A stretch of 64,000 nucleotides of DNA, from contig OY726560.1 of the NCBI GenBank assembly GCA_963383645.1, positions 69,627,023 to 69,691,022 of the forward strand, read 5' to 3'. Below, piece after piece: positions 1 through 64,000 of the stretch; positions within the stretch are counted from its first letter, which is position 1, and each line of letters starts with the position of its first letter. The notes beneath the pieces were generated by a model that ran no database searches, had not been told where the DNA came from, and was given only the letters and a program-made list of their open reading frames with translations. The position numbers and the translations under genes are program-made. This DNA is from Muscardinus avellanarius. Its lineage: Eukaryota > Chordata > Mammalia > Rodentia > Gliridae.

Positions 1-430
1 CAGCTCCTTGTTTACCTTTCTTCTCTGGTGCCTGGTGGGTTGTTGAGTGCGCTGATCTGGAGCTGTTGCAGGCGAGGTGAACTCACCGCAGCTGCTGGCA
101 ATATAGCATTGCTGCTGCAACCTTGACCGTGAGGCTGGCATATTTCTTTTCTGGTTTTGAGCTCCATTCTGAGTTCCTTTCTTCTCTGGAGCCTGGTACT
201 GCGAGGCAAGATGACGCCGGCGCGGCTCTGCCACTGCAATGCAGCTGGTTTCTTTTCTGGTCTCTAGTTGTTCTTTTAATCTTTTTCTCTGTCCCTTGTA
301 TTTTTAGTTTTTATTTCTTTGCTGATGGTGTTTTCTGGCTATGAAAAGTGCTGATTTTGTGGCAATAGAGATCGATTGTTAGTGGGACTCGTAAATGCTG
401 CATTTCTTGGTCACATCTTCCTGGAAATCC
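1..430 (-). mobile_element. 5' end of an L1/half-L1-type element, truncated by the window edge
   Basis: Read on the minus strand this matches the 5'UTR of half-L1 copy C: both carry the stretch ggtgttttctggctatgaaa followed by a tgctgattttgtgg block and end in a degraded form of the cgccatcttcccggaag terminus (here cacatcttcctggaaatcc, ending near 430). The copy is older than A-C because the CpG-rich parts have decayed. The body lies to the left of the window, so it cannot be told whether it was ORF1-only. Confidence 0.7.
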
Positions 431-1115
431 TCGGTTATGTCCCTTTCAGAAGTTTCTGTCCATGGTGACTTGGCGTCACACTTTGGGGCCTGTGGTGAAG
501 AATACCATCATGTTGCAGTGAAAGTCTATTCCCCTCAAGGCCTCTGACAGACCTCATATAACTTTATTTATGAATGCTTAAAGGTTTTTTTTACCCTTGC
601 CCAACTATTTAAAAATGGGAAAACCATTTTTTACTTGGGACCACACAAAAACAGGTAGCAGAACAGATTTGACAATGGGTTGTAGTTTGTAGAATTCTGA
701 CCTAAAAAGTAAAATCCTTCTAACCCAGAATGTTTAAAAGTATAATTAAGTTAAGGTTATTAAGCCCATATATTTGTATTTGAGTACTTAAGTTTAGATA
801 TCTGACTTATAATCATTGGGACAATCTCTGTATTTGACATTTATTTTGCTTATAATGTTTAAGAGAATTTTACCTGATAGAAACTGATGGATTTGTTGAG
901 GGGGTTCAATTTAAAATGTATGGCAATGTATTGAAGGTGTACAATGCAATGTTCAGCTTATGTTATATGTTCATATAATGAGATGTTTAACATAATATAT
1001 CAGGTTTTACATACCCATCGCTTCACACAGTTGCCTTTTTTCTTGCAGCGAGAATACTTAAGCTGTGCTCTCTTGAGTACACAACACATTATCAACATTT
1101 AAAGTCACCTTGTGA
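431..1115. other. Unassigned AT-rich sequence
   Basis: No open frame of note and no repeat I can name with confidence. About 460-560 may be an old LTR fragment. Confidence 0.4.
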
Positions 1116-1119
1116 TATA

Positions 1120-1300
1120 TTGAGTTTCCAGCACTTGTCATCTTGTAACTACACAGTTTTACCCTTTGACCAACATTACCCCATTTCCCCTACCTCTTAC
1201 CCCTGGTAACCACCCTACATTTCAACTTTGTTTCAAATAGTTTAACTATTTTATATTTCACATATAAATGAATTAATTTAATATTTGTCTTTCTGTATCT
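1120..1300 (-). repeat. Ancient L1M-type 3'UTR fragment, antisense
   Basis: The stretch with ccctggtaaccaccctac and later atttgtctttctgtatctg resembles the antisense 3'UTR of old mammalian L1M elements. The segment 1300-1650 that follows is AT-rich and unassigned. Confidence 0.5.
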
Positions 1301-1650
1301 GCAGAATATGTACTTTCCTTAGCCAAATGTCCACTTCTGGTTTTAAAACTCTACCACTTTGTTGAATTCATTTAGTAGTCTAACAGATTTTGTGTAGTGT
1401 CTAGGATTATGTGTTAAATCTTTTCTTTTTATATAAAACTATAGCTAAGCATGTTTTCACTGCCTTATGGTAATATGTCTCTTCTTAACCTTTGTATGAT
1501 TTGGAATTTTGGATGTGTGTTATTTTTATTATTATTTTATATCATTTTCTGTTTCTGAGACTTTTTTGACATTACTAATTAATATCATAGCCATTCATAC
1601 AATAACTATTTAGGGAATTATAATGATTCAAAGTTCACCACCATCCTATT

Positions 1651-1667
1651 AAAAAATGTTCACTATT
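1651..1667. repeat. Left target-site duplication of composite element 1
   Basis: AAAAAATGTTCACTATT here matches AAAAAATATTCACTATT at 4400-4416 with one mismatch. The pair encloses the whole composite, including both exon-like segments. Confidence 0.8.
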
Positions 1668-2057
1668 TGGGGAAGGAAGATGGCAGCTGCCGCGCCCACC
1701 AAAAAGAACATGCATTCCTTGGAGAAGCCCTAGACACCAGATTTGGTTTAATATCTGAATGGGACAATTTAAGGAGACATTTCCAGCTGTACTTCCTATC
1801 TAGAATATAGGAGAGAGAGTGGATAATGGCAGAATTAGAAGCAAGATGACAAGGAGGTGCCTGCCATGCAAGAAAAGTGATTTTTGGAAGAGCATCCCAG
1901 AAGAGATTAAAGAAAAGACCACTTCAGCCGCGCATGCTGGGGAACTCTTAACAACATGCCTTGTAAGAAAAATGATCTGGACGTGTTGGAGGGAGCCCAA
2001 CAGTGCTTGGAGGGAAGCCCAGCTGCATGTCCCAGGGAGCTCAGTGCGCCTGGCCAC

Positions 2058-2202
2058 TATACTTCTCTGTGCTGCACTGGGGGCTCTGATGTGGTCAGAA
2101 CAGCAGATCCTGCTCTACACGGTGGGGCTGTGGGCCTCCACTCATGGATGGGAGATAAAATTCATTGCTGCTAAGTGCTCAATCTCACAACCTCCTCAAA
2201 AC
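2058..2202 (+). pseudogene. CACNA2D3 first-exon-like segment, copy a
   Basis: The frame reads LLCAALG, then WSEQQ, GLWAS, and WEIKFIAAKCS. These line up in order with the N-terminus of the calcium-channel auxiliary subunit alpha-2/delta-3 (signal-peptide end, SEQQ, VKLWASAFGGE, IAAKY) as I remember it. At DNA level gggagataaaattcattgct is nearly what I recall for the gene. The match stops near the QLLQK position, where the sequence changes to cacacatactatcttctc, a junction shared with copies b and c. It is an exon-derived fragment inside a mobile element, not a working gene. The link to CACNA2D3 is recognition without alignment. Confidence 0.65.
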
Positions 2203-2231
2203 ACACATACTATCTTCTCTTATTAAAAAAT

Positions 2232-2900
2232 ATTGGAGAGGGACCAAGATGGCAGTGGCAGCAGCCAGGATTCAGGAGATGCAAACAAATCCTATCCAAT
2301 CTACCTTAAACTTTTGGGAAAAAATCCCTCTGAAGGGGGACTGCTCTTGCCACACATGCTTAAGAATTCTGGACATCATACCATGTAAGGAAGGAGCTCA
2401 GCAGAGAACCAGGAGGAAGGCAGCGGCAGCAGGAGCGGCAGAGGCCAGTATTCAGGAGAGGCAGAGATCTGATTCAATCCACCTTGATCTTTTGAAGAAA
2501 TCGCCCCAAAGGTAGAATGCTACCACTGCACATGCTCGAGAATTTGGGACAACATGCTGTATGAATAAGGTGCTCGGAAGAGAACTGAGATGGCTGTGGT
2601 AGAAGCAGCAGTGGTCAGTATTTGGTAGAGGCAGAGATCTAATCCAATCCACTTTAAAATTTTAAAGAAATATCCTCAAAGGTAGACTTCTACTGCCACT
2701 CATGCTCAGGAATTCTGGAAAACATACTGTGTGGGAAAGGTGTTCAGAAGAGAACCAAGATGGTGGTGGCAGCAGCGGCAATGGTGGTGACCAGTATTTG
2801 GCAGACAGACCAGTTCAATCCACCTTGAACTTTTGAGGAAATCTCCCCAAAAGTAGACTGCTCCTGCCACACATGCTTGGGAATTCTAGATAACATGCTA
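2232..2900 (+). repeat. Tandem array of four ~170-bp promoter-like monomers
   Basis: Anchor motifs of the type aaccaagatggc recur at about 2243, 2407, 2583 and 2753 (spacing 165-176). Each is followed by a cagtattcaggagaggcaga block, a ccaccttgaacttttgaaga block and a cacatgctcaggaattctgg block. CAAGATGGC is a YY1-like core. Short tandem monomers with such motifs are the promoter type of mouse L1, so a promoter role is likely by analogy. The same monomer occurs at 15111-15354 and in decayed form at 1690-2000. Confidence 0.75.
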
Positions 2901-2919
2901 AGAGGTAAAAGGGTTTGGG

Positions 2920-3107
2920 GTGAGCTGGGCGTGGTGGCGCACACTTGTAATACCCATGCTTGGGAGCAGAGACAGGAGGATCATGCAGATTTGTAGCCAG
3001 TCTCGCTGGCTCAAAAAACCCTGTTTCCAAATAAAAATATAAAAATAGGTCTGGGAGTGTATCCCGGAGGTAGAAGGGCTTCCACGAACCCCAGTACCAC
3101 CAAAAAA
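2920..3107 (+). mobile_element. B1-dID SINE inside composite 1
   Basis: B1 head (gctgggcgtggtggcgcaca) followed by a short ID-like tail ending ccagtaccacc and poly-A. The TSD AAAAGGGTTTGGG flanks it at 2907-2919 and 3108-3120. It separates the last monomer from exon-like segment b. Confidence 0.88.
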
Positions 3108-3198
3108 AAAAGGGTTTGGGTGTATCAGAGGGAGCCCCACATAGCCGGGATGAGCTGTCACACTGCATGTTCTGGGAGACATCAGCCCTCATAGCCAC

Positions 3199-3343
3199 CA
3201 CACTCCTCTGCACAGAGCGGGAGGCCAGGGTGCACGTGGAGCTTCAGAGCCTGCTCTCTGAAACGAAGCTGTGGACCTCTGCCTTTGGAAGGAAGACAAA
3301 ATTCATTGCCACTAGGTATTTGGGGTTCCAGCTTTTGCAAAAG
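3199..3343 (+). pseudogene. CACNA2D3 first-exon-like segment, copy b
   Basis: The frame reads TTLLC, then ETKLWTSAFGRKTKFIATRY, then FQLLQK, collinear with segments a and c and with the remembered CACNA2D3 N-terminus. The SEQQ block has decayed to VELQ. The shared leader agggagccccacatagcc (about 3130) and the shared trailer ending in ttctcatattaaaaaaaa are also present, so the mobile unit is larger than the coding match (about 3121-3375). Non-functional. Confidence 0.65.
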
Positions 3344-3384
3344 ATATGTACTGCTTTCTCATATTAAAAAAAAAAAATAGAAGA

Positions 3385-3591
3385 ACGCTGGGCATGGTGG
3401 TGCATGCTTGTAATCCCCACACTTGGGAGGCGGAGACAGGAGGATCACGCAAGTTCAAAGCCAGCCTCGCTGGCTTAAGAGACCCTGTTTCCAAATATAA
3501 ATATTTTTAAAAATAGATCATAGGTCTCCAGGATTGTAGCCCAGAGGTAGAAGGGTTTCCAGGAGCCCCAGTACCACCAAAAAAAAAAAGG
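3385..3591 (+). mobile_element. B1-dID SINE inside composite 1
   Basis: Short-form B1-dID: B1 head, then a tcgctggcttaagagaccct junction, then an ID-like tail with gtagcccagaggtagaaggg and ccagtaccacc plus poly-A. It lies between the exon-like segment and the VNTR. Confidence 0.85.
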
Positions 3592-3635
3592 AAGAAAAAA
3601 GGGAACATCTGTAGATGACCTGCTCATAGTGACAG

Positions 3636-4055
3636 AGACCAGAGCCTGATGCACAGCAAGGCCGGTGCCAGGGCCAGTGAGGCTGGGATCAGAGCCTGCC
3701 ATGTGGTGAGGCCTGTGCTGGGGCCACCAAGGCTGGGATAGGATCCTTCCTTAAGGCAAGGCCCATGCCAGGGTCATCAAGGCCGGGATCGGAGCTTGCC
3801 ATGAGGCCAGGCCGGTGCTGGGGCATCCGAGGCTGGGATCAGAGCCTGCCATGGGGCCAGGGCCATGCTGGGGTCAGTAAGGCTGGGATAGGATTCTGCC
3901 TTAAGGCAAGGCTGGTGCTGGGGCCTCCAAGGCCAGGATCTGAGCCTGTCATGAGGCAAGGCCTGTGCTGGAGCCAGCAAGGCCAGGATCAGAGTCTGCC
4001 AGGTGGCAAGGCTGGTGCCAGGGCCTTCAAGAATGGAACCTGAACCTGCAATGAG
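3636..4055 (+). repeat. 50-bp VNTR of composite 1
   Basis: Seven full 50-bp units start at 3679, 3729, 3779, 3829, 3879, 3929 and 3979, with partial units on both sides. Each begins aaggctgggatcagagcctg or a close variant and ends in a ggtgctggggcc-like block. GC-rich and out of character with its AT-rich surroundings. A shorter, diverged version follows the exon-like segment at 18424-18600. Confidence 0.9.
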
Positions 4056-4399
4056 GTATACACAGAGAAATATCACAGAAAAAAAAATCAGATGTTTTCC
4101 CTAATATGCAAAAACTAGGAAGAAATAGGAGGAAATCCAGTTGAAGAAAGGGCCCTATGGAGAAGCTATTAAGGTAACCAATCAGAGAGGATGGGATGGG
4201 GGAAGATGGAATCTCTTTAAAGCACATGATGTACTTAAACAAATATATCAAAGTTAATCAAGCATGGGATCAAAAGGGGGAGGGAATGGGATGGGGTTTA
4301 TATAAAGGCTAATTGGATGATGTATGCTTATATTTCCTCACAAGTCTTGTATTCCATTGAGATGTATGACTACAATGCACCAATAAAAATATATTAAAT
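4056..4399 (+). other. L1-type 3' tail of composite 1
   Basis: Starts near atatcacagaaaaaaaaatc, runs through ttccctaatatgcaaaaact and cacatgatgtacttaaacaa, and ends in gactacaatgcaccaataaa with an A-rich tract. The same tail ends composite 3 (19386-19705), the L1 at 7949-10424 (reverse strand) and, in variant form, the half-L1 copies. It is the likely recognition end for L1 reverse transcriptase. Confidence 0.8.
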
Positions 4400-4441
4400 A
4401 AAAAATATTCACTATTCTTGAGCTTTAAAAAATGAAATGTA

Positions 4442-4675
4442 AAGCCGGGCATGGTGGCACACACTTGTAATCTCAGTACTTGAGAGGCTGAGACAGGAGG
4501 ATCATGCAGGTTCGAAGCCAGCCTCAGCTACTTAGTGAGGCTCTCAGCAACTTAATGAGGCCCTGTTTCCAAATAAAATATAAAAAATAGGTCTGGGAAT
4601 GTGGCCTGGACATATAAGCCTCCTGGGTTTCACTCCCAATACCACAAAAAAAATTTTTAATAAAATAAAAATAAA
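4442..4675 (+). mobile_element. B1-dID SINE, long form
   Basis: B1 head gccgggcatggtggcacaca, central block agctacttagtgaggctctc, and ID-like tail ending in cactcccaataccac, then an A-rich tail. The block between 4417 and 4441 is flank. Confidence 0.8.
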
Positions 4676-5631
4676 ATGTATGGCAATTTTAAGTTGAAAG
4701 TTAGAATGGAATTTACACTTGTAAACAATAATGTAATGCTAGATGAATGTGAAAGTTACTACATATAAAAGTTTAAATACATTAAAAAGTTTATTGTTTG
4801 AATATTAAGTTTGTATGGTCAGACATCTAGAATAAAGTTCATTAAATATATTTATAAATGAAATGAAAATGTTTAAGGGAATTGTATAAACTAAAGGCTG
4901 TTCATTCTGTGCAACATAAATTAATCAAACAATCAAAAAGCAAGGGAAGGTAAATTCTTATTTTAGATTCAGAGTTGTAAATGGAATAATAAGATTTGTA
5001 TGCTGACCTTAAAAGTATCATGTTTTATGTATCATGTTTTTAATTATGTAAATTATGTTTTTAATTATTACTAAAGTGATGTTTCTAAAAAATGCAATCA
5101 ACTGGAACTAATCCCTTTTGTACAAAAGCTCTTTGAACTTCAAAACTCATTCTAATAAGAGGAACCCATAAGGAACACAATGGTATGAAGAGGACACCAC
5201 ATAGAGCCAAGGAGGCTCGTTACCCTGACAAAGTGCCACCCACTTGGCTGCCAGCGATACTGTACAAATTTTGTGTCCATGTAATGTTGTGTTGGTATTG
5301 TTTCCTTATAAGATGTTCTCCTAACCCAAACTAATAGCCAAAGCAATGCATACCACCAATGGCTTAAACATTTTACATTGCATTTATAAATTTATTCAGT
5401 TAATTTTATTCCAAAGGATCAAAAGTCATGAGTAAAGTTCATGGACAATGTTGCATTTGAGTATCTTAAGGCAGAGATCCACATAATATATTTTAGATCT
5501 TCAGCACGGTGCTACCACATGTTACAACTTGTAACTCGAGAAATATCTTCCACATAGAAATGTAGGACAGAAAGTGGTGTCCAACTAAACCTGCCATTGG
5601 CTTAATATCTTTTCTCAGCATATTTTGGAAT
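4676..5631. other. Unassigned AT-rich sequence
   Basis: No coding signal and no repeat that I can name. The longest open stretch, on the minus strand near 5152-5346, has no recognisable motif. Confidence 0.4.
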
Positions 5632-5940
5632 AGAGGTCAGAAAACAGCTGACATCTGGCTTGCCACTAGGCTTTGTTCAGCCTTCAAACTAAAAATGTTT
5701 TTTTTATTTTTAATAGTTGAAAATATCAAGATGAGAATGATATTTTGTGATGCATGGAAATTATAGGCAATTCAAATTTCAGCATCCATAAATTATTGGA
5801 ACACAGCCACCCACTCATTGTCATTTTGTCCCTGACTGTTTAGAGTTACAGAGTTGCAACAGAGACCAAGTGCATGGCCACAAAACCTAGAATTTCTACG
5901 ATCTGGTCCCTTACAAAGAAAGTTTGCCAACCCCTGACCT
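5632..5940 (+). mobile_element. Old hAT-type (Charlie-like) DNA transposon remnant
   Basis: Ends with gtttgccaacccctgac, the inverted counterpart of its decayed start ataGAGGTCAGaaaaCagct. Internal blocks ttggaacacagccacccact and gttgcaacagagaccaagtg fit a mammalian hAT MITE with caggggtcggcaaac ends. Exact subfamily not assigned. Confidence 0.65.
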
Positions 5941-7937
5941 AAGGGAATAGTTTAATAATCTTGAGTGAGTTAATGTTCTCGGAAGAACTAAATTTCTCCT
6001 GTGGAGGTTTGATATTTAAGTCTACTGAAATAAACTTTCTGAACTGAAATAAACTTACTGAAAGATACTTTCAGAAAAACAAAGACCTAACAAATATATT
6101 TATTTAATCATAATTGTAGGTGACATGGGGGACTTCAGACTTCAGACCTAAAGATCCATTTTTATGTTTAGATTTGATGAAGCCTAAGTAGGCATACAGA
6201 AACCTGCTTGGATGGAAAAGGTATGATTGAGTAGTTATAGATCGAGGGGGAGCCTAGCAAGGCCTGTTCAGAGTCTCTTTGGCCTCTCTCTGCATCAGAA
6301 TATAGGTCAGGACCCTTCTTGGAATAAAGGTCTCATGACCTACAATCAAGTATGAGTTGGCAAAGAATTTCCTTATGGCCAGTTCTTACACAGAAAGGCA
6401 AAAGAAGTTAGAGTAATATTGTTAGATTGCATGGCTTCCTCTGGGGAAAATGGTTCTAGTTTCTATTACCAAGCCTGGAAAGAGAAATTGTAGTTTCTAG
6501 AACTTAAAGGAGAATGAGAGGTGAGAGATGAAGGACAGGAGGGCAGAGAAAAACTTTGTGTCTGGGGTCTTCACTTTGTGGCATCATTTTCTGAATCCCC
6601 TAAATGTACTAGGTAGACAATTCATGGCCTCAGCATATTTCTTTTTCCAGATGGCCTGAGATGACTTATCAACCAGAGGTTGGATTACAGCCCCTAGGTT
6701 GAAAATATACAGGGTGGCCCTCTCTGACATAGGTACTATTCATCCACATAATTGAAATGGCATTGGTTTCTCTTGGGATAAAATTACTCTCTTCTGGAAG
6801 TGTCTTTATTGTTTAACTTAAGGATGCAGCTCATATCATATCTCTTGTTTTCCTTTTTTCTTTACTGTTAAGACCAAAATTTATCCTCTCTCTATTGCTA
6901 ATATCTTCTTGTCTTTGAAAAGGTCATGAGTATTGAGGTATTCAGCTAAAGGGAAGTGGAATTTGAGATATATTTGGCTTGAGTTAAATGGGGTTATATT
7001 TATATGACTCAAGTCACCTGCTCTACAGTTATTACTAGCTGTCTCCTTCCACCCACGATGTCAACACAATGGCTCTGCAAAGGCAGGGAGCGTGGGGAAG
7101 TGTTCAGAACAAGTCCTAGAGCATCTAGCATCGGAGTGGTGTTAAAGAACAAAGGTTATAATTTATGAAGCCAGATATAAGCAAAGGGCACATTTCTCAT
7201 CTCTGTCAGGAATATGCTGATTAATGAAGTATATACAATTGTCAATGCACCATATATTTTAATGAAAATAATATCAAACAAAATTTCTTATTTTTAGAAT
7301 TTACATACTTTTAGTATAAGTCTGTAGCACTTCTTCAAAGAGTCAGTATATCCATGTAGAAAATCATAGGTTTTACGCATCCTAGTGTAACCTATTGAAT
7401 CCTGGTATGTACCTAGCATATCTTGGCCTAATTGAGTCTGATGGTTCCAGACAAAATGCTTTGCAAAACTGGTGCTGACTCGATCAACTTCCTGAAGAAA
7501 AGCAATGTAGTAGCAAAATCCCTATATCTATTCATGGATAAGTCAATGACAGCTATATAAGAATAGGCTCCTTATACAATTATGTGGCTGAATACAAAGG
7601 AACAGCAATTTTAAAATACATTCTGTTATTTTGTGTTTGTATTACTTTTCTGCTTTTTTTTAAGTGGCATCCCCAAATTGTTTGAACTTCAGGTCCCCTG
7701 AGGCCTGGTTATGCCCTAACCAGGCCCACCCATCTGAGACCCAGCATGAGTGAAGAGTTTGATAAGAGTGCCCACTCATTTTGCCCTCTTGTGTAGATAA
7801 CATGTTTATGAAGCACAGTGGGTAGCAGAGAGGCCTTCCCATAACTAGAGTTCTCCTACAACATACATGCTGGCTCTTCCTTCATCCTCTTCAGGTGCCA
7901 ACCAATACATTCTTTTCATTTTTACAGTTCATATTGC
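5941..7937. other. Unassigned, probably single-copy sequence
   Basis: About 2 kb with no named repeat, no long open frame and no splice-bounded coding block that I can see. Confidence 0.4.
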
Positions 7938-7992
7938 AAGTGCAGGGTTTCTTATTTTTAATTTTTATTGGTACATTATAGTCATACATCTT

Positions 7993-8179
7993 TTTTTTTA
8001 TGGTACTGGGGTTCCTGGAAGCCCTTCTACCTCCGGGCTACACTCCCAGACCTATTTTATATTTTTTTATTTGGAAACAGGGTCTCTTAAGCCAGCGAGG
8101 TTGGCTCCGAACCAGCGCAATCCTCCTGTCTCTGCCTCCCAAGCGCAGGAATTACAAGCGTACACCACCACGCCCGACA
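7993..8179 (-). mobile_element. B1-dID SINE (short form) in the L1 tail
   Basis: Reverse-oriented copy: poly-T, ggtactggggttcctggaag, then the B1 head reversed. TSD ATAGTCATACATCTT at 7978-7992 and 8180-8194 with one mismatch. Confidence 0.9.
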
Positions 8180-8340
8180 ATAGTCGTACATCTTAATGGA
8201 GTACAAGATGGTAGAGACATCCATGCACACATCACCCAATTATCTCTTGCCCAATTCCCACCCCAATTCCTCCCCCTCCCTCCTTCCTATGTTTGGCTGA
8301 GTGATTGATATTGGTATGTTTGTTAAAGTACCTCATGTGC

Positions 8341-8555
8341 AGCTGGGCATGGTGGAACATGCTTGTAATCCCAGCATTTGGGAGGCTGAGACAGGATTGC
8401 GCAGGTTGGAAACCAGCCTCAGCTACTTAGTGAGGCCCTTTGCAACTCAGTGAGGCACTGTTTCAAAATAAAGAATAAAAAAAATAGGCCTGGGGGTGTC
8501 GCTCAGAGGTAAAATGCCCCTGGGTTCCATCCCCAGTACCAAAAAACAAAAAATT
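8341..8555 (+). mobile_element. B1-dID SINE (long form) in the L1 tail
   Basis: Full B1 head with agctacttagtgaggccctt, ID-like tail and ccccagtaccaaaaaac end. TSD AAGTACCTCATGTGC at 8326-8340 and 8556-8570. Confidence 0.9.
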
Positions 8556-8735
8556 AAGTACCTCATGTGCATTAGAGAATTTCCCTCTTCCCCCTTCCAT
8601 CCCCTCAGTTAAGTCACCTTATTTGCTCATCTGTAGTATCTCCTTCTTCCTCTAGAGTTCCTCCTATGACCCATTTTCTCCCTATCTTCCACATATTAGT
8701 GAGAGCATCCAATTTCTTATATTTTGTGACTAATC

Positions 8736-10424
8736 TTACTTAGCATAATGTCCTCCAGTTCCGTCCATTTCCCTGTAAATGACATAATTGTTTTTCTTTA
8801 TGGCTGAGTGAAATTCCATTCTGTTTATATCCCATAGTTTTGTAATCCATTCATCTGTTGATGGACATCTTGGCTGGTTCCATAGTTTGGCAATGGTGAA
8901 TTGTGCAGCTATGAACATAGATGCACATGCATTAGTTTGGTAGTTTGGCTTCCATTCTTTTGGGTAGATACCCAGAAGTAGTATTTCTGAATCATATGGT
9001 AAATTTATTCTCATTCTTTTGAGGATCCTCCATACTGATTTCCAAAGTGATTGCACTAATTTGCAACCCCACCAATAATGTTTTAGAGTTCCCACTTCTT
9101 CACATCCTCACCAGCATTTGTTGTTGTTTGTGTTTTGAATAATTGCCATTCTAGTTGGAGTTAGGTGAAATCTTAGGGTAGTTTTGATTTACATCTCTCT
9201 GATTGCTAATGATGTTGAGAATTTTTTCATGCATTTATTGGCTATTTGAATTTCTTCTTTCATAAAGTGTCTATTTAGTTCACTTGCTCATTTTTTGATT
9301 GGGTTGTTTTTCTTAGTGCTGAGCTTGAGTTCTCTGTATATTCTAGATATTAGTCCTCTATCAGAGAAGTAGTTGGCAAAAATTTCTCCCATTCTGTTGG
9401 CTCTCATTTGAGGTTCTTGATAATTTCCTTTGCTGAACAGAAGCTCTTCAGTTTAATGCAATCCCACATATTGATCCACCTTTTAATTTGTTGTGCCTTT
9501 GGGGTTTTGTTGAGAAAGTTTTTACCTGTGCCTCTGTGTTGCAGTTTTGGACCTATGCCTCTTCAAGGAGCCTCAAGGTCTCTGGTCTAATTTCCAAGTC
9601 TTTGATCCATCTTGAATTGACTCTAGTGCAGGGTGAGAAAGTGGGATTAATTTCCATTTTTCTGCATATGGCTAACCAGTTTTGCCAACACATTTGTTGA
9701 ACAGGTTATCTTTTTTTCAGTGTGTGTTTTGGGCCCCTTTGTCAAAAATCAATTGGCTGCCGGGCATGGTGGTGCATGCTTGTAATCCCCTCACTTGGGA
9801 GGCGGAGACAGGAGGATCATACAGGTTCAAAGCCAGACTCCCTGGCTTAAGAGACCCTGTTTCCAAATAAAAATATAAAAATATGTGTCTGGAAGTATAG
9901 CCCAGAGGTAGAAGGGTTTCCAGGAACCCCAGTACCACCAACAAAAAACAAACAAACAAAAACCAAAAATCAATTGGCTGTTAAGTGTGCAAATTTGTTT
10001 CTGAGTCTTCTGTTCCATTGGTCTATGTCTCTGTTTTTGTGCCCATATCATGCTATTTTTTTATTACAATGGCTTTGTAGTATAGTTTAAAGTCAGGTAT
10101 AATAATTCTTCCTGCATGGTTTTTGTTGCTGAGAACTATTTTGGCTATTCTGGGGTTTTGTTGTTCCAAATGAATTTAAGGACTGATTTTTTTATGTCTG
10201 TGAGGAATGATCTTGGTAATTTAGTGGGTATTGCGTTGAATCTGTAGATCACTTTTGAAAGTATGGCCATTTTAATGATATTTATTTTCCCTATCCATGA
10301 ACATGGAAGATCTTTCCATCTTCTAAAGTCGTCTTCAATTTTTTTCAATGTTTTATAATTTTCTTTGTAGAGGTCTTTTACCTCTTTAGTTAAGTTTATC
10401 CCTAAGTATTTTATTTTTTGTGGG
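8736..10424 (-). pseudogene. L1 ORF2 C-terminal fragment (broken)
   Basis: Minus-strand translations include [40 protein letters not shown] and FIWNNKTPE (10145-10424), and later WWGCKLVQSLWKSVWRILKR, LGIYPKEWKPN and MEFHSAIKKNNYVIYREMDG (8736-9095). These are standard L1 ORF2 reverse-transcriptase-tail and C-terminal blocks. The endonuclease and catalytic RT core are absent because of 5' truncation. Frames are broken and a SINE sits at 9760-9964. Confidence 0.85.
9760..9964 (+). mobile_element. B1-dID SINE (short form) in L1 ORF2
   Basis: B1 head, tggcttaagagaccctgttt junction and ccagtaccacc end. TSD AAAAATCAATTGGCTG at 9744-9759 and 9965-9980, exact. Confidence 0.92.
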
Positions 10425-10458
10425 AAGTGCAGGGTATCTAACCTTTTCATGAAAGGTT

Positions 10459-10775
10459 ACGAGCAGTTGGCCTTCCATATTTTGGGGTTCCACATCTGTA
10501 TATTCAACTAACTATGGATTGCAAATTAGAAAAAAATTGTATTTGCATTGAACATATACTGTTTTTCTTGTCATTATTCCCTAAATATACAGTATATTCC
10601 CTAAATATAGAATACAGTATAACAACTATTCCTATGCCAGTTACACTGTATTCTATACTATAAGACATGTAGAGATAATTTAAAGTGTACAAGAGGACAT
10701 ACATAAGTAATCACTCCATTTTATATGGGGACTTAAGCATCTGAGAATTTTGGTATGCTGGGGTAAAAGAAATAC
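10459..10775 (-). mobile_element. MER2-like (Tigger group) DNA transposon remnant
   Basis: gcagttggccttccatattt, ttgtcattattccctaaata, ccattttatatggggactta and cttaagcatctgagaatttt appear in the order expected for a reversed MER2 element. The far end has decayed. Confidence 0.75.
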
Positions 10776-10855
10776 AGGTACTACTTCCAATACCCAGACA
10801 CCTCAGTACCTAACTTGGAGTTATACAATGACCCTCCCATGCCAAACAATGGCCA

Positions 10856-10856
<1 letters not shown>

Positions 10857-10898
<42 letters not shown>
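10857..10898 (+). repeat. (TG)n microsatellite
   Basis: About 20 TG units directly at the poly-A end of the reversed SINE that follows. Confidence 0.95.
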
Positions 10899-10902
<4 letters not shown>

Positions 10903-11229
10903 GAACCCAGGGATATTCTACCTCCAAGCTATATCCCCAGCCTTATTTTTTATTCTTTATTTTGAAACAGTGTCTCACTAAGTTTTAGAGAGCCTCACTA
11001 AGTAGCTAAGGCTAACTTCGAACCTGTGCAATCTTCCTGTCTCAGCCTACCAAGCGCTGAGATTACAAATGTGTACCACCATGCCTGGCTTTTATCCTTT
11101 ATTTTGAAACAGGGTCTCACTGAGTTGCAAAGGGCCTCACTAAGTAGCTGAAGCTGTATGAGAACTGCAATCCTCCTGTCTCAGCCTCCAGAATGCTGGA
11201 ATTACAAGCATGCACCACTACACCTGGCT
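10899..11229 (-). mobile_element. Tandem pair of B1-dID SINEs, reversed
   Basis: One nearly full copy (10899-11090; ID-like tail, ttgaaacagtgtctcactaa, B1 head) is followed directly by a second copy lacking its ID tail (11091-11229). One TSD, ACAATGGCCAT at 10846-10856 and 11230-11240, encloses the TG tract and both copies, so they probably inserted together as a dimer. Confidence 0.8.
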
Positions 11230-11240
11230 ACAATGGCCAT

Positions 11241-13193
11241 TCTATGTAAAAAAAAAAACAACCTTGTGCCTTCTCAGAGTTTCTGGGCATCTCATTTGAT
11301 TCTCTCCAGTACATAACTGTGAAAGGACATTAATGGGCAGCATTACACAAACTTCTCAGGTTGGAGTGCAACCAATCTACACATTCCTTCCATTTTTTGG
11401 CAGCTTATTTTTCTAGACATAAGAGTAGAGAAGGCAAATTAGAGAATTGACCTAGGATTGGGATTTGGTGGTATAACAGCATGTAAAAGATGGTGAGATT
11501 ATTGTGTTTTCAGTCATCGTGTCTGTTTGGGTAGAGAAAGAAGGAAACCTAAGAGGTAACTAGGAGTCTGGAGAAAGTATAGGGCTTTAGGGACTGGAAG
11601 TATAAATTATATATTTTTTAAATCATGAAGGTAAAACCATGACCTGGAATTTGTGGTCCCAGAGTAGAGATTGGAATTTAAGATTTCAGAGGTGATACCA
11701 GATGTCATCCTTAAAAGAAGTTTAATGAAGGGGAATGGATAGCCATCTCTTGAGTTGAGAAAGTGCAGGCTCAGGTGTGCATTGAGAAAGGTCTGCACTT
11801 TCTGTGCAGGCAGGTGGTGCATTGTCTGCACATTGTGAGGAGATGCCTGCCCCAGTGCACAGGGCGAGAGTGACCAGAAGGCCAACAGGGGGCAGCAGTG
11901 AGTCAGGACAGATGATAGTCTATCCATAAACAGCTTTTTCTTTACAGGAGGATGCTCTTCTGCAAGAAAAGTAGTGACAGTGTTGAAGCAACAGAGGGGA
12001 GAAAAGAGAATGCCAGAGGGAATTGTGGGGGATTAGCTGTATCTCCCCTTAGACTTGAGCTATTATCTAGAGGTGAGGATTTACTTTTATCTTGGAAGTT
12101 TCTTCAAAAGCCATTTGGGTGTTTGACAAAGAAGTGAAGCTCATGAATCAGCTGAAACCATTTAGGAGTGAGATTCCCTCTGAAAATGTAATGCAGCCTT
12201 GGCAACAGCAAAGGAAGAATTTACTTGTAATGATCCGTGTTATCCACACATGTGCAGATACATCCTCTTTGTGGCACACAAGGAACCTGGTAGATTCTGA
12301 AAACCTTGCCAAGGTGAAGATGATGCTCAGGAGAATAGGCCTCATCTTCCTGGGAGTCAGGACATCTGAGATGATCTGCATTACAAATAAAGCCACATTT
12401 TTAGGGTAGACCCCAAGTAATTGATTAATATTGACTTTTTGGGGGGTTTTCCCCCTTGAGAAAACTAAGCAATTTGGCAAGAAAATGCCAATGACTGTTC
12501 CATCAGAAAGGTCTTTTTAAAGTATCTTTTCCTTTGAGAACCAAAACAAAGTGACATTTTTGTGATGGTGGTGACAGTGGCCATGTTCCATTAGCCTCTT
12601 GTTGCTTTATTGCTAGATGAGTTTGCACTAGTCGGGCACCTCATATGCTGTGCAAGGTGCATCCTTTGATCTATCATGACAGTGGCAAAAGAGGTCCTTC
12701 GCCTACCAGAGGTCTTCAAAAAGGGTAGACTTCAAAGAGAGTGTTATTTTTAAAAATAAACATACTCCATCAGATCTATGTGGAGTTTTTAAATCATGTT
12801 CTGCTCACAGAACATTCCTTGTTTTTGTTTTCCTATATCCTGTTGTCCTTTTATACTTCCTATTTTGCATTGTGCATGCACAATCTCTATATCTGGATTT
12901 TGATGGGGATTCTGCAGTGGGGTATAGTATGCCTAACAACAAAGAAAGATCCTAAAAAAAAAAAGCAAAGAAAGAAACACTGTGACATAGTACAAGACCT
13001 TTGTTTCTACTGGTGTTCTATCTGCTTGCCATTGTCCAATATATTGGTTTTGGGGTCATGCTGATTTAGATATCTGTTTCTAGCTTTAATTCAGATGGTA
13101 TAACTGATCCGACCAAATGTTATAAACAAAATGATTTAACAGACCACACTGTAGTCCTAAATTCATCTCTCTAAATGTTTTTGACACTAAGTG
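11241..13193. other. Unassigned sequence
   Basis: No gene recognised. Overlapping short frames on both strands around 11600-12480 have no family motif and look like chance. Confidence 0.4.
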
Positions 13194-13231
13194 AAATAAT
13201 CCTTATGAAACGGATTTCATAAGGATTATTT
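13194..13231. repeat. Perfect 17-bp inverted repeat with 4-nt loop
   Basis: AAATAATCCTTATGAAA (13194-13210) is followed by CGGA and then the exact reverse complement (13215-13231). It lies in unassigned AT-rich DNA with no element end recognised nearby. Confidence 0.95.
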
Positions 13232-14299
13232 GTCATAAGGGCGACATTACCCTTTGTTGTTCAGTTGATTATTCTGATCACTGTTTAATTAGAATGGGCA
13301 TATTTTCACATTATAGATCATTTTATATAAAAAGAAGCCACAGAATTATATTGGCAATTTTAACCACTAACTAAAATACATTGACATCATACTTTATGTG
13401 TATAATGAACTGAATTAACCCTGTTTACATTTAAAAATTTGCTTTATGCAGGAACGATGATGAGAAACATAGAGACTTCTCTCTTTTTATGGGCAATGAA
13501 TAATATTACCAGTTTACTCATATGACAGTTTTTGTATGATATTCTATGCCTTTGATTCAGGTCTGTGCTGTTCTTCCCATGACCACAGAGAACTCATTTA
13601 TGTGAGAGAACATTCAATTGTAAAAAGATATATTCTTGCAGCACAATTCAGAAGCCTAAATTAAATAAACACCTTAGATGCAATCTTATCTTCAAAATAC
13701 CATGGGAGGGGACCTACCAAGGAAGAGCCACTCCTCAGCTCACATCCTACAGTAAGAAACAAAAGCACAGGCTGCTGAAAACAAAAGCTTTGGAAGAGTC
13801 ACAGGCAGAGGCTAGGGAGAAAAATCTGGTTTGACTACAATGGAGCTCTCCAGGAGGTACCAAGCTTGACACAGCAGAGACAAATGCATATTTGCAGTTT
13901 CTTATGCATTATTTTTCTCATTAGCCAGATAGTAAGCTTTTCTTGGGTGGCTGTGCCATTTTTGCAGCACAAAGTTTCTACCATGAAGCAGGTGCTCTTC
14001 TAAGTACTAGAGATAGGGCTATGAACAGTTTATGCAAAATTCCTGCCCCAGGACCTCCTAACTTACATTCTGTGAAAATATATTTAATCAGTAAGAAAAC
14101 TGTAAAATGTGCTTCTATACTGAAAGCAGTTAGACTTACCAAAGAGCTCTCCACATTTCCATGTACCAAAATATGGACTAGCTTTCAGCCTGAGATGACT
14201 TCTTTAGTAATGTGAGTAGGCAGGGTGGATAAATCACTTTGATTGTGCCCCAGATGATGGGGTAGGAATCAGTTAATATTAACCTTCAAAGACATGACT
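13232..14299. other. Unassigned AT-rich sequence
   Basis: No gene, RNA or named repeat recognised. Confidence 0.4.
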
Positions 14300-14722
14300 A
14301 AACATGCAAAATTTCATAGGGAAAACATGGTATCCATCTGGAAGGTCCCCCAGAGGCCCTTGTGTTAAAAGCTTGGTTTCCAGAGTGTGGTGCTATTAGG
14401 AGGAGGTGGAACCAGTGATAGTTGGAATCTAGAGGGAAGTTTGGGGTCATCAGGGTCATGATCCCTATGAACCCTTGAAGGGGATTGTAAGGGCCCTGGA
14501 CTTTTCTTTTTCCTCTTCTCTTCTGCTTCACCATCTTGGGTAGGGATGTGAATGGCTTTGCTTTTCCAAACATTCCCCACCATGATATGCCACAGGCCCA
14601 GACACAACAGAGCCAACCAATCATAGACTGAACCCATAAGCCAAAGCAAGCCTTCTCTCTTTATAAACTGATTATCTCTGGCATTTTGCTAGAGTAATAT
14701 ACCAATGACTAACACAGCATGG
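14300..14722 (+). repeat. Solo LTR, ERVL-MaLR-like
   Basis: Blocks gttaaaagcttggtttccag, cttgaaggggattgtaaggg, ccccaccatgatatgccaca, aacccataagccaaagcaag and finally atgactaacacagca occur in the order of a mammalian MaLR-type LTR. A relative lies reversed at 60340-60605. No internal viral region is seen. Confidence 0.6.
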
Positions 14723-15049
14723 AAAGAAAAGTAGAAAGGAAAGAACTCTTGCTGGGGAAGTGTAGTGAGATTTCAAGGCCACAACTCATATATTTCTGGA
14801 CTAGCTCAGTTGTTCCTGAGCCCCACAGGCTTCTTTGTGTAAGGATCATCAAGAGAAGGAACAGGATGATATTCTTCCTTTTACCTACCTGAAGCCTAGC
14901 TTGGTTATTCCAATGACAGGTTTCCCAGTTAAGACCTCTTAGAAAATGACCTCCCTGAAAGAATATCAGAGCTATACATTCCTCTCATTCTATTCAAAGT
15001 TTTTAAGAAAAATTTCATCTTAATAGCTGGCTTTCCTCAAATTGTTACT
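14723..15049. other. Unassigned sequence
   Basis: Nothing recognised. Confidence 0.4.
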
Positions 15050-15110
15050 ATTTGCCAGGTATTTCATTTTCTTTACATATATGATCTAATTTAATACATA
15101 TACAAATATA
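15050..15110 (+). repeat. MIR, left half (split by composite 3)
   Basis: tttgccaggtatttcatttt and ttacatatatgatctaattt are MIR-core-like. The stretch ttacatatatgatctaattt recurs as ttacacatatgatctcgctt at 19719 on the other side of composite 3, consistent with a long decayed TSD inside one MIR. Confidence 0.6.
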
Positions 15111-15354
15111 TATTAAATACATAATCTCCTTAAAAGTAGACTGCTACTTCCACACATGCTCAGGAATTCTGGACAATATACTATGTAAGAAAAATGTTCA
15201 GGAGAGAACCAAGATGGCAGCGGCCAGTATTCAGGAGAGGCAGACAGATCCAATCCAATCCACCTTGAACTTTTGAAGAAATATCCCCAAAAATAGACTT
15301 CTCCTGCTCCACATGCTCAGGAACAGTGGACAACATATTATGTAAGAAAAATGT
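15111..15354 (+). repeat. Promoter-like monomers (about 1.5 units)
   Basis: gaaccaagatggcagcggcc at about 15206, followed by the cagtattcaggagaggcaga block and ccaccttgaacttttgaaga, as in 2232-2900. Its 3' end is cut by half-L1 copy A at the sequence AAGAAAAATGT. Confidence 0.8.
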
Positions 15355-15362
15355 GGAGAAAA

Positions 15363-15382
15363 GCGGGGCTTAAGAGCCCCGC
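15363..15382. promoter_or_regulatory. 5'UTR hairpin of half-L1 copy A
   Basis: GCGGGGCT, TAAG, AGCCCCGC forms a perfect 8-bp stem with a 4-nt loop. It is kept in copy C (49261-49280) and has one mismatch in B (34608-34627). It lies close to the RNA 5' end. Confidence 0.8.
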
Positions 15383-16124
15383 TAACAACTAATCTCCATT
15401 ACCACAAAATCAGCGCCTTTCATAGCCAGAAAACACCATCACCAGAAAAACAAAAAATCACCAGGCTCCAGAGAGAAAGCAGACTGAGAACAGAGCACAG
15501 AGCCACATAGGAGATACACCGGCCTCACGCCCGAGACCGCGGCAGCAGCGCCATACTGCCGGCGGCAGCGGCGACTTCACCGGACGGCTACAGCAAGCCG
15601 AGGTAAGCCGCTGCAGAACAGCCAGGTGGGATTTCTCGCCGCAGGTAAAATCTAAAGCTCCCAGTGGCTGAGCTCAGCACACGCTGCATGGATTCAGAGT
15701 GGAAATCAAAACCAAGAAGAAATACGCCAGCCTCACGGCCAAGGGCGTAGCAGCGGCGCCATATTGCCACCAGCGGCAGCAGCAGAGAATTCACCGAGTC
15801 CAGTACAGCTACATCTGCATACTCAAGAACAGTGAGTCAAATTGCGGGCCACAGAGGAGAAATCCCAGTACTGTACTCCCTGGAACTTGACCCAGTGGGG
15901 GAGGGGCGTTGGCAGAGATATCACACCATAGGAGAACGTGTAACCTGGCACCCCCCACAGTCTAAAGCAGCCTCTATCGACTCTCTGGGTCGGAGATTCT
16001 GTGATACAACCCAGTAAAGGAGTAGTGGGGTCTGAGATACTACTGACTCGAGATCCAGAGCACCTTAAGTGAAGTCATAGTGACCCAAGGGAAGAACCCA
16101 GAGAAGGCACAAACTTCCTAAATC

Positions 16125-17039
16125 ATGGGAAAGAGGAATAATACTGGAGCAATTAATGCCCACAACCCCACAACATCAGAACCCGATAAAACAGAAAATC
16201 AGAGATTTCTAGAAGATCAAATCAGGAAAATAACTGTAGAAATAATAGAGGTGCTTCAAAAAGAACTCAGAGAGAGCCAAAAAGAGATAAAGGATGCAAT
16301 TAATGAAGTAAATGCCTCAATTCAAAGCAAAAACAACTGATTAGAACACATGGAGAACAGAATCTCGCTCTTAGAAGATGATCATTCCAAAAATGAATGC
16401 ATAGTTTCTAATCTAGAAAAAATATCCGACATCAGGAATCTGATATTGAAGAAATATGGGCCCATTTTAAGAGAGCTAACCTAAGAATAATTGGAATAGA
16501 GGAGGGAAAAGAAAGTGAAACCAAAGGGATCAACAATCTCTTCAAGGAAGTAATAGCAGAAAATTTTCCAAACATAGAGCAAGAGGTTGATAAACAGATC
16601 CAGAAAACTTATAGAACTCCCTTTAGACAGGATCAGAGAAGAGGATCTCCACACCACATAATTGTCAAAATGACCAATGTGGAAGCCAAGCAGAGAATCT
16701 TAAAGGCAACAAAAACAAAGGGCCAAGTGACATTCAGAGGCAAACCAATTAGAATCACTCCAGACTTCCCAAACCAAGTCATGAGAGCCAGAAGGCTTGG
16801 AGTAACATATTCCAAACTCTGAAAGAAAACAACTTCCAGCCAAAAATTTCCTACCCAGCAAAACTTTCTATCAAATTAGGTGGAGAAATAAGAAGCTTCC
16901 ATGACAAACAGAAACTGAAGGAATTTATGTCTTCAAAACCAGCACTAGAGAAAATACTCAAAGAGATTAACTACAAAGAAGCAATTGGTAACACACACCA
17001 GAACCAGAGAAACAAGAGTTTCCATCCAACAGACAACTA
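16125..17039 (+). pseudogene. Half-L1 ORF1, copy A (stop and frameshift)
   Basis: Starts ATGGGAAAGAGGAATAAT and follows the ORF1 of copy B almost base for base. It is broken by a TGA after QSKNN (16338-16340), where copy B reads on with QLDHMENRISLL, and by a one-base loss near 16420 in the poly-A run before tatccgacat. The C-terminal half still reads as TFRGKPIRITPDFPNQVM-type ORF1p sequence and ends at the same HPTDN stop. The RNA-binding chaperone role of ORF1p is known for the family. This copy cannot make the full protein. Confidence 0.9.
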
Positions 17040-17760
17040 AGATTGGTTATCTGTGGAGATTCATTACTTATGTTAGTCTTTTACCTATCTCTAAATGGTA
17101 TTGTTTGCCTTTATTGTTGTTAATTTTTAGGATTTCTAGTTGGAATATTAATATACCTTCAGATATAGCATTTGGAAATATTTTATCCCATTCTATTAAT
17201 AAGTGTTAACTCTGTTTACATTGTCTTTGGATATACAATATTTATTATTTTTAGGGAGTTTGTATACTCTTCTGTTGCCTGTGCCATTGAAATCATATCC
17301 AAGAAATCACTGCCAATTTCAATGTTGTGAGGTTTTATGACCCAGATTTTCTCCTAAAAGTTTATAGTCTTAAGATTTATATTTAGGTCTTTTATCTATT
17401 TTGAGTTAATATTTGTATATGGGATTAGGTAAGGGTCCAACTTTATTCTTTTCCATGTAATTATTATGTTTCAACAATATTTAGCTAAAAGATTATTATT
17501 TCCACCACCAAATGTTCGTGGAAACCTTGTCAAAAATAACTTGACAATATAAGGAAGAATTTAGCTCTAGGCTTTTATTTAGCTCCAATGGTTTATATAT
17601 CTGCCTTTAGAATAGTACTACACTGTTTCAATTATTGTAGCTTTATATGGTTTGAAATCAGAAAATATATATCTTCTAGCTTTGTTCTTTTTCAAGATCG
17701 TTTTGGGTATCTAGAGTCCATTTTCAATATTAGGATAGATTTTTTTTCCTGAAAAATAAA
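17040..17760 (-). pseudogene. Antisense L1 ORF2 segment, copy A
   Basis: Read on the minus strand the order is that of an old L1 ORF2 between the late RT region and the C-terminus: a gtagtactattctaaaggca block, a ggacccttacctaatcccat block, a taaaagacctaaatataaat block and an agaatgggataaaatatttc block. It is full of stops. It lies opposite to ORF1 in the same element. Confidence 0.85.
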
Positions 17761-18193
17761 TATATAAATATATGATAGTTTCATCTAAAAAAAATAGAAA
17801 ACAAATATTCTCTGGTAAGAAAGAAAGCAAAAAGAAATATTGAAATGTTATCTTTAAGTTATCAAAAGCTTGGTATCAGACAAATGAAACTGTTATGTGA
17901 GATTATCATTTTTAATTTTGGATAAATTGCTATAATACTAGATGTCAACCACTAAGCCAAGCATGGGAGGGAGGGATGGGGAGAGAATGGGGTGGGGTTC
18001 GGGTGAGGGCTGACTGGGCGATGTGTGCTGTATGTCTACAAAAGTTTGTATCCCACTATGATGTATGAATACAGTGCACCAATAAAAAAAAATTGAAAAC
18101 AAACAAAAAAAAAAAGAAAAATGTTCGGGGCACATCAGAGGAAGCCCCGCATAGCCAGGTTGTCCAGCGTGCAGCACATCCCCGGAGATGCGG

Positions 18194-18355
18194 ATGGCAC
18201 TCAGGGCCTCTGTGCTCCTCTGTGCAGCACTGGGGGCTGGGGTGCACTCAGAGCAGCAGAACCTGCTCTCCATGGTGAAGCTGTGGACCTCTGCCTTTGG
18301 AGGAGAGACACAATTCATTGCTACTAGGTATTTGGGCTCCCAGCTTTTGCAGAAG
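18194..18355 (+). pseudogene. CACNA2D3 first-exon-like segment, copy c (best preserved)
   Basis: Opens at an ATG and reads MALRASVLLCAALGAG, VHSEQQNLLSMVKLW, TSAFGGETQFIATRY, LGSQLLQK without interruption. Compared by eye with the CACNA2D3 N-terminus as I recall it, about two thirds of positions agree, including SEQQ, LS.VKLW, SAFGGE, IA..Y and GSQLLQK. That region is the end of the signal peptide and the start of the mature alpha-2 chain. After QLLQK the match stops and an acacatactgttttctc trailer common to a and b follows. Leader ggaagccccgcatagcc (18139) is shared with b. It is a captured exon-like module, not a gene. Confidence 0.7.
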
Positions 18356-18423
18356 ACACATACTGTTTTCTCCTAGTTTAAAAAAAAAAAAAGGAAGAAA
18401 AAAATGGGAACCACTGTAGATGA

Positions 18424-18600
18424 CCTGTCCACAATGACAGAGACCAGAGCATGCCACACAGTTAGGCTGGTCCCAGGGAAAGCAAGGCTGAGATCGGAGC
18501 CTGCAAAGCAGCGAGGCCAGTGCCAAGGCCTGAGAGACCCGGTCCAAGTGGCAGGGCCAGGACCAGGGCCTGCTGCACAGAAAAGGGCCAGTGGGTCCCT
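18424..18600 (+). repeat. VNTR-like units of composite 3
   Basis: aaggctgagatcggagcctg and neighbouring GC-rich blocks (gaggccagtgccaaggcctg, gggccaggaccagggcctgc) are diverged relatives of the 50-bp units at 3636-4055, in the same place relative to the exon-like segment. About three units remain. Confidence 0.7.
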
Positions 18601-18702
18601 GCAATCATGTGGTCAGGATGCACTTGAAGCTGCCACTGCCTCACCCCATCTCTCAGCAGATCTCCAGATCCAAGTGACCTCTATTAAAAAATTGGGTGTG
18701 AG

Positions 18703-18895
18703 GGCGGGCGTGGTGGCACACACTTGTAATCCCCACGCTTGGGAGGCTGAGACAGGAGGATCGCGCAGGTTCGAAGCCAGCCGCGCGCTAGCTTAGGAGA
18801 CCCTGTTTCCAAATAAAAATGTAAAAAATAGGTCTGGGAGTGTAGTCCGGAAGTAGAAGGGCTTCCAGGAACCCCAGTACCAACAACAACAACAA
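18703..18895 (+). mobile_element. B1-dID SINE (short form) in composite 3
   Basis: B1 head with gggcgtggtggcacacactt, short tail and ccagtaccaacaacaac. TSD ATTGGGTGTGAG at 18691-18702 and 18902-18913, exact. Confidence 0.92.
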
Positions 18896-18989
18896 AAAAA
18901 AATTGGGTGTGAGTGGATCATCTCATCAAAGTCACTCACCTTCTGGTTGTCATGGTTTCAGCAAATGGGAAATAGTGTGGAAAGTAAAA

Positions 18990-19385
18990 GTAGGACTTCC
19001 AAGGAAGAGATAAACTGTAATTGATCGGGTGTGGAGAAGTAGAAACTCTAATACATTATTGGTGGAATTGCAAATTAATGCAACCACTTCGAAAACAGCA
19101 TGGAAGATCCTCAGAAGAATGAAAACAAACTTTCCATATGACCCAGCAATACCATCTATGGGTATCTACCCCCAAAAATGAAAACCAAACTACCAAACCA
19201 ATGCAAGAGTATCTATGTTCATAGATGCACAATTCATTATTCTCAAACTATGGAACCAGCCAAGATGTCCATCAACAGATGAGTGAATTAAAAAACTATG
19301 GGATATGTACACAATGGAATTTTACCCAGCCATAAAGGAAAACAAAATTATGGCATCTACAGGGAGATGTCACAAAAAAGTAAGA
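18990..19385 (+). pseudogene. L1 ORF2 3' end within composite 3
   Basis: Plus-strand blocks attattggtggaattgcaaa, ccatatgacccagcaatacc, ccaagatgtccatcaacaga and acacaatggaattttaccca are the classic end of L1 ORF2. Frames are broken. It joins directly to the shared 3'UTR (19386-19705). Confidence 0.85.
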
Positions 19386-19717
19386 AATCAGATGCTTTCC
19401 CTAATATGCAAAAACTAGGGAGAAATGGGAACTCTAGTTGAAGAAGGGGCCCTATAGAAGAGCAAATAAGGTGTCCTTTCTGAAGGGATGGGCGGGAGAT
19501 GGAATCTCTTTAAAACACATGATGTACTTAAACAAACATATCAAAGTCAATCACTAAATCAAGCATGGAATGAGAGAAGAGGAGGGAACGGGATGGGGAT
19601 CAGATAAAGGCTAATTGGGTGATGTGTGCATGTATATCTTCACAAATTTTGTATTCCATTAAGATGTTTGACTACAGTGCACCAATATAAATATATTAAA
19701 AAGAAAACAAATACATA

Positions 19718-19880
19718 TTTACACATATGATCTCGCTTAATATATACAATTTCATCTAATAGTCTTAGGCAGCAAATGCTACCAATAATCCCAGAATGAT
19801 AATGCTAGAAGGCAGCAGAGCGGTGATGCAAAGGCAACCCAGGCACCTGTCTCCAGGCCTGTGCTCTCAAGACTGTGCTT
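19718..19880 (+). repeat. MIR, right half
   Basis: cacatatgatctcgcttaat and later aggcacctgtctccaggcct fit a MIR whose left half is at 15050-15110. 19881-20204 beyond it is unassigned. Confidence 0.5.
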
Positions 19881-20204
19881 CATTTCCTCAAGGACAGTGA
19901 CTTCGTGTTTTAGTTAATACCAAAGCATATATTTCTGGTTCTCTTTTTAATTAAATAAGAAAAGCATGATTTCACATGCCATTTGGCACTGTTCACTTAT
20001 TGTCTATATTCTAGTTTTGTACTCAGTTCAGTTCTATAAACACTCGTTAAATAACTATTCTATACTCATCATGGTGATCATCACTATGGAGATATAGCAT
20101 CTTCCCCAGGAGAGTATGCCATTTTATGCATGAGATAAAATGTATATACAGGAAACATATCATTGCAACATATATCAGCAAATACAAAAAGGTGTGATAA
20201 CAAT

Positions 20205-20560
20205 TGTCATAGTGTGTTGGAGCTGCTATAGCAAAAACTATTATAAAGTCAGTGGCTTACACAATAAACATTTATTTCTCATATTGCTGGGTGCTGGGAA
20301 GTCCAAGATCAGGGTGGCAACAGATTTTGTCTGATAAGCCATTTCCTGGCTTCACAAAAGGTGTTTTCCCATTGTGTATTCACATGGTAGAAAGATTTAC
20401 TGAGCTCTCTGGGGCCACATCTACATGGGCACTAATCGAATTCATGAATATCCCACCCTCATGACCTCGTTATCTTAAAAAGCTCCTAATGCCATCCCAT
20501 TGGGGATTAGGTTTTCAGTATATGATTTCTGGGGATCACAAACATCCAGTCCTAAGCACC
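20205..20560 (-). repeat. Solo LTR, MLT1-like (ERVL-MaLR), reversed
   Basis: gtcagtggcttacacaataa, gctgggaagtccaagatcag, cccaccctcatgacctcgtt and ggggattaggttttcagtat are in the order of a reversed MLT1-type LTR. No internal viral sequence seen. Confidence 0.7.
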
Positions 20561-21284
20561 AACTGTATCCAGAGCTTATAGAATGAATGTAGAGTAAGGA
20601 GCTGCCTGGGGAAGTGTCCATCTGAAAACAGCCAGCAGGAAGTCTTCAAGCTCTCGACCTCCAACACATGCCACGTGCTGGGTCAGATCTTCTCAGGTGT
20701 GGGAAGGAAATAGATCTTAAACAAAACCTAGAAAAAAATATAGGCTTTTGAGTGCTTGTGGAATGTGAAGGGAGGAAGTAGCAGACATGGAGAAGAAATA
20801 ATAAAGGTGCAGCAAGAGGAAAGAAGACAAAATATGCCTAAAAGTACATCTATACATTTCATTCAAATTGTAAGGTCTGAGGACATAGGTGGGGGTAATT
20901 AGACTTAAAGCTCTTCTTTAAGAAGCTGTCAGCTTCTAGATCTACTCATCAGCGTAGCCACTTCTCTTTTTGCCAGCGACTACATCTTAGTGTAATCTTT
21001 AACCTCCTGGTGATCATCTCGAGCTCTAGCTTTAAACCTGTAGAATGTCCCCTAACAATTCCCATCTGCCCATGTCCTTCCATGAGTAATGACTGGGAGA
21101 AAAAATGTTATTCTGTTCTCATGATTATTCTACTCTCATCTGGATGATTGCTAGGAGGGTTCTATCTGTTCAGCCTTCTACCAGGATCTCTCTGAACCAG
21201 TGCCTCCTACGCCACAGAGATTATCCTTCCAAACTGTAATTCAGATAATTAGTATTGTCATAGCTTCATCTTCATCATCATTAC
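20561..21284. other. Unassigned sequence
   Basis: Nothing recognised. Confidence 0.4.
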
Positions 21285-21465
21285 CACCACCAACACCATC
21301 TATGCAATCTGTTTACATATATTATCCCATTAATTCTCATACATACAAACATCAGCTGTATTCCTATTTTACACATGATGAAACAAATACAAATGGTCAA
21401 AGCCACATAGCTGATTAAAGATAGCATTGGAATCCAGGTCTAACTCCAATGCTCATCTGAGCCAC
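21285..21465 (+). repeat. MIR SINE
   Basis: atattatcccattaattctc, attttacacatgatgaaaca, aaagccacatagctgattaa and ggaatccaggtctaactcca follow the MIR consensus order. 21466-22299 beyond it is unassigned. Confidence 0.7.
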
Positions 21466-22299
21466 TTTTCTATCCTGCCTATCATTTCCCTCTGCAAAAA
21501 TTTAGTCTGTAGGACGATGGAGTAGTGCTAACTGTGTCTAAACATGCTACTTTTTGACATAAGAAGGATTACCTTGTAAGGACCTCTATATATCTAAAGT
21601 CTCCCAAAGATCTATTTCTCCACAAAAACCTTTCTAACCAGTAATTATGCTTAATATCTGTCTCAAACATCATTGTCACTCCCCTAATCAAAAAAGCCTG
21701 ATTTCACAACTTAGGAAAAAAAAAAGAGTGATTTGCTAATGGATTTTTGGAGATTCTGGATTCAGAATGTGAGGCCAGGGCCTAAAGCTCAGGGCAGAGA
21801 GATGGAAAGTGCAAGGCTCTGCTCTCACATCATGGAGGCTGGAAGCAGAGACAGCAAGCAAACAGAGGAGAATACCATAATGGTATCCAGGGCCATACCC
21901 CCAGGGACCCCTACTTACCAACCAAGCTTATTTCTGTGAGGACTAGGGAGACATTCTAAATCCAACCCATTACAATATCTCTGCCTACACAGACAATGAT
22001 AACATTTTACTCTAGGAAACCATTGTGCTTCTTCAAAAGAAGCAAAATGATGCGAGGAACAGTATATCTTTCTAGTATTTTTTTTTATTTCAGAAGAATG
22101 TTAAATATATAGAAAATGTGTAAGAATTAGTATAAAGAAAATTTTTTCTAAACTGCTTTAACAGTAAGTTGCTTCCTCACACTGAATTCTTGAGAGAGTA
22201 TTTCCCTCAAACAAGGGCATTTTCTTAAAAATCACAATAGGGCCTTCAAATAAGAGACGAGCTTGAGACATCATTCTCAGACCCTGCTCAGTTTACACT

Positions 22300-22740
22300 A
22301 ATTTCTCCCATTGTGGCCTTTATGGTAAAAGTAGCTGCAGAGAACCACACCATCGGACTGTCATTTCTCTTTCATTTCCCTCAGTCTCCCCTGGTCTTTC
22401 ATGACCTTGATACTTTTGAACATTCTGTCCCAGTTATCTTATGGAACACCTCAGTTTAGGTTTGTCTGATGTTGCCTCGTGACTAGAATCTTGTTACACT
22501 TCTTTGGCAGGAACACCAGAGAATGGTGCTGTGTTCTCATCGATCCTATCAAGTGGCACAAGGTGCAGTGTGTTCCATGATCGAGGATGTTCACTGTGAT
22601 TACTTGATTGAGAAGGTGCCTGCTAGGTCAGCCTCCTCTGCTGGTCTTTCTCTAAGTGCTTTGTGGGGAAGCACTTTAAAACTCTTTAATGTCCTGCCCC
22701 TCATTTTGTATTCTCAGCAATGCTAGTAGAGTTCCTGGCA
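22300..22740. repeat. Ancient L1M-type 3'UTR fragment
   Basis: tttggcaggaacaccagaga, atcctatcaagtggcacaag and ttgattgagaaggtgcctgc are familiar from old mammalian L1M 3' regions. Orientation not settled. 22741-23180 beyond is unassigned. Confidence 0.5.
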
Positions 22741-23184
22741 TCTATTTTTTAACTAAATTAATGGAGAGCTTTAAATCACTAAGATTAAATTTTTGAAATT
22801 TATCCTATAGGCAATTTGTAGTGCTTAAACATTGAGGATATGGTAGAGAAATTGAAGGTGTGGTAATAGGATTAATTGGACTGCTCCATAGAAGATGGAT
22901 TAGAATAGGAATTAAAAGTGGAGGTTTACAAGTTGTCTCTTTATTTGGTCAAGTATAAAGATTCTTACATATTTACATGATTATAATAAGATTTTGAATA
23001 ATCAGAGTATGGTATACCAAGCTCCATCCACTCTCTAAATAATTACTTGGGATACAACAGAGATTCCAGATGATGAGAAGAAACCTCAGGGGAGCCAGGG
23101 AGGAGATAAAAGGATAGGGGTGGAGTGATACTTAGGTCCATTAATTGAAATACTACCATAGACTATGTGTATACATGTGAATAT

Positions 23185-23335
23185 ATACCAACGTCAATCT
23201 GGGTACTCTATATTGGGAGGGAGGGACATGGGAGGGGCACCAAGAATGTGTGCATGTATGTCATTGTCAACATGACTTACATTATGATGTAAGACTATAC
23301 TCCACCAACAAAAGCACAAAAAATAAACGATAATT
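23185..23335 (+). repeat. Repeat segment paired with 26325-26460
   Basis: aatctgggtactctatattgggagggaggg and cattgtcaacatgac, ttacattatgatgt recur at 26325-26460. The look (G-rich, then gtgcatgtatgtc, then A-rich end) is that of an older L1-type 3' end. Confidence 0.6.
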
Positions 23336-24726
23336 ATTTGCTTTAAACATTGCTGGAGAACATGATGCTGATTATAATGTCTAGGGAATGGAGTCAAGCA
23401 TGTGTAGCATGAAGATGCCGAGTCACAAAAGAGGTAGGAAAGGTTCTCTAAAAAGAAAGTTGGAGATAGCCTAGGTATCCTTTTTGATCGTGCCCTGGTG
23501 TCAGCTGGAACCCCCACTTAGAGTGTCAATATACAGGTTAAAAAGGCAAGGACACTTGAAAAGATAGCAAAGCTTAGTTTTCTATGATTCAACCCTATTG
23601 TTCCCTTGTCCCCTTTCCCAGTTCGTTCTGGTAGGAAAAAACTGAGATCAAGAAATTCTAAATCCCTCTCCCTTGCACTTCTTCTCCCCACCCCACAATT
23701 AACTATATAGTTTACTACATTATAGGAAGACTTTCTCTTTCCCCAGGGACCCCTGTTAGCCCTTACTGCTCTCTGTCCCTCTGAAGATCAAAGGTCTTGC
23801 AGAAGGCTTAACTCCCCTACTTTTGAAAGCTTTGTATTTCTTCCCAGCATATACATGTGCTCAAGGACAGGAGGTCTGAGAAACCCAAATCTGAGAAATG
23901 TAGCTTTCTCACCACTGAGGAAGCCCATGAATCTGATCAGCAGTACTAAATGCCATGAAAGATAGAGTCTAGCAGGCACTGTTAGAGCAGCAGTGTTTCT
24001 TTCATAATTACAACATTTTCTTCATTTTGTTGTGTGATAGTTTGGAAACACAGCCCTGCCAAAAGTATATCTGGGAAATAAGATTTTTTTGGTTCAAAAT
24101 ATCAGGAACAGAAAGCATTAGTGTAGAATCTCATGTTTATGAAGCTATAGGCAGATTTCCTATTTTGCCACCTTCTCTGAATGACTTGGACCATGATACC
24201 TGTGATTTTGAGCTGTGGTACAGAGGGATTTATGTTAAGAGTTGTCAAGGCCTTAATGGGACAAACAGAAAAAATAAGAGGGCTTGTCTGTATCTTTTTA
24301 TAAGCAAAACTTGAGCTAGATAGAATATTGCTAGTATTCAAAGGCAGTTCTCCTTTTCCTATAAAATTATAATGACAAAAAGTGGACAGAAATCTGAAGG
24401 TTGTGTATTTATCAGCATTGTGCAGGGGTTGTGGGCAGGGTAGTGCCATTGTTCTGAGGCTGAATTCCCAGAAGACACTAGGACTGGCCTGTTAGTCTAC
24501 CCAGCTTCTTCTCTGTGTGTGTGTTGGAGAAGGAGAATAATATGAGATCTAGATTACCTACCAGTTAGAAAATCATCCCCTGATCAACCTAGATAAAATT
24601 TCATATTGAACTTTATAGGTCTCATGTAAATATTAAATGATTTATAAATAAATATCATTGGTAGTATAGTTATGGGATTATAAGAATATACCAACATATG
24701 AGGCAAAGGGAAATTTCAGGTGGCTC
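23336..24726. other. Unassigned sequence
   Basis: No gene or named repeat recognised. Short frames around 24027-24449 lie on both strands and look like chance. Confidence 0.4.
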
Positions 24727-24740
24727 TTATGAAACAACTT

Positions 24741-24936
24741 TTTTTTTTTGGTGGTACTGGGGTTCCTGGAAGCCCTTCTACCTCCGGGCTACACTCCCAG
24801 ACCTAGTTTTTTATATTTTTTATTTGGAAACAGGGTCTCCTAAGCCAGCGCGTGCGGCTGGCTTCGAACCTGCGCGATCCTCCTGTCTCTGCCTCCCAAG
24901 CACGGGGATTACAAGTGTGCGCCACCACGCCCGGCT
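24741..24936 (-). mobile_element. B1-dID SINE (short form), reversed
   Basis: Poly-T, ggtactggggttcctggaag, then a reversed B1 head ending cgcccggc. TSD TTATGAAACAACTT at about 24727-24740 and 24937-24950. A young copy, since CpGs are largely intact. Confidence 0.92.
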
Positions 24937-24959
24937 TTATGAAACAACTTCTAGGGAAA

Positions 24960-25691
24960 ATGTCACAGGCCAGCTAGTCCAATGGGGCGCGAGTTTGCTC
25001 ACGGTCGATGGTCTCAGTAAAGGTGGGGAAGGATAGAGTGATTCTACCACAGATTCTTATCTGTAGCGGTTCTTTCCTAGTAAAATAATCCTATGATCGG
25101 CGCTTTAAAAAGAACCTGACATGGATCGATGCTTCTTGTGCAATCGAACACTTTATTTTGGACACAAGATTTTTTATATATTCCCCTCTCCCAGTGAATT
25201 TCTAGTAAAAAGAAGTGCAAAACACCCAAGGTACAAAAGAGAGATACACATGCAAATTACCAACCCTGAACAAGACAAAAGTAAAGCCTGGGATATTCCA
25301 GGTCTTTGTGTTTGAAATCAGTCCCATTATCTCAGGTGGGCCTTGTGCTCCCGAGCCCAGCCCCCTTTGGCCTTGCAGCTGCAGAGGCTTCTATTTGGCT
25401 AAAAGTCACACCCAAAAATCACTTGAAGAATCCAGTTTGTTTTTAAGAGTTTTCTTTAACCCTTTCGGAGCTCATTCCTAGGGCTTAGTCCAATGTCCTC
25501 CTTTATAATGGGGGACAAAGTCTGATATTCCAGCTTTCATATAGTTATCGTAAGGAAAATCCGTGTTCCTTCATGATGATCTAGGGAATTTCGATGAATG
25601 TCTGCTGGATTTTGTCTGCAATACTATCCGCTGTCTGAAAACTTAAACAAACTCATGACACAGTTTAGCAGGTAAACACCAAGAAATAACA
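24960..25691 (-). repeat. Candidate solo LTR, reversed
   Basis: Read on the minus strand: starts near TGTTATTTCTTGG, has an atatataaaaaat TATA-like box, then AATAAAGTGTTCG as a poly-A signal, and ends near GGCCTGTGACA. That order and the TG...CA ends suggest an LTR, but I see no convincing TSD and cannot name a family. The ends are uncertain. Confidence 0.4.
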
Positions 25692-26324
25692 TGAAGTCTA
25701 TAGATTTAGTTGTCAGATATATTTCTCTAGCAGCTGAGCATTTTCCTTCTTTTAATAATCCATATTCCTATCACTAACCTTCTGCAACTTTCTTTTCTTT
25801 TCTGATTACCCTAATTCTCTCTTTCCCATTCGGGCCAATCTCAGGATAAGCTCTTCTTCATACAAAATACTTTCTTATTCTCACCATATTTTCTTTCTTT
25901 CTTTCTTTCATCTTTACACATCTATTTTTATCTGTCCTTTGTTTTGACATAGCTATTTTTTAACCAGGTGGTGTCTGTATTGAAGGTCAAAGGTGGACTG
26001 GAATGCTGCTTCTAATTACCATTTGAACAAGGCTCATCTAATTACCATTTGAGCAAGGCTGAAAGTTTACTGGAAGGACATGGATTCAATTTTCACTCAC
26101 AGTCCTGATCTTTTTTCCACTGGAGCAATTTCATGTGGAAAGTTAAAAGAATCATTACTAAAAGAATAATAGTTATGAAAGAATATCTAAGAGTGGAGGA
26201 GTTTTTTGGCCAGAGACGATGCCCTCTCTCGGGGCTAATAATCGCCGATGACTACATGGATTCTCACACATGTAGATGCCGAGATGGAGTGGGCAGCAAA
26301 GTCTTGGCAGGAAAAGTCAGAATG
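25692..26324. other. Unassigned sequence
   Basis: Nothing recognised apart from a short ttctttcttt run near 25900. Confidence 0.4.
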
Positions 26325-26460
26325 TATTGAATCTGGGTACTCTGTATTGGGAGGGAGGGAAATGGGGAAGCACCAAGAACATGTGTGTGTCGGTCATTGT
26401 CAACATGATTTACATTATGATGTCCCATGAAAATCAAACACACAAAAAATACGTGTTGAC
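26325..26460 (+). repeat. Repeat segment paired with 23185-23335
   Basis: Shares ctgggtactctgtattggga and gtcaacatgatttacattat with the earlier copy, then diverges in an A-rich end. 26461-27129 beyond is unassigned. Confidence 0.6.
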
Positions 26461-27129
26461 TCTGACTTCAGGAGCTGGGACCATCACAATAGTCAGCCTT
26501 CTGACTCACATGGACCTCCAATGCATTTTGAAAAGTAATGTAAATCAACATTACTCAAACTGATAAAAACTTCCAGAGCCAATATAATTTAACAGGTCTT
26601 TGTGAAAAGTTCATCAATTTCACTAACACTTGTATTTCCCTTATATTTTTTGCTCACTTGACAAGATTGTACCTTTTTTTCTTTTGGGCCAGTGTTGAGA
26701 GATTATTTTTAGGTTCACTTTCAGGCACACACTGAAGTGTGAGTAGGTGGGATGACCAGCCAAAAGTTTGTAAGATTTGTAATGTATATTTTCCCTGATC
26801 AAACACATCACTGAATGGTTTGCAACAGCCCTTCTTCAGTCTGATGGTATCTGTCTTGCATTGATAGCATCTTGTATCGAAATCAAGTTTGACCTTCTTA
26901 GAGCCAAACATTTTTCCAGATGAATTACTATAGCACATTAATGATCCATCCAATGAAAATACTTGCCTACGTGTTCAAAGTGAGCTTAGAGAAATGGAAT
27001 TTATATGTTTATATTTAGGTACTTTGTTTTTCTGGGTTCCTTTGTAGGACAAAGTAGTCAACCTGCATTGAATTGCATGTTTAAGACCTACTGAAAACAA
27101 TTTCATTCTTTGCTCAAGAAATACTGAAA

Positions 27130-27477
27130 AGGGTAGGACAGTAAACAAGATAGATAAGATACATGCTTTTATAGAGTTTACATTCTAGTCAGGGAGACTA
27201 TAATCAAAAAATAAAGAAGTAAACAACATCATTACAGATTGTGACAAATGTTATAAAAGATATAAACAGGATTATAGAAAGAGAATGTAATTATTGGACT
27301 ATTCAGAAAAGACCTCTCTAAAGATATAATAATAAGACTATTGTTTGAAGGACAATAAATTAGCCATGCAGAGGTCTTAAAGTATTCTAGGCAAAAATAG
27401 AAGAAAGTGAAAAGGCAGGTTTGCCTAGCTGAGTTTAGGTGAACAGAACAGAAAACTAGTATGGCTAGAGTGTGTTA
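27130..27477 (+). repeat. Old interspersed repeat, left part
   Basis: gtttacattctagtcaggga, tgttataaaagatataaaca and ccatgcagaggtcttaaagt belong to a common old mammalian repeat that I cannot name. It resumes at 28016-28200 (ggagttttgttctaagggca) after the Tigger insertion. Confidence 0.5.
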
Positions 27478-28015
27478 CCGTAGTCCCTCTTATCTGTGGG
27501 AGATTTGTCCCAAGATCCTTAGAATGCCTGAAACTGCCTTTAGTACCAAATGCTACATATACTATGTTTTTCTTATTCATACATACATATGAAAAAGTTT
27601 TAACTTATAAATCACAGTAAGAGATTAACAACTTACCATAGGCCTTGGTAACCACAGGTACAATTGAGTTTTTCTTCCTATTAAGTCACCTTTTACCTTA
27701 AAAGAAAAATTTTATGACTTTTTGTTGGTATATTTAAATTGCCAGCATCATGACTTTTGAGATTTGGAGCCATTATTAAGTAACCAAGGGTTATTGCATA
27801 AGCACTGAGATATTGCAACAGTCAATCTGATGCTACAATGGCTACTGATTATGGATACACTGGACAAAAGAGAGGATTCAAGTCCCAGGTGGGACATAGT
27901 AGAATGGCACAATTGTTATCTTCCTACTTGGAGCATCACACAATTTAAAACGTGAATTATTTCAGACTATGTTTGATCTCAAGTAACTTAAAACATATAT
28001 AAAGGAGGACTGTGG
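27478..28015 (+). mobile_element. Tigger-type DNA transposon (non-autonomous)
   Basis: Begins tagtccctcttatctgtggg and ends aaaggaggactg, an approximate inverted pair. Internal blocks acagtaagagattaacaact, agccattattaagtaaccaa and tggatacactggacaaaaga are typical of a Tigger MITE. It splits an older repeat, which supports its ends. Confidence 0.75.
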
Positions 28016-28200
28016 TAAATAAAAGGGCAGTAAGAAATAAGGTCAGAAAGATACAACTAGTGAAAAACTCACATGGAGCCTTGGAGGACAGAAAAAAAAA
28101 AACTTGGAGTTTTGTTCTAAGGGCAGTGGGAAGCCATAAGTCTTGTTTTTAAGCAGAGGTGTGATATGATACTCTTGTTTCTAGGAATGGGCAGTCTTAA
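28016..28200 (+). repeat. Old interspersed repeat, right part
   Basis: Continues the repeat of 27130-27477: gtcagaaagatacaactagt, ttctaagggcagtgggaagc, aagcagaggtgtgatatgat. Confidence 0.5.
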
Positions 28201-29840
28201 CCATAACATAAAACAGATATCAAAAGGGAACTATCCAAAGGCTCAGTAACCTTGATTAGAAGCTGACTTTCTTCTGAAAATTAATTTCAGTGTTTGGCAT
28301 CTATTTCACACTTAATGCTGGGCTCATGAACAAAGAGAATAAGTTAGCATTATTAGAATTCCGAAACTTGCAGGGAGACTCCTGCAGAGCTAGAATTCAC
28401 CCCCTCGGAGGGGTTTTGAGCAGACACCCTGCAGAGCTAAGCTGAGACCTCTGAGGATGGAGGGGTTTGCTGGCCAGAGGGCCCTGGTCTCTCAGAAGCT
28501 GTGCAATACAACTGGTTTTGATAGAACAGAAAATAAAGCAAACTGAATCTAAATGCTATTGCTGAAACCAACTGATAACAGTAATAATTGCAGAGGGGGC
28601 AGGAGCAAAGTAATTTTATTTTTAAGGAGTGAAGTGGAAGCCCCATGCATCTTTTTCACTCATATCCTATTGATCTAACAGGTGTAAATAGGTTTAAGAA
28701 TAAACACAACTAACTCTTGCTAAGCATGCAGCTCAGATGGTGGGGGCACAGGTACACACATGGTCAATAGTGAGTCACCTGCATGCTTCAACTACCCAAC
28801 AAGTCTTGAGCACTAGTCAGCTTCCTTCATGGAAGATGTGTAAAGGGTCCATTAATCTGGAAAATCAGTTGAATAACATCTAGTGTGTCTGCTCAGGACA
28901 CTATCTTCTGGCTCATTTTGTTTCTAGCCCCAGAAGCAAAGAATTCTGTTATATGGACAGAAGATAAAATGTGGCCAGAAAAGAGTTACAAAGCTAATGG
29001 GATAGGTTAAGAACCATTAGTGAAATTTACCAAGAAGGAGAGCTCTTTTTAATTATTCTCTGTTCCTTCAACCCTGGAAACTGGAAGGACCAGGGTGAGG
29101 AGATGTGCAGAGAGGTGGCTTATGAAGGTCAGCTTCAGGCCTTGAAAGGAAAAGGTCTGATTCTCCTCCCAGAGTCCACGTACTAATCTCAAGGGCCAAA
29201 GTGATGTATGGTCCTAGAACAAAAGGTCCAGGTAGCAAGTCATCATCCTTGCTCTTGTCTGGATCCTGGGCTAAACAAATCAAGAGGAGCTTAACATTCA
29301 CAAATAGTCCCTCTTGGCTCACCAAGGTCTGAGCCCAGATAGGGATCAGGATCCAAACTCTAGCTTATAATAGAGCATGTACCGTTTTTTTGGAGTTTCT
29401 TATAGCAGTGGTACTTTTGTATGCATCATTTATCTGACATGGACCTGGGTTTCCCAGAGTTTCCAACGAGCTCTCATTTAGGGTTGGCCCCAGGAGAAAA
29501 TTCTGGGGGTTTTATAGATAGAGTTAAAGAGGTAGCCAGTCTACTGAGGTTTGATTCAGAGGACAGGGGCCTAAAACTCACACATGTTGGATGAACTCCC
29601 ATCCTATCCTCACCTTCTTCAAGTTCTGTGAAGGTATCCGTGCAGTTTTGTCGCATGCAGTTCAGCTTATCTTACAGGTACTGACATGGAGGGGGAGGCA
29701 GTGAGACAGGAGAGGTGCACATTGGCCTCCTTCTCTCTCTCCTCCATTTCTGCTGACCTGCACTGTCTCCAGTTCCACCAGACCAGAGGCAACACCCATT
29801 CCTAGACTCATTCCCCAGGTCCCATTAATGTTTCAGACCC
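28201..29840. other. Unassigned, probably single-copy sequence
   Basis: No named repeat or coding block recognised. Confidence 0.4.
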
Positions 29841-29843
29841 CAA

Positions 29844-30055
29844 AATAAAGCCTTAGCTGGCATGGTGGCATATGCCTGTGATCCCATTACTCTGGAGCTA
29901 AGATAAAGGAGGATTGCAGGCTTGAGGCTAGCCTCCGCAATTTAGTGAGACCATATTTCCAAAAAAAAAAAAATTTAAAAAGAACTGAGGGCGTAGCTTG
30001 GAGGTAGAACATGCCTGGGTTCAATTCCTAGTACCCAGAAACAACAAAAACATGC
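29844..30055 (+). mobile_element. Diverged B1-dID SINE
   Basis: agctggcatggtggcatatg, aatttagtgagaccatattt and gggttcaattcctagtaccc. More diverged than most copies here. Confidence 0.7.
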
Positions 30056-31147
30056 TTTATTCCATACCACTCAAACCTTAACTAATATAATAAGCTAAGC
30101 AAAGCTGTGAAGACCAGTTATGCCGAAACTTGAGCAACAAAGTTTACTTCTTTCTTGTTCATGGCTCACCCACTGCCGTCGTGCATGGCCATCACTCTGG
30201 GACCCTGGCTGAAGGAGCAACCTCTGTGTAGAGCACTGCTGCTTTTCAAAGCAGTTAGAACAAAGACAGGGAGGGAAATACACATTGGTTAAGGCTGTGC
30301 CTGGATGGGACTTATACTTCCTTGGCCAAAGCAATTCCAATTGCAATGCCAAAATTCAACAGGAAAACAGGTTAACATAATACAATATGTATGTGGATTT
30401 TCTCTGACACCAGATATGTGTTATTTTTGTAAACCAGTTCTGCCATTCCCCAACACCAGCTGCATCCTCAACAATTCAATTCAGTTGCAACACTGATTCC
30501 CAGAATTGGCACAGACCCCACAAGTTAAGGGTGCTGTTCCAGAAGACTGTGTCCTCTGCAGACACCAGCTGCAAAGAGAGTGTCCAGGATGCCACATTTC
30601 TCCACAACTGACTACCAGTTCAAAAGTTTCTTTGACCCTCTTCCCAGGTTCAATAATTTGCTAGAATGACTCACCAAACTCAGGAAACTGCTTTACATAC
30701 AATTCCCTGCTTGCTATAAAGAACCCACTTTAGGAACAGCCAGGTAGAAGAGATGCATAGAATAAGGTGTGAAGGGGGAAGTGTGTAGAGGTTCCCTGGC
30801 CTCTCTTTGTGTGACATCCTTCAGGTACCTCAATAGCTCATCAACTGTAAGCTTCTCTTAACATTGTAATCCAGAGGGTTTTTTAAAAGGCTTCATTATA
30901 TAGACATGATTGATAGTCACTAGCCACTGGTGACTGGCCCCTTTTCCTTCCTGAGAGGTCAGAAGATGGACTAGAAGTTCTAACCTGTAATAAAGTATTT
31001 GCTTTTTCTGGTGACTGACCCTAGTCATAAAGCTGTGTAGGATCCTGGATCCATGAGTCATCTCATTAGCATAGAGAACACAATAAATTTCAAGGGTTTT
31101 AGGAGCTCTGTGCCAGGAACTGGAGACAAAGAACAAATACTTATTGT
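30056..31147. other. Unassigned sequence
   Basis: Nothing recognised. Confidence 0.4.
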
Positions 31148-31770
31148 GCTGGTTGAATTTGCCTGTCAACTTGACTGACTTATGGGATACTCAGATGGTA
31201 AGGTATTAATTATTCTCAATGCTTCGGTAGGTGCTAAGCCCACCCCTCTTCTACTGAAAAGGAAACCAGGTGGTTCTGCTTGTGAGGAAAATGACTGGGC
31301 TGCCCCAGGTGCGTTTCCGGAGGAGTGGGCGGACTGAGTGGGGAAGATCCACCATCATGATGGGCAGGCACCGTCCAGTCAGCTGGGGGCTAGGATGGAA
31401 TACAAAGCACACAAGGAAGAATAAATTCAAGCTCTCTGTCTGGAAGCCATGTGTCTTTTAGCTCTTGTCTTTGCACAGCAGAAACCCAGGTCTGGCTACT
31501 GGTCTCTAGGATTAATATCAGTGGCCCTCAGGCTCTTGGGCCTTTGTCTCAGAAGGAGAGTTACACCATTGGCTTTCTTGGTTCTGAAGTCTTTGAAACT
31601 GGATTGAGCCACACTACCCAGCTCCCTGGTCCCCCAGCTTGCCGACAGCTTATTGTGGGACTTCTCAGCCTCTATAAGCATGTGAGCCAGTTCCTCCAAC
31701 AAATTCCTTTCCATGTATCTCTCTATAGCATATCCATTCTGTGTTTCTGGAGAACCATGACTAAAACATT
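31148..31770 (+). repeat. Solo LTR, MLT2-like (ERVL)
   Basis: Begins tgtgctggttgaatttgcct, contains ttctcagcctctataagcat and gtgagccagttcctccaaca, and ends tctggagaaccatgactaaaaca. This order fits an MLT2 LTR of the ERVL class. No internal region is seen. Confidence 0.8.
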
Positions 31771-31824
31771 TATTTTTTTATTATACCACAATATGTCACA
31801 ATAACAGATAACACACATGTGTAT

Positions 31825-31828
<4 letters not shown>

Positions 31829-31871
<43 letters not shown>
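31829..31871 (+). repeat. (CA)n microsatellite
   Basis: About 20 CA units. 31872-32570 beyond it is AT-rich and unassigned. Confidence 0.95.
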
Positions 31872-31876
<5 letters not shown>

Positions 31877-32571
31877 TTCCTTCAGAAATCTAATTTTCAG
31901 CAAACCAAAGATTTGGGTTTGGAGGTCACTATTTCAATCATAACTAACTATACTATATATTCACCAATATTTCGGGGGACCTGAATTGGGTATAAGCACT
32001 GTATTTTTTAGTATTTGATATTATTTTAAGGTCAAGTAATTAATAGTTATTTTTATTATTTTTAGTACTTTTGGAATGAAAATGCTACATTTTATTTCAG
32101 CTAAATGATAATAAAATATTTACTAAAGAAATGAAAGAGTTGAATATCAGGTCACTTCTGAATGTTGAGACCCAAGAGGAAAATTATTCTTCCCACTCTA
32201 GTGTCTCAAAAATAGATAAACTTTAAAATGCCTGTGAGGAATTGATATTATGAACACTTGAAAAATGAAGAATTTTTATAGGTTCCCACTAAACAGTTTT
32301 AGCTGTGGTATAATCAACATCTCCTTATATAATGATGTTACCAGTAGGGTAACAAACAAAATGAAAATTAAATTTCAAACAAAAAGAAAATTGACTTGAA
32401 AATTGGAGATTATTACTCTTTACCCATTCAATTGTTTGATTTATTCATTTTAGACTATAAATTACTTGAGTATGGTGTGAATCTTATTCATTTCAAGTTA
32501 GCAAAGCACATGGCGTAGAATAGATGCTCAACAATTGCTTTTTATATTACCATATTTGCCAATTTTAAGAT

Positions 32572-32573
<2 letters not shown>

Positions 32574-32633
<60 letters not shown>
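32574..32633 (+). repeat. (CA)n(TA)n compound microsatellite
   Basis: CA units change to TA units just before the poly-T of a reversed SINE. Confidence 0.95.
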
Positions 32634-32649
<16 letters not shown>

Positions 32650-32822
32650 GGTGGTACTGGGGTTCCTGGAAGCCCTTCTACCTCCGGGCTACACTCCCAG
32701 ACCTATTTTATATTTTTGAAACAGGGTCTCTTACGCCAGCGCAGCTGGCTTCGAACCTGCGCGATCCTCCTGTCTCCGCCTCCCAAGCGCGGGGATTTCA
32801 AGCCTGCGCCACCACGCCCGGC
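32634..32822 (-). mobile_element. B1-dID SINE (short form), reversed
   Basis: Poly-T, ggtactggggttcctggaag, B1 head reversed ending in cgcccggccc. High CpG content points to a young copy. Confidence 0.88.
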
Positions 32823-34189
32823 CCACATTTTTATATTTTAATAGCTATCAAAAATTGGGCTGCATTTTACAATTGATAGCATCTGAAATCACTGCCAGCC
32901 AGATTTGAAAATCTTTAGCAGATACCTCCTGGTAAAATCAAGAAAGCATCAGTTTCACAGAATATTAGATTTTGATAACATATGGGCCATTAATAAGTGA
33001 TTTAAAACTTTTTATGGAATTTTTATGATAATGATTTGTACATATTTTATAAAGGGATGACACAAATATGAGTTTATTGTTTTTCAGGTTTACAGCCTCA
33101 TAAATTATATTATTTAGCACAAAATCTACCTATTTTCTTTTTTTTTTTACTAATTAGTTCAAATAGCACTATAACTCTACAAATGAGTTGATTACCTTTA
33201 CCAGTTAGCCTGCCATGCTTTTGAGAAACAGGCCCTTCTCTTCAGAAATTGTGTTGTTCTCTTAATTCATGCTCTTTAATTTACAAAAAGTGTTTTAAAT
33301 GTTTTAAATTTATTTGGGTTGACCCAATTAATATAAATTAAGTACTTCTGATGAGCAAGATAGTCTGCTACCAGCCACAAGAGTAGTTTTTTTCCTAGTC
33401 TCATGACATCTGAGGCCCGTAAGCCACAGGCAAAGCTTCCAAAGCAAACAGCTCGTTTGAAGGTGGAGCAACAGTCACTACATCATGACCAACACTTGCC
33501 CAGGCTTTAGAAAGGAGCTGCTGCTGCTGCTCTGAGTCCATTTATGAATTTCAATTTGCCGGTATGTGTATGCTGCCTCGTTTCTCTAATTCTTCACTTC
33601 TAAGCTTGGCTGTTTCAATAGCAAGAGGAAAAGAGATTTCATTATGAACTGCATGACCATATTTGTATAATTGGAAAGGATTTTAAAGAAAGGAACCCAG
33701 AGAGAATTTTTCTTTAAACAGTGTGTTTATATGCTATGGACAAAGTATGTAGATGAAAGAGAAGAAAAAAATCTGATGTTAAAGCAACAATCCTCTTATT
33801 GTATCAGATGATCAGAAATGCCAACTTGAATTCTTCATTGGGCCAGTTCATCGGTTGCAGTCGTTGCAGGCTTGACTATAATCCCATTGATCTGCAAATT
33901 TACATCAAAGTAATTCCTTATATTTTACATTAAAAGTATAATCAGGCCCACTCTTTTCCAATGTTTTAATTAAAAATTTGTCTACTGTATGTTCCGTAGC
34001 ATGCCACAGATGGGAACATAACATTATTCTCAGGTAAAGCCAAATGGACCTTTACAGCTGGTTGATTTTTTACGCATGGCCAAAATTTGGAGCAAGTCCA
34101 AATGACTTCGCTCTTTCTGAAAGAGAAAGAGTTGTACCAAACAGTTCAGGAAAGTTTTCTCTTCTGAGAAAGTGTGCTTGTATAAATTT
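32823..34189. other. Unassigned sequence
   Basis: AT-rich, no gene or named repeat recognised. Confidence 0.4.
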
Positions 34190-34202
34190 AAAGATATTTG
34201 AA

Positions 34203-34404
34203 TGCCGGGCATAGTGGCACACGCTTGTAATCCCAGCATTTGGGAGGCTGAGTCCTGAGGATCATTGTTCGCGGACAGCCTCAGCTACTTAGTGAGGCCC
34301 TCCATAACTTAGTGAGACCCGGTTTCAAAATAAAGAATAAAAAATAGGGCATGAAGTGGAGCTTCGAGCTCAAATGCCCCTGGGTTCCATCCCCAGACCC
34401 ACAA

Positions 34405-34443
<39 letters not shown>

Positions 34444-34447
34444 ATGT
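34203..34447 (+). mobile_element. B1-dID SINE (long form) with (AAAT)n tail
   Basis: B1 head gccgggcatagtggcacacg, central gcctcagctacttagtgagg, tail ctgggttccatccccagacc, then AAATA units (34405-34444). TSD TAAAGATATTTGA / TAAAGAGATTTGA at about 34190-34202 and 34448-34460. Confidence 0.88.
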
Positions 34448-34568
34448 AAAGAGATTTGAGTCTGACAAAATTCTGCACTTTAACATGGACATATAAGACA
34501 CACAAGTGGCAAATAAGCTCATAAAAAGACATTCTGGCATTAGAAAAATATAAATTAAAATGGTTAAA
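34448..34568 (+). repeat. Ancient L1 ORF2 remnant, interrupted by half-L1 B
   Basis: caagtggcaaataagctcat and agaaaaatataaattaaaat resemble the late ORF2 of old L1s. It resumes at 37369-37535 and 37740-37960, so copy B landed inside an old L1. Confidence 0.55.
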
Positions 34569-34580
34569 GTTAAAATAAGA
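34569..34580. repeat. Left TSD of half-L1 copy B
   Basis: GTTAAAATAAGA, exactly repeated at 37357-37368. Confidence 0.95.
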
Positions 34581-35374
34581 CTTCCGGGAAGATGGCGACC
34601 GAGAAAAGCGGGGCTTAAGAGTCCCGCTAACAACCAATCTCCATTACCACAAAAAGAGCGCCTTTCATAGCCAGAAAACACCATCACCAGAAAAAGAAAA
34701 AAAAAACCACCAGGCTCCAGAGAGAAAGCGGACTGAGAACAGAGCTCAGGGCCACAGAGGAGACACACGCGCCCGAGGACGCGGCAGCAGCGCCATACTG
34801 CCGGCGGCAGCGGCGAACTCAACGGACGGCTACAGCAAGCCAGGTGAGCTGCTGCGGAACAGCCAGGCGGGATCTTTCGGCGCAGACAGCATTTAAAGCT
34901 CCCAGTGGCTGAGCTCAGCACACACTGCAGGGATTCAGATGGAAATCAAAACCAGAGAAGAAAAAATACGCCAGCCTCATGGCCGAGGGCGTGGCAGAGG
35001 CGCCATATTGCCACCGGCGGCGGCAGCAGCAGCAGTGAATTCACCGAGTCCAGTACAGCTACATCTGCGTACTCAAGAACAGTGAGTCAAATTGCGGGCC
35101 ACAGAGGAGAAATCGCAGTATTGGGCCTCCTGGGACTTGACCCAGTGAGGGAGTGGTGGTGGCAGAGATATCACACCATAGGAGAAAGTGCAACCTGGCA
35201 CCCTCCATAGTTTAAAGCAGCCTCTATCGACTCCCTGGGTCGGAGACTCTGTGATACAACCCAGTAAAGGAGTAGTGGGGTCTGAGATAATACAGACTCG
35301 AGATCCAGAGCACCTTAAGTGAAGCCATAGTGACCCAAGGGAAGAACCCAGAGAAGGCACAAACCTCCGAAATC
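34581..35374 (+). promoter_or_regulatory. Half-L1 5'UTR with internal promoter features (copy B)
   Basis: ETS-like and YY1-like motifs at 34581-34597, hairpin at 34608-34627, and two CGG/CAG-rich blocks (ccggcggcagcggcgaac and ccggcggcggcagcagcagc). A consensus-like splice donor CAG|GTGAGC lies at 34841-34849. A second GTGAGT lies near 35082. Both donor-like sites recur in A and C. Promoter function is inferred from L1 practice. Confidence 0.6.
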
Positions 35375-36292
35375 ATGGGAAAGAGGAATAACACTGGAGT
35401 AATGAATGTGCACAACCCCACAACATCAGAACCTGATAAAACAGAAAATCAGAGATTTCTAGAAGATCAAATCAGGAAAATAACTGTAGAAATAATAGAG
35501 GTGCTTCGAAAAGAACTCAGAGAGAGCCAAAAAGAGATAAAGGATGCAATTAATGAAGTAAAGGCCTCAATTCAAAGCACAAACAACCAATTAGACCACA
35601 TGGAGAACAGAATCTCGCTCTTAGAAGATGAGCAATCCAAAAATGAATGCATAGTTTCTAATCTAGAAAAAAATATCCAACAGCAGGAATCTGACATTGA
35701 AGAAATATGGACCCATCTTAAGAGAGCTAACCTAAGAATAATTGGAATAGAGGAGGGAAAAGAAAGTGATACCAAAGGGATCAACAATCTCTTCAAGGAA
35801 GTAATAGCAGAAAATTTTCCAAATATAGAGCAAGAGGTTGATACACAGATCCAGGAAACTTATAGAACTCCCTTTAGACAGGATCGGAGAAGAGGATCCC
35901 CATGCCATATAATTGTCAAAATGACCAACGTGGAAGCCAAGCAGAGAATCTTAAAGGCAACAAAAACAAAGGGCCAACTGACATTCAGAGGCAAACCAAT
36001 TAGAATCACTCCAGACTTCCCAAACCAAGTCATGAGAGCCAGAAGGGCTTGGAGTAACATATTCCAAACTCTGAAAGAAAACAACTTCCAGCCAAAAATT
36101 TCCTATCCAGCAAAACTTTCTATCAAATTAGATGGAGAAATAAGAAGCTTCCATGACAAACAGAAACTGAAGGAATTTATGTCTTCAAAACCAGCGCTAG
36201 AGAAAATACTCAAAGAGATTAACTACAAAGAAGAAATAGGTAACACTCACCAGAACCAGAGAAACAAGAGTTTCCATCCAACAGACAACTAA
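35375..36292 (+). CDS. L1-type ORF1 protein of half-L1 copy B (intact)
   Basis: 305 codons from ATG (MGKRNNTG) to TAA. The open frame extends 15 codons upstream without an ATG (it begins at a GTG), so 35375 is the chosen start. Domains in order: polar N-terminus (1-30); a coiled coil with heptad spacing (about 31-125, including KELRESQKEIKDAINE and MENRISLLED); the RRM-like core (about 128-225: NLRIIGIEEG, HIIVKMTNVEAKQRILKA); and the C-terminal domain (about 226-290: TFRGKPIRITPDFPNQ, NFQPKISYPAKLSI, KEFMSSKPALEKILKE). ORF1p of L1 is a trimeric RNA-binding chaperone of the retrotransposition particle. It differs from copy C at roughly 20 positions. It may still be expressed or may be a recent relic; the sequence alone cannot say. 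Confidence 0.9.
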   Translation: MGKRNNTGVMNVHNPTTSEPDKTENQRFLEDQIRKITVEIIEVLRKELRESQKEIKDAINEVKASIQSTNNQLDHMENRISLLEDEQSKNECIVSNLEKNIQQQESDIEEIWTHLKRANLRIIGIEEGKESDTKGINNLFKEVIAENFPNIEQEVDTQIQETYRTPFRQDRRRGSPCHIIVKMTNVEAKQRILKATKTKGQLTFRGKPIRITPDFPNQVMRARRAWSNIFQTLKENNFQPKISYPAKLSIKLDGEIRSFHDKQKLKEFMSSKPALEKILKEINYKEEIGNTHQNQRNKSFHPTDN

Positions 36293-37010
36293 GATTGGTT
36301 ATCTGTGGAGATTCATTATTTATGTTAGTCTTTTACCTATCTCTAAGTTGTATTGTTTGCCTTTATTGTTGTTAATTTTTAGGATTTCTAGTTGGAATAT
36401 TAATATACCTTCAGATATAGCATTTGGAAATATTTTATCCAATTCTATTAGTAACTTTTAACTCTGTTTACATTGTCTTTGGATATACAATAGTTTCTTT
36501 TATTTTTTAGGGAGTTTGTATATTCTTCTGTTGCCTGTGCCATTGAAATCATATCCAAGAAATCACTGCCAATTTCAATGTTGTGAGGTTTTATGACCCA
36601 GATTTTCTCCTAAAAGTTTATAGTCTTAAGATTTATATTTAGGTCTTTTATCTATTCTGAGTTAATACTTGTATATGGGATTAGGTAAAGGTCCAATTTT
36701 ATTCTTTTCCATGTAATTATTATTTTTCAACAATATTTAGTTAAAAGATTATTATTTCCACCACCAAATGTTCGTGGAAACCTTGTCAAAAATAACTTGA
36801 CAATATAGGGAAGAATTTAGCTCTAGTCTTGTATTTAACTCCAATGGTCTATATATCTGCCTTTAGAACAGTACTACACTGTTTCAATTATTGTAGCTTT
36901 ATATGGTTTGAAATCAGAAAATATATATCTGCTAGCTTTGTTCTTTTTCAAGATCATTTTGGGTATCTAGAATTCATATTCCATATTAGGATAGATTTTT
37001 TTCTGAAAAA
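36293..37010 (-). pseudogene. Antisense L1 ORF2 segment, copy B
   Basis: Begins directly after the ORF1 stop. On the minus strand it carries the late ORF2 blocks described for copy A, with many stops. The sense strand therefore holds the reversed text, such as atttaggtcttttatctatt and gtccaattttattcttttcc. Junctions with ORF1 (at gattggttatctgtgga) and with the linker agree with A and C. Confidence 0.88.
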
Positions 37011-37356
37011 TAAATATATAAATATATGATAGTTTCACCTAAAAAAACAGAAAAAAAATATGCTCTAGTAAGAAAGAAAGCAAAAAGAAATATTGAAATG
37101 CTATCTTTAAATCATCAAACGCTTGGTATCAGACAAATGAAACTGTTATGTGAGATTATCATTTTTAATTTTGGATAAATTGCTATAATACTAGATGTCA
37201 ACCACTAAGCCAAGCATGGGAAGGAGGGATGGGGAGAGAATGGGGTGGGGATCGGGTGGGGGCTGACTGGGCGATGTGTGCATGTATGTCTACAAAAGTT
37301 TGTATCCCACTATGATGTATGAATACAGTGCACCAATAAAATAAAATTAAAAAAAA

Positions 37357-37368
37357 GTTAAAATAAGA
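37357..37368. repeat. Right TSD of half-L1 copy B
   Basis: GTTAAAATAAGA, exact match to 34569-34580. Confidence 0.95.
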
Positions 37369-37535
37369 TTAATGCAAAATTCTGGCAAAGATACAGAAAA
37401 ACAGGTTACATATACATTACTGATAGGTGGGAAAATAAAAATGGTATGGCCACTCTTAAATAGCTAAACATCCACTGACCATACTGGAGACAACCTAAAT
37501 GTCCATCAAAATCTTCAGATATTTTGTTGTTCTTT
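37369..37535 (+). repeat. Ancient L1 ORF2 remnant, continued
   Basis: aagatacagaaaaacaggtt, acattactgataggtgggaa and gacaacctaaatgtccatca are late ORF2 blocks. It continues at 37740-37960 (tgtggaatgttacacaggaa). Confidence 0.65.
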
Positions 37536-37554
37536 TAATTCATACTTTTAAATT

Positions 37555-37555
<1 letters not shown>

Positions 37556-37593
<38 letters not shown>

Positions 37594-37672
37594 TTGCAGT
37601 ACTGGGGATGGAATCCATGGGCATTCTACCTCTGAGCTATACCCCAGCCCTTTTTTTTATTCTTTGTTTTAA
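37556..37672 (-). repeat. (TTTA)n and reversed ID-like SINE tail
   Basis: TTTA units to 37594, then gcagtactggggatggaatc and ctctgagctataccccagcc, a reversed B1-dID tail lacking the B1 head. It breaks the ancient L1. Confidence 0.75.
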
Positions 37673-37739
37673 TTAATTTTTGTTGACCCAATTAATATAA
37701 ATTAAGTACTTATGGTGAGCAAAAAGCCATAAGGGTAAA

Positions 37740-37960
37740 GTTGTTTTCCTTGTGTGAAATACCCATACTGTGGAATGTTACACAGGAAAAAAAAAGGAAC
37801 AAACTGTTGACATAGACAACTACTTGTATGCATTACAAGAGAAGTATGTAGAGTGAAAAAAAAACTTAGTAGATTGCATGCTCTATAATTTACATAAGAT
37901 TAAGAGGTAGAGAACAGATTATGATTTTCAAGGGATCGTTTGAAGGCAATGTGACATGGT
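37740..37960 (+). repeat. Ancient L1 3' remnant
   Basis: cccatactgtggaatgttac and aaaaaggaacaaactgttga are the end of ORF2 in old L1s. Downstream is degenerate. Confidence 0.55.
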
Positions 37961-38084
37961 GGCTATAAAGGGATTGCATGATAGAACACTGTGGCGATGG
38001 GCAGTTTACAGTCCCTGACCTAGATAACTTTTCAAATTTATGGTACTGTGACTGCCATATGTATTCAGTTAGAAACCATACTTT

Positions 38085-38215
38085 AGTATCTGCTATTTTA
38101 CTCCATTGATCTGAGTAACTGCTTTTATGCCAGTACCATGCTGGTTTTGTTACCATAGCTCTGCAGTCTAACTTGAAATCAGGTATTGTGATGCCTCCTG
38201 CATAGATAATCTTTG
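38085..38215 (-). repeat. L1 ORF2 fragment, antisense
   Basis: tgccagtaccatgctggttt and tcaggtattgtgatgcctcc are reversed L1 ORF2 text (AWYWHK and [10 protein letters not shown] on the minus strand). Confidence 0.75.
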
Positions 38216-38254
38216 ATGACCTTATGCTAACTGAAATAGGCCAGACATAGTAAA

Positions 38255-38475
38255 ACAAATACGAGCAGGGCGTGGTGGCGCACGCTTGAAATCCCAGCAT
38301 TTGGGAGGCTGAGACCAGAGAATCATGGTTTGTGGACAGCCTCAGCTACTTAGTGAGGCCCTCTGCAACTTAATGAGACCCAGTTTCAAATTAAAGAATA
38401 AAAAAAACTAGTGCAAGGGGGTATAGCTCAGAGGTCAAATGCTCCCAGGTTCCATCTCCAAACCCGAAAAAAAAA
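38255..38475 (+). mobile_element. B1-dID SINE (long form)
   Basis: gcagggcgtggtggcgcacg, gcctcagctacttagtgagg, ggttccatctccaaacccg and poly-A. Confidence 0.85.
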
Positions 38476-38499
38476 AAAAATCTAAGATTAGGAACTTAA

Positions 38500-38880
38500 A
38501 ATAGTGAAACTCATAGGAATAAATTGTAGAAAGGGCTTGTCAGGGCCTGGAAAAGGGGGAAGTGGAGAGGTATTAGTCAGAAGGTACCAAGTTGAAATTA
38601 CACAAGATGAAAAAGTCCTAGAGAGCTAGTATACAGTGTAGTGCCTATAGTTATACACTATTAGTACATTTTGCTAAGAGGGTAAAATTTATATTAAGTA
38701 TTCTTATAAAAATAAGTAAAGAGGGCAAAAGGAAATTTATGGAGGTGATGGACATGTCTATAACATAAATTGTGATATGGTTTCACAGATATGCACTTAT
38801 ATCAAAATTCATCCAGTTGATAATGGGCAGCTTTTTGAATATCAGTCATACCTCAGTAAAGTAGTTCAAAAAGTTAATGA
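38500..38880 (+). repeat. Ancient L1M 3'UTR
   Basis: ggtgatggacatgtctataa, gatatggtttcacagatatg, tcaaaattcatccagttgat and catacctcagtaaagtag follow the end of an old L1M. 38881-39199 beyond is AT-rich and unassigned. Confidence 0.65.
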
Positions 38881-39199
38881 TACCACAGTGAACCACACAA
38901 TCAGTAAAAGTTTCTTCCAATTTTTGTTTTCTTTCTTTTATCCTTCAGAAAATTATCTGACTCCTTAGATAAACAAATGCAGTACACTTCTAATTATTCC
39001 TGAAGATGCAGTATTATTCCTCTAAATTTTTAAAAAGATTTTTATTTTATTTGTTTTTGTTATTCATAAAATTTTCTTAACATTATGCTTCACATCATTT
39101 CTACTGTGTCATTTTCCTTTGCTTTTTCAAAATTAGATGAGTCAGTATTATTGTATATATCTTAACACTAAATTCAATATTAAATATTGTTTGCAATAT

Positions 39200-39213
39200 A
39201 GAACATTTTTCTT
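39200..39213. repeat. TSD of the full-length L1 (3' side)
   Basis: AGAACATTTTTCTT, exact match to 49495-49508. Confidence 0.93.
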
Positions 39214-39300
39214 TTTTTTATTCTTTTTATTTTTATTTTTTAAACAAATTTTGTATTGAACATAAATGGTATACATTTAAACTATATTTGGTGCCCTCTT

Positions 39301-39338
39301 CCCCCCCCGCCCCCGTTTTCCCTTCCACCCTCCCACCA
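39301..39338 (-). promoter_or_regulatory. G-rich 3'UTR tract with G-quadruplex potential
   Basis: On the plus strand there are runs of eight C, five C and several CCC within 38 bases, giving G-runs on the RNA-like strand of the L1. G-rich 3'UTR tracts are a known trait of mammalian L1. Confidence 0.7.
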
Positions 39339-39501
39339 ATGGTTGTCCAGGTTAACCATGTCATATTCATAATTTTACACATATTCAGATGTAGACCCTC
39401 ATTAATCAAGATCAGCCTTCCTCCTCTCCTATCTTTCCATTCAAACTTTGCTGATATTTCTCCTCCATTATCTGGAGTCCTACTGGTATCCTCTGTGTTT
39501 C

Positions 39502-42500
39502 CTAGTTTGGGCATATTAGAGGAAATATATGTACCTTCTCCTTCTGTGCTTGGCTGATCTCACTTAACATAATGTTCTCCAGGGCTTTCCATCTTCCTGC
39601 AAATGATGTAATTTTGTTTTTCTTTATGGCTGAATAGAATTCCATTGTGTGTATTTCCCACAGTTTTGCTATCCATTCATCTGTTGATGGAGATGTGGGT
39701 TGGTTCCATATTTTGGCTATTACGAATAGTGCTGCTATGAAGATATGCATATGTTGCTGTAGTTCTCTGAATTCAACCCCTTTGGAAAGATACCCAAGAG
39801 TGGTAGAACTGGATCATATGGTGGATCTATTCCCACCTTTCTTAGGAATCTCTACACAGATCTCCATAGTGGCTGAACTAGTTTGCATTCCCACCAACAG
39901 TGTAAAAGAGTTCCTCTTTCCCCACATCCTCTCCAGCATTTGTTGTTATTTGATTTCTTTATGCTTGCCACTCTGACTGGGGTTAGATGGAATCTCAGTG
40001 TAGTTTTGATTTGCATTTCCCTGATGGCCAGTGATGTAGAACATCTTTTCATGTATCTATTGGCCCTTTGTATCTCTTCTTTTGTGAAGTGTCTATTTAG
40101 TTCATTTGCCCATTTCTTGATTGGGTTGTTTGTTTTGCTAGTGTAGAGTCTTTTGAGCTCTTTGTATATTCTAGATATTAGCCCCCTATCAGAATGGTGG
40201 CTGGTAAAGATCTTTTCCCATTCTGTAGGCTTCCTCTTTATGTTGTTGATACTTTCCTTTGATGAGAAGAAACTTTTTAGTTTGATGTTATCCCACTTGT
40301 TAATTCTTGATTTAATTTCCTGAGCTTTGGAGGTTTTTTTGAGAAAGTTACTGCCTGTGCCAATATGTTGTAGTGTTGAACCTATGCTCTCCTCTACTAA
40401 CTTCACAGTCTCAGGTCTAATTTCTAAGTCTTTGATCCATCTTGAGTTGATTCCTGTGCTTGGTGAGATATAGGGGTTTAGATTCATCTTTTTACAAATG
40501 GTTAGCCAGTTCTCCCAGCACCATTTGTTGAAAAGGCTGTCTTTTCTCCAGCATATGTGTTTGGCCCCTTTGTCAAAGATTAATTGACTAAAGATGTGTG
40601 GGTTTGTTTCTGTATCTTCTATTCTAATCCACTGGTCAGTATATCTGTCATTGTGCCAGTACCATGCTGTTTTTACTACTATTGCTCTATAGTATAGTTT
40701 GAAGTCTGGGATTGTGATGCCTCCTGCATGTTTCTTATTGTTGAGAATTGCTTTGGCTATTCTGGATCTTTTCTTTCTCCTTATAAAGTTCATAATTGAT
40801 TTTTCTAGGTCTCTGAAGAATGTCACTGGTATTTTAATGGGAATTGCATTGAATCTATAGATCAGTTTGGCAGAATGGCCATTTTGATGATATTCTGCCT
40901 ATCCATGAGCACGGGAGATCTTTCCATCTTCCAAGGTCTTCTTCAATTTCTTTCTTTAATGTTTTATAGTTTTTGTTGTAGAGGTCTTTTACATCTTAGG
41001 TTAGGTTTATTCCTAGGTATTTTATTGGTTTTGAGGTTATAGTGAATGAAATTGGTTTTTTTTTTGTTTCTTTCATTGCGGATTCGTTGTTGGCATAAAG
41101 AAAAGCCACTGATTTCTTTAGGTTGATTTTGTAACCTGCGACTTTGCTGAATTTGTCAATCAGTTCCAGAAGTCGTTTGGTTGAGTGCTTTGGGTCTTCC
41201 AGATAAAGGATCATGTCATCTGCAAATAAGGATAATTTTAATTCCTCTCTTCCTATGTGAATTCCTTTGATTTCCTTCTCTTGTCTGATTGCTGCAGCAA
41301 GAGTCTCAAGGACTATATTGAAAAGGAGTGGTGATAGTGGGCATCCTTGTCTTGTTCCTGACTGTAGCGGAAATTCTTGCAGTTTTTTCCCATTCAATAT
41401 AATGTTGGCTTTGGGTTTGCAGTATATTGCCTTAATGATGTTGAAGTACTTTCCTTCTATCCCAATTTTTTGCAGTGTTTTTAACATAAATGGGTGTTGG
41501 ATTTTGTCGAATGCTTTTTCAGCATCTATTGCTATGATGATGTGGTTTTTGTTCTTGGTTCTATTTATGTGGTGAATAACATGTATTGATTTGCATATGT
41601 TGAACCAGCCTTGTTTTTCTGGGATGAAACCGACTTGGTCATGATGTATTATTCTCTTGATATAGTTTTGAATGCGTATAGCTAGTATTTTGTTTAGAAT
41701 TTTTGCATCTATGTTCATTAAGGATATTGGTCTGTAGTTTTCCTTTCTTGAGGTATCTTTATTTGGTTTGGGGATTAATGTGATACTGGCCTCATAGAAG
41801 GAATTTGGAAGAGTTCCATCTCTTTCAATTTCCCGGAACATGTTGTGAAGTATTGGTATTAGTTGCTCACTGAAGGTTTTGTAGAATTCAGCTGGGAACC
41901 CATCTGGGCCTGGGCTTTTCTTTCGTGGAAGAATTTTTATTGCTGCTTCTATTTCTTTGGTTGCTATTGGTTGGTTTAGGCTTGCTATATCCTCTTGGCT
42001 GAGTGTAGGAAGGTTAACTGTGCTTAGAAATCTATCAATTTCTTCCATGTTTTCAAGTGTATTGGAGTATAATTTTTTTTTTTTTTTTTTTTGGTGGTAC
42101 TGGGGTTCCTGGAAGCCCTTCTACCTTCTACCGGGCTACACTAGCAGACCTATTTTTTACATTTTCATTTTGGAAACAGGGTCTCCTAAACCAGCGCCCA
42201 CGGCTGGCTTCGAACCTGCGCGATCCTCCTGTCTCTGCCTCCCAAGCGCGGGGATTACAAGCGTACGCCACCACGCCTGGCTGGAGTATAAATTTTTAAA
42301 GTAGTTTCTGATAATCTTTTTAATTTCTTCACTATCTGTGGTGATATCTCCTTTTTCATTTATAATTTTGATAATTTGAGTTGATTCTCTTTTTCTTTTG
42401 GTTAGGTTGGCCAGGGGTTTATCAATTCTATTAATCTTTTCAAAGAACCAACTTTTTGTTTTATTGATTCTTGGATTGTTTTTTTATTCTCTATTTCATT

Positions 42501-43538
42501 TATTTTTGCTCAAATTTTAATGATTTCTTGCCTTCTGCTGGCTTTGGGAATAGACTGTTGCAGAATTTCTAGTCCTTGAGTTGTGTCATTAGCTTCTTTA
42601 CTTGGTGGTTCTCTGTCCTTCTTATGTGGGCACTCAATGCAATAAACTTTCCTCTTAATACTGCCTTCATGGTGTCCCATAGATTTTGGTAGGTTGTGTC
42701 TCTGTTTTCGTTTGATTCCATAAATTTATTTATTTCTTCCCTAATTTCTGCTCTTACCCATTCATCATTCAATAGTGTATCATTCATTCTCCATGTATTT
42801 GAATACTTTCTTTCGAGTTTTCTGTTGTTGATTTCTACTTTTATTCCATTGTGGTCTGAAAAGATGCAAGGAATTATATTACATCTTTTGAATTTGCTGG
42901 TATTTTCTTTGTGTCCCAGGATGTGGTCTATTTTGGAAATGGTTCCATGGGCTGCTGAGAAGAATGTGTATTCTGTAGTTTCTGGTTGAAATATTCTGAA
43001 AATGTCTATAAGGTCAATTTGGTTTATGGTTTCCTTTAGTTCTAAAGCATCTTTATTCATCTTTTGCCTTGAAGATCGATCCAGTGGTGTGAGAGGCGTA
43101 TTAAAGTCTCCCAGAATTATTGTATTTGGGTCTACTTGGGATCTGGTGTCCAGAAGGATTTGTTTTACAAATGTGGTTGCACCCACATTTTGGGCATAAA
43201 TATTTACTATCATTACGTCTTCTCGGTGTATTGTTCCTTTTAATAAAAAGGAAGTGCCCTCATTTGTCTCTTTTGATGTGTTTTAGTTTAAAGTCTGTTT
43301 TGTTGGATATCAGTGTTGCTACCCCTGCTCTTTGGTCACCAATGGCATGGTATATCTTTTTCCATCCTTTCACTTTCAGTCTGTGAATGTCTTTGGCTGT
43401 AAGGTGAGTTTCTTGCAAACAGCATATATTTGGATTATGTTTCCTAATCCACATTGCCAGTTTATGTCTTTTGATTGGTGAGTTAAGTCCTTTGACATTA
43501 AGAGATATTATTGAAATATGATTTTTGTTTTCTGCCAT
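39502..43538 (-). pseudogene. L1 ORF2 (endonuclease and reverse transcriptase), frameshifted
   Basis: The span without the SINE is close to the usual 1,275 codons. It starts at ATGGCAGAAAAC. The endonuclease begins with SLNVKGLNSPIKRHKL and CCLQETHL, is frameshifted near 43260, then continues with [10 protein letters not shown] and [14 protein letters not shown] follows at about 42569, and more stops lie before the SINE at 42073-42281. The RT domain (42048-40996) is well kept: [66 protein letters not shown] and the catalytic FADDMILY. A frameshift follows near 40996. The tail (40826-39852) reads [13 protein letters not shown] and [15 protein letters not shown], then the final block (39750-39502) MEFYSAIKKNKITSFAGRWK. 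It cannot make a full-length enzyme. Confidence 0.93.
42073..42281 (-). mobile_element. B1-dID SINE (short form) in L1 ORF2
   Basis: Poly-T, ggtactggggttcctggaag with a small duplicated ttctacc, and a B1 head reversed. TSD TGGAGTATAA at 42063-42072 and 42282-42291. Confidence 0.9.
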
Positions 43539-43583
43539 TTTGTGTTCTGTCTATTCTTGGGTGGTTTGGTCTTTCTTCTTTAC

Positions 43584-44561
43584 TTAAATGGCCCACTTAT
43601 TAACTTCCTCTCTTCTCTGGTTCTGAAGTCTGCTTCTTTTTTCTTCCTTATGGTTTATTTCTTTAAAAATTTTCTCTAGTGTTGGCTTTGAATTCATGAA
43701 TTTTTTAAGATTCTGTTTATCTTGAAAGACTTTGGTTTCACCATTGATCTTGAATAGTAGTTTTGCTGGATAAATAAGCTTTGGTTGAAAGCTATTTTCT
43801 TCCAGGTTCTGAATCACGTCGTACCAGTCTCTCCTAGCATTCATGACCTGGGTTGTATAGTCTGGGGTGATTCTTATTGTTTTGCCTCTATATGTCACCC
43901 ATCCTTTTGTTCTCACTGCTTTTAAGACTCCTTCCTTGGCCTCTATGTTGGTCATTTTGGTTATTATGTGGCATGGAGTGGTCCTTCTTTGGTCCTGTCT
44001 CAGTGGAGTTCTGTATGCCTGCTGGACATGAAGATCCAAGTCTCTTTCCATGTTTGGAAAATTCTCTGAGATTATTTCTTTTAAGAGATTACAGATGCCC
44101 TTGGTCTGTACCTCTATCCATTCTTCAATGCCTATTATCCATAAGTTAGGACACTTCATATTATCCCATATTTGCTGGATGTTTAGGTTTTGTTGCTGTA
44201 GAGATTTCTGTATATCGCTGACCGTGTTTTCGGTTTTGGATGTACTGTCTTCTAACATTGATACTCTGTTTTCCATTTCATCTAATCTTCCAGAATTTCT
44301 TTCTATTGCTATCTTCATTTCACTTATTGACTCTTTCATTTCATTCCAGACCTCTTTTTGATTCTTTCTTAGTGTTTCAATTTCCTCTTTCATTTCTTGT
44401 AGACTTGTTTTAAAGCCTTTCATCATATTGTAAATCAAGATTCTGAACTCCCCTTCTTGCATTTCTTGTAGGTCAGTATTCGTGATTTCTGTTGTCTCTT
44501 CATTATTCTTGGTTCTCATATCTATAGCTTTCTCTGTCCTGTTTTTCTGATTTCTACCCAT
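43584..44561 (-). CDS. L1 ORF1 protein (open frame, 325 codons)
   Basis: Starts MGRNQKNRTEKAID and ends EVNKWAI. An uninterrupted frame with coiled coil (about 35-135: KEEIETLRKNQKEVWNEMKE, RLDEMENRVSMLED), RRM-like core (NLWIIGIEEW, HIITKMTNIEAKEGVLKA) and C-terminal domain (TYRGKTIRITPDYTTQVMNA, NSFQPKLIYPAKLL). It is a clear relative of the half-L1 ORF1 but well diverged, so the two belong to different L1 lineages. The frame is open although its partner ORF2 is dead. Expression would need the 5'UTR, which is now split by half-L1 C. The role in the L1 particle is established for the family. Confidence 0.88.
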   Translation of the reverse strand: MGRNQKNRTEKAIDMRTKNNEETTEITNTDLQEMQEGEFRILIYNMMKGFKTSLQEMKEEIETLRKNQKEVWNEMKESISEMKIAIERNSGRLDEMENRVSMLEDSTSKTENTVSDIQKSLQQQNLNIQQIWDNMKCPNLWIIGIEEWIEVQTKGICNLLKEIISENFPNMERDLDLHVQQAYRTPLRQDQRRTTPCHIITKMTNIEAKEGVLKAVRTKGWVTYRGKTIRITPDYTTQVMNARRDWYDVIQNLEENSFQPKLIYPAKLLFKINGETKVFQDKQNLKKFMNSKPTLEKIFKEINHKEEKRSRLQNQRREEVNKWAI

Positions 44562-45111
44562 CGTTTGTGAGTATTATGCTTAGTCCAATCTTAGTATTAG
44601 GAGTTTAGAAGTATCGGCAAATCAGCAGAGCTTTTCCAATGTTGAGGGTGGGTGATGGGGGAGGAGCTGGGGTGATGGGTAAAGGAGTCGGATTAGGTAG
44701 AGGATATGTTTAGGTTGAGAAAGACTTTAAGTATGATAAGGTAATATTTTGCTGAAAATGAGAGAGAGAGTTAACTAGTAGGACTCTTGTCATTAGTAGA
44801 GTAAGTATGGAGATATGAAATACTTTGAGTATCAAACAAGGAGGTATATTATGGGGAAAAGTTTTGGGGGAAAAGAGTATATAGGTTAGTGTGGGGAAGT
44901 TTGTAAGAGGGGTAATGGAAGGAGCAGACAAACATAAAAAATATCCACACAAGTTACCAAGACTATTATGTAATCAAAGCAAAAGAAAAGAAAAACCAAT
45001 CAAAAGAGGAAAATGAAAAAAGGAAGGAAAGAGGAAGAAAGAGGAAAAAAGGACAAGAATAAAATAAAAGGAACTAGCAGCTGTTTGAAACCAGAAAACA
45101 AGGCAAACTAT

Positions 45112-45156
<45 letters not shown>

Positions 45157-46549
45157 AAGTTAAAGTAAAAGAAGGATGGGGAAAAAAATAAAACAGCAAT
45201 AACCATAACAAAACAAAAGCACTGTAAAAGCAAAATAAAACAAAATATCAACAGTAAAAGTAAAAAAACAGTCCTACTTATTTACGAATATGGGGTCAGG
45301 TCCATACAATATTTGAATATCTGATTGCTTTGGTAGCTTGCAGAATATAATCCAATGTCTCTTAGTTTTCTTTGTACTCTATTTTTATCTTCTTAAGTCA
45401 CTCTGGGTGTTTGGACACCTTTCTTTCCTTTAACTGCTTTGGGTATGTGTCAGGATTTCTGGTGTCACTATTATTAGATTCTGTACAATTCCCAGGTTCT
45501 GCGTAATTCCAACCTGTAGTCAGCACCTCTGCACTCACCACCCTAGACTCCAGCCTGTGCTTCCCTACAGCAGGAGTGGAGGATGTCCAAAGTAGACTTG
45601 GTACCTCCCCCTGAGGTCCTGTGCAGATATTGTGTCTCGATGGATATTCCTGTGTGTCTGGAAATTCTAACTGGGCTAGCCAGTATGGTCCCAAGATGTA
45701 CCCTGGGCAAAGGGATGCTGGTTCCTGGTCGCACACACTTACTGCCAGAGCTCTGCCAGTTCCGAGAGTGCAGGCTGGGTGCACTGCTATTACTGGACCC
45801 AGGGGTGAGTGGGTACAGATGCCTAGTGCCTGCTGCTATGCTCCTCCAAGGTGCACTGGGCTGTGCTCTAGACTAGAACTGAGTCTCAGGCTGCCGGGAG
45901 GGCAGGAACTCCCAGCGGTGGGCCAGGGGTGTGGGATAAGTGTACCCGGGTCCGGAGGCACTGGCACTGCGCGGTGTCCAGCAATGATCTTTGCCTCCCA
46001 CGGGGCGTAGAATCTTGGGGCCCGAGGAGATCTCACAGGCACACAGAGCTTTTGCTGCCTGGAAAGCAGGCCGCTAGCAAAGTAGGTGTCTGGGCTCCAG
46101 TGGGGAGCAGGGAATAAGTGCACAAGGTAAGCTCCGAGTTTAGGGGTGGGGATGGCGTTGGCACTAGCTACTATTGGGGGTCCGGGGTGCAGACAGGGTG
46201 CACGAGGACAGTGCTGGGTTCTGAGGCATGGGACAGATGCCCCGGGCCAGTGCTGGGTTTGGGGCGCACGCTAGGACCTGCACTTTCCCTGGACACACTC
46301 AGGTACCTGGCTTCCTTGGTCCAGGCATCCGTGGGAGTCCCTGTGCTGCTGTGATCCTGTCTCTGTTGCGCACACAGGTTCTGACGTGGGTGCTGCTCGC
46401 TGCTTAAGATGAGGTTCTATGACCGTTTTCAGTCTCAGATTATCTTGCCACGGTGGTATCAGTCAGGGCTCGGGAGTGCATTTTGGGCATGCAGGCAGCC
46501 CGTGCAGCCCGCCGGCGGGGTTGGTAGCCCGATTGTATCTGCAGCTGGT
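44562..46549 (-). other. L1 5'UTR, inner part
   Basis: No coding content is supported. Its open frames around 45400-46350 lie on both strands of GC-rich sequence and have no motif. It includes an (AT)n tract at 45115-45153 and an A-rich stretch at 44985-45260. The outer part of this 5'UTR is 49310-49494. Confidence 0.7.
45115..45153 (+). repeat. (AT)n microsatellite
   Basis: About 18 AT units within the L1 5'UTR. Confidence 0.95.
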
Positions 46550-46564
46550 CTGTGCCCAATCTTT
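46550..46564. repeat. TSD of half-L1 copy C (3' side)
   Basis: CTGTGCCCAATCTTT, exact match to 49310-49324. Confidence 0.95.
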
Positions 46565-46899
46565 TTTATTTTTTTATTGATGCACTGTATTCATACATTA
46601 TAGTGGGATACAAACTATTGTAGACATACATGCACACATCGCCCAGTCAGCTCCCACCCGATCCCCATCCCATTCTCTCCCCATCCCTCCCTCCCATGCT
46701 TGGCTTAGTGGTTGACATCTAGTATTATAGCAATTTATCCAAAATTAAAAATGATAATCTCACATAACAGTTTCATTTGTCTGATACCAAGCTTTTGATG
46801 ACTTAAAGATAACATTAGAATATTTCTTTTTGCTTTCTTTCTTACCAGAGAATAATTTTTTTTCTATTTTTTTAGGTGAAACTATCATATATTTATATA

Positions 46900-47600
46900 T
46901 TTATTTTTCAGAAAAGAAAATAAGAGAAAAAAGAAAAAAAGAAAAAAAGAAAAAGAACAAAGCTAGAAGATATATATTTTCTGATTTCAAACCATATAAA
47001 GCTACAATAATTGAAAGAGTGTAGTACTATTCTATAGGCAGATATATAAACCATTGGAGTTAAATAAAAGCCTAGAGCTAAATTCTTCCCTATATTGTCA
47101 AGTTATTTTTGACAAGCTTTCCACAAACAATTGGTGGTGAAAATAATAATCTTTTAACTAAATATTGTTGAAAAATAATAATTACATGGAAAAGAATAAT
47201 ATTGGACCCTTACCTAATCCCACATACAAGTATTAACTCAAAATAGATAAAAGACCTAAATATAAATATTAAGACTATAAACTTTTAGAAGAAAATCTGG
47301 GTCATAAAACCTCACAACATTGAAATTGGCAGTGATTTCTTGGATATGATTTCAATGGCACAGGCAACAGAAGAGTATACAAACTCCCTAAAAAAAAAAA
47401 AATTATATATCCAAAGACAATGTAAACAGAGTCAAAAGTTACTAATAGAATGGGATAAAATATTTCCAAATGCTGTATCTGAAGGTATATTAATATTCCA
47501 ACTAGAAATCCTAAAACTTAACAACAATAAAGGCAAACAATACCATTTATAGATAGGTAAAAGACTAACATAAGTAATGAATATCCACAGATAACCAATC
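46900..47600 (+). pseudogene. Antisense L1 ORF2 segment, copy C
   Basis: On the plus strand the old ORF2 text reads directly: gtgtagtactattctatagg, ggacccttacctaatcccac, aaatagataaaagacctaaa, cttttagaagaaaatctggg and agaatgggataaaatatttc, in ORF2 order. Stops are frequent. The opposite orientation to ORF1 is shared with A and B. Confidence 0.9.
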
Positions 47601-48518
47601 TTAGTTGTCTGTTGGATGGAAACTCTTGTTTCTCTGGTTCTGGTGTGTGTTACCAATTTCTTCTTTGTAGTTAATCTCTTTGAGTATTTTCTCTAGTGCT
47701 GGTTTTGAAGACATAAATTCCTTCAGTTTCTGTTTGTCATGGAAGCTTCTTATTTCTCCATCTAATTTGATAGAAAGTTTTGCTGGGTAGGAAATTTTTG
47801 GCTGGAAGTTGTTTTCTTTCAGAGTTTGGAATATGTTACTCCAACCCATTCTGGCTCTCATGACTTGGTTTGGGAAGTCTGGAGTGATTCTAATTGGTTT
47901 GCCTCTGAATGTCACTTGGCCCTTTGTTTTTGTTGCCTTTAAGATTCTCTGCTTGGCTTCTACGTTGGTCATTTTGACAATTATGTGGCGTGGGGATCCT
48001 CTTCTCCGATCCTGTCTAAAGGGAGTTCTATAAGTTTCCTGGACCTGTGTATCAACCTCTTGCTCTATGTTTGGAAATTTTTCTGCTATTACTTCCTTGA
48101 AGAGATTGTTGATCCCTTTGGTTTCACTTTCTTTTCCCTCCTCTATTCCAATTATTCTTAGGTTAGCTCTCTTAAAATGGGCCCATATTTCTTCAATATC
48201 AGATTCCTGCTTTCGGATATTTTTTTCTAGATTAGAAACTATGCGTTCATTTTTGGAATGATCATCTTCTAAGAGCGAGATTCTGTTCTCCATGTGGTCT
48301 AATCGGTTGTTTGTGCTTTGAATTGAGGTCTGTACTTCATTAATTGCATCCTTTATCTCTTTTTGGCTCTCTCTGAGTTCTTTTCGAAGCACCTCTATTA
48401 TTTCTACAGTTATTTTCCTGATTTGGTCTTCTAGAAATCTCTGATTTTCTGTTTTATTGGGTTCTGATGTTGTGGAATTGTGGGCATTCATTGCTCCAGT
48501 ATTATTCCTCTTTCCCAT
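47601..48518 (-). CDS. L1-type ORF1 protein of half-L1 copy C (intact)
   Basis: 305 codons from MGKRNNTGAMNAHN to NKSFHPTDN and stop, the same length as copy B, no indels and about 20 substitutions. Coiled coil, RRM-like core (NLRIIGIEEGKESE, HIIVKMTNVEAKQRILKA) and C-terminal domain (VTFRGKPIRITPDFPNQVMR) are complete. The non-ATG extension of 15 codons (to 48563) is not used in this call. Two independent copies with an unbroken frame beside a heavily decayed antisense ORF2 segment suggest that ORF1 was kept by selection in the source elements. ORF1p would act as RNA chaperone; any help to foreign ORF2 protein is inference. Confidence 0.9.
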   Translation of the reverse strand: MGKRNNTGAMNAHNSTTSEPNKTENQRFLEDQIRKITVEIIEVLRKELRESQKEIKDAINEVQTSIQSTNNRLDHMENRISLLEDDHSKNERIVSNLEKNIRKQESDIEEIWAHFKRANLRIIGIEEGKESETKGINNLFKEVIAEKFPNIEQEVDTQVQETYRTPFRQDRRRGSPRHIIVKMTNVEAKQRILKATKTKGQVTFRGKPIRITPDFPNQVMRARMGWSNIFQTLKENNFQPKISYPAKLSIKLDGEIRSFHDKQKLKEFMSSKPALEKILKEINYKEEIGNTHQNQRNKSFHPTDN

Positions 48519-49260
48519 GATTTCGGAAGTTTGTGTCTTCTCTGGGTTCTTCCCTTGGGTCACTATGACTTCACTTAAGGTGTTCTGGATCTCGAGTCAG
48601 TAGTATCTCAGACCCCACTACTCCTTTACTGGGTTGTATCACAGAGTCTCCGACCCAGAGAGTCGATAGAGGCTGCTTTACACTGTGGGGGGTGCCAGGT
48701 TGCACGTTCTCCTATGGTGTGATATCTCTGCCACCGCCCCTCCCCCACTGGGTCAAGTCCCAGGGAGTACAGTACTGGGATTTCTCCTCTGTGGCCCGCA
48801 TTTTGACTCACTCTTCTTGAGTACGCAGATGTAGCTGTACTGGACTCGGTGAATTTTCTGCTGCTGCCGCCGGTGGCAAATGGCGCTGCTGCTACGCCCT
48901 CGGCCATGAGACTGACATATTTCTTCTTGGTTTTGAATTCCACTCTGAATCCCTGCAGCGTGTGCTGAGCTCAGCCACTGGGAGCTTTAGATACTCCCTG
49001 CGCCAAAAAATCCTGCCTGGCTGTTCCGCAGCAGCTCACCTCAGCTTGCTGTAGCCACCCGGTGAACTTGCTGCTGCCGCCGGCAGTATGGCACTGCTGC
49101 CACGTCCTCGGGCGTGAGGCCGTTGTATCTCCTCTGTGGCTCTAAGCTCTGTTCTCAGTCCGCTTTCTCTCTGGAGCCTGGTGATTTTTTTGTTTCTCTG
49201 GTGATGGTGTTTTCTGGCTATGAAAGGTGCTGATTTTGTGGTAATGGAGGTTGGTTGTTA

Positions 49261-49280
49261 GCGGGGCTCTTAAGCCCCGC
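49261..49280. promoter_or_regulatory. 5'UTR hairpin of half-L1 copy C
   Basis: GCGGGGCT, CTTA, AGCCCCGC: the same 8-bp stem as in copy A, close to the element 5' end. Confidence 0.8.
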
Positions 49281-49494
49281 TTTTCTCGGTCGCCATCTTC
49301 CCGGAAGTCCTGTGCCCAATCTTTGTTCTTCTTCTTCGAGTTCAGGGTTTCTGACGAGGTACCTGGATCTGTTTTGGTTCCTGGGATATATTTATTTTGT
49401 TGATTAAGACACGGCTTTATAAGTAGTTGAACTTTATTTGTTTCAGCTACTGAGAAGTGCTGTGTCCCTCAGTCGCCATTTTGAATACTCTGTC

Positions 49495-49508
49495 AGAACA
49501 TTTTTCTT
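49495..49508. repeat. TSD of the full-length L1 (5' side)
   Basis: AGAACATTTTTCTT, exact match to 39200-39213. 49509-50070 beyond is AT-rich and unassigned. Confidence 0.93.
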
Positions 49509-50071
49509 ATATTAAAACTCACGTGTATGACTTTAAATCAAGTACAATTTATCTCAGAGGTGTTCTCCTTTTTCTTATTCTTTTGTTGTTACCTTTGTTA
49601 TAAGAAAACTAATATTTTGAACTAGAAGAAGAATTTGGTAACTTTATTGTTAAATGTTTCCCTGAGAAGGAAGAAATATTTCTCTAAGTTCTATATAAAA
49701 TTATAATGAGTTGAATATAATAGGATTCCAAAATCTCAATCCTAACTTTGGGGAGGTTACTTATCACATTGAATCTGTTTTTTTAACTAAAAATTGTGAA
49801 TGACAGTACAAATATGATAATAAGAGTAGTAATAATAACTTATTTAACTACAAGAAGTATGTAAAATACCCTCAAACTATACCAATAAAAAATCTTTAAA
49901 AATAAAAATAATAAAAATAAAAATAGTCTGAATCTTTAAAATTTTGTTTATTTTTCTTTCTTCCTCTTAACATGTGGCCTAAATGTAGGTCTGTGTATTT
50001 TAATTTGCAAAGTCATATATAGTCACTCAGCACATATTAATTACATTATTAGCACAATATATATACTTTTT

Positions 50072-50222
50072 TGGGTGGTACTGGGGTTCATGGAAGCCCT
50101 TCTACCTCTGGGCTATACTCCCAGACCTATTTTATACTTTTTATTTGGAAACAAGGTCTCTTAAGCCAGCAAGGCTGGCTTTGAACCTGCCCAATCCTCC
50201 TGGCTCACCTCTCAAGCCCGGC
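50072..50222 (-). mobile_element. B1-dID SINE (short form), reversed, head truncated
   Basis: ggtactggggttcatggaag, tttggaaacaaggtctctta and a shortened B1 head ending in caagcccggcc. Confidence 0.85.
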
Positions 50223-50296
50223 CAGTATTTAATTTCTAAAGGCTTTATAGTTTACTTACTACAATATAGATTAAAATTTATGATAATGGTCATCTT

Positions 50297-50299
<3 letters not shown>

Positions 50300-50341
<42 letters not shown>
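50300..50341 (+). repeat. (TG)n microsatellite
   Basis: About 21 TG units at the poly-A side of a reversed SINE tail. Confidence 0.95.
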
Positions 50342-50343
<2 letters not shown>

Positions 50344-50575
50344 ATACTAAGGATTGAACCCAGGGGCAGTCTACCTCCAAGCTATACCCCCAGCTCATTT
50401 ATTTTTATTCTTTATTGTTGGAGGTTGAGACAGGAGGATTGAGGTCCACAAACAGCCTCAGCTTGAGGCCTTTGCAACTCAGTGAGACCCTGTTTCCAAA
50501 TAAAGAATAAAAAAAGGGCTGATGGTTTAGTTCAGAGGTAGAATGCTCTTAGGTTTCATCCCCATTGCTGCAAAA
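50342..50575. repeat. Two B1-dID fragments in opposite orientation
   Basis: 50342-50415 is a reversed ID-like tail (ggattgaacccaggggcagt). 50418-50575 is a forward copy missing its 5' end (ggaggttgagacaggaggat to gtttcatccccattgctgc). They form an imperfect inverted arrangement. Confidence 0.75.
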
Positions 50576-50579
50576 AAAA

Positions 50580-51110
50580 AAAGAAATATACAATATATTA
50601 TTGTTAACTGTTGTCACACTACTTAACTATAGAACACTACAATTTACTTCTCTTAACTATATATTTGTACCCATTAAACAACCCTTCTCTATCCCCCCAC
50701 CCTTCCCAAGCTCCAGTGAACACTGTTCTACCTTCTATGGTATCTATTTTTTAAGCTTCCACATGAATGAGAATAGGTTATTTGTCTTTCTGTGTATGGC
50801 TTATTTCACTTAATGTCCTCCCTACAAAATGGGAGAAAATATTTGCAAACCATTTATCCTATAAGAAGCTAATGTCCAGAACATATGAGGAATTTAACAG
50901 CAGAAAAATAAGTAATCTAATTTTAAAATGGGCAAATGATGTGAACTGACTTTTCTCAAAAAAGAAGTCATACAAATGATCAACAAGTGTATGAAAAAAA
51001 TGTCCAATGTATTCATCATCAGCAAAATATACATAAAAACCACAGTGTGGTATCAACGCAGCCCAGGCAAAATAGATATGATCAAAAAGACAAAAATAAA
51101 GAAATGGAAC
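50580..51110 (-). mobile_element. Ancient L1M with 5' inversion
   Basis: 50580-50820 is a reversed L1M 3'UTR (ctccagtgaacactgttcta, atttgtctttctgtgtatgg). 50822-51110 is forward ORF2 (aaaatgggagaaaatatttg, ttaaaatgggcaaatgatgt). The switch of orientation is the usual sign of twin priming. Confidence 0.65.
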
Positions 51111-51202
51111 TTTATTTTCTAATTCAGCAAGTCTTCATTGAGCACATGCAGAGAGTCACTCTGCCAGGCTGAGACAGCTTAATATGTGATCGTTCAAAAA
51201 GA

Positions 51203-51420
51203 ATGAGCCGGGCGTGGTGGTGCACGCTTGTAATCCCAGAGCTCGGGAGGCTGAGACAGGAGGATCGCACAGGTTCAAAGCCAGCCTCAGCTACTGAGTG
51301 AGGCTGTCAGCAACTTAGTGAGACCCTGTTTCCAAATAAAATATTTTTTTAAATGGGTCTGGGAATATAGCCCACAGGTAGAAAGCCCCTAGGTTCCACC
51401 CCTAGTACAAAAAAAAAAAA
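51203..51420 (+). mobile_element. B1-dID SINE (long form)
   Basis: gccgggcgtggtggtgcacg, gcctcagctactgagtgagg, ggttccacccctagtac and poly-A. Confidence 0.88.
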
Positions 51421-51599
51421 AAAGTAATTGAGCAGTAGTAATCCAGGGAAAGATTTACCAGCGAGTTAAACTCAGGCTCCCTCCCTATTTTTTCTGGGCC
51501 CTTTCCATGCCCAGTTCCTGTTTCTGTCATTATAACTGAGCATTCTTTTTCTTACCTTAGACCCCCAATATTATATAAGCCTTGGGTGCCCTCAAAACC

Positions 51600-52040
51600 T
51601 GGATCTACTTCATGCTTCCTCTTTTGGGAAATATAAGGGAAATAGTAGGAAGTTAGCAAGGAAGCAAGAAGGGCCTTTCAGCAAAGGAATCCATCCTGCA
51701 GGGATGGAGGCAGAGTGACAGGTCCTCTCTGCGTCTGCAGAGTGGGCGGCTGGGGGAGCTGATGCTGAACAGGTGCTCTTGGATATGCTGCTAGGGAATT
51801 TGGACTTTATCCTCCACACAATAAATGACATTAGAGACTTTTCAGTAGGTGTCTGCCTTTTTTAAGGTAACTATAGCAACCATAGAAGGAAACTGATTGA
51901 CGAAGGGAGACACAAGAGCCAGGGACATTAGTCAGGAGCATAATGAAATAGACCAGGAAAGAGATATTGGAGGTATAGGTTGAGGCATTGAGGGTGACCC
52001 CAAGAGACATTTCGGTGAGAGAATTCACCAGGGATTCACT
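51600..52040 (+). repeat. Old interspersed repeat, possibly the family of 27130-28200
   Basis: gggaatttggactttatcct, gggagacacaagagccaggg and cccaagagacatttcggtga recall the 3' part of the same old repeat. Low certainty. 51421-51599 is unassigned. Confidence 0.4.
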
Positions 52041-52289
52041 GAAAAGTAGAGAAAGAAGAGGCTTTAAAGGTGACTTTTACAGCCACATTCTTCTCTCCAT
52101 ACTCAAATACCTCAAGACTTCCCATATGGCCCATCCAGACCACACAGCAAAATCCTGTGGCTACAGCCAAACTCATCTCTGCCTGCAGGGACCTGAGCTG
52201 TGTTCGTCAAGACTGTGAGTTAAACCATTCCAGCAGGAACCTGCCCTGCACAGCCATTTATTTATTTGCTTACTGTCCCATTTATTGAT

Positions 52290-52430
52290 TGATTGATTGA
52301 TTGGTGGTGTTTGTTTATTTATGAGGCAGGGTCTCACTGAGGTTGCCCAGGCTGGCTTCAAATTTGTGATTCTCCTGCCTCAGCCTCTCCAGTAGCTGGG
52401 ATTCAGGCATGTGCCACTGCCACCGACAAC
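52290..52430 (-). mobile_element. Old B1/7SL-type monomer, reversed, no ID tail
   Basis: gaggcagggtctcactgagg, ttgcccaggctggcttcaaa and cctcagcctctccagtagct are a reversed 7SL-derived monomer. Confidence 0.75.
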
Positions 52431-52439
52431 TAGACTTAA

Positions 52440-53880
52440 TACGCATTTGTGCAGGTTCAGTCAAGTCTCAATGCTTCTGCCCTTCCCCTCCTTGGTGATG
52501 GAGCTTGTGAGGGGGTGGGAGTGGGGCTGCTGCAACACATCAGGGAGTCCTAGTGCTTGGAGGGGGAGGAGGTGGCCGGAGGGAGTTCCAGCAGGTTGTG
52601 AGTATAGCCTGCTACCTCCACAAGAGAGGCATCCCGTACAAGGACCTGAAGCCACATAACATCCTCCTGGACTCTGAAGGGAATGTCAAAGTCATTAATC
52701 ATTAACTTGGGGCTGAGCTGCCACTTCAAGGCCAGGCACAAGTTAACCACCATCTGTGGCACTCATGTCTACTGTGCCCCAGAGGTCTACCTCATGGCCA
52801 AGGATATGGCCCGCAGGATATGGCCCTGAGGTAGACCTCTGAAATGTGGATATCATCCTCTACTTTATGTTCATAGGCTCCATCCAATTCACTGACACCT
52901 CCTGGGAGCAGCTGCAGGAGAAGGCACTGCAGGGAGGGTGCTCAATGCCCGCTCACATTACTGTCCAGGCACCAATTGTTCTCAACCACTTATCGACTGC
53001 TAACCTGGATGTGAGGGCCACCCCTACAAAAAAATCATGGTGGAGCCAGGGCTGAGACAGGGTAAGGAGCATTCACCTCATCCTAGGGAGCTGCTCCCTA
53101 AATCCCTGAACCCTGTAATTCTGAGAGTCATGTGTTGCCTGGGTTACGACCCACACCAGACTTGTCTGTCAGTGGTGAACAGGATGTTTGACAACACAAT
53201 GGCTATACACCTGCTGATGGAGCAACGGGGCGGGGTGCACCTTCCACGATGGGCCAGAGGTTCAGTGTGTTGCGCTACCTTCATCCCCAGCAGATCCTTC
53301 TGCCTTCCCTCTCCAGCCCAAGAGGAAAGCCAGCTTCATGCCTTCTGATTCCTGTCCTCTAAGCAAGACACATAGTCAAAGCAGAAGAGTAGAAGAGATA
53401 GCCTTCTCGCCAGTTCCCTGAGCTGCTGGCAGAAGAGGACCCCTACTCCCATCACAGCCCCCCGGCATGGCCTTAAAGCCCCCCAAGCCAACACCTGGAA
53501 ACCCCATCATGAGCCCACCTCCAGGACCCAGGACAACAGGAAGGGCTGAAAGTGGGTCGCCAGGAGGATTGTTACCCACATCATCTACACCTGTTGCTGT
53601 TATGTGCTGGCCCTTGGAGCCAACAGAGTTGTTCCAGAGAGAGGGGGTCAGAGGCACCCCAGACTACTGAGCAACAGAATTGCTCAACAGAGATCAGACA
53701 ATTGAGGTGCATGAGGGAATTCAGCTACAAGACCACATGCTCCAACTCCCAGCTCCCATGGTCTTCTCCACACAGATTCCAGTCAAGAAACCCCCACCTG
53801 GGTGAAACCAAAGAATTTATTTCCCAGGAAACTCACTCCCCTTTTTCCTAATATGATTCTTAATAAATTGTTATAAATTT
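52440..53880 (+). pseudogene. Processed pseudogene of a sperm-motility/MARK-like kinase
   Basis: Intronless and frameshifted. Blocks in kinase order: SLVMELVRG (about 52485), EFQQVVSIACYLH, then RGIPYKDLKPHNILLDSEGN (about 52630), INLGLSCHF in place of DFG, KLTTICGTHVYCAPEVYL as activation-loop end with APE (about 52780), and VDIILYFMFIGSIQF with LQEKALQGGCSMPAHIT (about 52850-52960). A UBA-like segment follows: NPVILRVMCCLGYDPHQTCL, MAIHLLMEQRGG (about 53110-53230). Kinase plus UBA and the wording fit Smok-type kinases (sperm motility kinase) or the MARK family. Frame breaks near 52700 and 52810 and loss of the DFG aspartate rule out activity. A Pro-rich tail and AATAAA near 53862 are consistent with a retrocopy. 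Confidence 0.7.
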
Positions 53881-53917
53881 TGTTATATAAAGGTGGCTTT
53901 TAAACTTAGAGTTTGGT

Positions 53918-54050
53918 AGCCGGGCCTGGTGGCGCACCCTTGTAATCCCAGTGTTTGGGAGGCGGAGACAGGAGGATCGTGCAGGTTCAAAGCCAGCCTC
54001 GCTGCCATCAGTACCTCCAAAAAAGAAAGAAAAAAAGAAAGAAAGAAAGG
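53918..54050 (+). mobile_element. B1-dID SINE with internal deletion
   Basis: The B1 head joins directly to catcagtacctcc, with nearly all of the ID-like part missing, followed by GAAA units. TSD TAAACTTAGAGTTTGGT at 53901-53917 and 54051-54067, exact. Confidence 0.92.
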
Positions 54051-54067
54051 TAAACTTAGAGTTTGGT

Positions 54068-55664
54068 GCATTATTATGTGGCTAGCAAACCTCTTAATTT
54101 AAAAATATGGGAGGAGCAGGGGTTTCACGGGGAAATTTATGGGCAATGTTTTGGATAAGTCAATTTTTCCACATCGTGCATCTACCATTCAGATAATACA
54201 CACAAAATTATAATTTATCCAGCTTCTGAAAGAACTATTCCACATTTGAAAGAAAAGTCACTTGTGCATAACCCAGTGCTTTATAATTATAAAATAACAT
54301 TATTCAAGAAATTGTTATATTTTATAGACATTAAACCACTATTTCCTTCTAAAAATATAAAATAAGATTTAAGTATGCGGGCAAAAGTCTTTCTTGCTGA
54401 TAAAATATGAAACAAACAGGCTTTAAAATAATTTGTTACCATCTATGATGGTCAGAAAAATGGTTCTAAAATATTTCCAAATAGCTTCTGGATGAAAAAG
54501 GTCAGAAGACCTCCCATTTATGTCATTAAATGGAAGATAGCCAAGTAGGTAAAGAGAAGAAGTAGCAATAAGCTCTGCTTGGATTGAGCTGGAAGTTGGA
54601 GTTTATTGGAAGACAGTTTAAAGTTACATATAGGAGATATACAAGACAGAAGTAGTGAATTATATCTGCAATCCACATCAAATAACATGAAACATTTGGT
54701 GACTTGATAACATTATACGAATTAGACATTTAGCAAAGCATAAAGCAGCAGGATATCTCAAGAAAAAGGTCATCTAAATATCCCTAAAGGACTGTTCACT
54801 GAGATTATTCAGAAAGAGTCAATTCCGTAAGGATAAGGGACATCTGTTTTTGGTGCATAAGCTTTGCAGTGCCTATTAGACTTCATGACTTATTCATTGC
54901 CAGCTAACAGAAAAGCCACTGCCAGGGTGCCCCACTCCTGATTTAGTGCCCTGTTTCTGGGCCATGACACTTGCTATACACAACAGGACAAAGCGCTGGA
55001 GGATCCACAGTTGCTGTCATCAAAGACATCAAGGAAGATGAGCATCCATCAAAGAGCTCATCCCTGCAAATTGTGAATCGGTATACCTGGGATTCTAATA
55101 GTGCCTCCTGGACATGTTTCTACTCTTAGGATTACAAAGGTGTTTCATTTTTCCTGGATTTATCTTAGACCTGGTTAAAATTAATTCCTTTGGTCCTCTG
55201 AATTTCTTATAGCTCTACAAGCTAAAGGCCACTTTAGATATTCATGCAATCACCACCTGCTCAACTGGCAAGTGTTCAGGAATTTTAAATAATAGTGGGG
55301 TATGGGAAGGGGAAGATCTGTTTCACAACTTGTAGATCTGGAGATCTGTTTCACAACTTGTAGATACTTGACACTACTAAACTGTATACTTTCAAATAGT
55401 TAAATGGCAAATAATAGTGATGGAATAAAAGTTCTTTTATTATTGCCATCTAGTACACCTGAGAAACTCTGAGGCCCTTAATGGATACCTCCAGACTTCA
55501 AGATCCCCCAAATAAATATACCTCTTTCTTCCTGAACTTTCTGTATAAAATATCTAGTCTGATTCTTGTGTCTTTAATGATATACATGTCAAATAGACAT
55601 GAAGTATAAAAGCCAACTGAGAGACAAATAATGTAAAGTTGGATCAGAAAAAAATTACCATTCC
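54068..55664. other. Unassigned AT-rich sequence
   Basis: No gene or named repeat. A local duplication of gatctgtttcacaacttgta occurs at about 55315 and 55343. Confidence 0.4.
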
Positions 55665-55900
55665 GATGCTCTGCAGCTGCCTACTTCAGGTCCTTGGTTA
55701 TATTCCTGTTTGTCTCTGGAGTCCAGTGCACTGAGGCAAGATGGCACCGCTGCGGTGCCCACAGCCATAAGGTGGGCAGGTTTCTTTTCTGCCTCGTACT
55801 TATTGTGTTATTTTTCTAGTTACAGTATTTTCTGGCTTTTGTAGAACACTGTTTTTAAGGCAATGGAGATCTGGTGTCAGCAGGACTGGTATGTGCTGCT
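55665..55900 (-). mobile_element. Half-L1/L1-type 5'UTR, reversed
   Basis: ggaatccagtgc-like text near 55720 and gcaagatggcaccgctgcgg, attttctggcttttgtagaa and gcaatggagatctggtgtca align by eye with the reversed 5'UTR of 1-430. It abuts a forward 3'UTR at about 55905. Confidence 0.6.
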
Positions 55901-55904
55901 TCAC

Positions 55905-56135
55905 TTAAATAAGGTGACCTGATTGAGGGGATGGGAACTGGGAGGAAGAGGGAAGTTCTCTAATGCACATGATGTACTTTAACAAACATCAGTGCCAATC
56001 ACTAAGCCAAACATGAGAAAGAGGAGGGAATGGGGCAAGAATTGGGTAAGGAATGATTGGGTGATGTGTGCATGTATGTCTCTACCATCTTGTACCTCAT
56101 TAAGACGTATGACCACAATAAACCAATAAATTTTT
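55905..56135 (+). mobile_element. L1-type 3' tail, forward
   Basis: tctctaatgcacatgatgta, tgattgggtgatgtgtgcat, taccatcttgtacctcatta and accacaataaaccaataaat are the shared 3' tail. With the reversed 5'UTR before it, this looks like a twin-primed (inverted) insertion that lost all coding sequence. Confidence 0.75.
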
Positions 56136-56388
56136 TTTAAATAAAGAAAATTCAATGAGAAGAAAAGAAAAATAATTCGATATCTACTGCTGTAAGAAGT
56201 TGTATGATTCATTAAGCAAAAATCTTGATGCAGTGCTCAAAAACAATGTTGATGATTCCAAATTTAAGGCCCAAAACTGTCCATTCTTCAAGATTCCCAT
56301 TTTCAGAGAGATAAAAAATATGCCCAAATGATTTCAAACAGCACGTAGATAATCATGTTTACTTTGCCAATATAAGTGATCTTGCTGT
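56136..56388. other. Unassigned sequence
   Basis: Nothing recognised. Confidence 0.4.
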
Positions 56389-56403
56389 ATTAAAATATTT
56401 GTT

Positions 56404-56605
56404 GCCAGGCGTGGTGGGGCACGCTTGTAATCCCTGCGCTTGGGAGGCAGAGACAGGAGAATCGCGCAGGTTCGAAGCCAGCCGTGCTGGCTTAAGAGAC
56501 CCTGTTTCCAAATTAAGAAAAGTATAAAAATAGGTCTGGGAGTGTAGCCGGGGTTGAAAGGGTTTCCAGGAACCCCAGTACCACCAAAAATAAATAAATT
56601 AATTA
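56404..56605 (+). mobile_element. B1-dID SINE (short form)
   Basis: B1 head with gtggtggggcacgcttgtaa, ccagtaccaccaaaaataaa end. TSD ATTAAAATATTTGTT at 56389-56403 and 56606-56620. Confidence 0.92.
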
Positions 56606-56620
56606 ATTAAAATATTTGTT

Positions 56621-57865
56621 TCCAGAGAGTGTGTATTTTGTATTATACACAAAAATAACTGGTCTTTTGGAAAAAAAAATGGATTAGTAACAAGTCTCTC
56701 AGACCTGTGAAACTTACAAACAGAATACTAACAACAACAGAAGGTCCTAACAAAATATTAATGCAATTTAAAATATATGTTAGTTTGCTAATGAATAAAT
56801 GTCACAGCTAATGCGGATACAGAAATGTAGGCATTTATTACAGCATCACCAGGAGCTCTGTGGGAAGGGGTAATGGCAGAGCTGAGACTCAACCACATTG
56901 AGAAGGATCGTGGAAATCCAAGTGAAGACACCTCCAGGCATGCTCTGGTCAAGGAGGGTGGGTGAATGGGGTGGAACCCGCACGCTTTATGTTCAGCTGC
57001 TCTTAGCAGAGCAAGAGGCTAATATGCTGAGCAGATCCTGCCATGATGCCAAGGCACACTTGGTGGTATTTGACATTACTCCATATTATCAATCATGCCA
57101 AGGCTATTTTGATTTGTACAAGTATACATTCTACCAGAATAGATTGTGCCTGCTTCTAAATATTTTCTGAAAATGTATATAATGTATAATTTTGATGCAA
57201 AACAAATTAGGAATTGACTTGATTCCTATCTCTACATGAGTACCTCTCAGCAAATTCTTCTCTGTAGCTGAAAAAGAGATGAGTTTTCCTCTAAAACTGG
57301 CATAAGACTTAACCTTTCTCCAAGAGTCATTGAAACTGTGTAGCTGATAAAGTGCTACTAAAGGTTTCTTGACATATAAAGCAAGCGGAGAGAATTCCAG
57401 CTTCACTACAGCTAAATTTGGTGTTGATTTGTCAGTATGACTGCCTGAAAAGAGTGGCCACTAAACATAGATGATTCTCATCAATCACAGTCCTCAAACT
57501 AGTGTCTTAGTCTCAGGTCAATGATCAACAACCTCAAAAATTCCTGCTAGGCTGGTTAAAGAGACAAATTGCCTTGGCCCTAACCCAGGACCCTTGACAT
57601 CAGAAAAGCTAACAGTAGGCCTCAGCTATCTTCATTTTGTCAGGATACTCACACAGGTCTTATGCTCTCTCATGCTTGAGAAACAATGATAAATGGTTTC
57701 TTATCAGAAAGTACAAATGGATACAGTAGATAATGGTTGCTTAACGATATATTTTCCAAGTTGTGCATTTCTTAGTATCTGAAACATCCTGGTGGCTGTC
57801 ACTGAATGGGAATAAGAATAGACTTAGACGAGCACTACCTGATGTTGCTAGAGAATATCACACTT
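56621..57865. other. Unassigned sequence
   Basis: No gene or named repeat recognised. Short frames at 56898-57170 (+) and 57131-57406 (-) have no motif. Confidence 0.4.
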
Positions 57866-57877
57866 AAGATTTTGACC

Positions 57878-58086
57878 GGGCATGGTGGTGCAGGCTTGTA
57901 ATCCCAGCATTCGGGAGTCTGAGACTAGAGGATCGTGGTTCATGGACAGCCTCAGCTACTTAGTGAGGCCCTTTGCAACTCAGTGAGACCCGGTTTCAAA
58001 ATAAAGAATAAAAAATAGGGCAGGGAGTGTAGCTTGGAGGTCGAATGCCCCTGGGTTCCATCCCCAGACACTCAAAGAAATAAAAG
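57878..58086 (+). mobile_element. B1-dID SINE (long form)
   Basis: gggcatggtggtgcaggctt, gcctcagctacttagtgagg, ctgggttccatccccagaca. TSD AAGATTTTGACC at 57866-57877 and 58087-58098. Confidence 0.92.
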
Positions 58087-58098
58087 AAGATTTTGACC

Positions 58099-58800
58099 TA
58101 TAATGTGCATGTATCATTCTCTGGGTATTCAGGAAAGAGCAGGTGGCTTGCATTCTGGGTATAGTTAGGTTGATACCATGATCTCTAGAATGGTTGGAAT
58201 AGTCAGGAGAAGAAAATATATATATTTAAACAGTAGGAAGCTGCTTTTATTTAAGCAGCTGGATAAATAAATAAATATATGTATTATATATTATATATTT
58301 ATAGATATATATACATATATACATATATATGTATATATATATATTCTACACAAGCATTTATATTTTGAGAAGTCTGATACATAATGTCCTACTTCCCTGC
58401 TGGCTAGTTAGTAGACACAGGCCCTGCATTGTGGATTCCTCTAAGCTTTCCCACCAAGAGCTAAAAGCCAAGAACACAAGGGACTTCCAGGACCCCGTTC
58501 TAGGTCATGGCCAACATGTGCTATGATTGGGATGTATTTGTAACAAGCTCCTTAACTATTTTTAATAGCCCTCCTCCCAACCCAGATAATCCTGAAGAAT
58601 ACCCAAACTCAAGCTCCTTGAATCTGGCAGGACCTTCACTCTGTCTACATGATGCTGTCTGTAGCTTTACATTCCAAGGGGAATATTAGGGAATCTGGAA
58701 AGACTGTACCTCCCGCTGATAGCATGCTCCATCATCTTCTGGCTCATCTATCCATCTCTGCCTAGAGAAACTTTCGAATTCTTTACCATTCAAGAACTGT
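58099..58800. other. Unassigned, with AT-rich simple sequence
   Basis: 58260-58345 is made of ATA/TATA simple sequence. The rest has nothing recognised. Confidence 0.5.
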
Positions 58801-58874
58801 TTTAGGCAGATGTGGTGGTGCATGCCTGTAACCCCAGTTACTTGGGAGGCTGAGAGAAGAGGATCAACCCATAG

Positions 58875-58923
<49 letters not shown>
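58801..58923 (+). repeat. B1 head fragment followed by (CA)n
   Basis: cagatgtggtggtgcatgcc, cagttacttgggaggctgag, then about 22 CA units from 58880. 58924-59540 beyond is unassigned. Confidence 0.8.
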
Positions 58924-58927
<4 letters not shown>

Positions 58928-59540
58928 TACCTCGACTTGAATGCTGGCTTTTTATTTGCATCAGTCACATCATTGTCCTATAGTTACATCCCCCTCATGA
59001 GAGAGAACCATTTGATTGGGCAAAGACCCAGTGAATGTCCTTAAGACAGAGGACCCTCGGGCATCCTTACCTAGAGCCAATGCTTTAGAGGAAGAGAGTG
59101 AGGAAGTTAAGTTTCATGAGAGAATCAGAGGTCACAGAGCAGAAACAGGGATTGGGAAGGGAAAAATATTAAAGAGTTCAGTTGTTTGCCATGAGAGTGC
59201 AATATGAATTCCCTGATTTATTTCTTTATAAAATATTCAGAAAGATCTATATTGTTCACTAATGCTTATGTAATGTGCTCAGTTCTGGAATCAGAGTAAG
59301 GTACAGGTGAAAAATAAAAGCTACCTTTGTGGATAGTGGAGCAGCCTGAGAGATGATAGGATGGCTGGTATTCAGACTCCTGCACGTGAATTCACTTAGG
59401 AACCCACTCCATCAATTAATTGTTCATTAGTATCTTTCTAATACTCTACAAGAGGTAGACTCCTGCAAATCAAACTATAGCTTCAGGAATAAATGTTCTT
59501 GATTCTTTAAAACTCTTAATCAGCCAAATAACTTGAAAAT

Positions 59541-59757
59541 CATGTGTGTGTGTGTGTGTGTGTGTGTTGCTGAACCCAGAATCTAACACATGCCATAAAA
59601 GCACTCTACCACTGAAATCAGATAGTCTACATTTTCTCTTTTAGAGGCAGATCTCACTGTTACTCAGGCTAGCCTTGAACTCATAAATTCAATGATCTTC
59701 CTGCCTCAGCCTCCCAAGTAGCCAGGACTACATGGCCATGTGCTGTCATGCCCAGCT
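59541..59757 (-). mobile_element. (TG)n and old B1-ID SINE, reversed
   Basis: TG units (59544-59567), then a reversed tail that reads atttcagtggtagagtgctt on the minus strand, close to the standard ID consensus. The reversed B1 head follows (gaactcataaattcaatgat, ctgcctcagcctcccaagta). It is older than the dID copies elsewhere. Confidence 0.7.
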
Positions 59758-60339
59758 AGAAATTTTTCATCTTTTAAAAAGTTAACATTCATAACCTGAC
59801 TCTGATATAGAGGCAAAAAGCAAATAGTCCCTATTACCTACTGTCCGATTCAGGGTGTGCTCAGTTCCATGAGCACATTTTTGTTGTTGTTGTTGTTTCA
59901 GTTGAACTAAGCAAGAGTAACAAAGGGATCATTTTATTACTATCCAATCTAAATGCCCCGTTCATATCAAAACCTGCCTTCCTCATGACATTTAGGAAAG
60001 AGAACAATAAAAGATGAGTTTAAAGATAACCTTTTGGCAAACACTATCTTAGGTACTGGAAGGGGACAATGAATTAATGTAATGATGGCCAGTTTTGTAA
60101 GTTATATTTTGGTAAATTGTGTTTTCCTAGGCAATAATTCATTTCATTTAAGTTTTCAGTTGTGTTGGCTTAAGGTCATTTGTCATTTATAATGTTTCCT
60201 TTTTTTTTTTTTCTTTAGCTTGAAGATTCTGAGTTTCTGTGACTTTCCCCTTGCTAATATTGGTTGTTTGAATCTTCATTCACTTGCCCTTCAGCAAATT
60301 CACTAATAATTGTTTTATTTTAAATGTGTTTCAAAATCC
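59758..60339. other. Unassigned sequence
   Basis: Contains a short (TTG)n run near 59880 and nothing else recognised. Confidence 0.4.
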
Positions 60340-60605
60340 ATGATCAACTGCCCCCATTGCTTTGGACCTGTGCAAGGCAGTTCATCGTGACAGAACAGAT
60401 GGCAGAGGAAGCCCGTTCACGTCATGGCTTGGAATGAAAGAGAGGAAGAGACTGGGTTCCCATATCACCTTCAAGGGGATGCTCCCAATGAGGAGGACCT
60501 CCCACTAGACCTCACTTCTTAAAGTTCCCTCTACCTCCAAATAGCACCAAGCTAGGGACTAAGCCCTTTAAGAAACAATGATCCAAACTGAAGCACTATG
60601 GTTAT
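60340..60605 (-). repeat. Solo LTR fragment, MaLR-like, reversed
   Basis: tggacctgtgcaaggcagtt, catatcaccttcaaggggat, gaggacctcccactagacct and agcaccaagctagggactaa are reversed counterparts of blocks in the LTR at 14300-14722. Confidence 0.65.
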
Positions 60606-61363
60606 AGTTCATTGGGGGTCCCCAATAACACTATTATGTAATTTCCCCCCTACTGGAGTGGTGTGATTTCTCCATTCTCCTGCTTGGCAAGAATATCCCT
60701 GGCTTCCAGTGTTCTTGCTTTGGATGAGAAAAGCAGCCAATCAGGGCATGCATTTCCATTTTATCTGGTTGTTTTGCATCCACCATTGTACCCCAGCCAT
60801 TCCTGTGTCCATGTCACCACTTAAAAGCTCCTCTATTTTTATTTCTCCAGGAAACAGTTCTCTGGGGATATAAACTCATAAATAAGAATGGGGTTGGAGC
60901 ACTCAGAATTTGAGCCTTTACTCCAATTTTCATATAGCCTCTTTGTTTTCTTGTTACCTCTTCACTCCCGTGTTCTATATTCCACAGTCCCAACACTTTC
61001 CAGGGCCTCTTGGAATCAAATAAACTTGCTTTTCACTAATATACCATCCCTTATCCCTATCTGGTTAGGCTCAGACTCTGATCAGATAAGTCATTTGCTA
61101 GTCCTTTATTTGCATTTAATTTTTATATCTTATTATTCAGTTCTACTGCTAGTAGCTATTTTCTCTTCTGAGTTCCTTTTGTTATTTTGGAAGTGATTGT
61201 ATGAGATGACACTATCTTTATTCCAACATTTTGCTTGGACAGAAAGTTCTATCCATAGAGAAGAACATAAGTTAAATTAGGTTCCACTAAAAGTTGGTTA
61301 CAAGAACTTCCTTTGTACTTACTGCTATCTGAATAAATCATCATCATGTTCTTGCACTATTCT
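60606..61363. other. Unassigned sequence
   Basis: Nothing recognised. Confidence 0.4.
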
Positions 61364-61550
61364 GTCGAAGAAGAAGAAGAAGAAGAAGAAGAAGAAGAAG
61401 AAGAAGAAGAAGAAGAGGAAGAGGAAGAAGAGGAAGAAGAGATAGGCAGAAAGAGAGAGGGAGAGAGAGAGGGAGGGAGGGATGGAGAGAGGGAGAGAGA
61501 GAGAAGGAAAGAAAGGGAGGGAGGGAGGGAAGGAGGGAGGGAGGAAAAAA
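61364..61550 (+). repeat. (GAA)n and purine-only tract
   Basis: About 17 GAA units, then gaggaagag and gaga/ggga mixtures to about 61550, nearly free of pyrimidines on this strand. The acidic reading frame through it is an artefact. Confidence 0.95.
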
Positions 61551-63215
61551 AGAAACTCCAGAATTAGGGAATTAGGAAGGGTTGTTTCAAGAGACTATTG
61601 CAATAGGGAGAACATTCAACCTTAAGATCTATATATCTCAAAAATCAGGCAGAAAAAAATTTCTTGTGTAGGGAAGAATAACAATGTTAGAAAGAATTGG
61701 ATGTCAAGGAGTGTGATAAACAGGTGCAGGTGACTTGATCCAACAGTAGATCAAAGAATGTTTACCCCGAGACCAACTGATGCTCAGGAGACACTAAATT
61801 GGAAGGGCTGAAATGCTAACTCTGGCTGGCAGTGGGAAAAATTCAGGGGCCAGGAAAAAAGGAGAGCAGCTTAACTGAAGTTTTGTCAAATCTTAATAGC
61901 AGATAATTAGTCCAAATTAGACAATGGAGACAGAAAGTTCATCTATTTATGAGGCAAACAGGATTTGAAGGTTCTATGTCTGTACTGGTCAGATAAACAA
62001 GAAGGGATTCTGTGAGTCTTAGCTAAATCTTATGGAAAATGATAGTTCCTTCTAGTAAAATATTTCTGGAAAGAAATGGAGGTAGTGAGATTAACAGAAC
62101 TTTTTTATCAGAATCACAAAGCCCAGGTAGACTTCCACATTATCAATACATCCTCTCTTTTTCCTCTCCTTTTCCTGACCCAAAATCTCTGCATGGAACC
62201 TCTCATGCCTTTTTCCTGTGACCTCCACCAGGCTAATTACTATCCATCACTTGGTCTTATACATAGGTAGCACCTTGCCTGAGAAAGTGATCCAGACGAC
62301 CTCCAGAAATAAGATAGGGCAGTGCCATGTGTCTTTTTTCTAGATTAATCAACACTGTATGATATGTCTGCTTAGTCCTTGAGAACAAGCCATATCTTAC
62401 TCATCACTGTATCCTGAGATACAGTGTAGCCCAGTGAACAGGACACCAGAGGCTTTCAGTAAACAGGGAGTGAATGAGCGGTGGTTACCATGGCTGTGAC
62501 TTCTGTAAACCAGCCTGTTCTCACAGGAAACTGAGAGACAGATCATTCCAGATCCTTGAGATTGTTCACAGGGTAATGGTCCAGTTGCTTTATCATCCAG
62601 TCCTCTACGTTGAGGATTCTTCATTTACTTTTTATATTTACTCACAGTTGGCATGGAGAAAAATAATGTACTGATTTCTCTTTCCTCTTTCTAGCTGCTT
62701 TGAAAAAAAATCTTTTGGAAAAGAGGTTGAAATTAATTTTTAAAAGATGAAATAATTGTCTTGCTCAGATATTATTTACCAATACTTAAACTATAAGTCA
62801 ATAAAACTGACAATTGAAAGATGAGACTATTGCTAAATTGTTGAGAGTCTATTTTCTAACTTTCATTTACTCAAATGTGGGTAAATTTGAGTAATACTTG
62901 TTTCTAAGGAAAGGTAAACTTTTATACTATAAAAAGCATGTCAAGTATGGCATAATTATAGAGTGTATGCTGTCACTGGAAGTCATGTAGTTCAACCCCT
63001 TTATTTGTAATTAAGAAAATTAAGGTTCTTAAATGTGGTATATCAAAACTTAGAACCAGAAAGAAAAAATTGCTTCTTTTATTCTTGTTATTTTTTCCTA
63101 AATAAAAATAAATGTGTTTTATTTCTTTGGCTAACACATAGAAGAATCTTTGAGCCAACATCTAAAAGATGAAATACCTAACAAAATCTGAAGTGATTTT
63201 AATTAAGAATTAAGC
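61551..63215. other. Unassigned sequence
   Basis: No gene or named repeat recognised. Confidence 0.4.
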
Positions 63216-63219
63216 CCTA

Positions 63220-63435
63220 GGCCAGGCATAGTGGCACATTCCTATAGTCCCAATACTTAGAAGGCTAAGACAGAAGGACCACAGGTTCAAGGACAGCCTC
63301 AGCAACTTAGTGAGATAGTTAACAACTTAATGAGACTCTGTTTCAAAATAAGAAATAAAATAGGGCTGGGGTTATAGCTAAGAGGTAGAATGCTTCTGGA
63401 TTTAATACCCAGTGACAATAAATAAATAAAAATAA
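63220..63435 (+). mobile_element. Diverged B1-dID SINE
   Basis: ggccaggcatagtggcacat, agcctcagcaacttagtgag, gctggggttatagctaagag and an AAAT tail. Confidence 0.82.
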
Positions 63436-63570
63436 AAAGAAGCCCCAGAAAAGACCCATAACTTTAGATGTAAATATACTATCATACTGTTGTTTAGAAG
63501 ACCAAAGACAATACTTCTGAATATAGGGGTAAATGTCATAAAAAGGTCATGTTAAAAATAATAAATCATC

Positions 63571-63763
63571 ACCAGGTGTGGTGCCGCATGCTTGTAATTC
63601 CCACGCTTAGGAGGCGAGACAGGAGGATTGCTCAGGTTCAAAGCCAGCTGTGCTTAAGCCAACAGGCTTAAGAGACCCTGTTTCCAAATAAAAAAGTATA
63701 AAAGTAGGTCTGGGAGTGTAGCCTGGAGGTAGAAGGGTTTTCAGGAACCCCAGTACCACCACC

Positions 63764-63815
<52 letters not shown>
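63571..63815 (+). mobile_element. B1-dID SINE (short form) with (AAT)n tail
   Basis: B1 head gtgtggtgccgcatgcttgt, a longer junction gctgtgcttaagccaacagg, ccagtaccaccacc, then about 16 AAT units (63764-63812). 63816-64000 beyond is unassigned. Confidence 0.88.
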
Positions 63816-63819
<4 letters not shown>

Positions 63820-64000
63820 ACCAAAGAGGGCACAAATCTCTATTCTGAAGCCCAGGGATCCTTGTCTTCAAGTGAATTTATTAATGGGTATACAGGTGAT
63901 ATACCAAGCAATCTCTGAATATTTCCCATTCATTTCACTACAGAGCCAACCTGAATATTTTAACTTGATTCTCAGGTATAAAACTATTTTAAGTTCACAA

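Follow-up and report, generated by a model that had tools for sequence, protein, structure and literature searches.

A CACNA2D3 first exon inside a probably L1-mobilised, SVA-like composite retroelement of the dormouse Muscardinus avellanarius

How does the coding start of a calcium-channel subunit come to stand three times within one 64,000-nucleotide stretch of a dormouse genome? The stretch, called the window here, covers positions 69,627,023 to 69,691,022 of the forward strand of contig OY726560.1 (assembly GCA_963383645.1). A sequence-only reading of it had described three segments as the N-terminal part of the alpha-2/delta-3 subunit CACNA2D3, each stopping at the same point, and proposed that an exon had been captured by a retroelement and then amplified. 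We found the three segments where that reading had placed them, with their ends at 2202, 3343 and 18355 exact. The start that it gave for the third, 18194, did not hold, as exon homology begins upstream of 18188; the equivalent of the gene's ATG would lie near 18151.

The piece at 18188-18355 on the plus strand translates as MRMALRASVLLCAALGAGVHSEQQNLLSMVKLWTSAFGGETQFIATRYLGSQLLQK, 56 codons that resemble the CACNA2D3 N terminus; the other two segments are versions of it that have decayed further. In a single comparison with the human N terminus, the window copy had 28 identities in 41 residues (E 1e-16). The CACNA2D3 letters used were verified against named database records (best matches 98% over residues 1-130), and a protein search with them returned named CACNA2D3 proteins from many vertebrates. 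Element copies elsewhere in the genome match the gene better than the window copy does; the best match to the exon 1 peptide, which contains one stop and is 86% identical over 56 residues, is itself at an element copy. Another copy, L037, showed 34/39 identities to a named CACNA2D3 versus 17/37 to a CACNA2D4 segment. A database protein search with L037 gave four matches, two CACNA2D3-like by name and two unnamed or hypothetical, and, with short proteins alone counted as candidates, no element-like predicted protein in another species. The claimed similarity to exon 1 was borne out by translated BLAST against four proteins: each of 40 exon copies, taken from the two window elements and 20 further loci (22 in all), matched CACNA2D3, the weakest with an E value of 2e-4. 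Searches of Pfam and PDB with the short peptide gave no match, and neither did a search of Rfam.

The three segments belong to two loci, as had been proposed, and both could be given better bounds. They share a non-coding leader and trailer, and the L1 type of 3′ tail assigned to them also held. The first locus, element A (1668-4405), is made up as follows.

1650-1667 (+), left target-site duplication (TSD); right copy at 4399-4416 (TAAAAAATGTTCACTATT / TAAAAAATATTCACTATT)
1668-1964 (+), 5′ head (P5), starting near AAGATGGC
1965-2230 (+), first exon unit: leader, CACNA2D3 exon 1 piece to 2202, trailer
2231-2915 (+), 170-bp monomers
2923-3114 (+), inserted SINE
3102-3385 (+), second exon unit, exon piece to 3343
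3387-3591 (+), inserted SINE
3589-4056 (+), junction block J (3589-3655) and GC-rich VNTR of 50-bp units (3656-4056)
4062-4405 (+), L1 3′ end and A-rich tail, 80% identical to 19359-19707

The VNTR holds 7.4 copies of its unit. The TSD of element A matches at 17 of 18 bases (score 15), and 195 random pairs from the window, in which slightly smaller stretches were compared, scored 8 or less. Element B (15123-15355 and 18112-19707) is split by a nested ORF1-only L1, and its own TSD is a weak candidate only.

15123-15355 (+), 5′ part of element B: 5′-truncated monomers
15356-18102 (+), HAL1-like element (ORF1-only L1), nested in element B, with TSD AAGAAAAATGT at 15344 and 18114
18112-18187 (+), leader of the exon unit
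18188-18355 (+), CACNA2D3 exon 1 piece, stopping at the K68 codon
18356-18391 (+), trailer common to the aligned copies, beginning ACACATACTG
18392-18540 (+), junction block J and short VNTR
18543-18702 (+), middle block M1
18705-18900 (+), SINE between M1 and M2
18901-19026 (+), middle block M2, with 40 matches scored at 93-100%
19027-19707 (+), L1 ORF2 end (19027-19372) and L1 3′UTR with A-rich tail (19373-19707)

The many SINEs of the window look like the squirrel/dormouse/beaver B1-dID type.

Across the assembly (2.497 Gb in 104 contigs), the same parts recur as a composite of about 1.8-3.2 kb. We mapped 20 loci (places 2-21 of 40 scored), which were selected on the exon match and therefore carry the exon in 20/20 cases by construction. 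Their blocks follow one order: head, exon unit, monomers, exon unit, J and 50-bp VNTR, and then either M1, M2, ORF2 end and 3′UTR or the L1 3′UTR directly, with the A-rich tail at the end. Monomers were present in 20/20, the VNTR and the L1 3′ part in 19/20 each, two exon copies in 17/20, J above threshold in 17/20 and the head in 14/20. The long form, with M1-M2-ORF2 end, was seen ten times (L009-L012, L014, L016, L018, L020, L021 and L026) and the short form eight times (L015, L017, L019, L022-L025 and L028); one locus has both or is nested (L013) and one is ambiguous (L027). The central VNTR varies in length among loci; its 50-bp units and GC content of 0.63 agree with the GC-rich units of about 30-50 bp in the known VNTR composites (SVA, LAVA, PVA and FVA). 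The element does not begin with the exon, which is preceded by the head and, in some loci, by monomers. The proposal of exon capture followed by amplification is supported; the VNTR composite, the doubling of the exon and the two structural forms formed no part of it.

Twenty-three further loci came from the protein searches with CACNA2D3 residues 1-181 and the exon 1 peptide. One is the gene itself; in the other 22, which include four repeats of places already sampled, the exon is present with a more or less complete set of the other blocks. When loci were instead chosen by their head match alone, the exon lay downstream in 13 of 14, and the remaining one (L067) had none within view. Several loci whose heads are closest to that of element A contain long monomer arrays. 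At one place (L032, the same as L049), head, exon and monomer are inverted beside an L1 3′ end, an arrangement that fits 5′ inversion or two adjacent copies. Comparison of the junctions placed the exon unit on a monomer border and showed that the two exon units have similar trailers, which suggests that monomer and exon were duplicated in tandem.

The many copies foreseen by the sequence-only reading were recovered as 40 to 151 scored matches per genome search, among them 40 to the head at 88-100%. The first-look candidates, of which 40 or 150 were scored in each search, numbered 3678 for the exon DNA, 4917 for CACNA2D3 residues 1-181, 5191 for the exon 1 peptide, 2536 for the head, 1490 for M2 and 2212 for the monomer. 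These counts of unconfirmed candidates point to a family of thousands of copies. Among 26 copies of the head the mean pairwise identity was 0.86, and among 37 exon copies, with the two exon units pooled, it was 0.79; the closest pair of heads reached 0.94; most of the sampled copies are therefore old.

The ends of the copies resemble those of L1-mobilised sequences. An A-rich 3′ end follows the L1 3′UTR in 12 of 13 loci inspected (in L012 the end was misplaced). Both ends were visible at 15 loci; their TSD scores exceeded the 99% point of 210 mismatched pairs in five, including L014, where the matching stretch does not adjoin the head, and lay within the chance range in ten. Given element lengths of 1.8-3.2 kb and the mapped blocks, there is no space for ORF2 beyond its 3′ end. 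A poly(A) tail, TSDs in some copies and the lack of an own reverse transcriptase are as in non-autonomous elements mobilised by L1, whose machinery would have been supplied in trans.

To test the break, we turned to the gene. Genuine CACNA2D3 lies on the minus strand of contig C18: residues 68-108 map to 28370026-28370148 and residues 123-181 to 28219418-28219594, each 95% identical. A distance of 150 kb separates these two exon matches, and residues 109-122 fall within it, so that the introns are long. The upstream exon reads ...ctttacag followed by AAA TAC AAA GAA..., so that exon 2 begins at residue 69, in phase 0, after a cag acceptor. We then profiled 63 of 73 translated element matches from 40 loci, ten having been dropped as too short. 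The share of matches carrying the gene's residue was 0.90 at Q67, 0.86 at K68 and 0.00 at K69, and stayed at 0.00-0.16 over residues 69-83. Since identity collapses between residues 68 and 69 and exon 2 starts at residue 69, the captured piece is exon 1, ending at the gene's splice donor as located by way of exon 2. The earlier supposition that the common break is an exon-intron border is thereby confirmed, on the genome's own exon 2 and the 63 element matches.

A direct comparison with the species' own exon 1, which had also been envisaged, failed, because two protein searches of the assembly did not show the genuine exon. It was absent from the matches listed (at least 151 for residues 1-181 and 150 for the exon 1 peptide); apart from downstream-exon matches and a paralogue-like match, those to exon 1 all had 86% identity or less. 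Among the matches listed on C18 there was likewise no exon 1 match near the gene, upstream of 28370148, and exon 2 is intact. An assembly gap, masking, the filter of the first-look search or a real change in the gene may account for this, and comparison of the donor and the 5′UTR at the DNA level was consequently not possible.

We favor the reading that an SVA-like, non-autonomous composite mobilised by L1 trapped CACNA2D3 exon 1 by splicing, then doubled it and spread, and we give it a probability of roughly 0.87. In this model, an element RNA would have gained CACNA2D3 exon 1 and been attached to the 3′ end of that exon. Most likely, the exon 1 donor was spliced, in cis or in trans, to an acceptor in the element RNA. 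The exon piece and the adjoining 170-bp monomer would then have been duplicated in tandem, which would explain the two exons per full element, and the composite would have spread by target-primed reverse transcription.

An unlikely alternative is that an autonomous L1 family has the exon unit as its 5′UTR and gave rise to the composites through internal deletion. The head does begin with an L1-like AAGATGGC, the 3′ end is that of an L1, and the 170-bp monomers resemble the tandem promoter units of rodent L1s. Such an origin fits poorly with the absence of ORF1 after the exon in three sets of mapped loci (20, 22 and 15), HAL1-like insertions aside, in a check made through the HAL1-like block, in views of 3-8 kb and at loci chosen by exon or head match. 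It also fits poorly with the head and monomers, which gave no match at E <= 1e-6 to the 5′ regions of the window's L1 or HAL1-like elements.

In place of splicing, recombination at the DNA level or a template switch during reverse transcription could also have joined exon and element, which we consider rather improbable. The acceptor side of the splice is not reconstructable from the element copies, and the internal position of the exon, behind the head and sometimes monomers where that of SVA_F1 is 5′-terminal, requires an extra step in the splicing model. Non-splicing routes to L1 chimeras are, moreover, described (PMC13174262). Against these points, the break falls exactly on the exon 1/exon 2 border, which without splicing would be a coincidence or would mean that an already spliced RNA was copied.

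Stops occur in 32 of 93 exon matches. The differences by codon position are 0.22/0.23/0.28 in 39 EX1-like copies and 0.17/0.15/0.21 in 31 EX2-like copies, with 17 gapped and six unclassed matches omitted; the slight excess at third positions could reflect weak or past constraint. Because of the stops and these nearly flat differences, the exon is probably not retained as protein, and a coding role is unsupported. Its retention as a small secreted or membrane peptide is accordingly very improbable, even though open frames of 60-223 codons surround the exon in many copies and the piece includes the start-codon region and a signal-peptide-like stretch. That the similarity is chance inside an unrelated repeat might be suggested by the shortness of the peptide and the silence of Pfam and PDB, but with every tested copy matching CACNA2D3 and the match ending on the true exon border, a result that contradicts it, we give this idea almost no credence.

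The captured exon may instead be a non-coding passenger or, more likely, a piece of 5′ regulatory region. The start of the head at AAGATGGC resembles the YY1 site of L1, but of the 76 monomers whose start could be seen only 29 contain AANATGG, which lends weak support to a YY1-like site. We favor a regulatory role because a first exon derives from a promoter region and because the MAST2 exon of SVA_F1 sets a precedent: according to PMC6139936, that exon acts as an internal promoter, by experiment.

The nearest known parallels are SVA_F1 and pt_SVA_D6, and the dormouse composite resembles them, the gibbon composites and the human mRNA/LINE-1 chimeras in its way of working. The human family SVA_F1, in which the first exon of MAST2 is spliced to SVA (84 copies; PMC6139936), has a single exon at its 5′ side that replaces most of the Alu-like part, and the SVA 3′ end comes from an endogenous retrovirus. 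In contrast, the exon of the Muscardinus composite is internal and usually doubled, accompanied by monomers and an L1 3′ end, and the composite has thousands of unconfirmed candidate copies. The same source describes pt_SVA_D6 of the chimpanzee, with the first exon of STK40 in 94 elements and an acceptor that is not reconstructable. This family parallels the dormouse composite in gaining a first exon and in the piece stopping at the exon's 3′ end, but it has a primate SVA backbone and one captured exon at the 5′ side. The gibbon elements LAVA and PVA possess a central VNTR, LAVA having an L1 fragment in its 3′ part and PVA sequence of PTGR2 exon 4 (PMC4432496). Both have the CT-repeat/Alu-like 5′ region, which we did not see in the dormouse composite, and in PVA the VNTR is fused to a gene piece that contains some intron sequence. 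A 5′ CT-hexamer/Alu-like region is common to SVA, LAVA, PVA and FVA. Inspected by eye only, the 5′ ends of the dormouse elements, where the head begins near AAGATGGC, had no CT-hexamer. As the exon is not 5′-terminal and inspection by eye showed no CT/Alu-like 5′ region, we class the composite as an SVA-like variant and not as an SVA.

Among human mRNA/LINE-1 chimeras (MAP3K13, FHIT, CREM and others), 5′ exons ending at donors are joined to L1 in genes with long introns (PMC13174262), and CACNA2D3 likewise is a long-intron gene. That survey comprised 17 chimeric insertions, mostly with near full-length L1, and no amplified non-autonomous family (PMC13174262). VNTR composites are described as hominoid-specific (PMC4432496). 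Among the titles and abstract openings listed from the open-access literature, none mentioned a retroelement carrying CACNA2D3 or an SVA-like rodent element. We put at even odds the broader proposal that VNTR composites arose independently outside hominoids and that here a first exon and its promoter region became a promoter module that is internal, duplicated and placed between tandem monomers. If this is true, capture of a first exon together with a GC-rich VNTR would be a convergent recipe for successful L1 parasites and would not be peculiar to SVA. As a family of its own in another mammal, and apparently a much larger one, the composite provides an independent replicate of the exon-trapping SVA families with 84 and 94 copies. 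It allows us to ask whether a GC-rich first exon, a VNTR or an L1 or A-rich tail is among the common features that favor such parasites. The signal-peptide exon of a calcium channel is also spread widely in the genome and may act there as a source of promoters, splice donors or start codons.

HAL1 resembles the composite in being a non-autonomous relative of L1, and the three HAL1-like copies in the window have the same type of 3′ tail; it differs in retaining ORF1, of which we saw none in the composite. The three copies, at 15356-18102 (+), 34590-37356 (+) and 46562-49298 (-), are 93-94% identical and have TSDs of 11-15 bp. L1 ORF1 is present in all, though decay has shortened it in the first, and behind it lies an antisense piece of L1 ORF2 (tblastn E 1.5e-11 or better); the trio represents an ORF1 element that has been amplified and contains a remnant of ORF2 in inverted orientation. 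In an L1 at about 39590-49520 (-), for which no TSD of its own appeared in the single stretch tried, ORF1 has a long frame, and ORF2, interrupted by a SINE, is spread over three. The presumed 5′ region of this L1 is split by one of the HAL1-like elements, with TSD CTGTGCCCAATCTTT. Finally, at about 7948-9730 (-) there is an L1 3′ part with two SINEs nested near its end, one of them in the opposite orientation.
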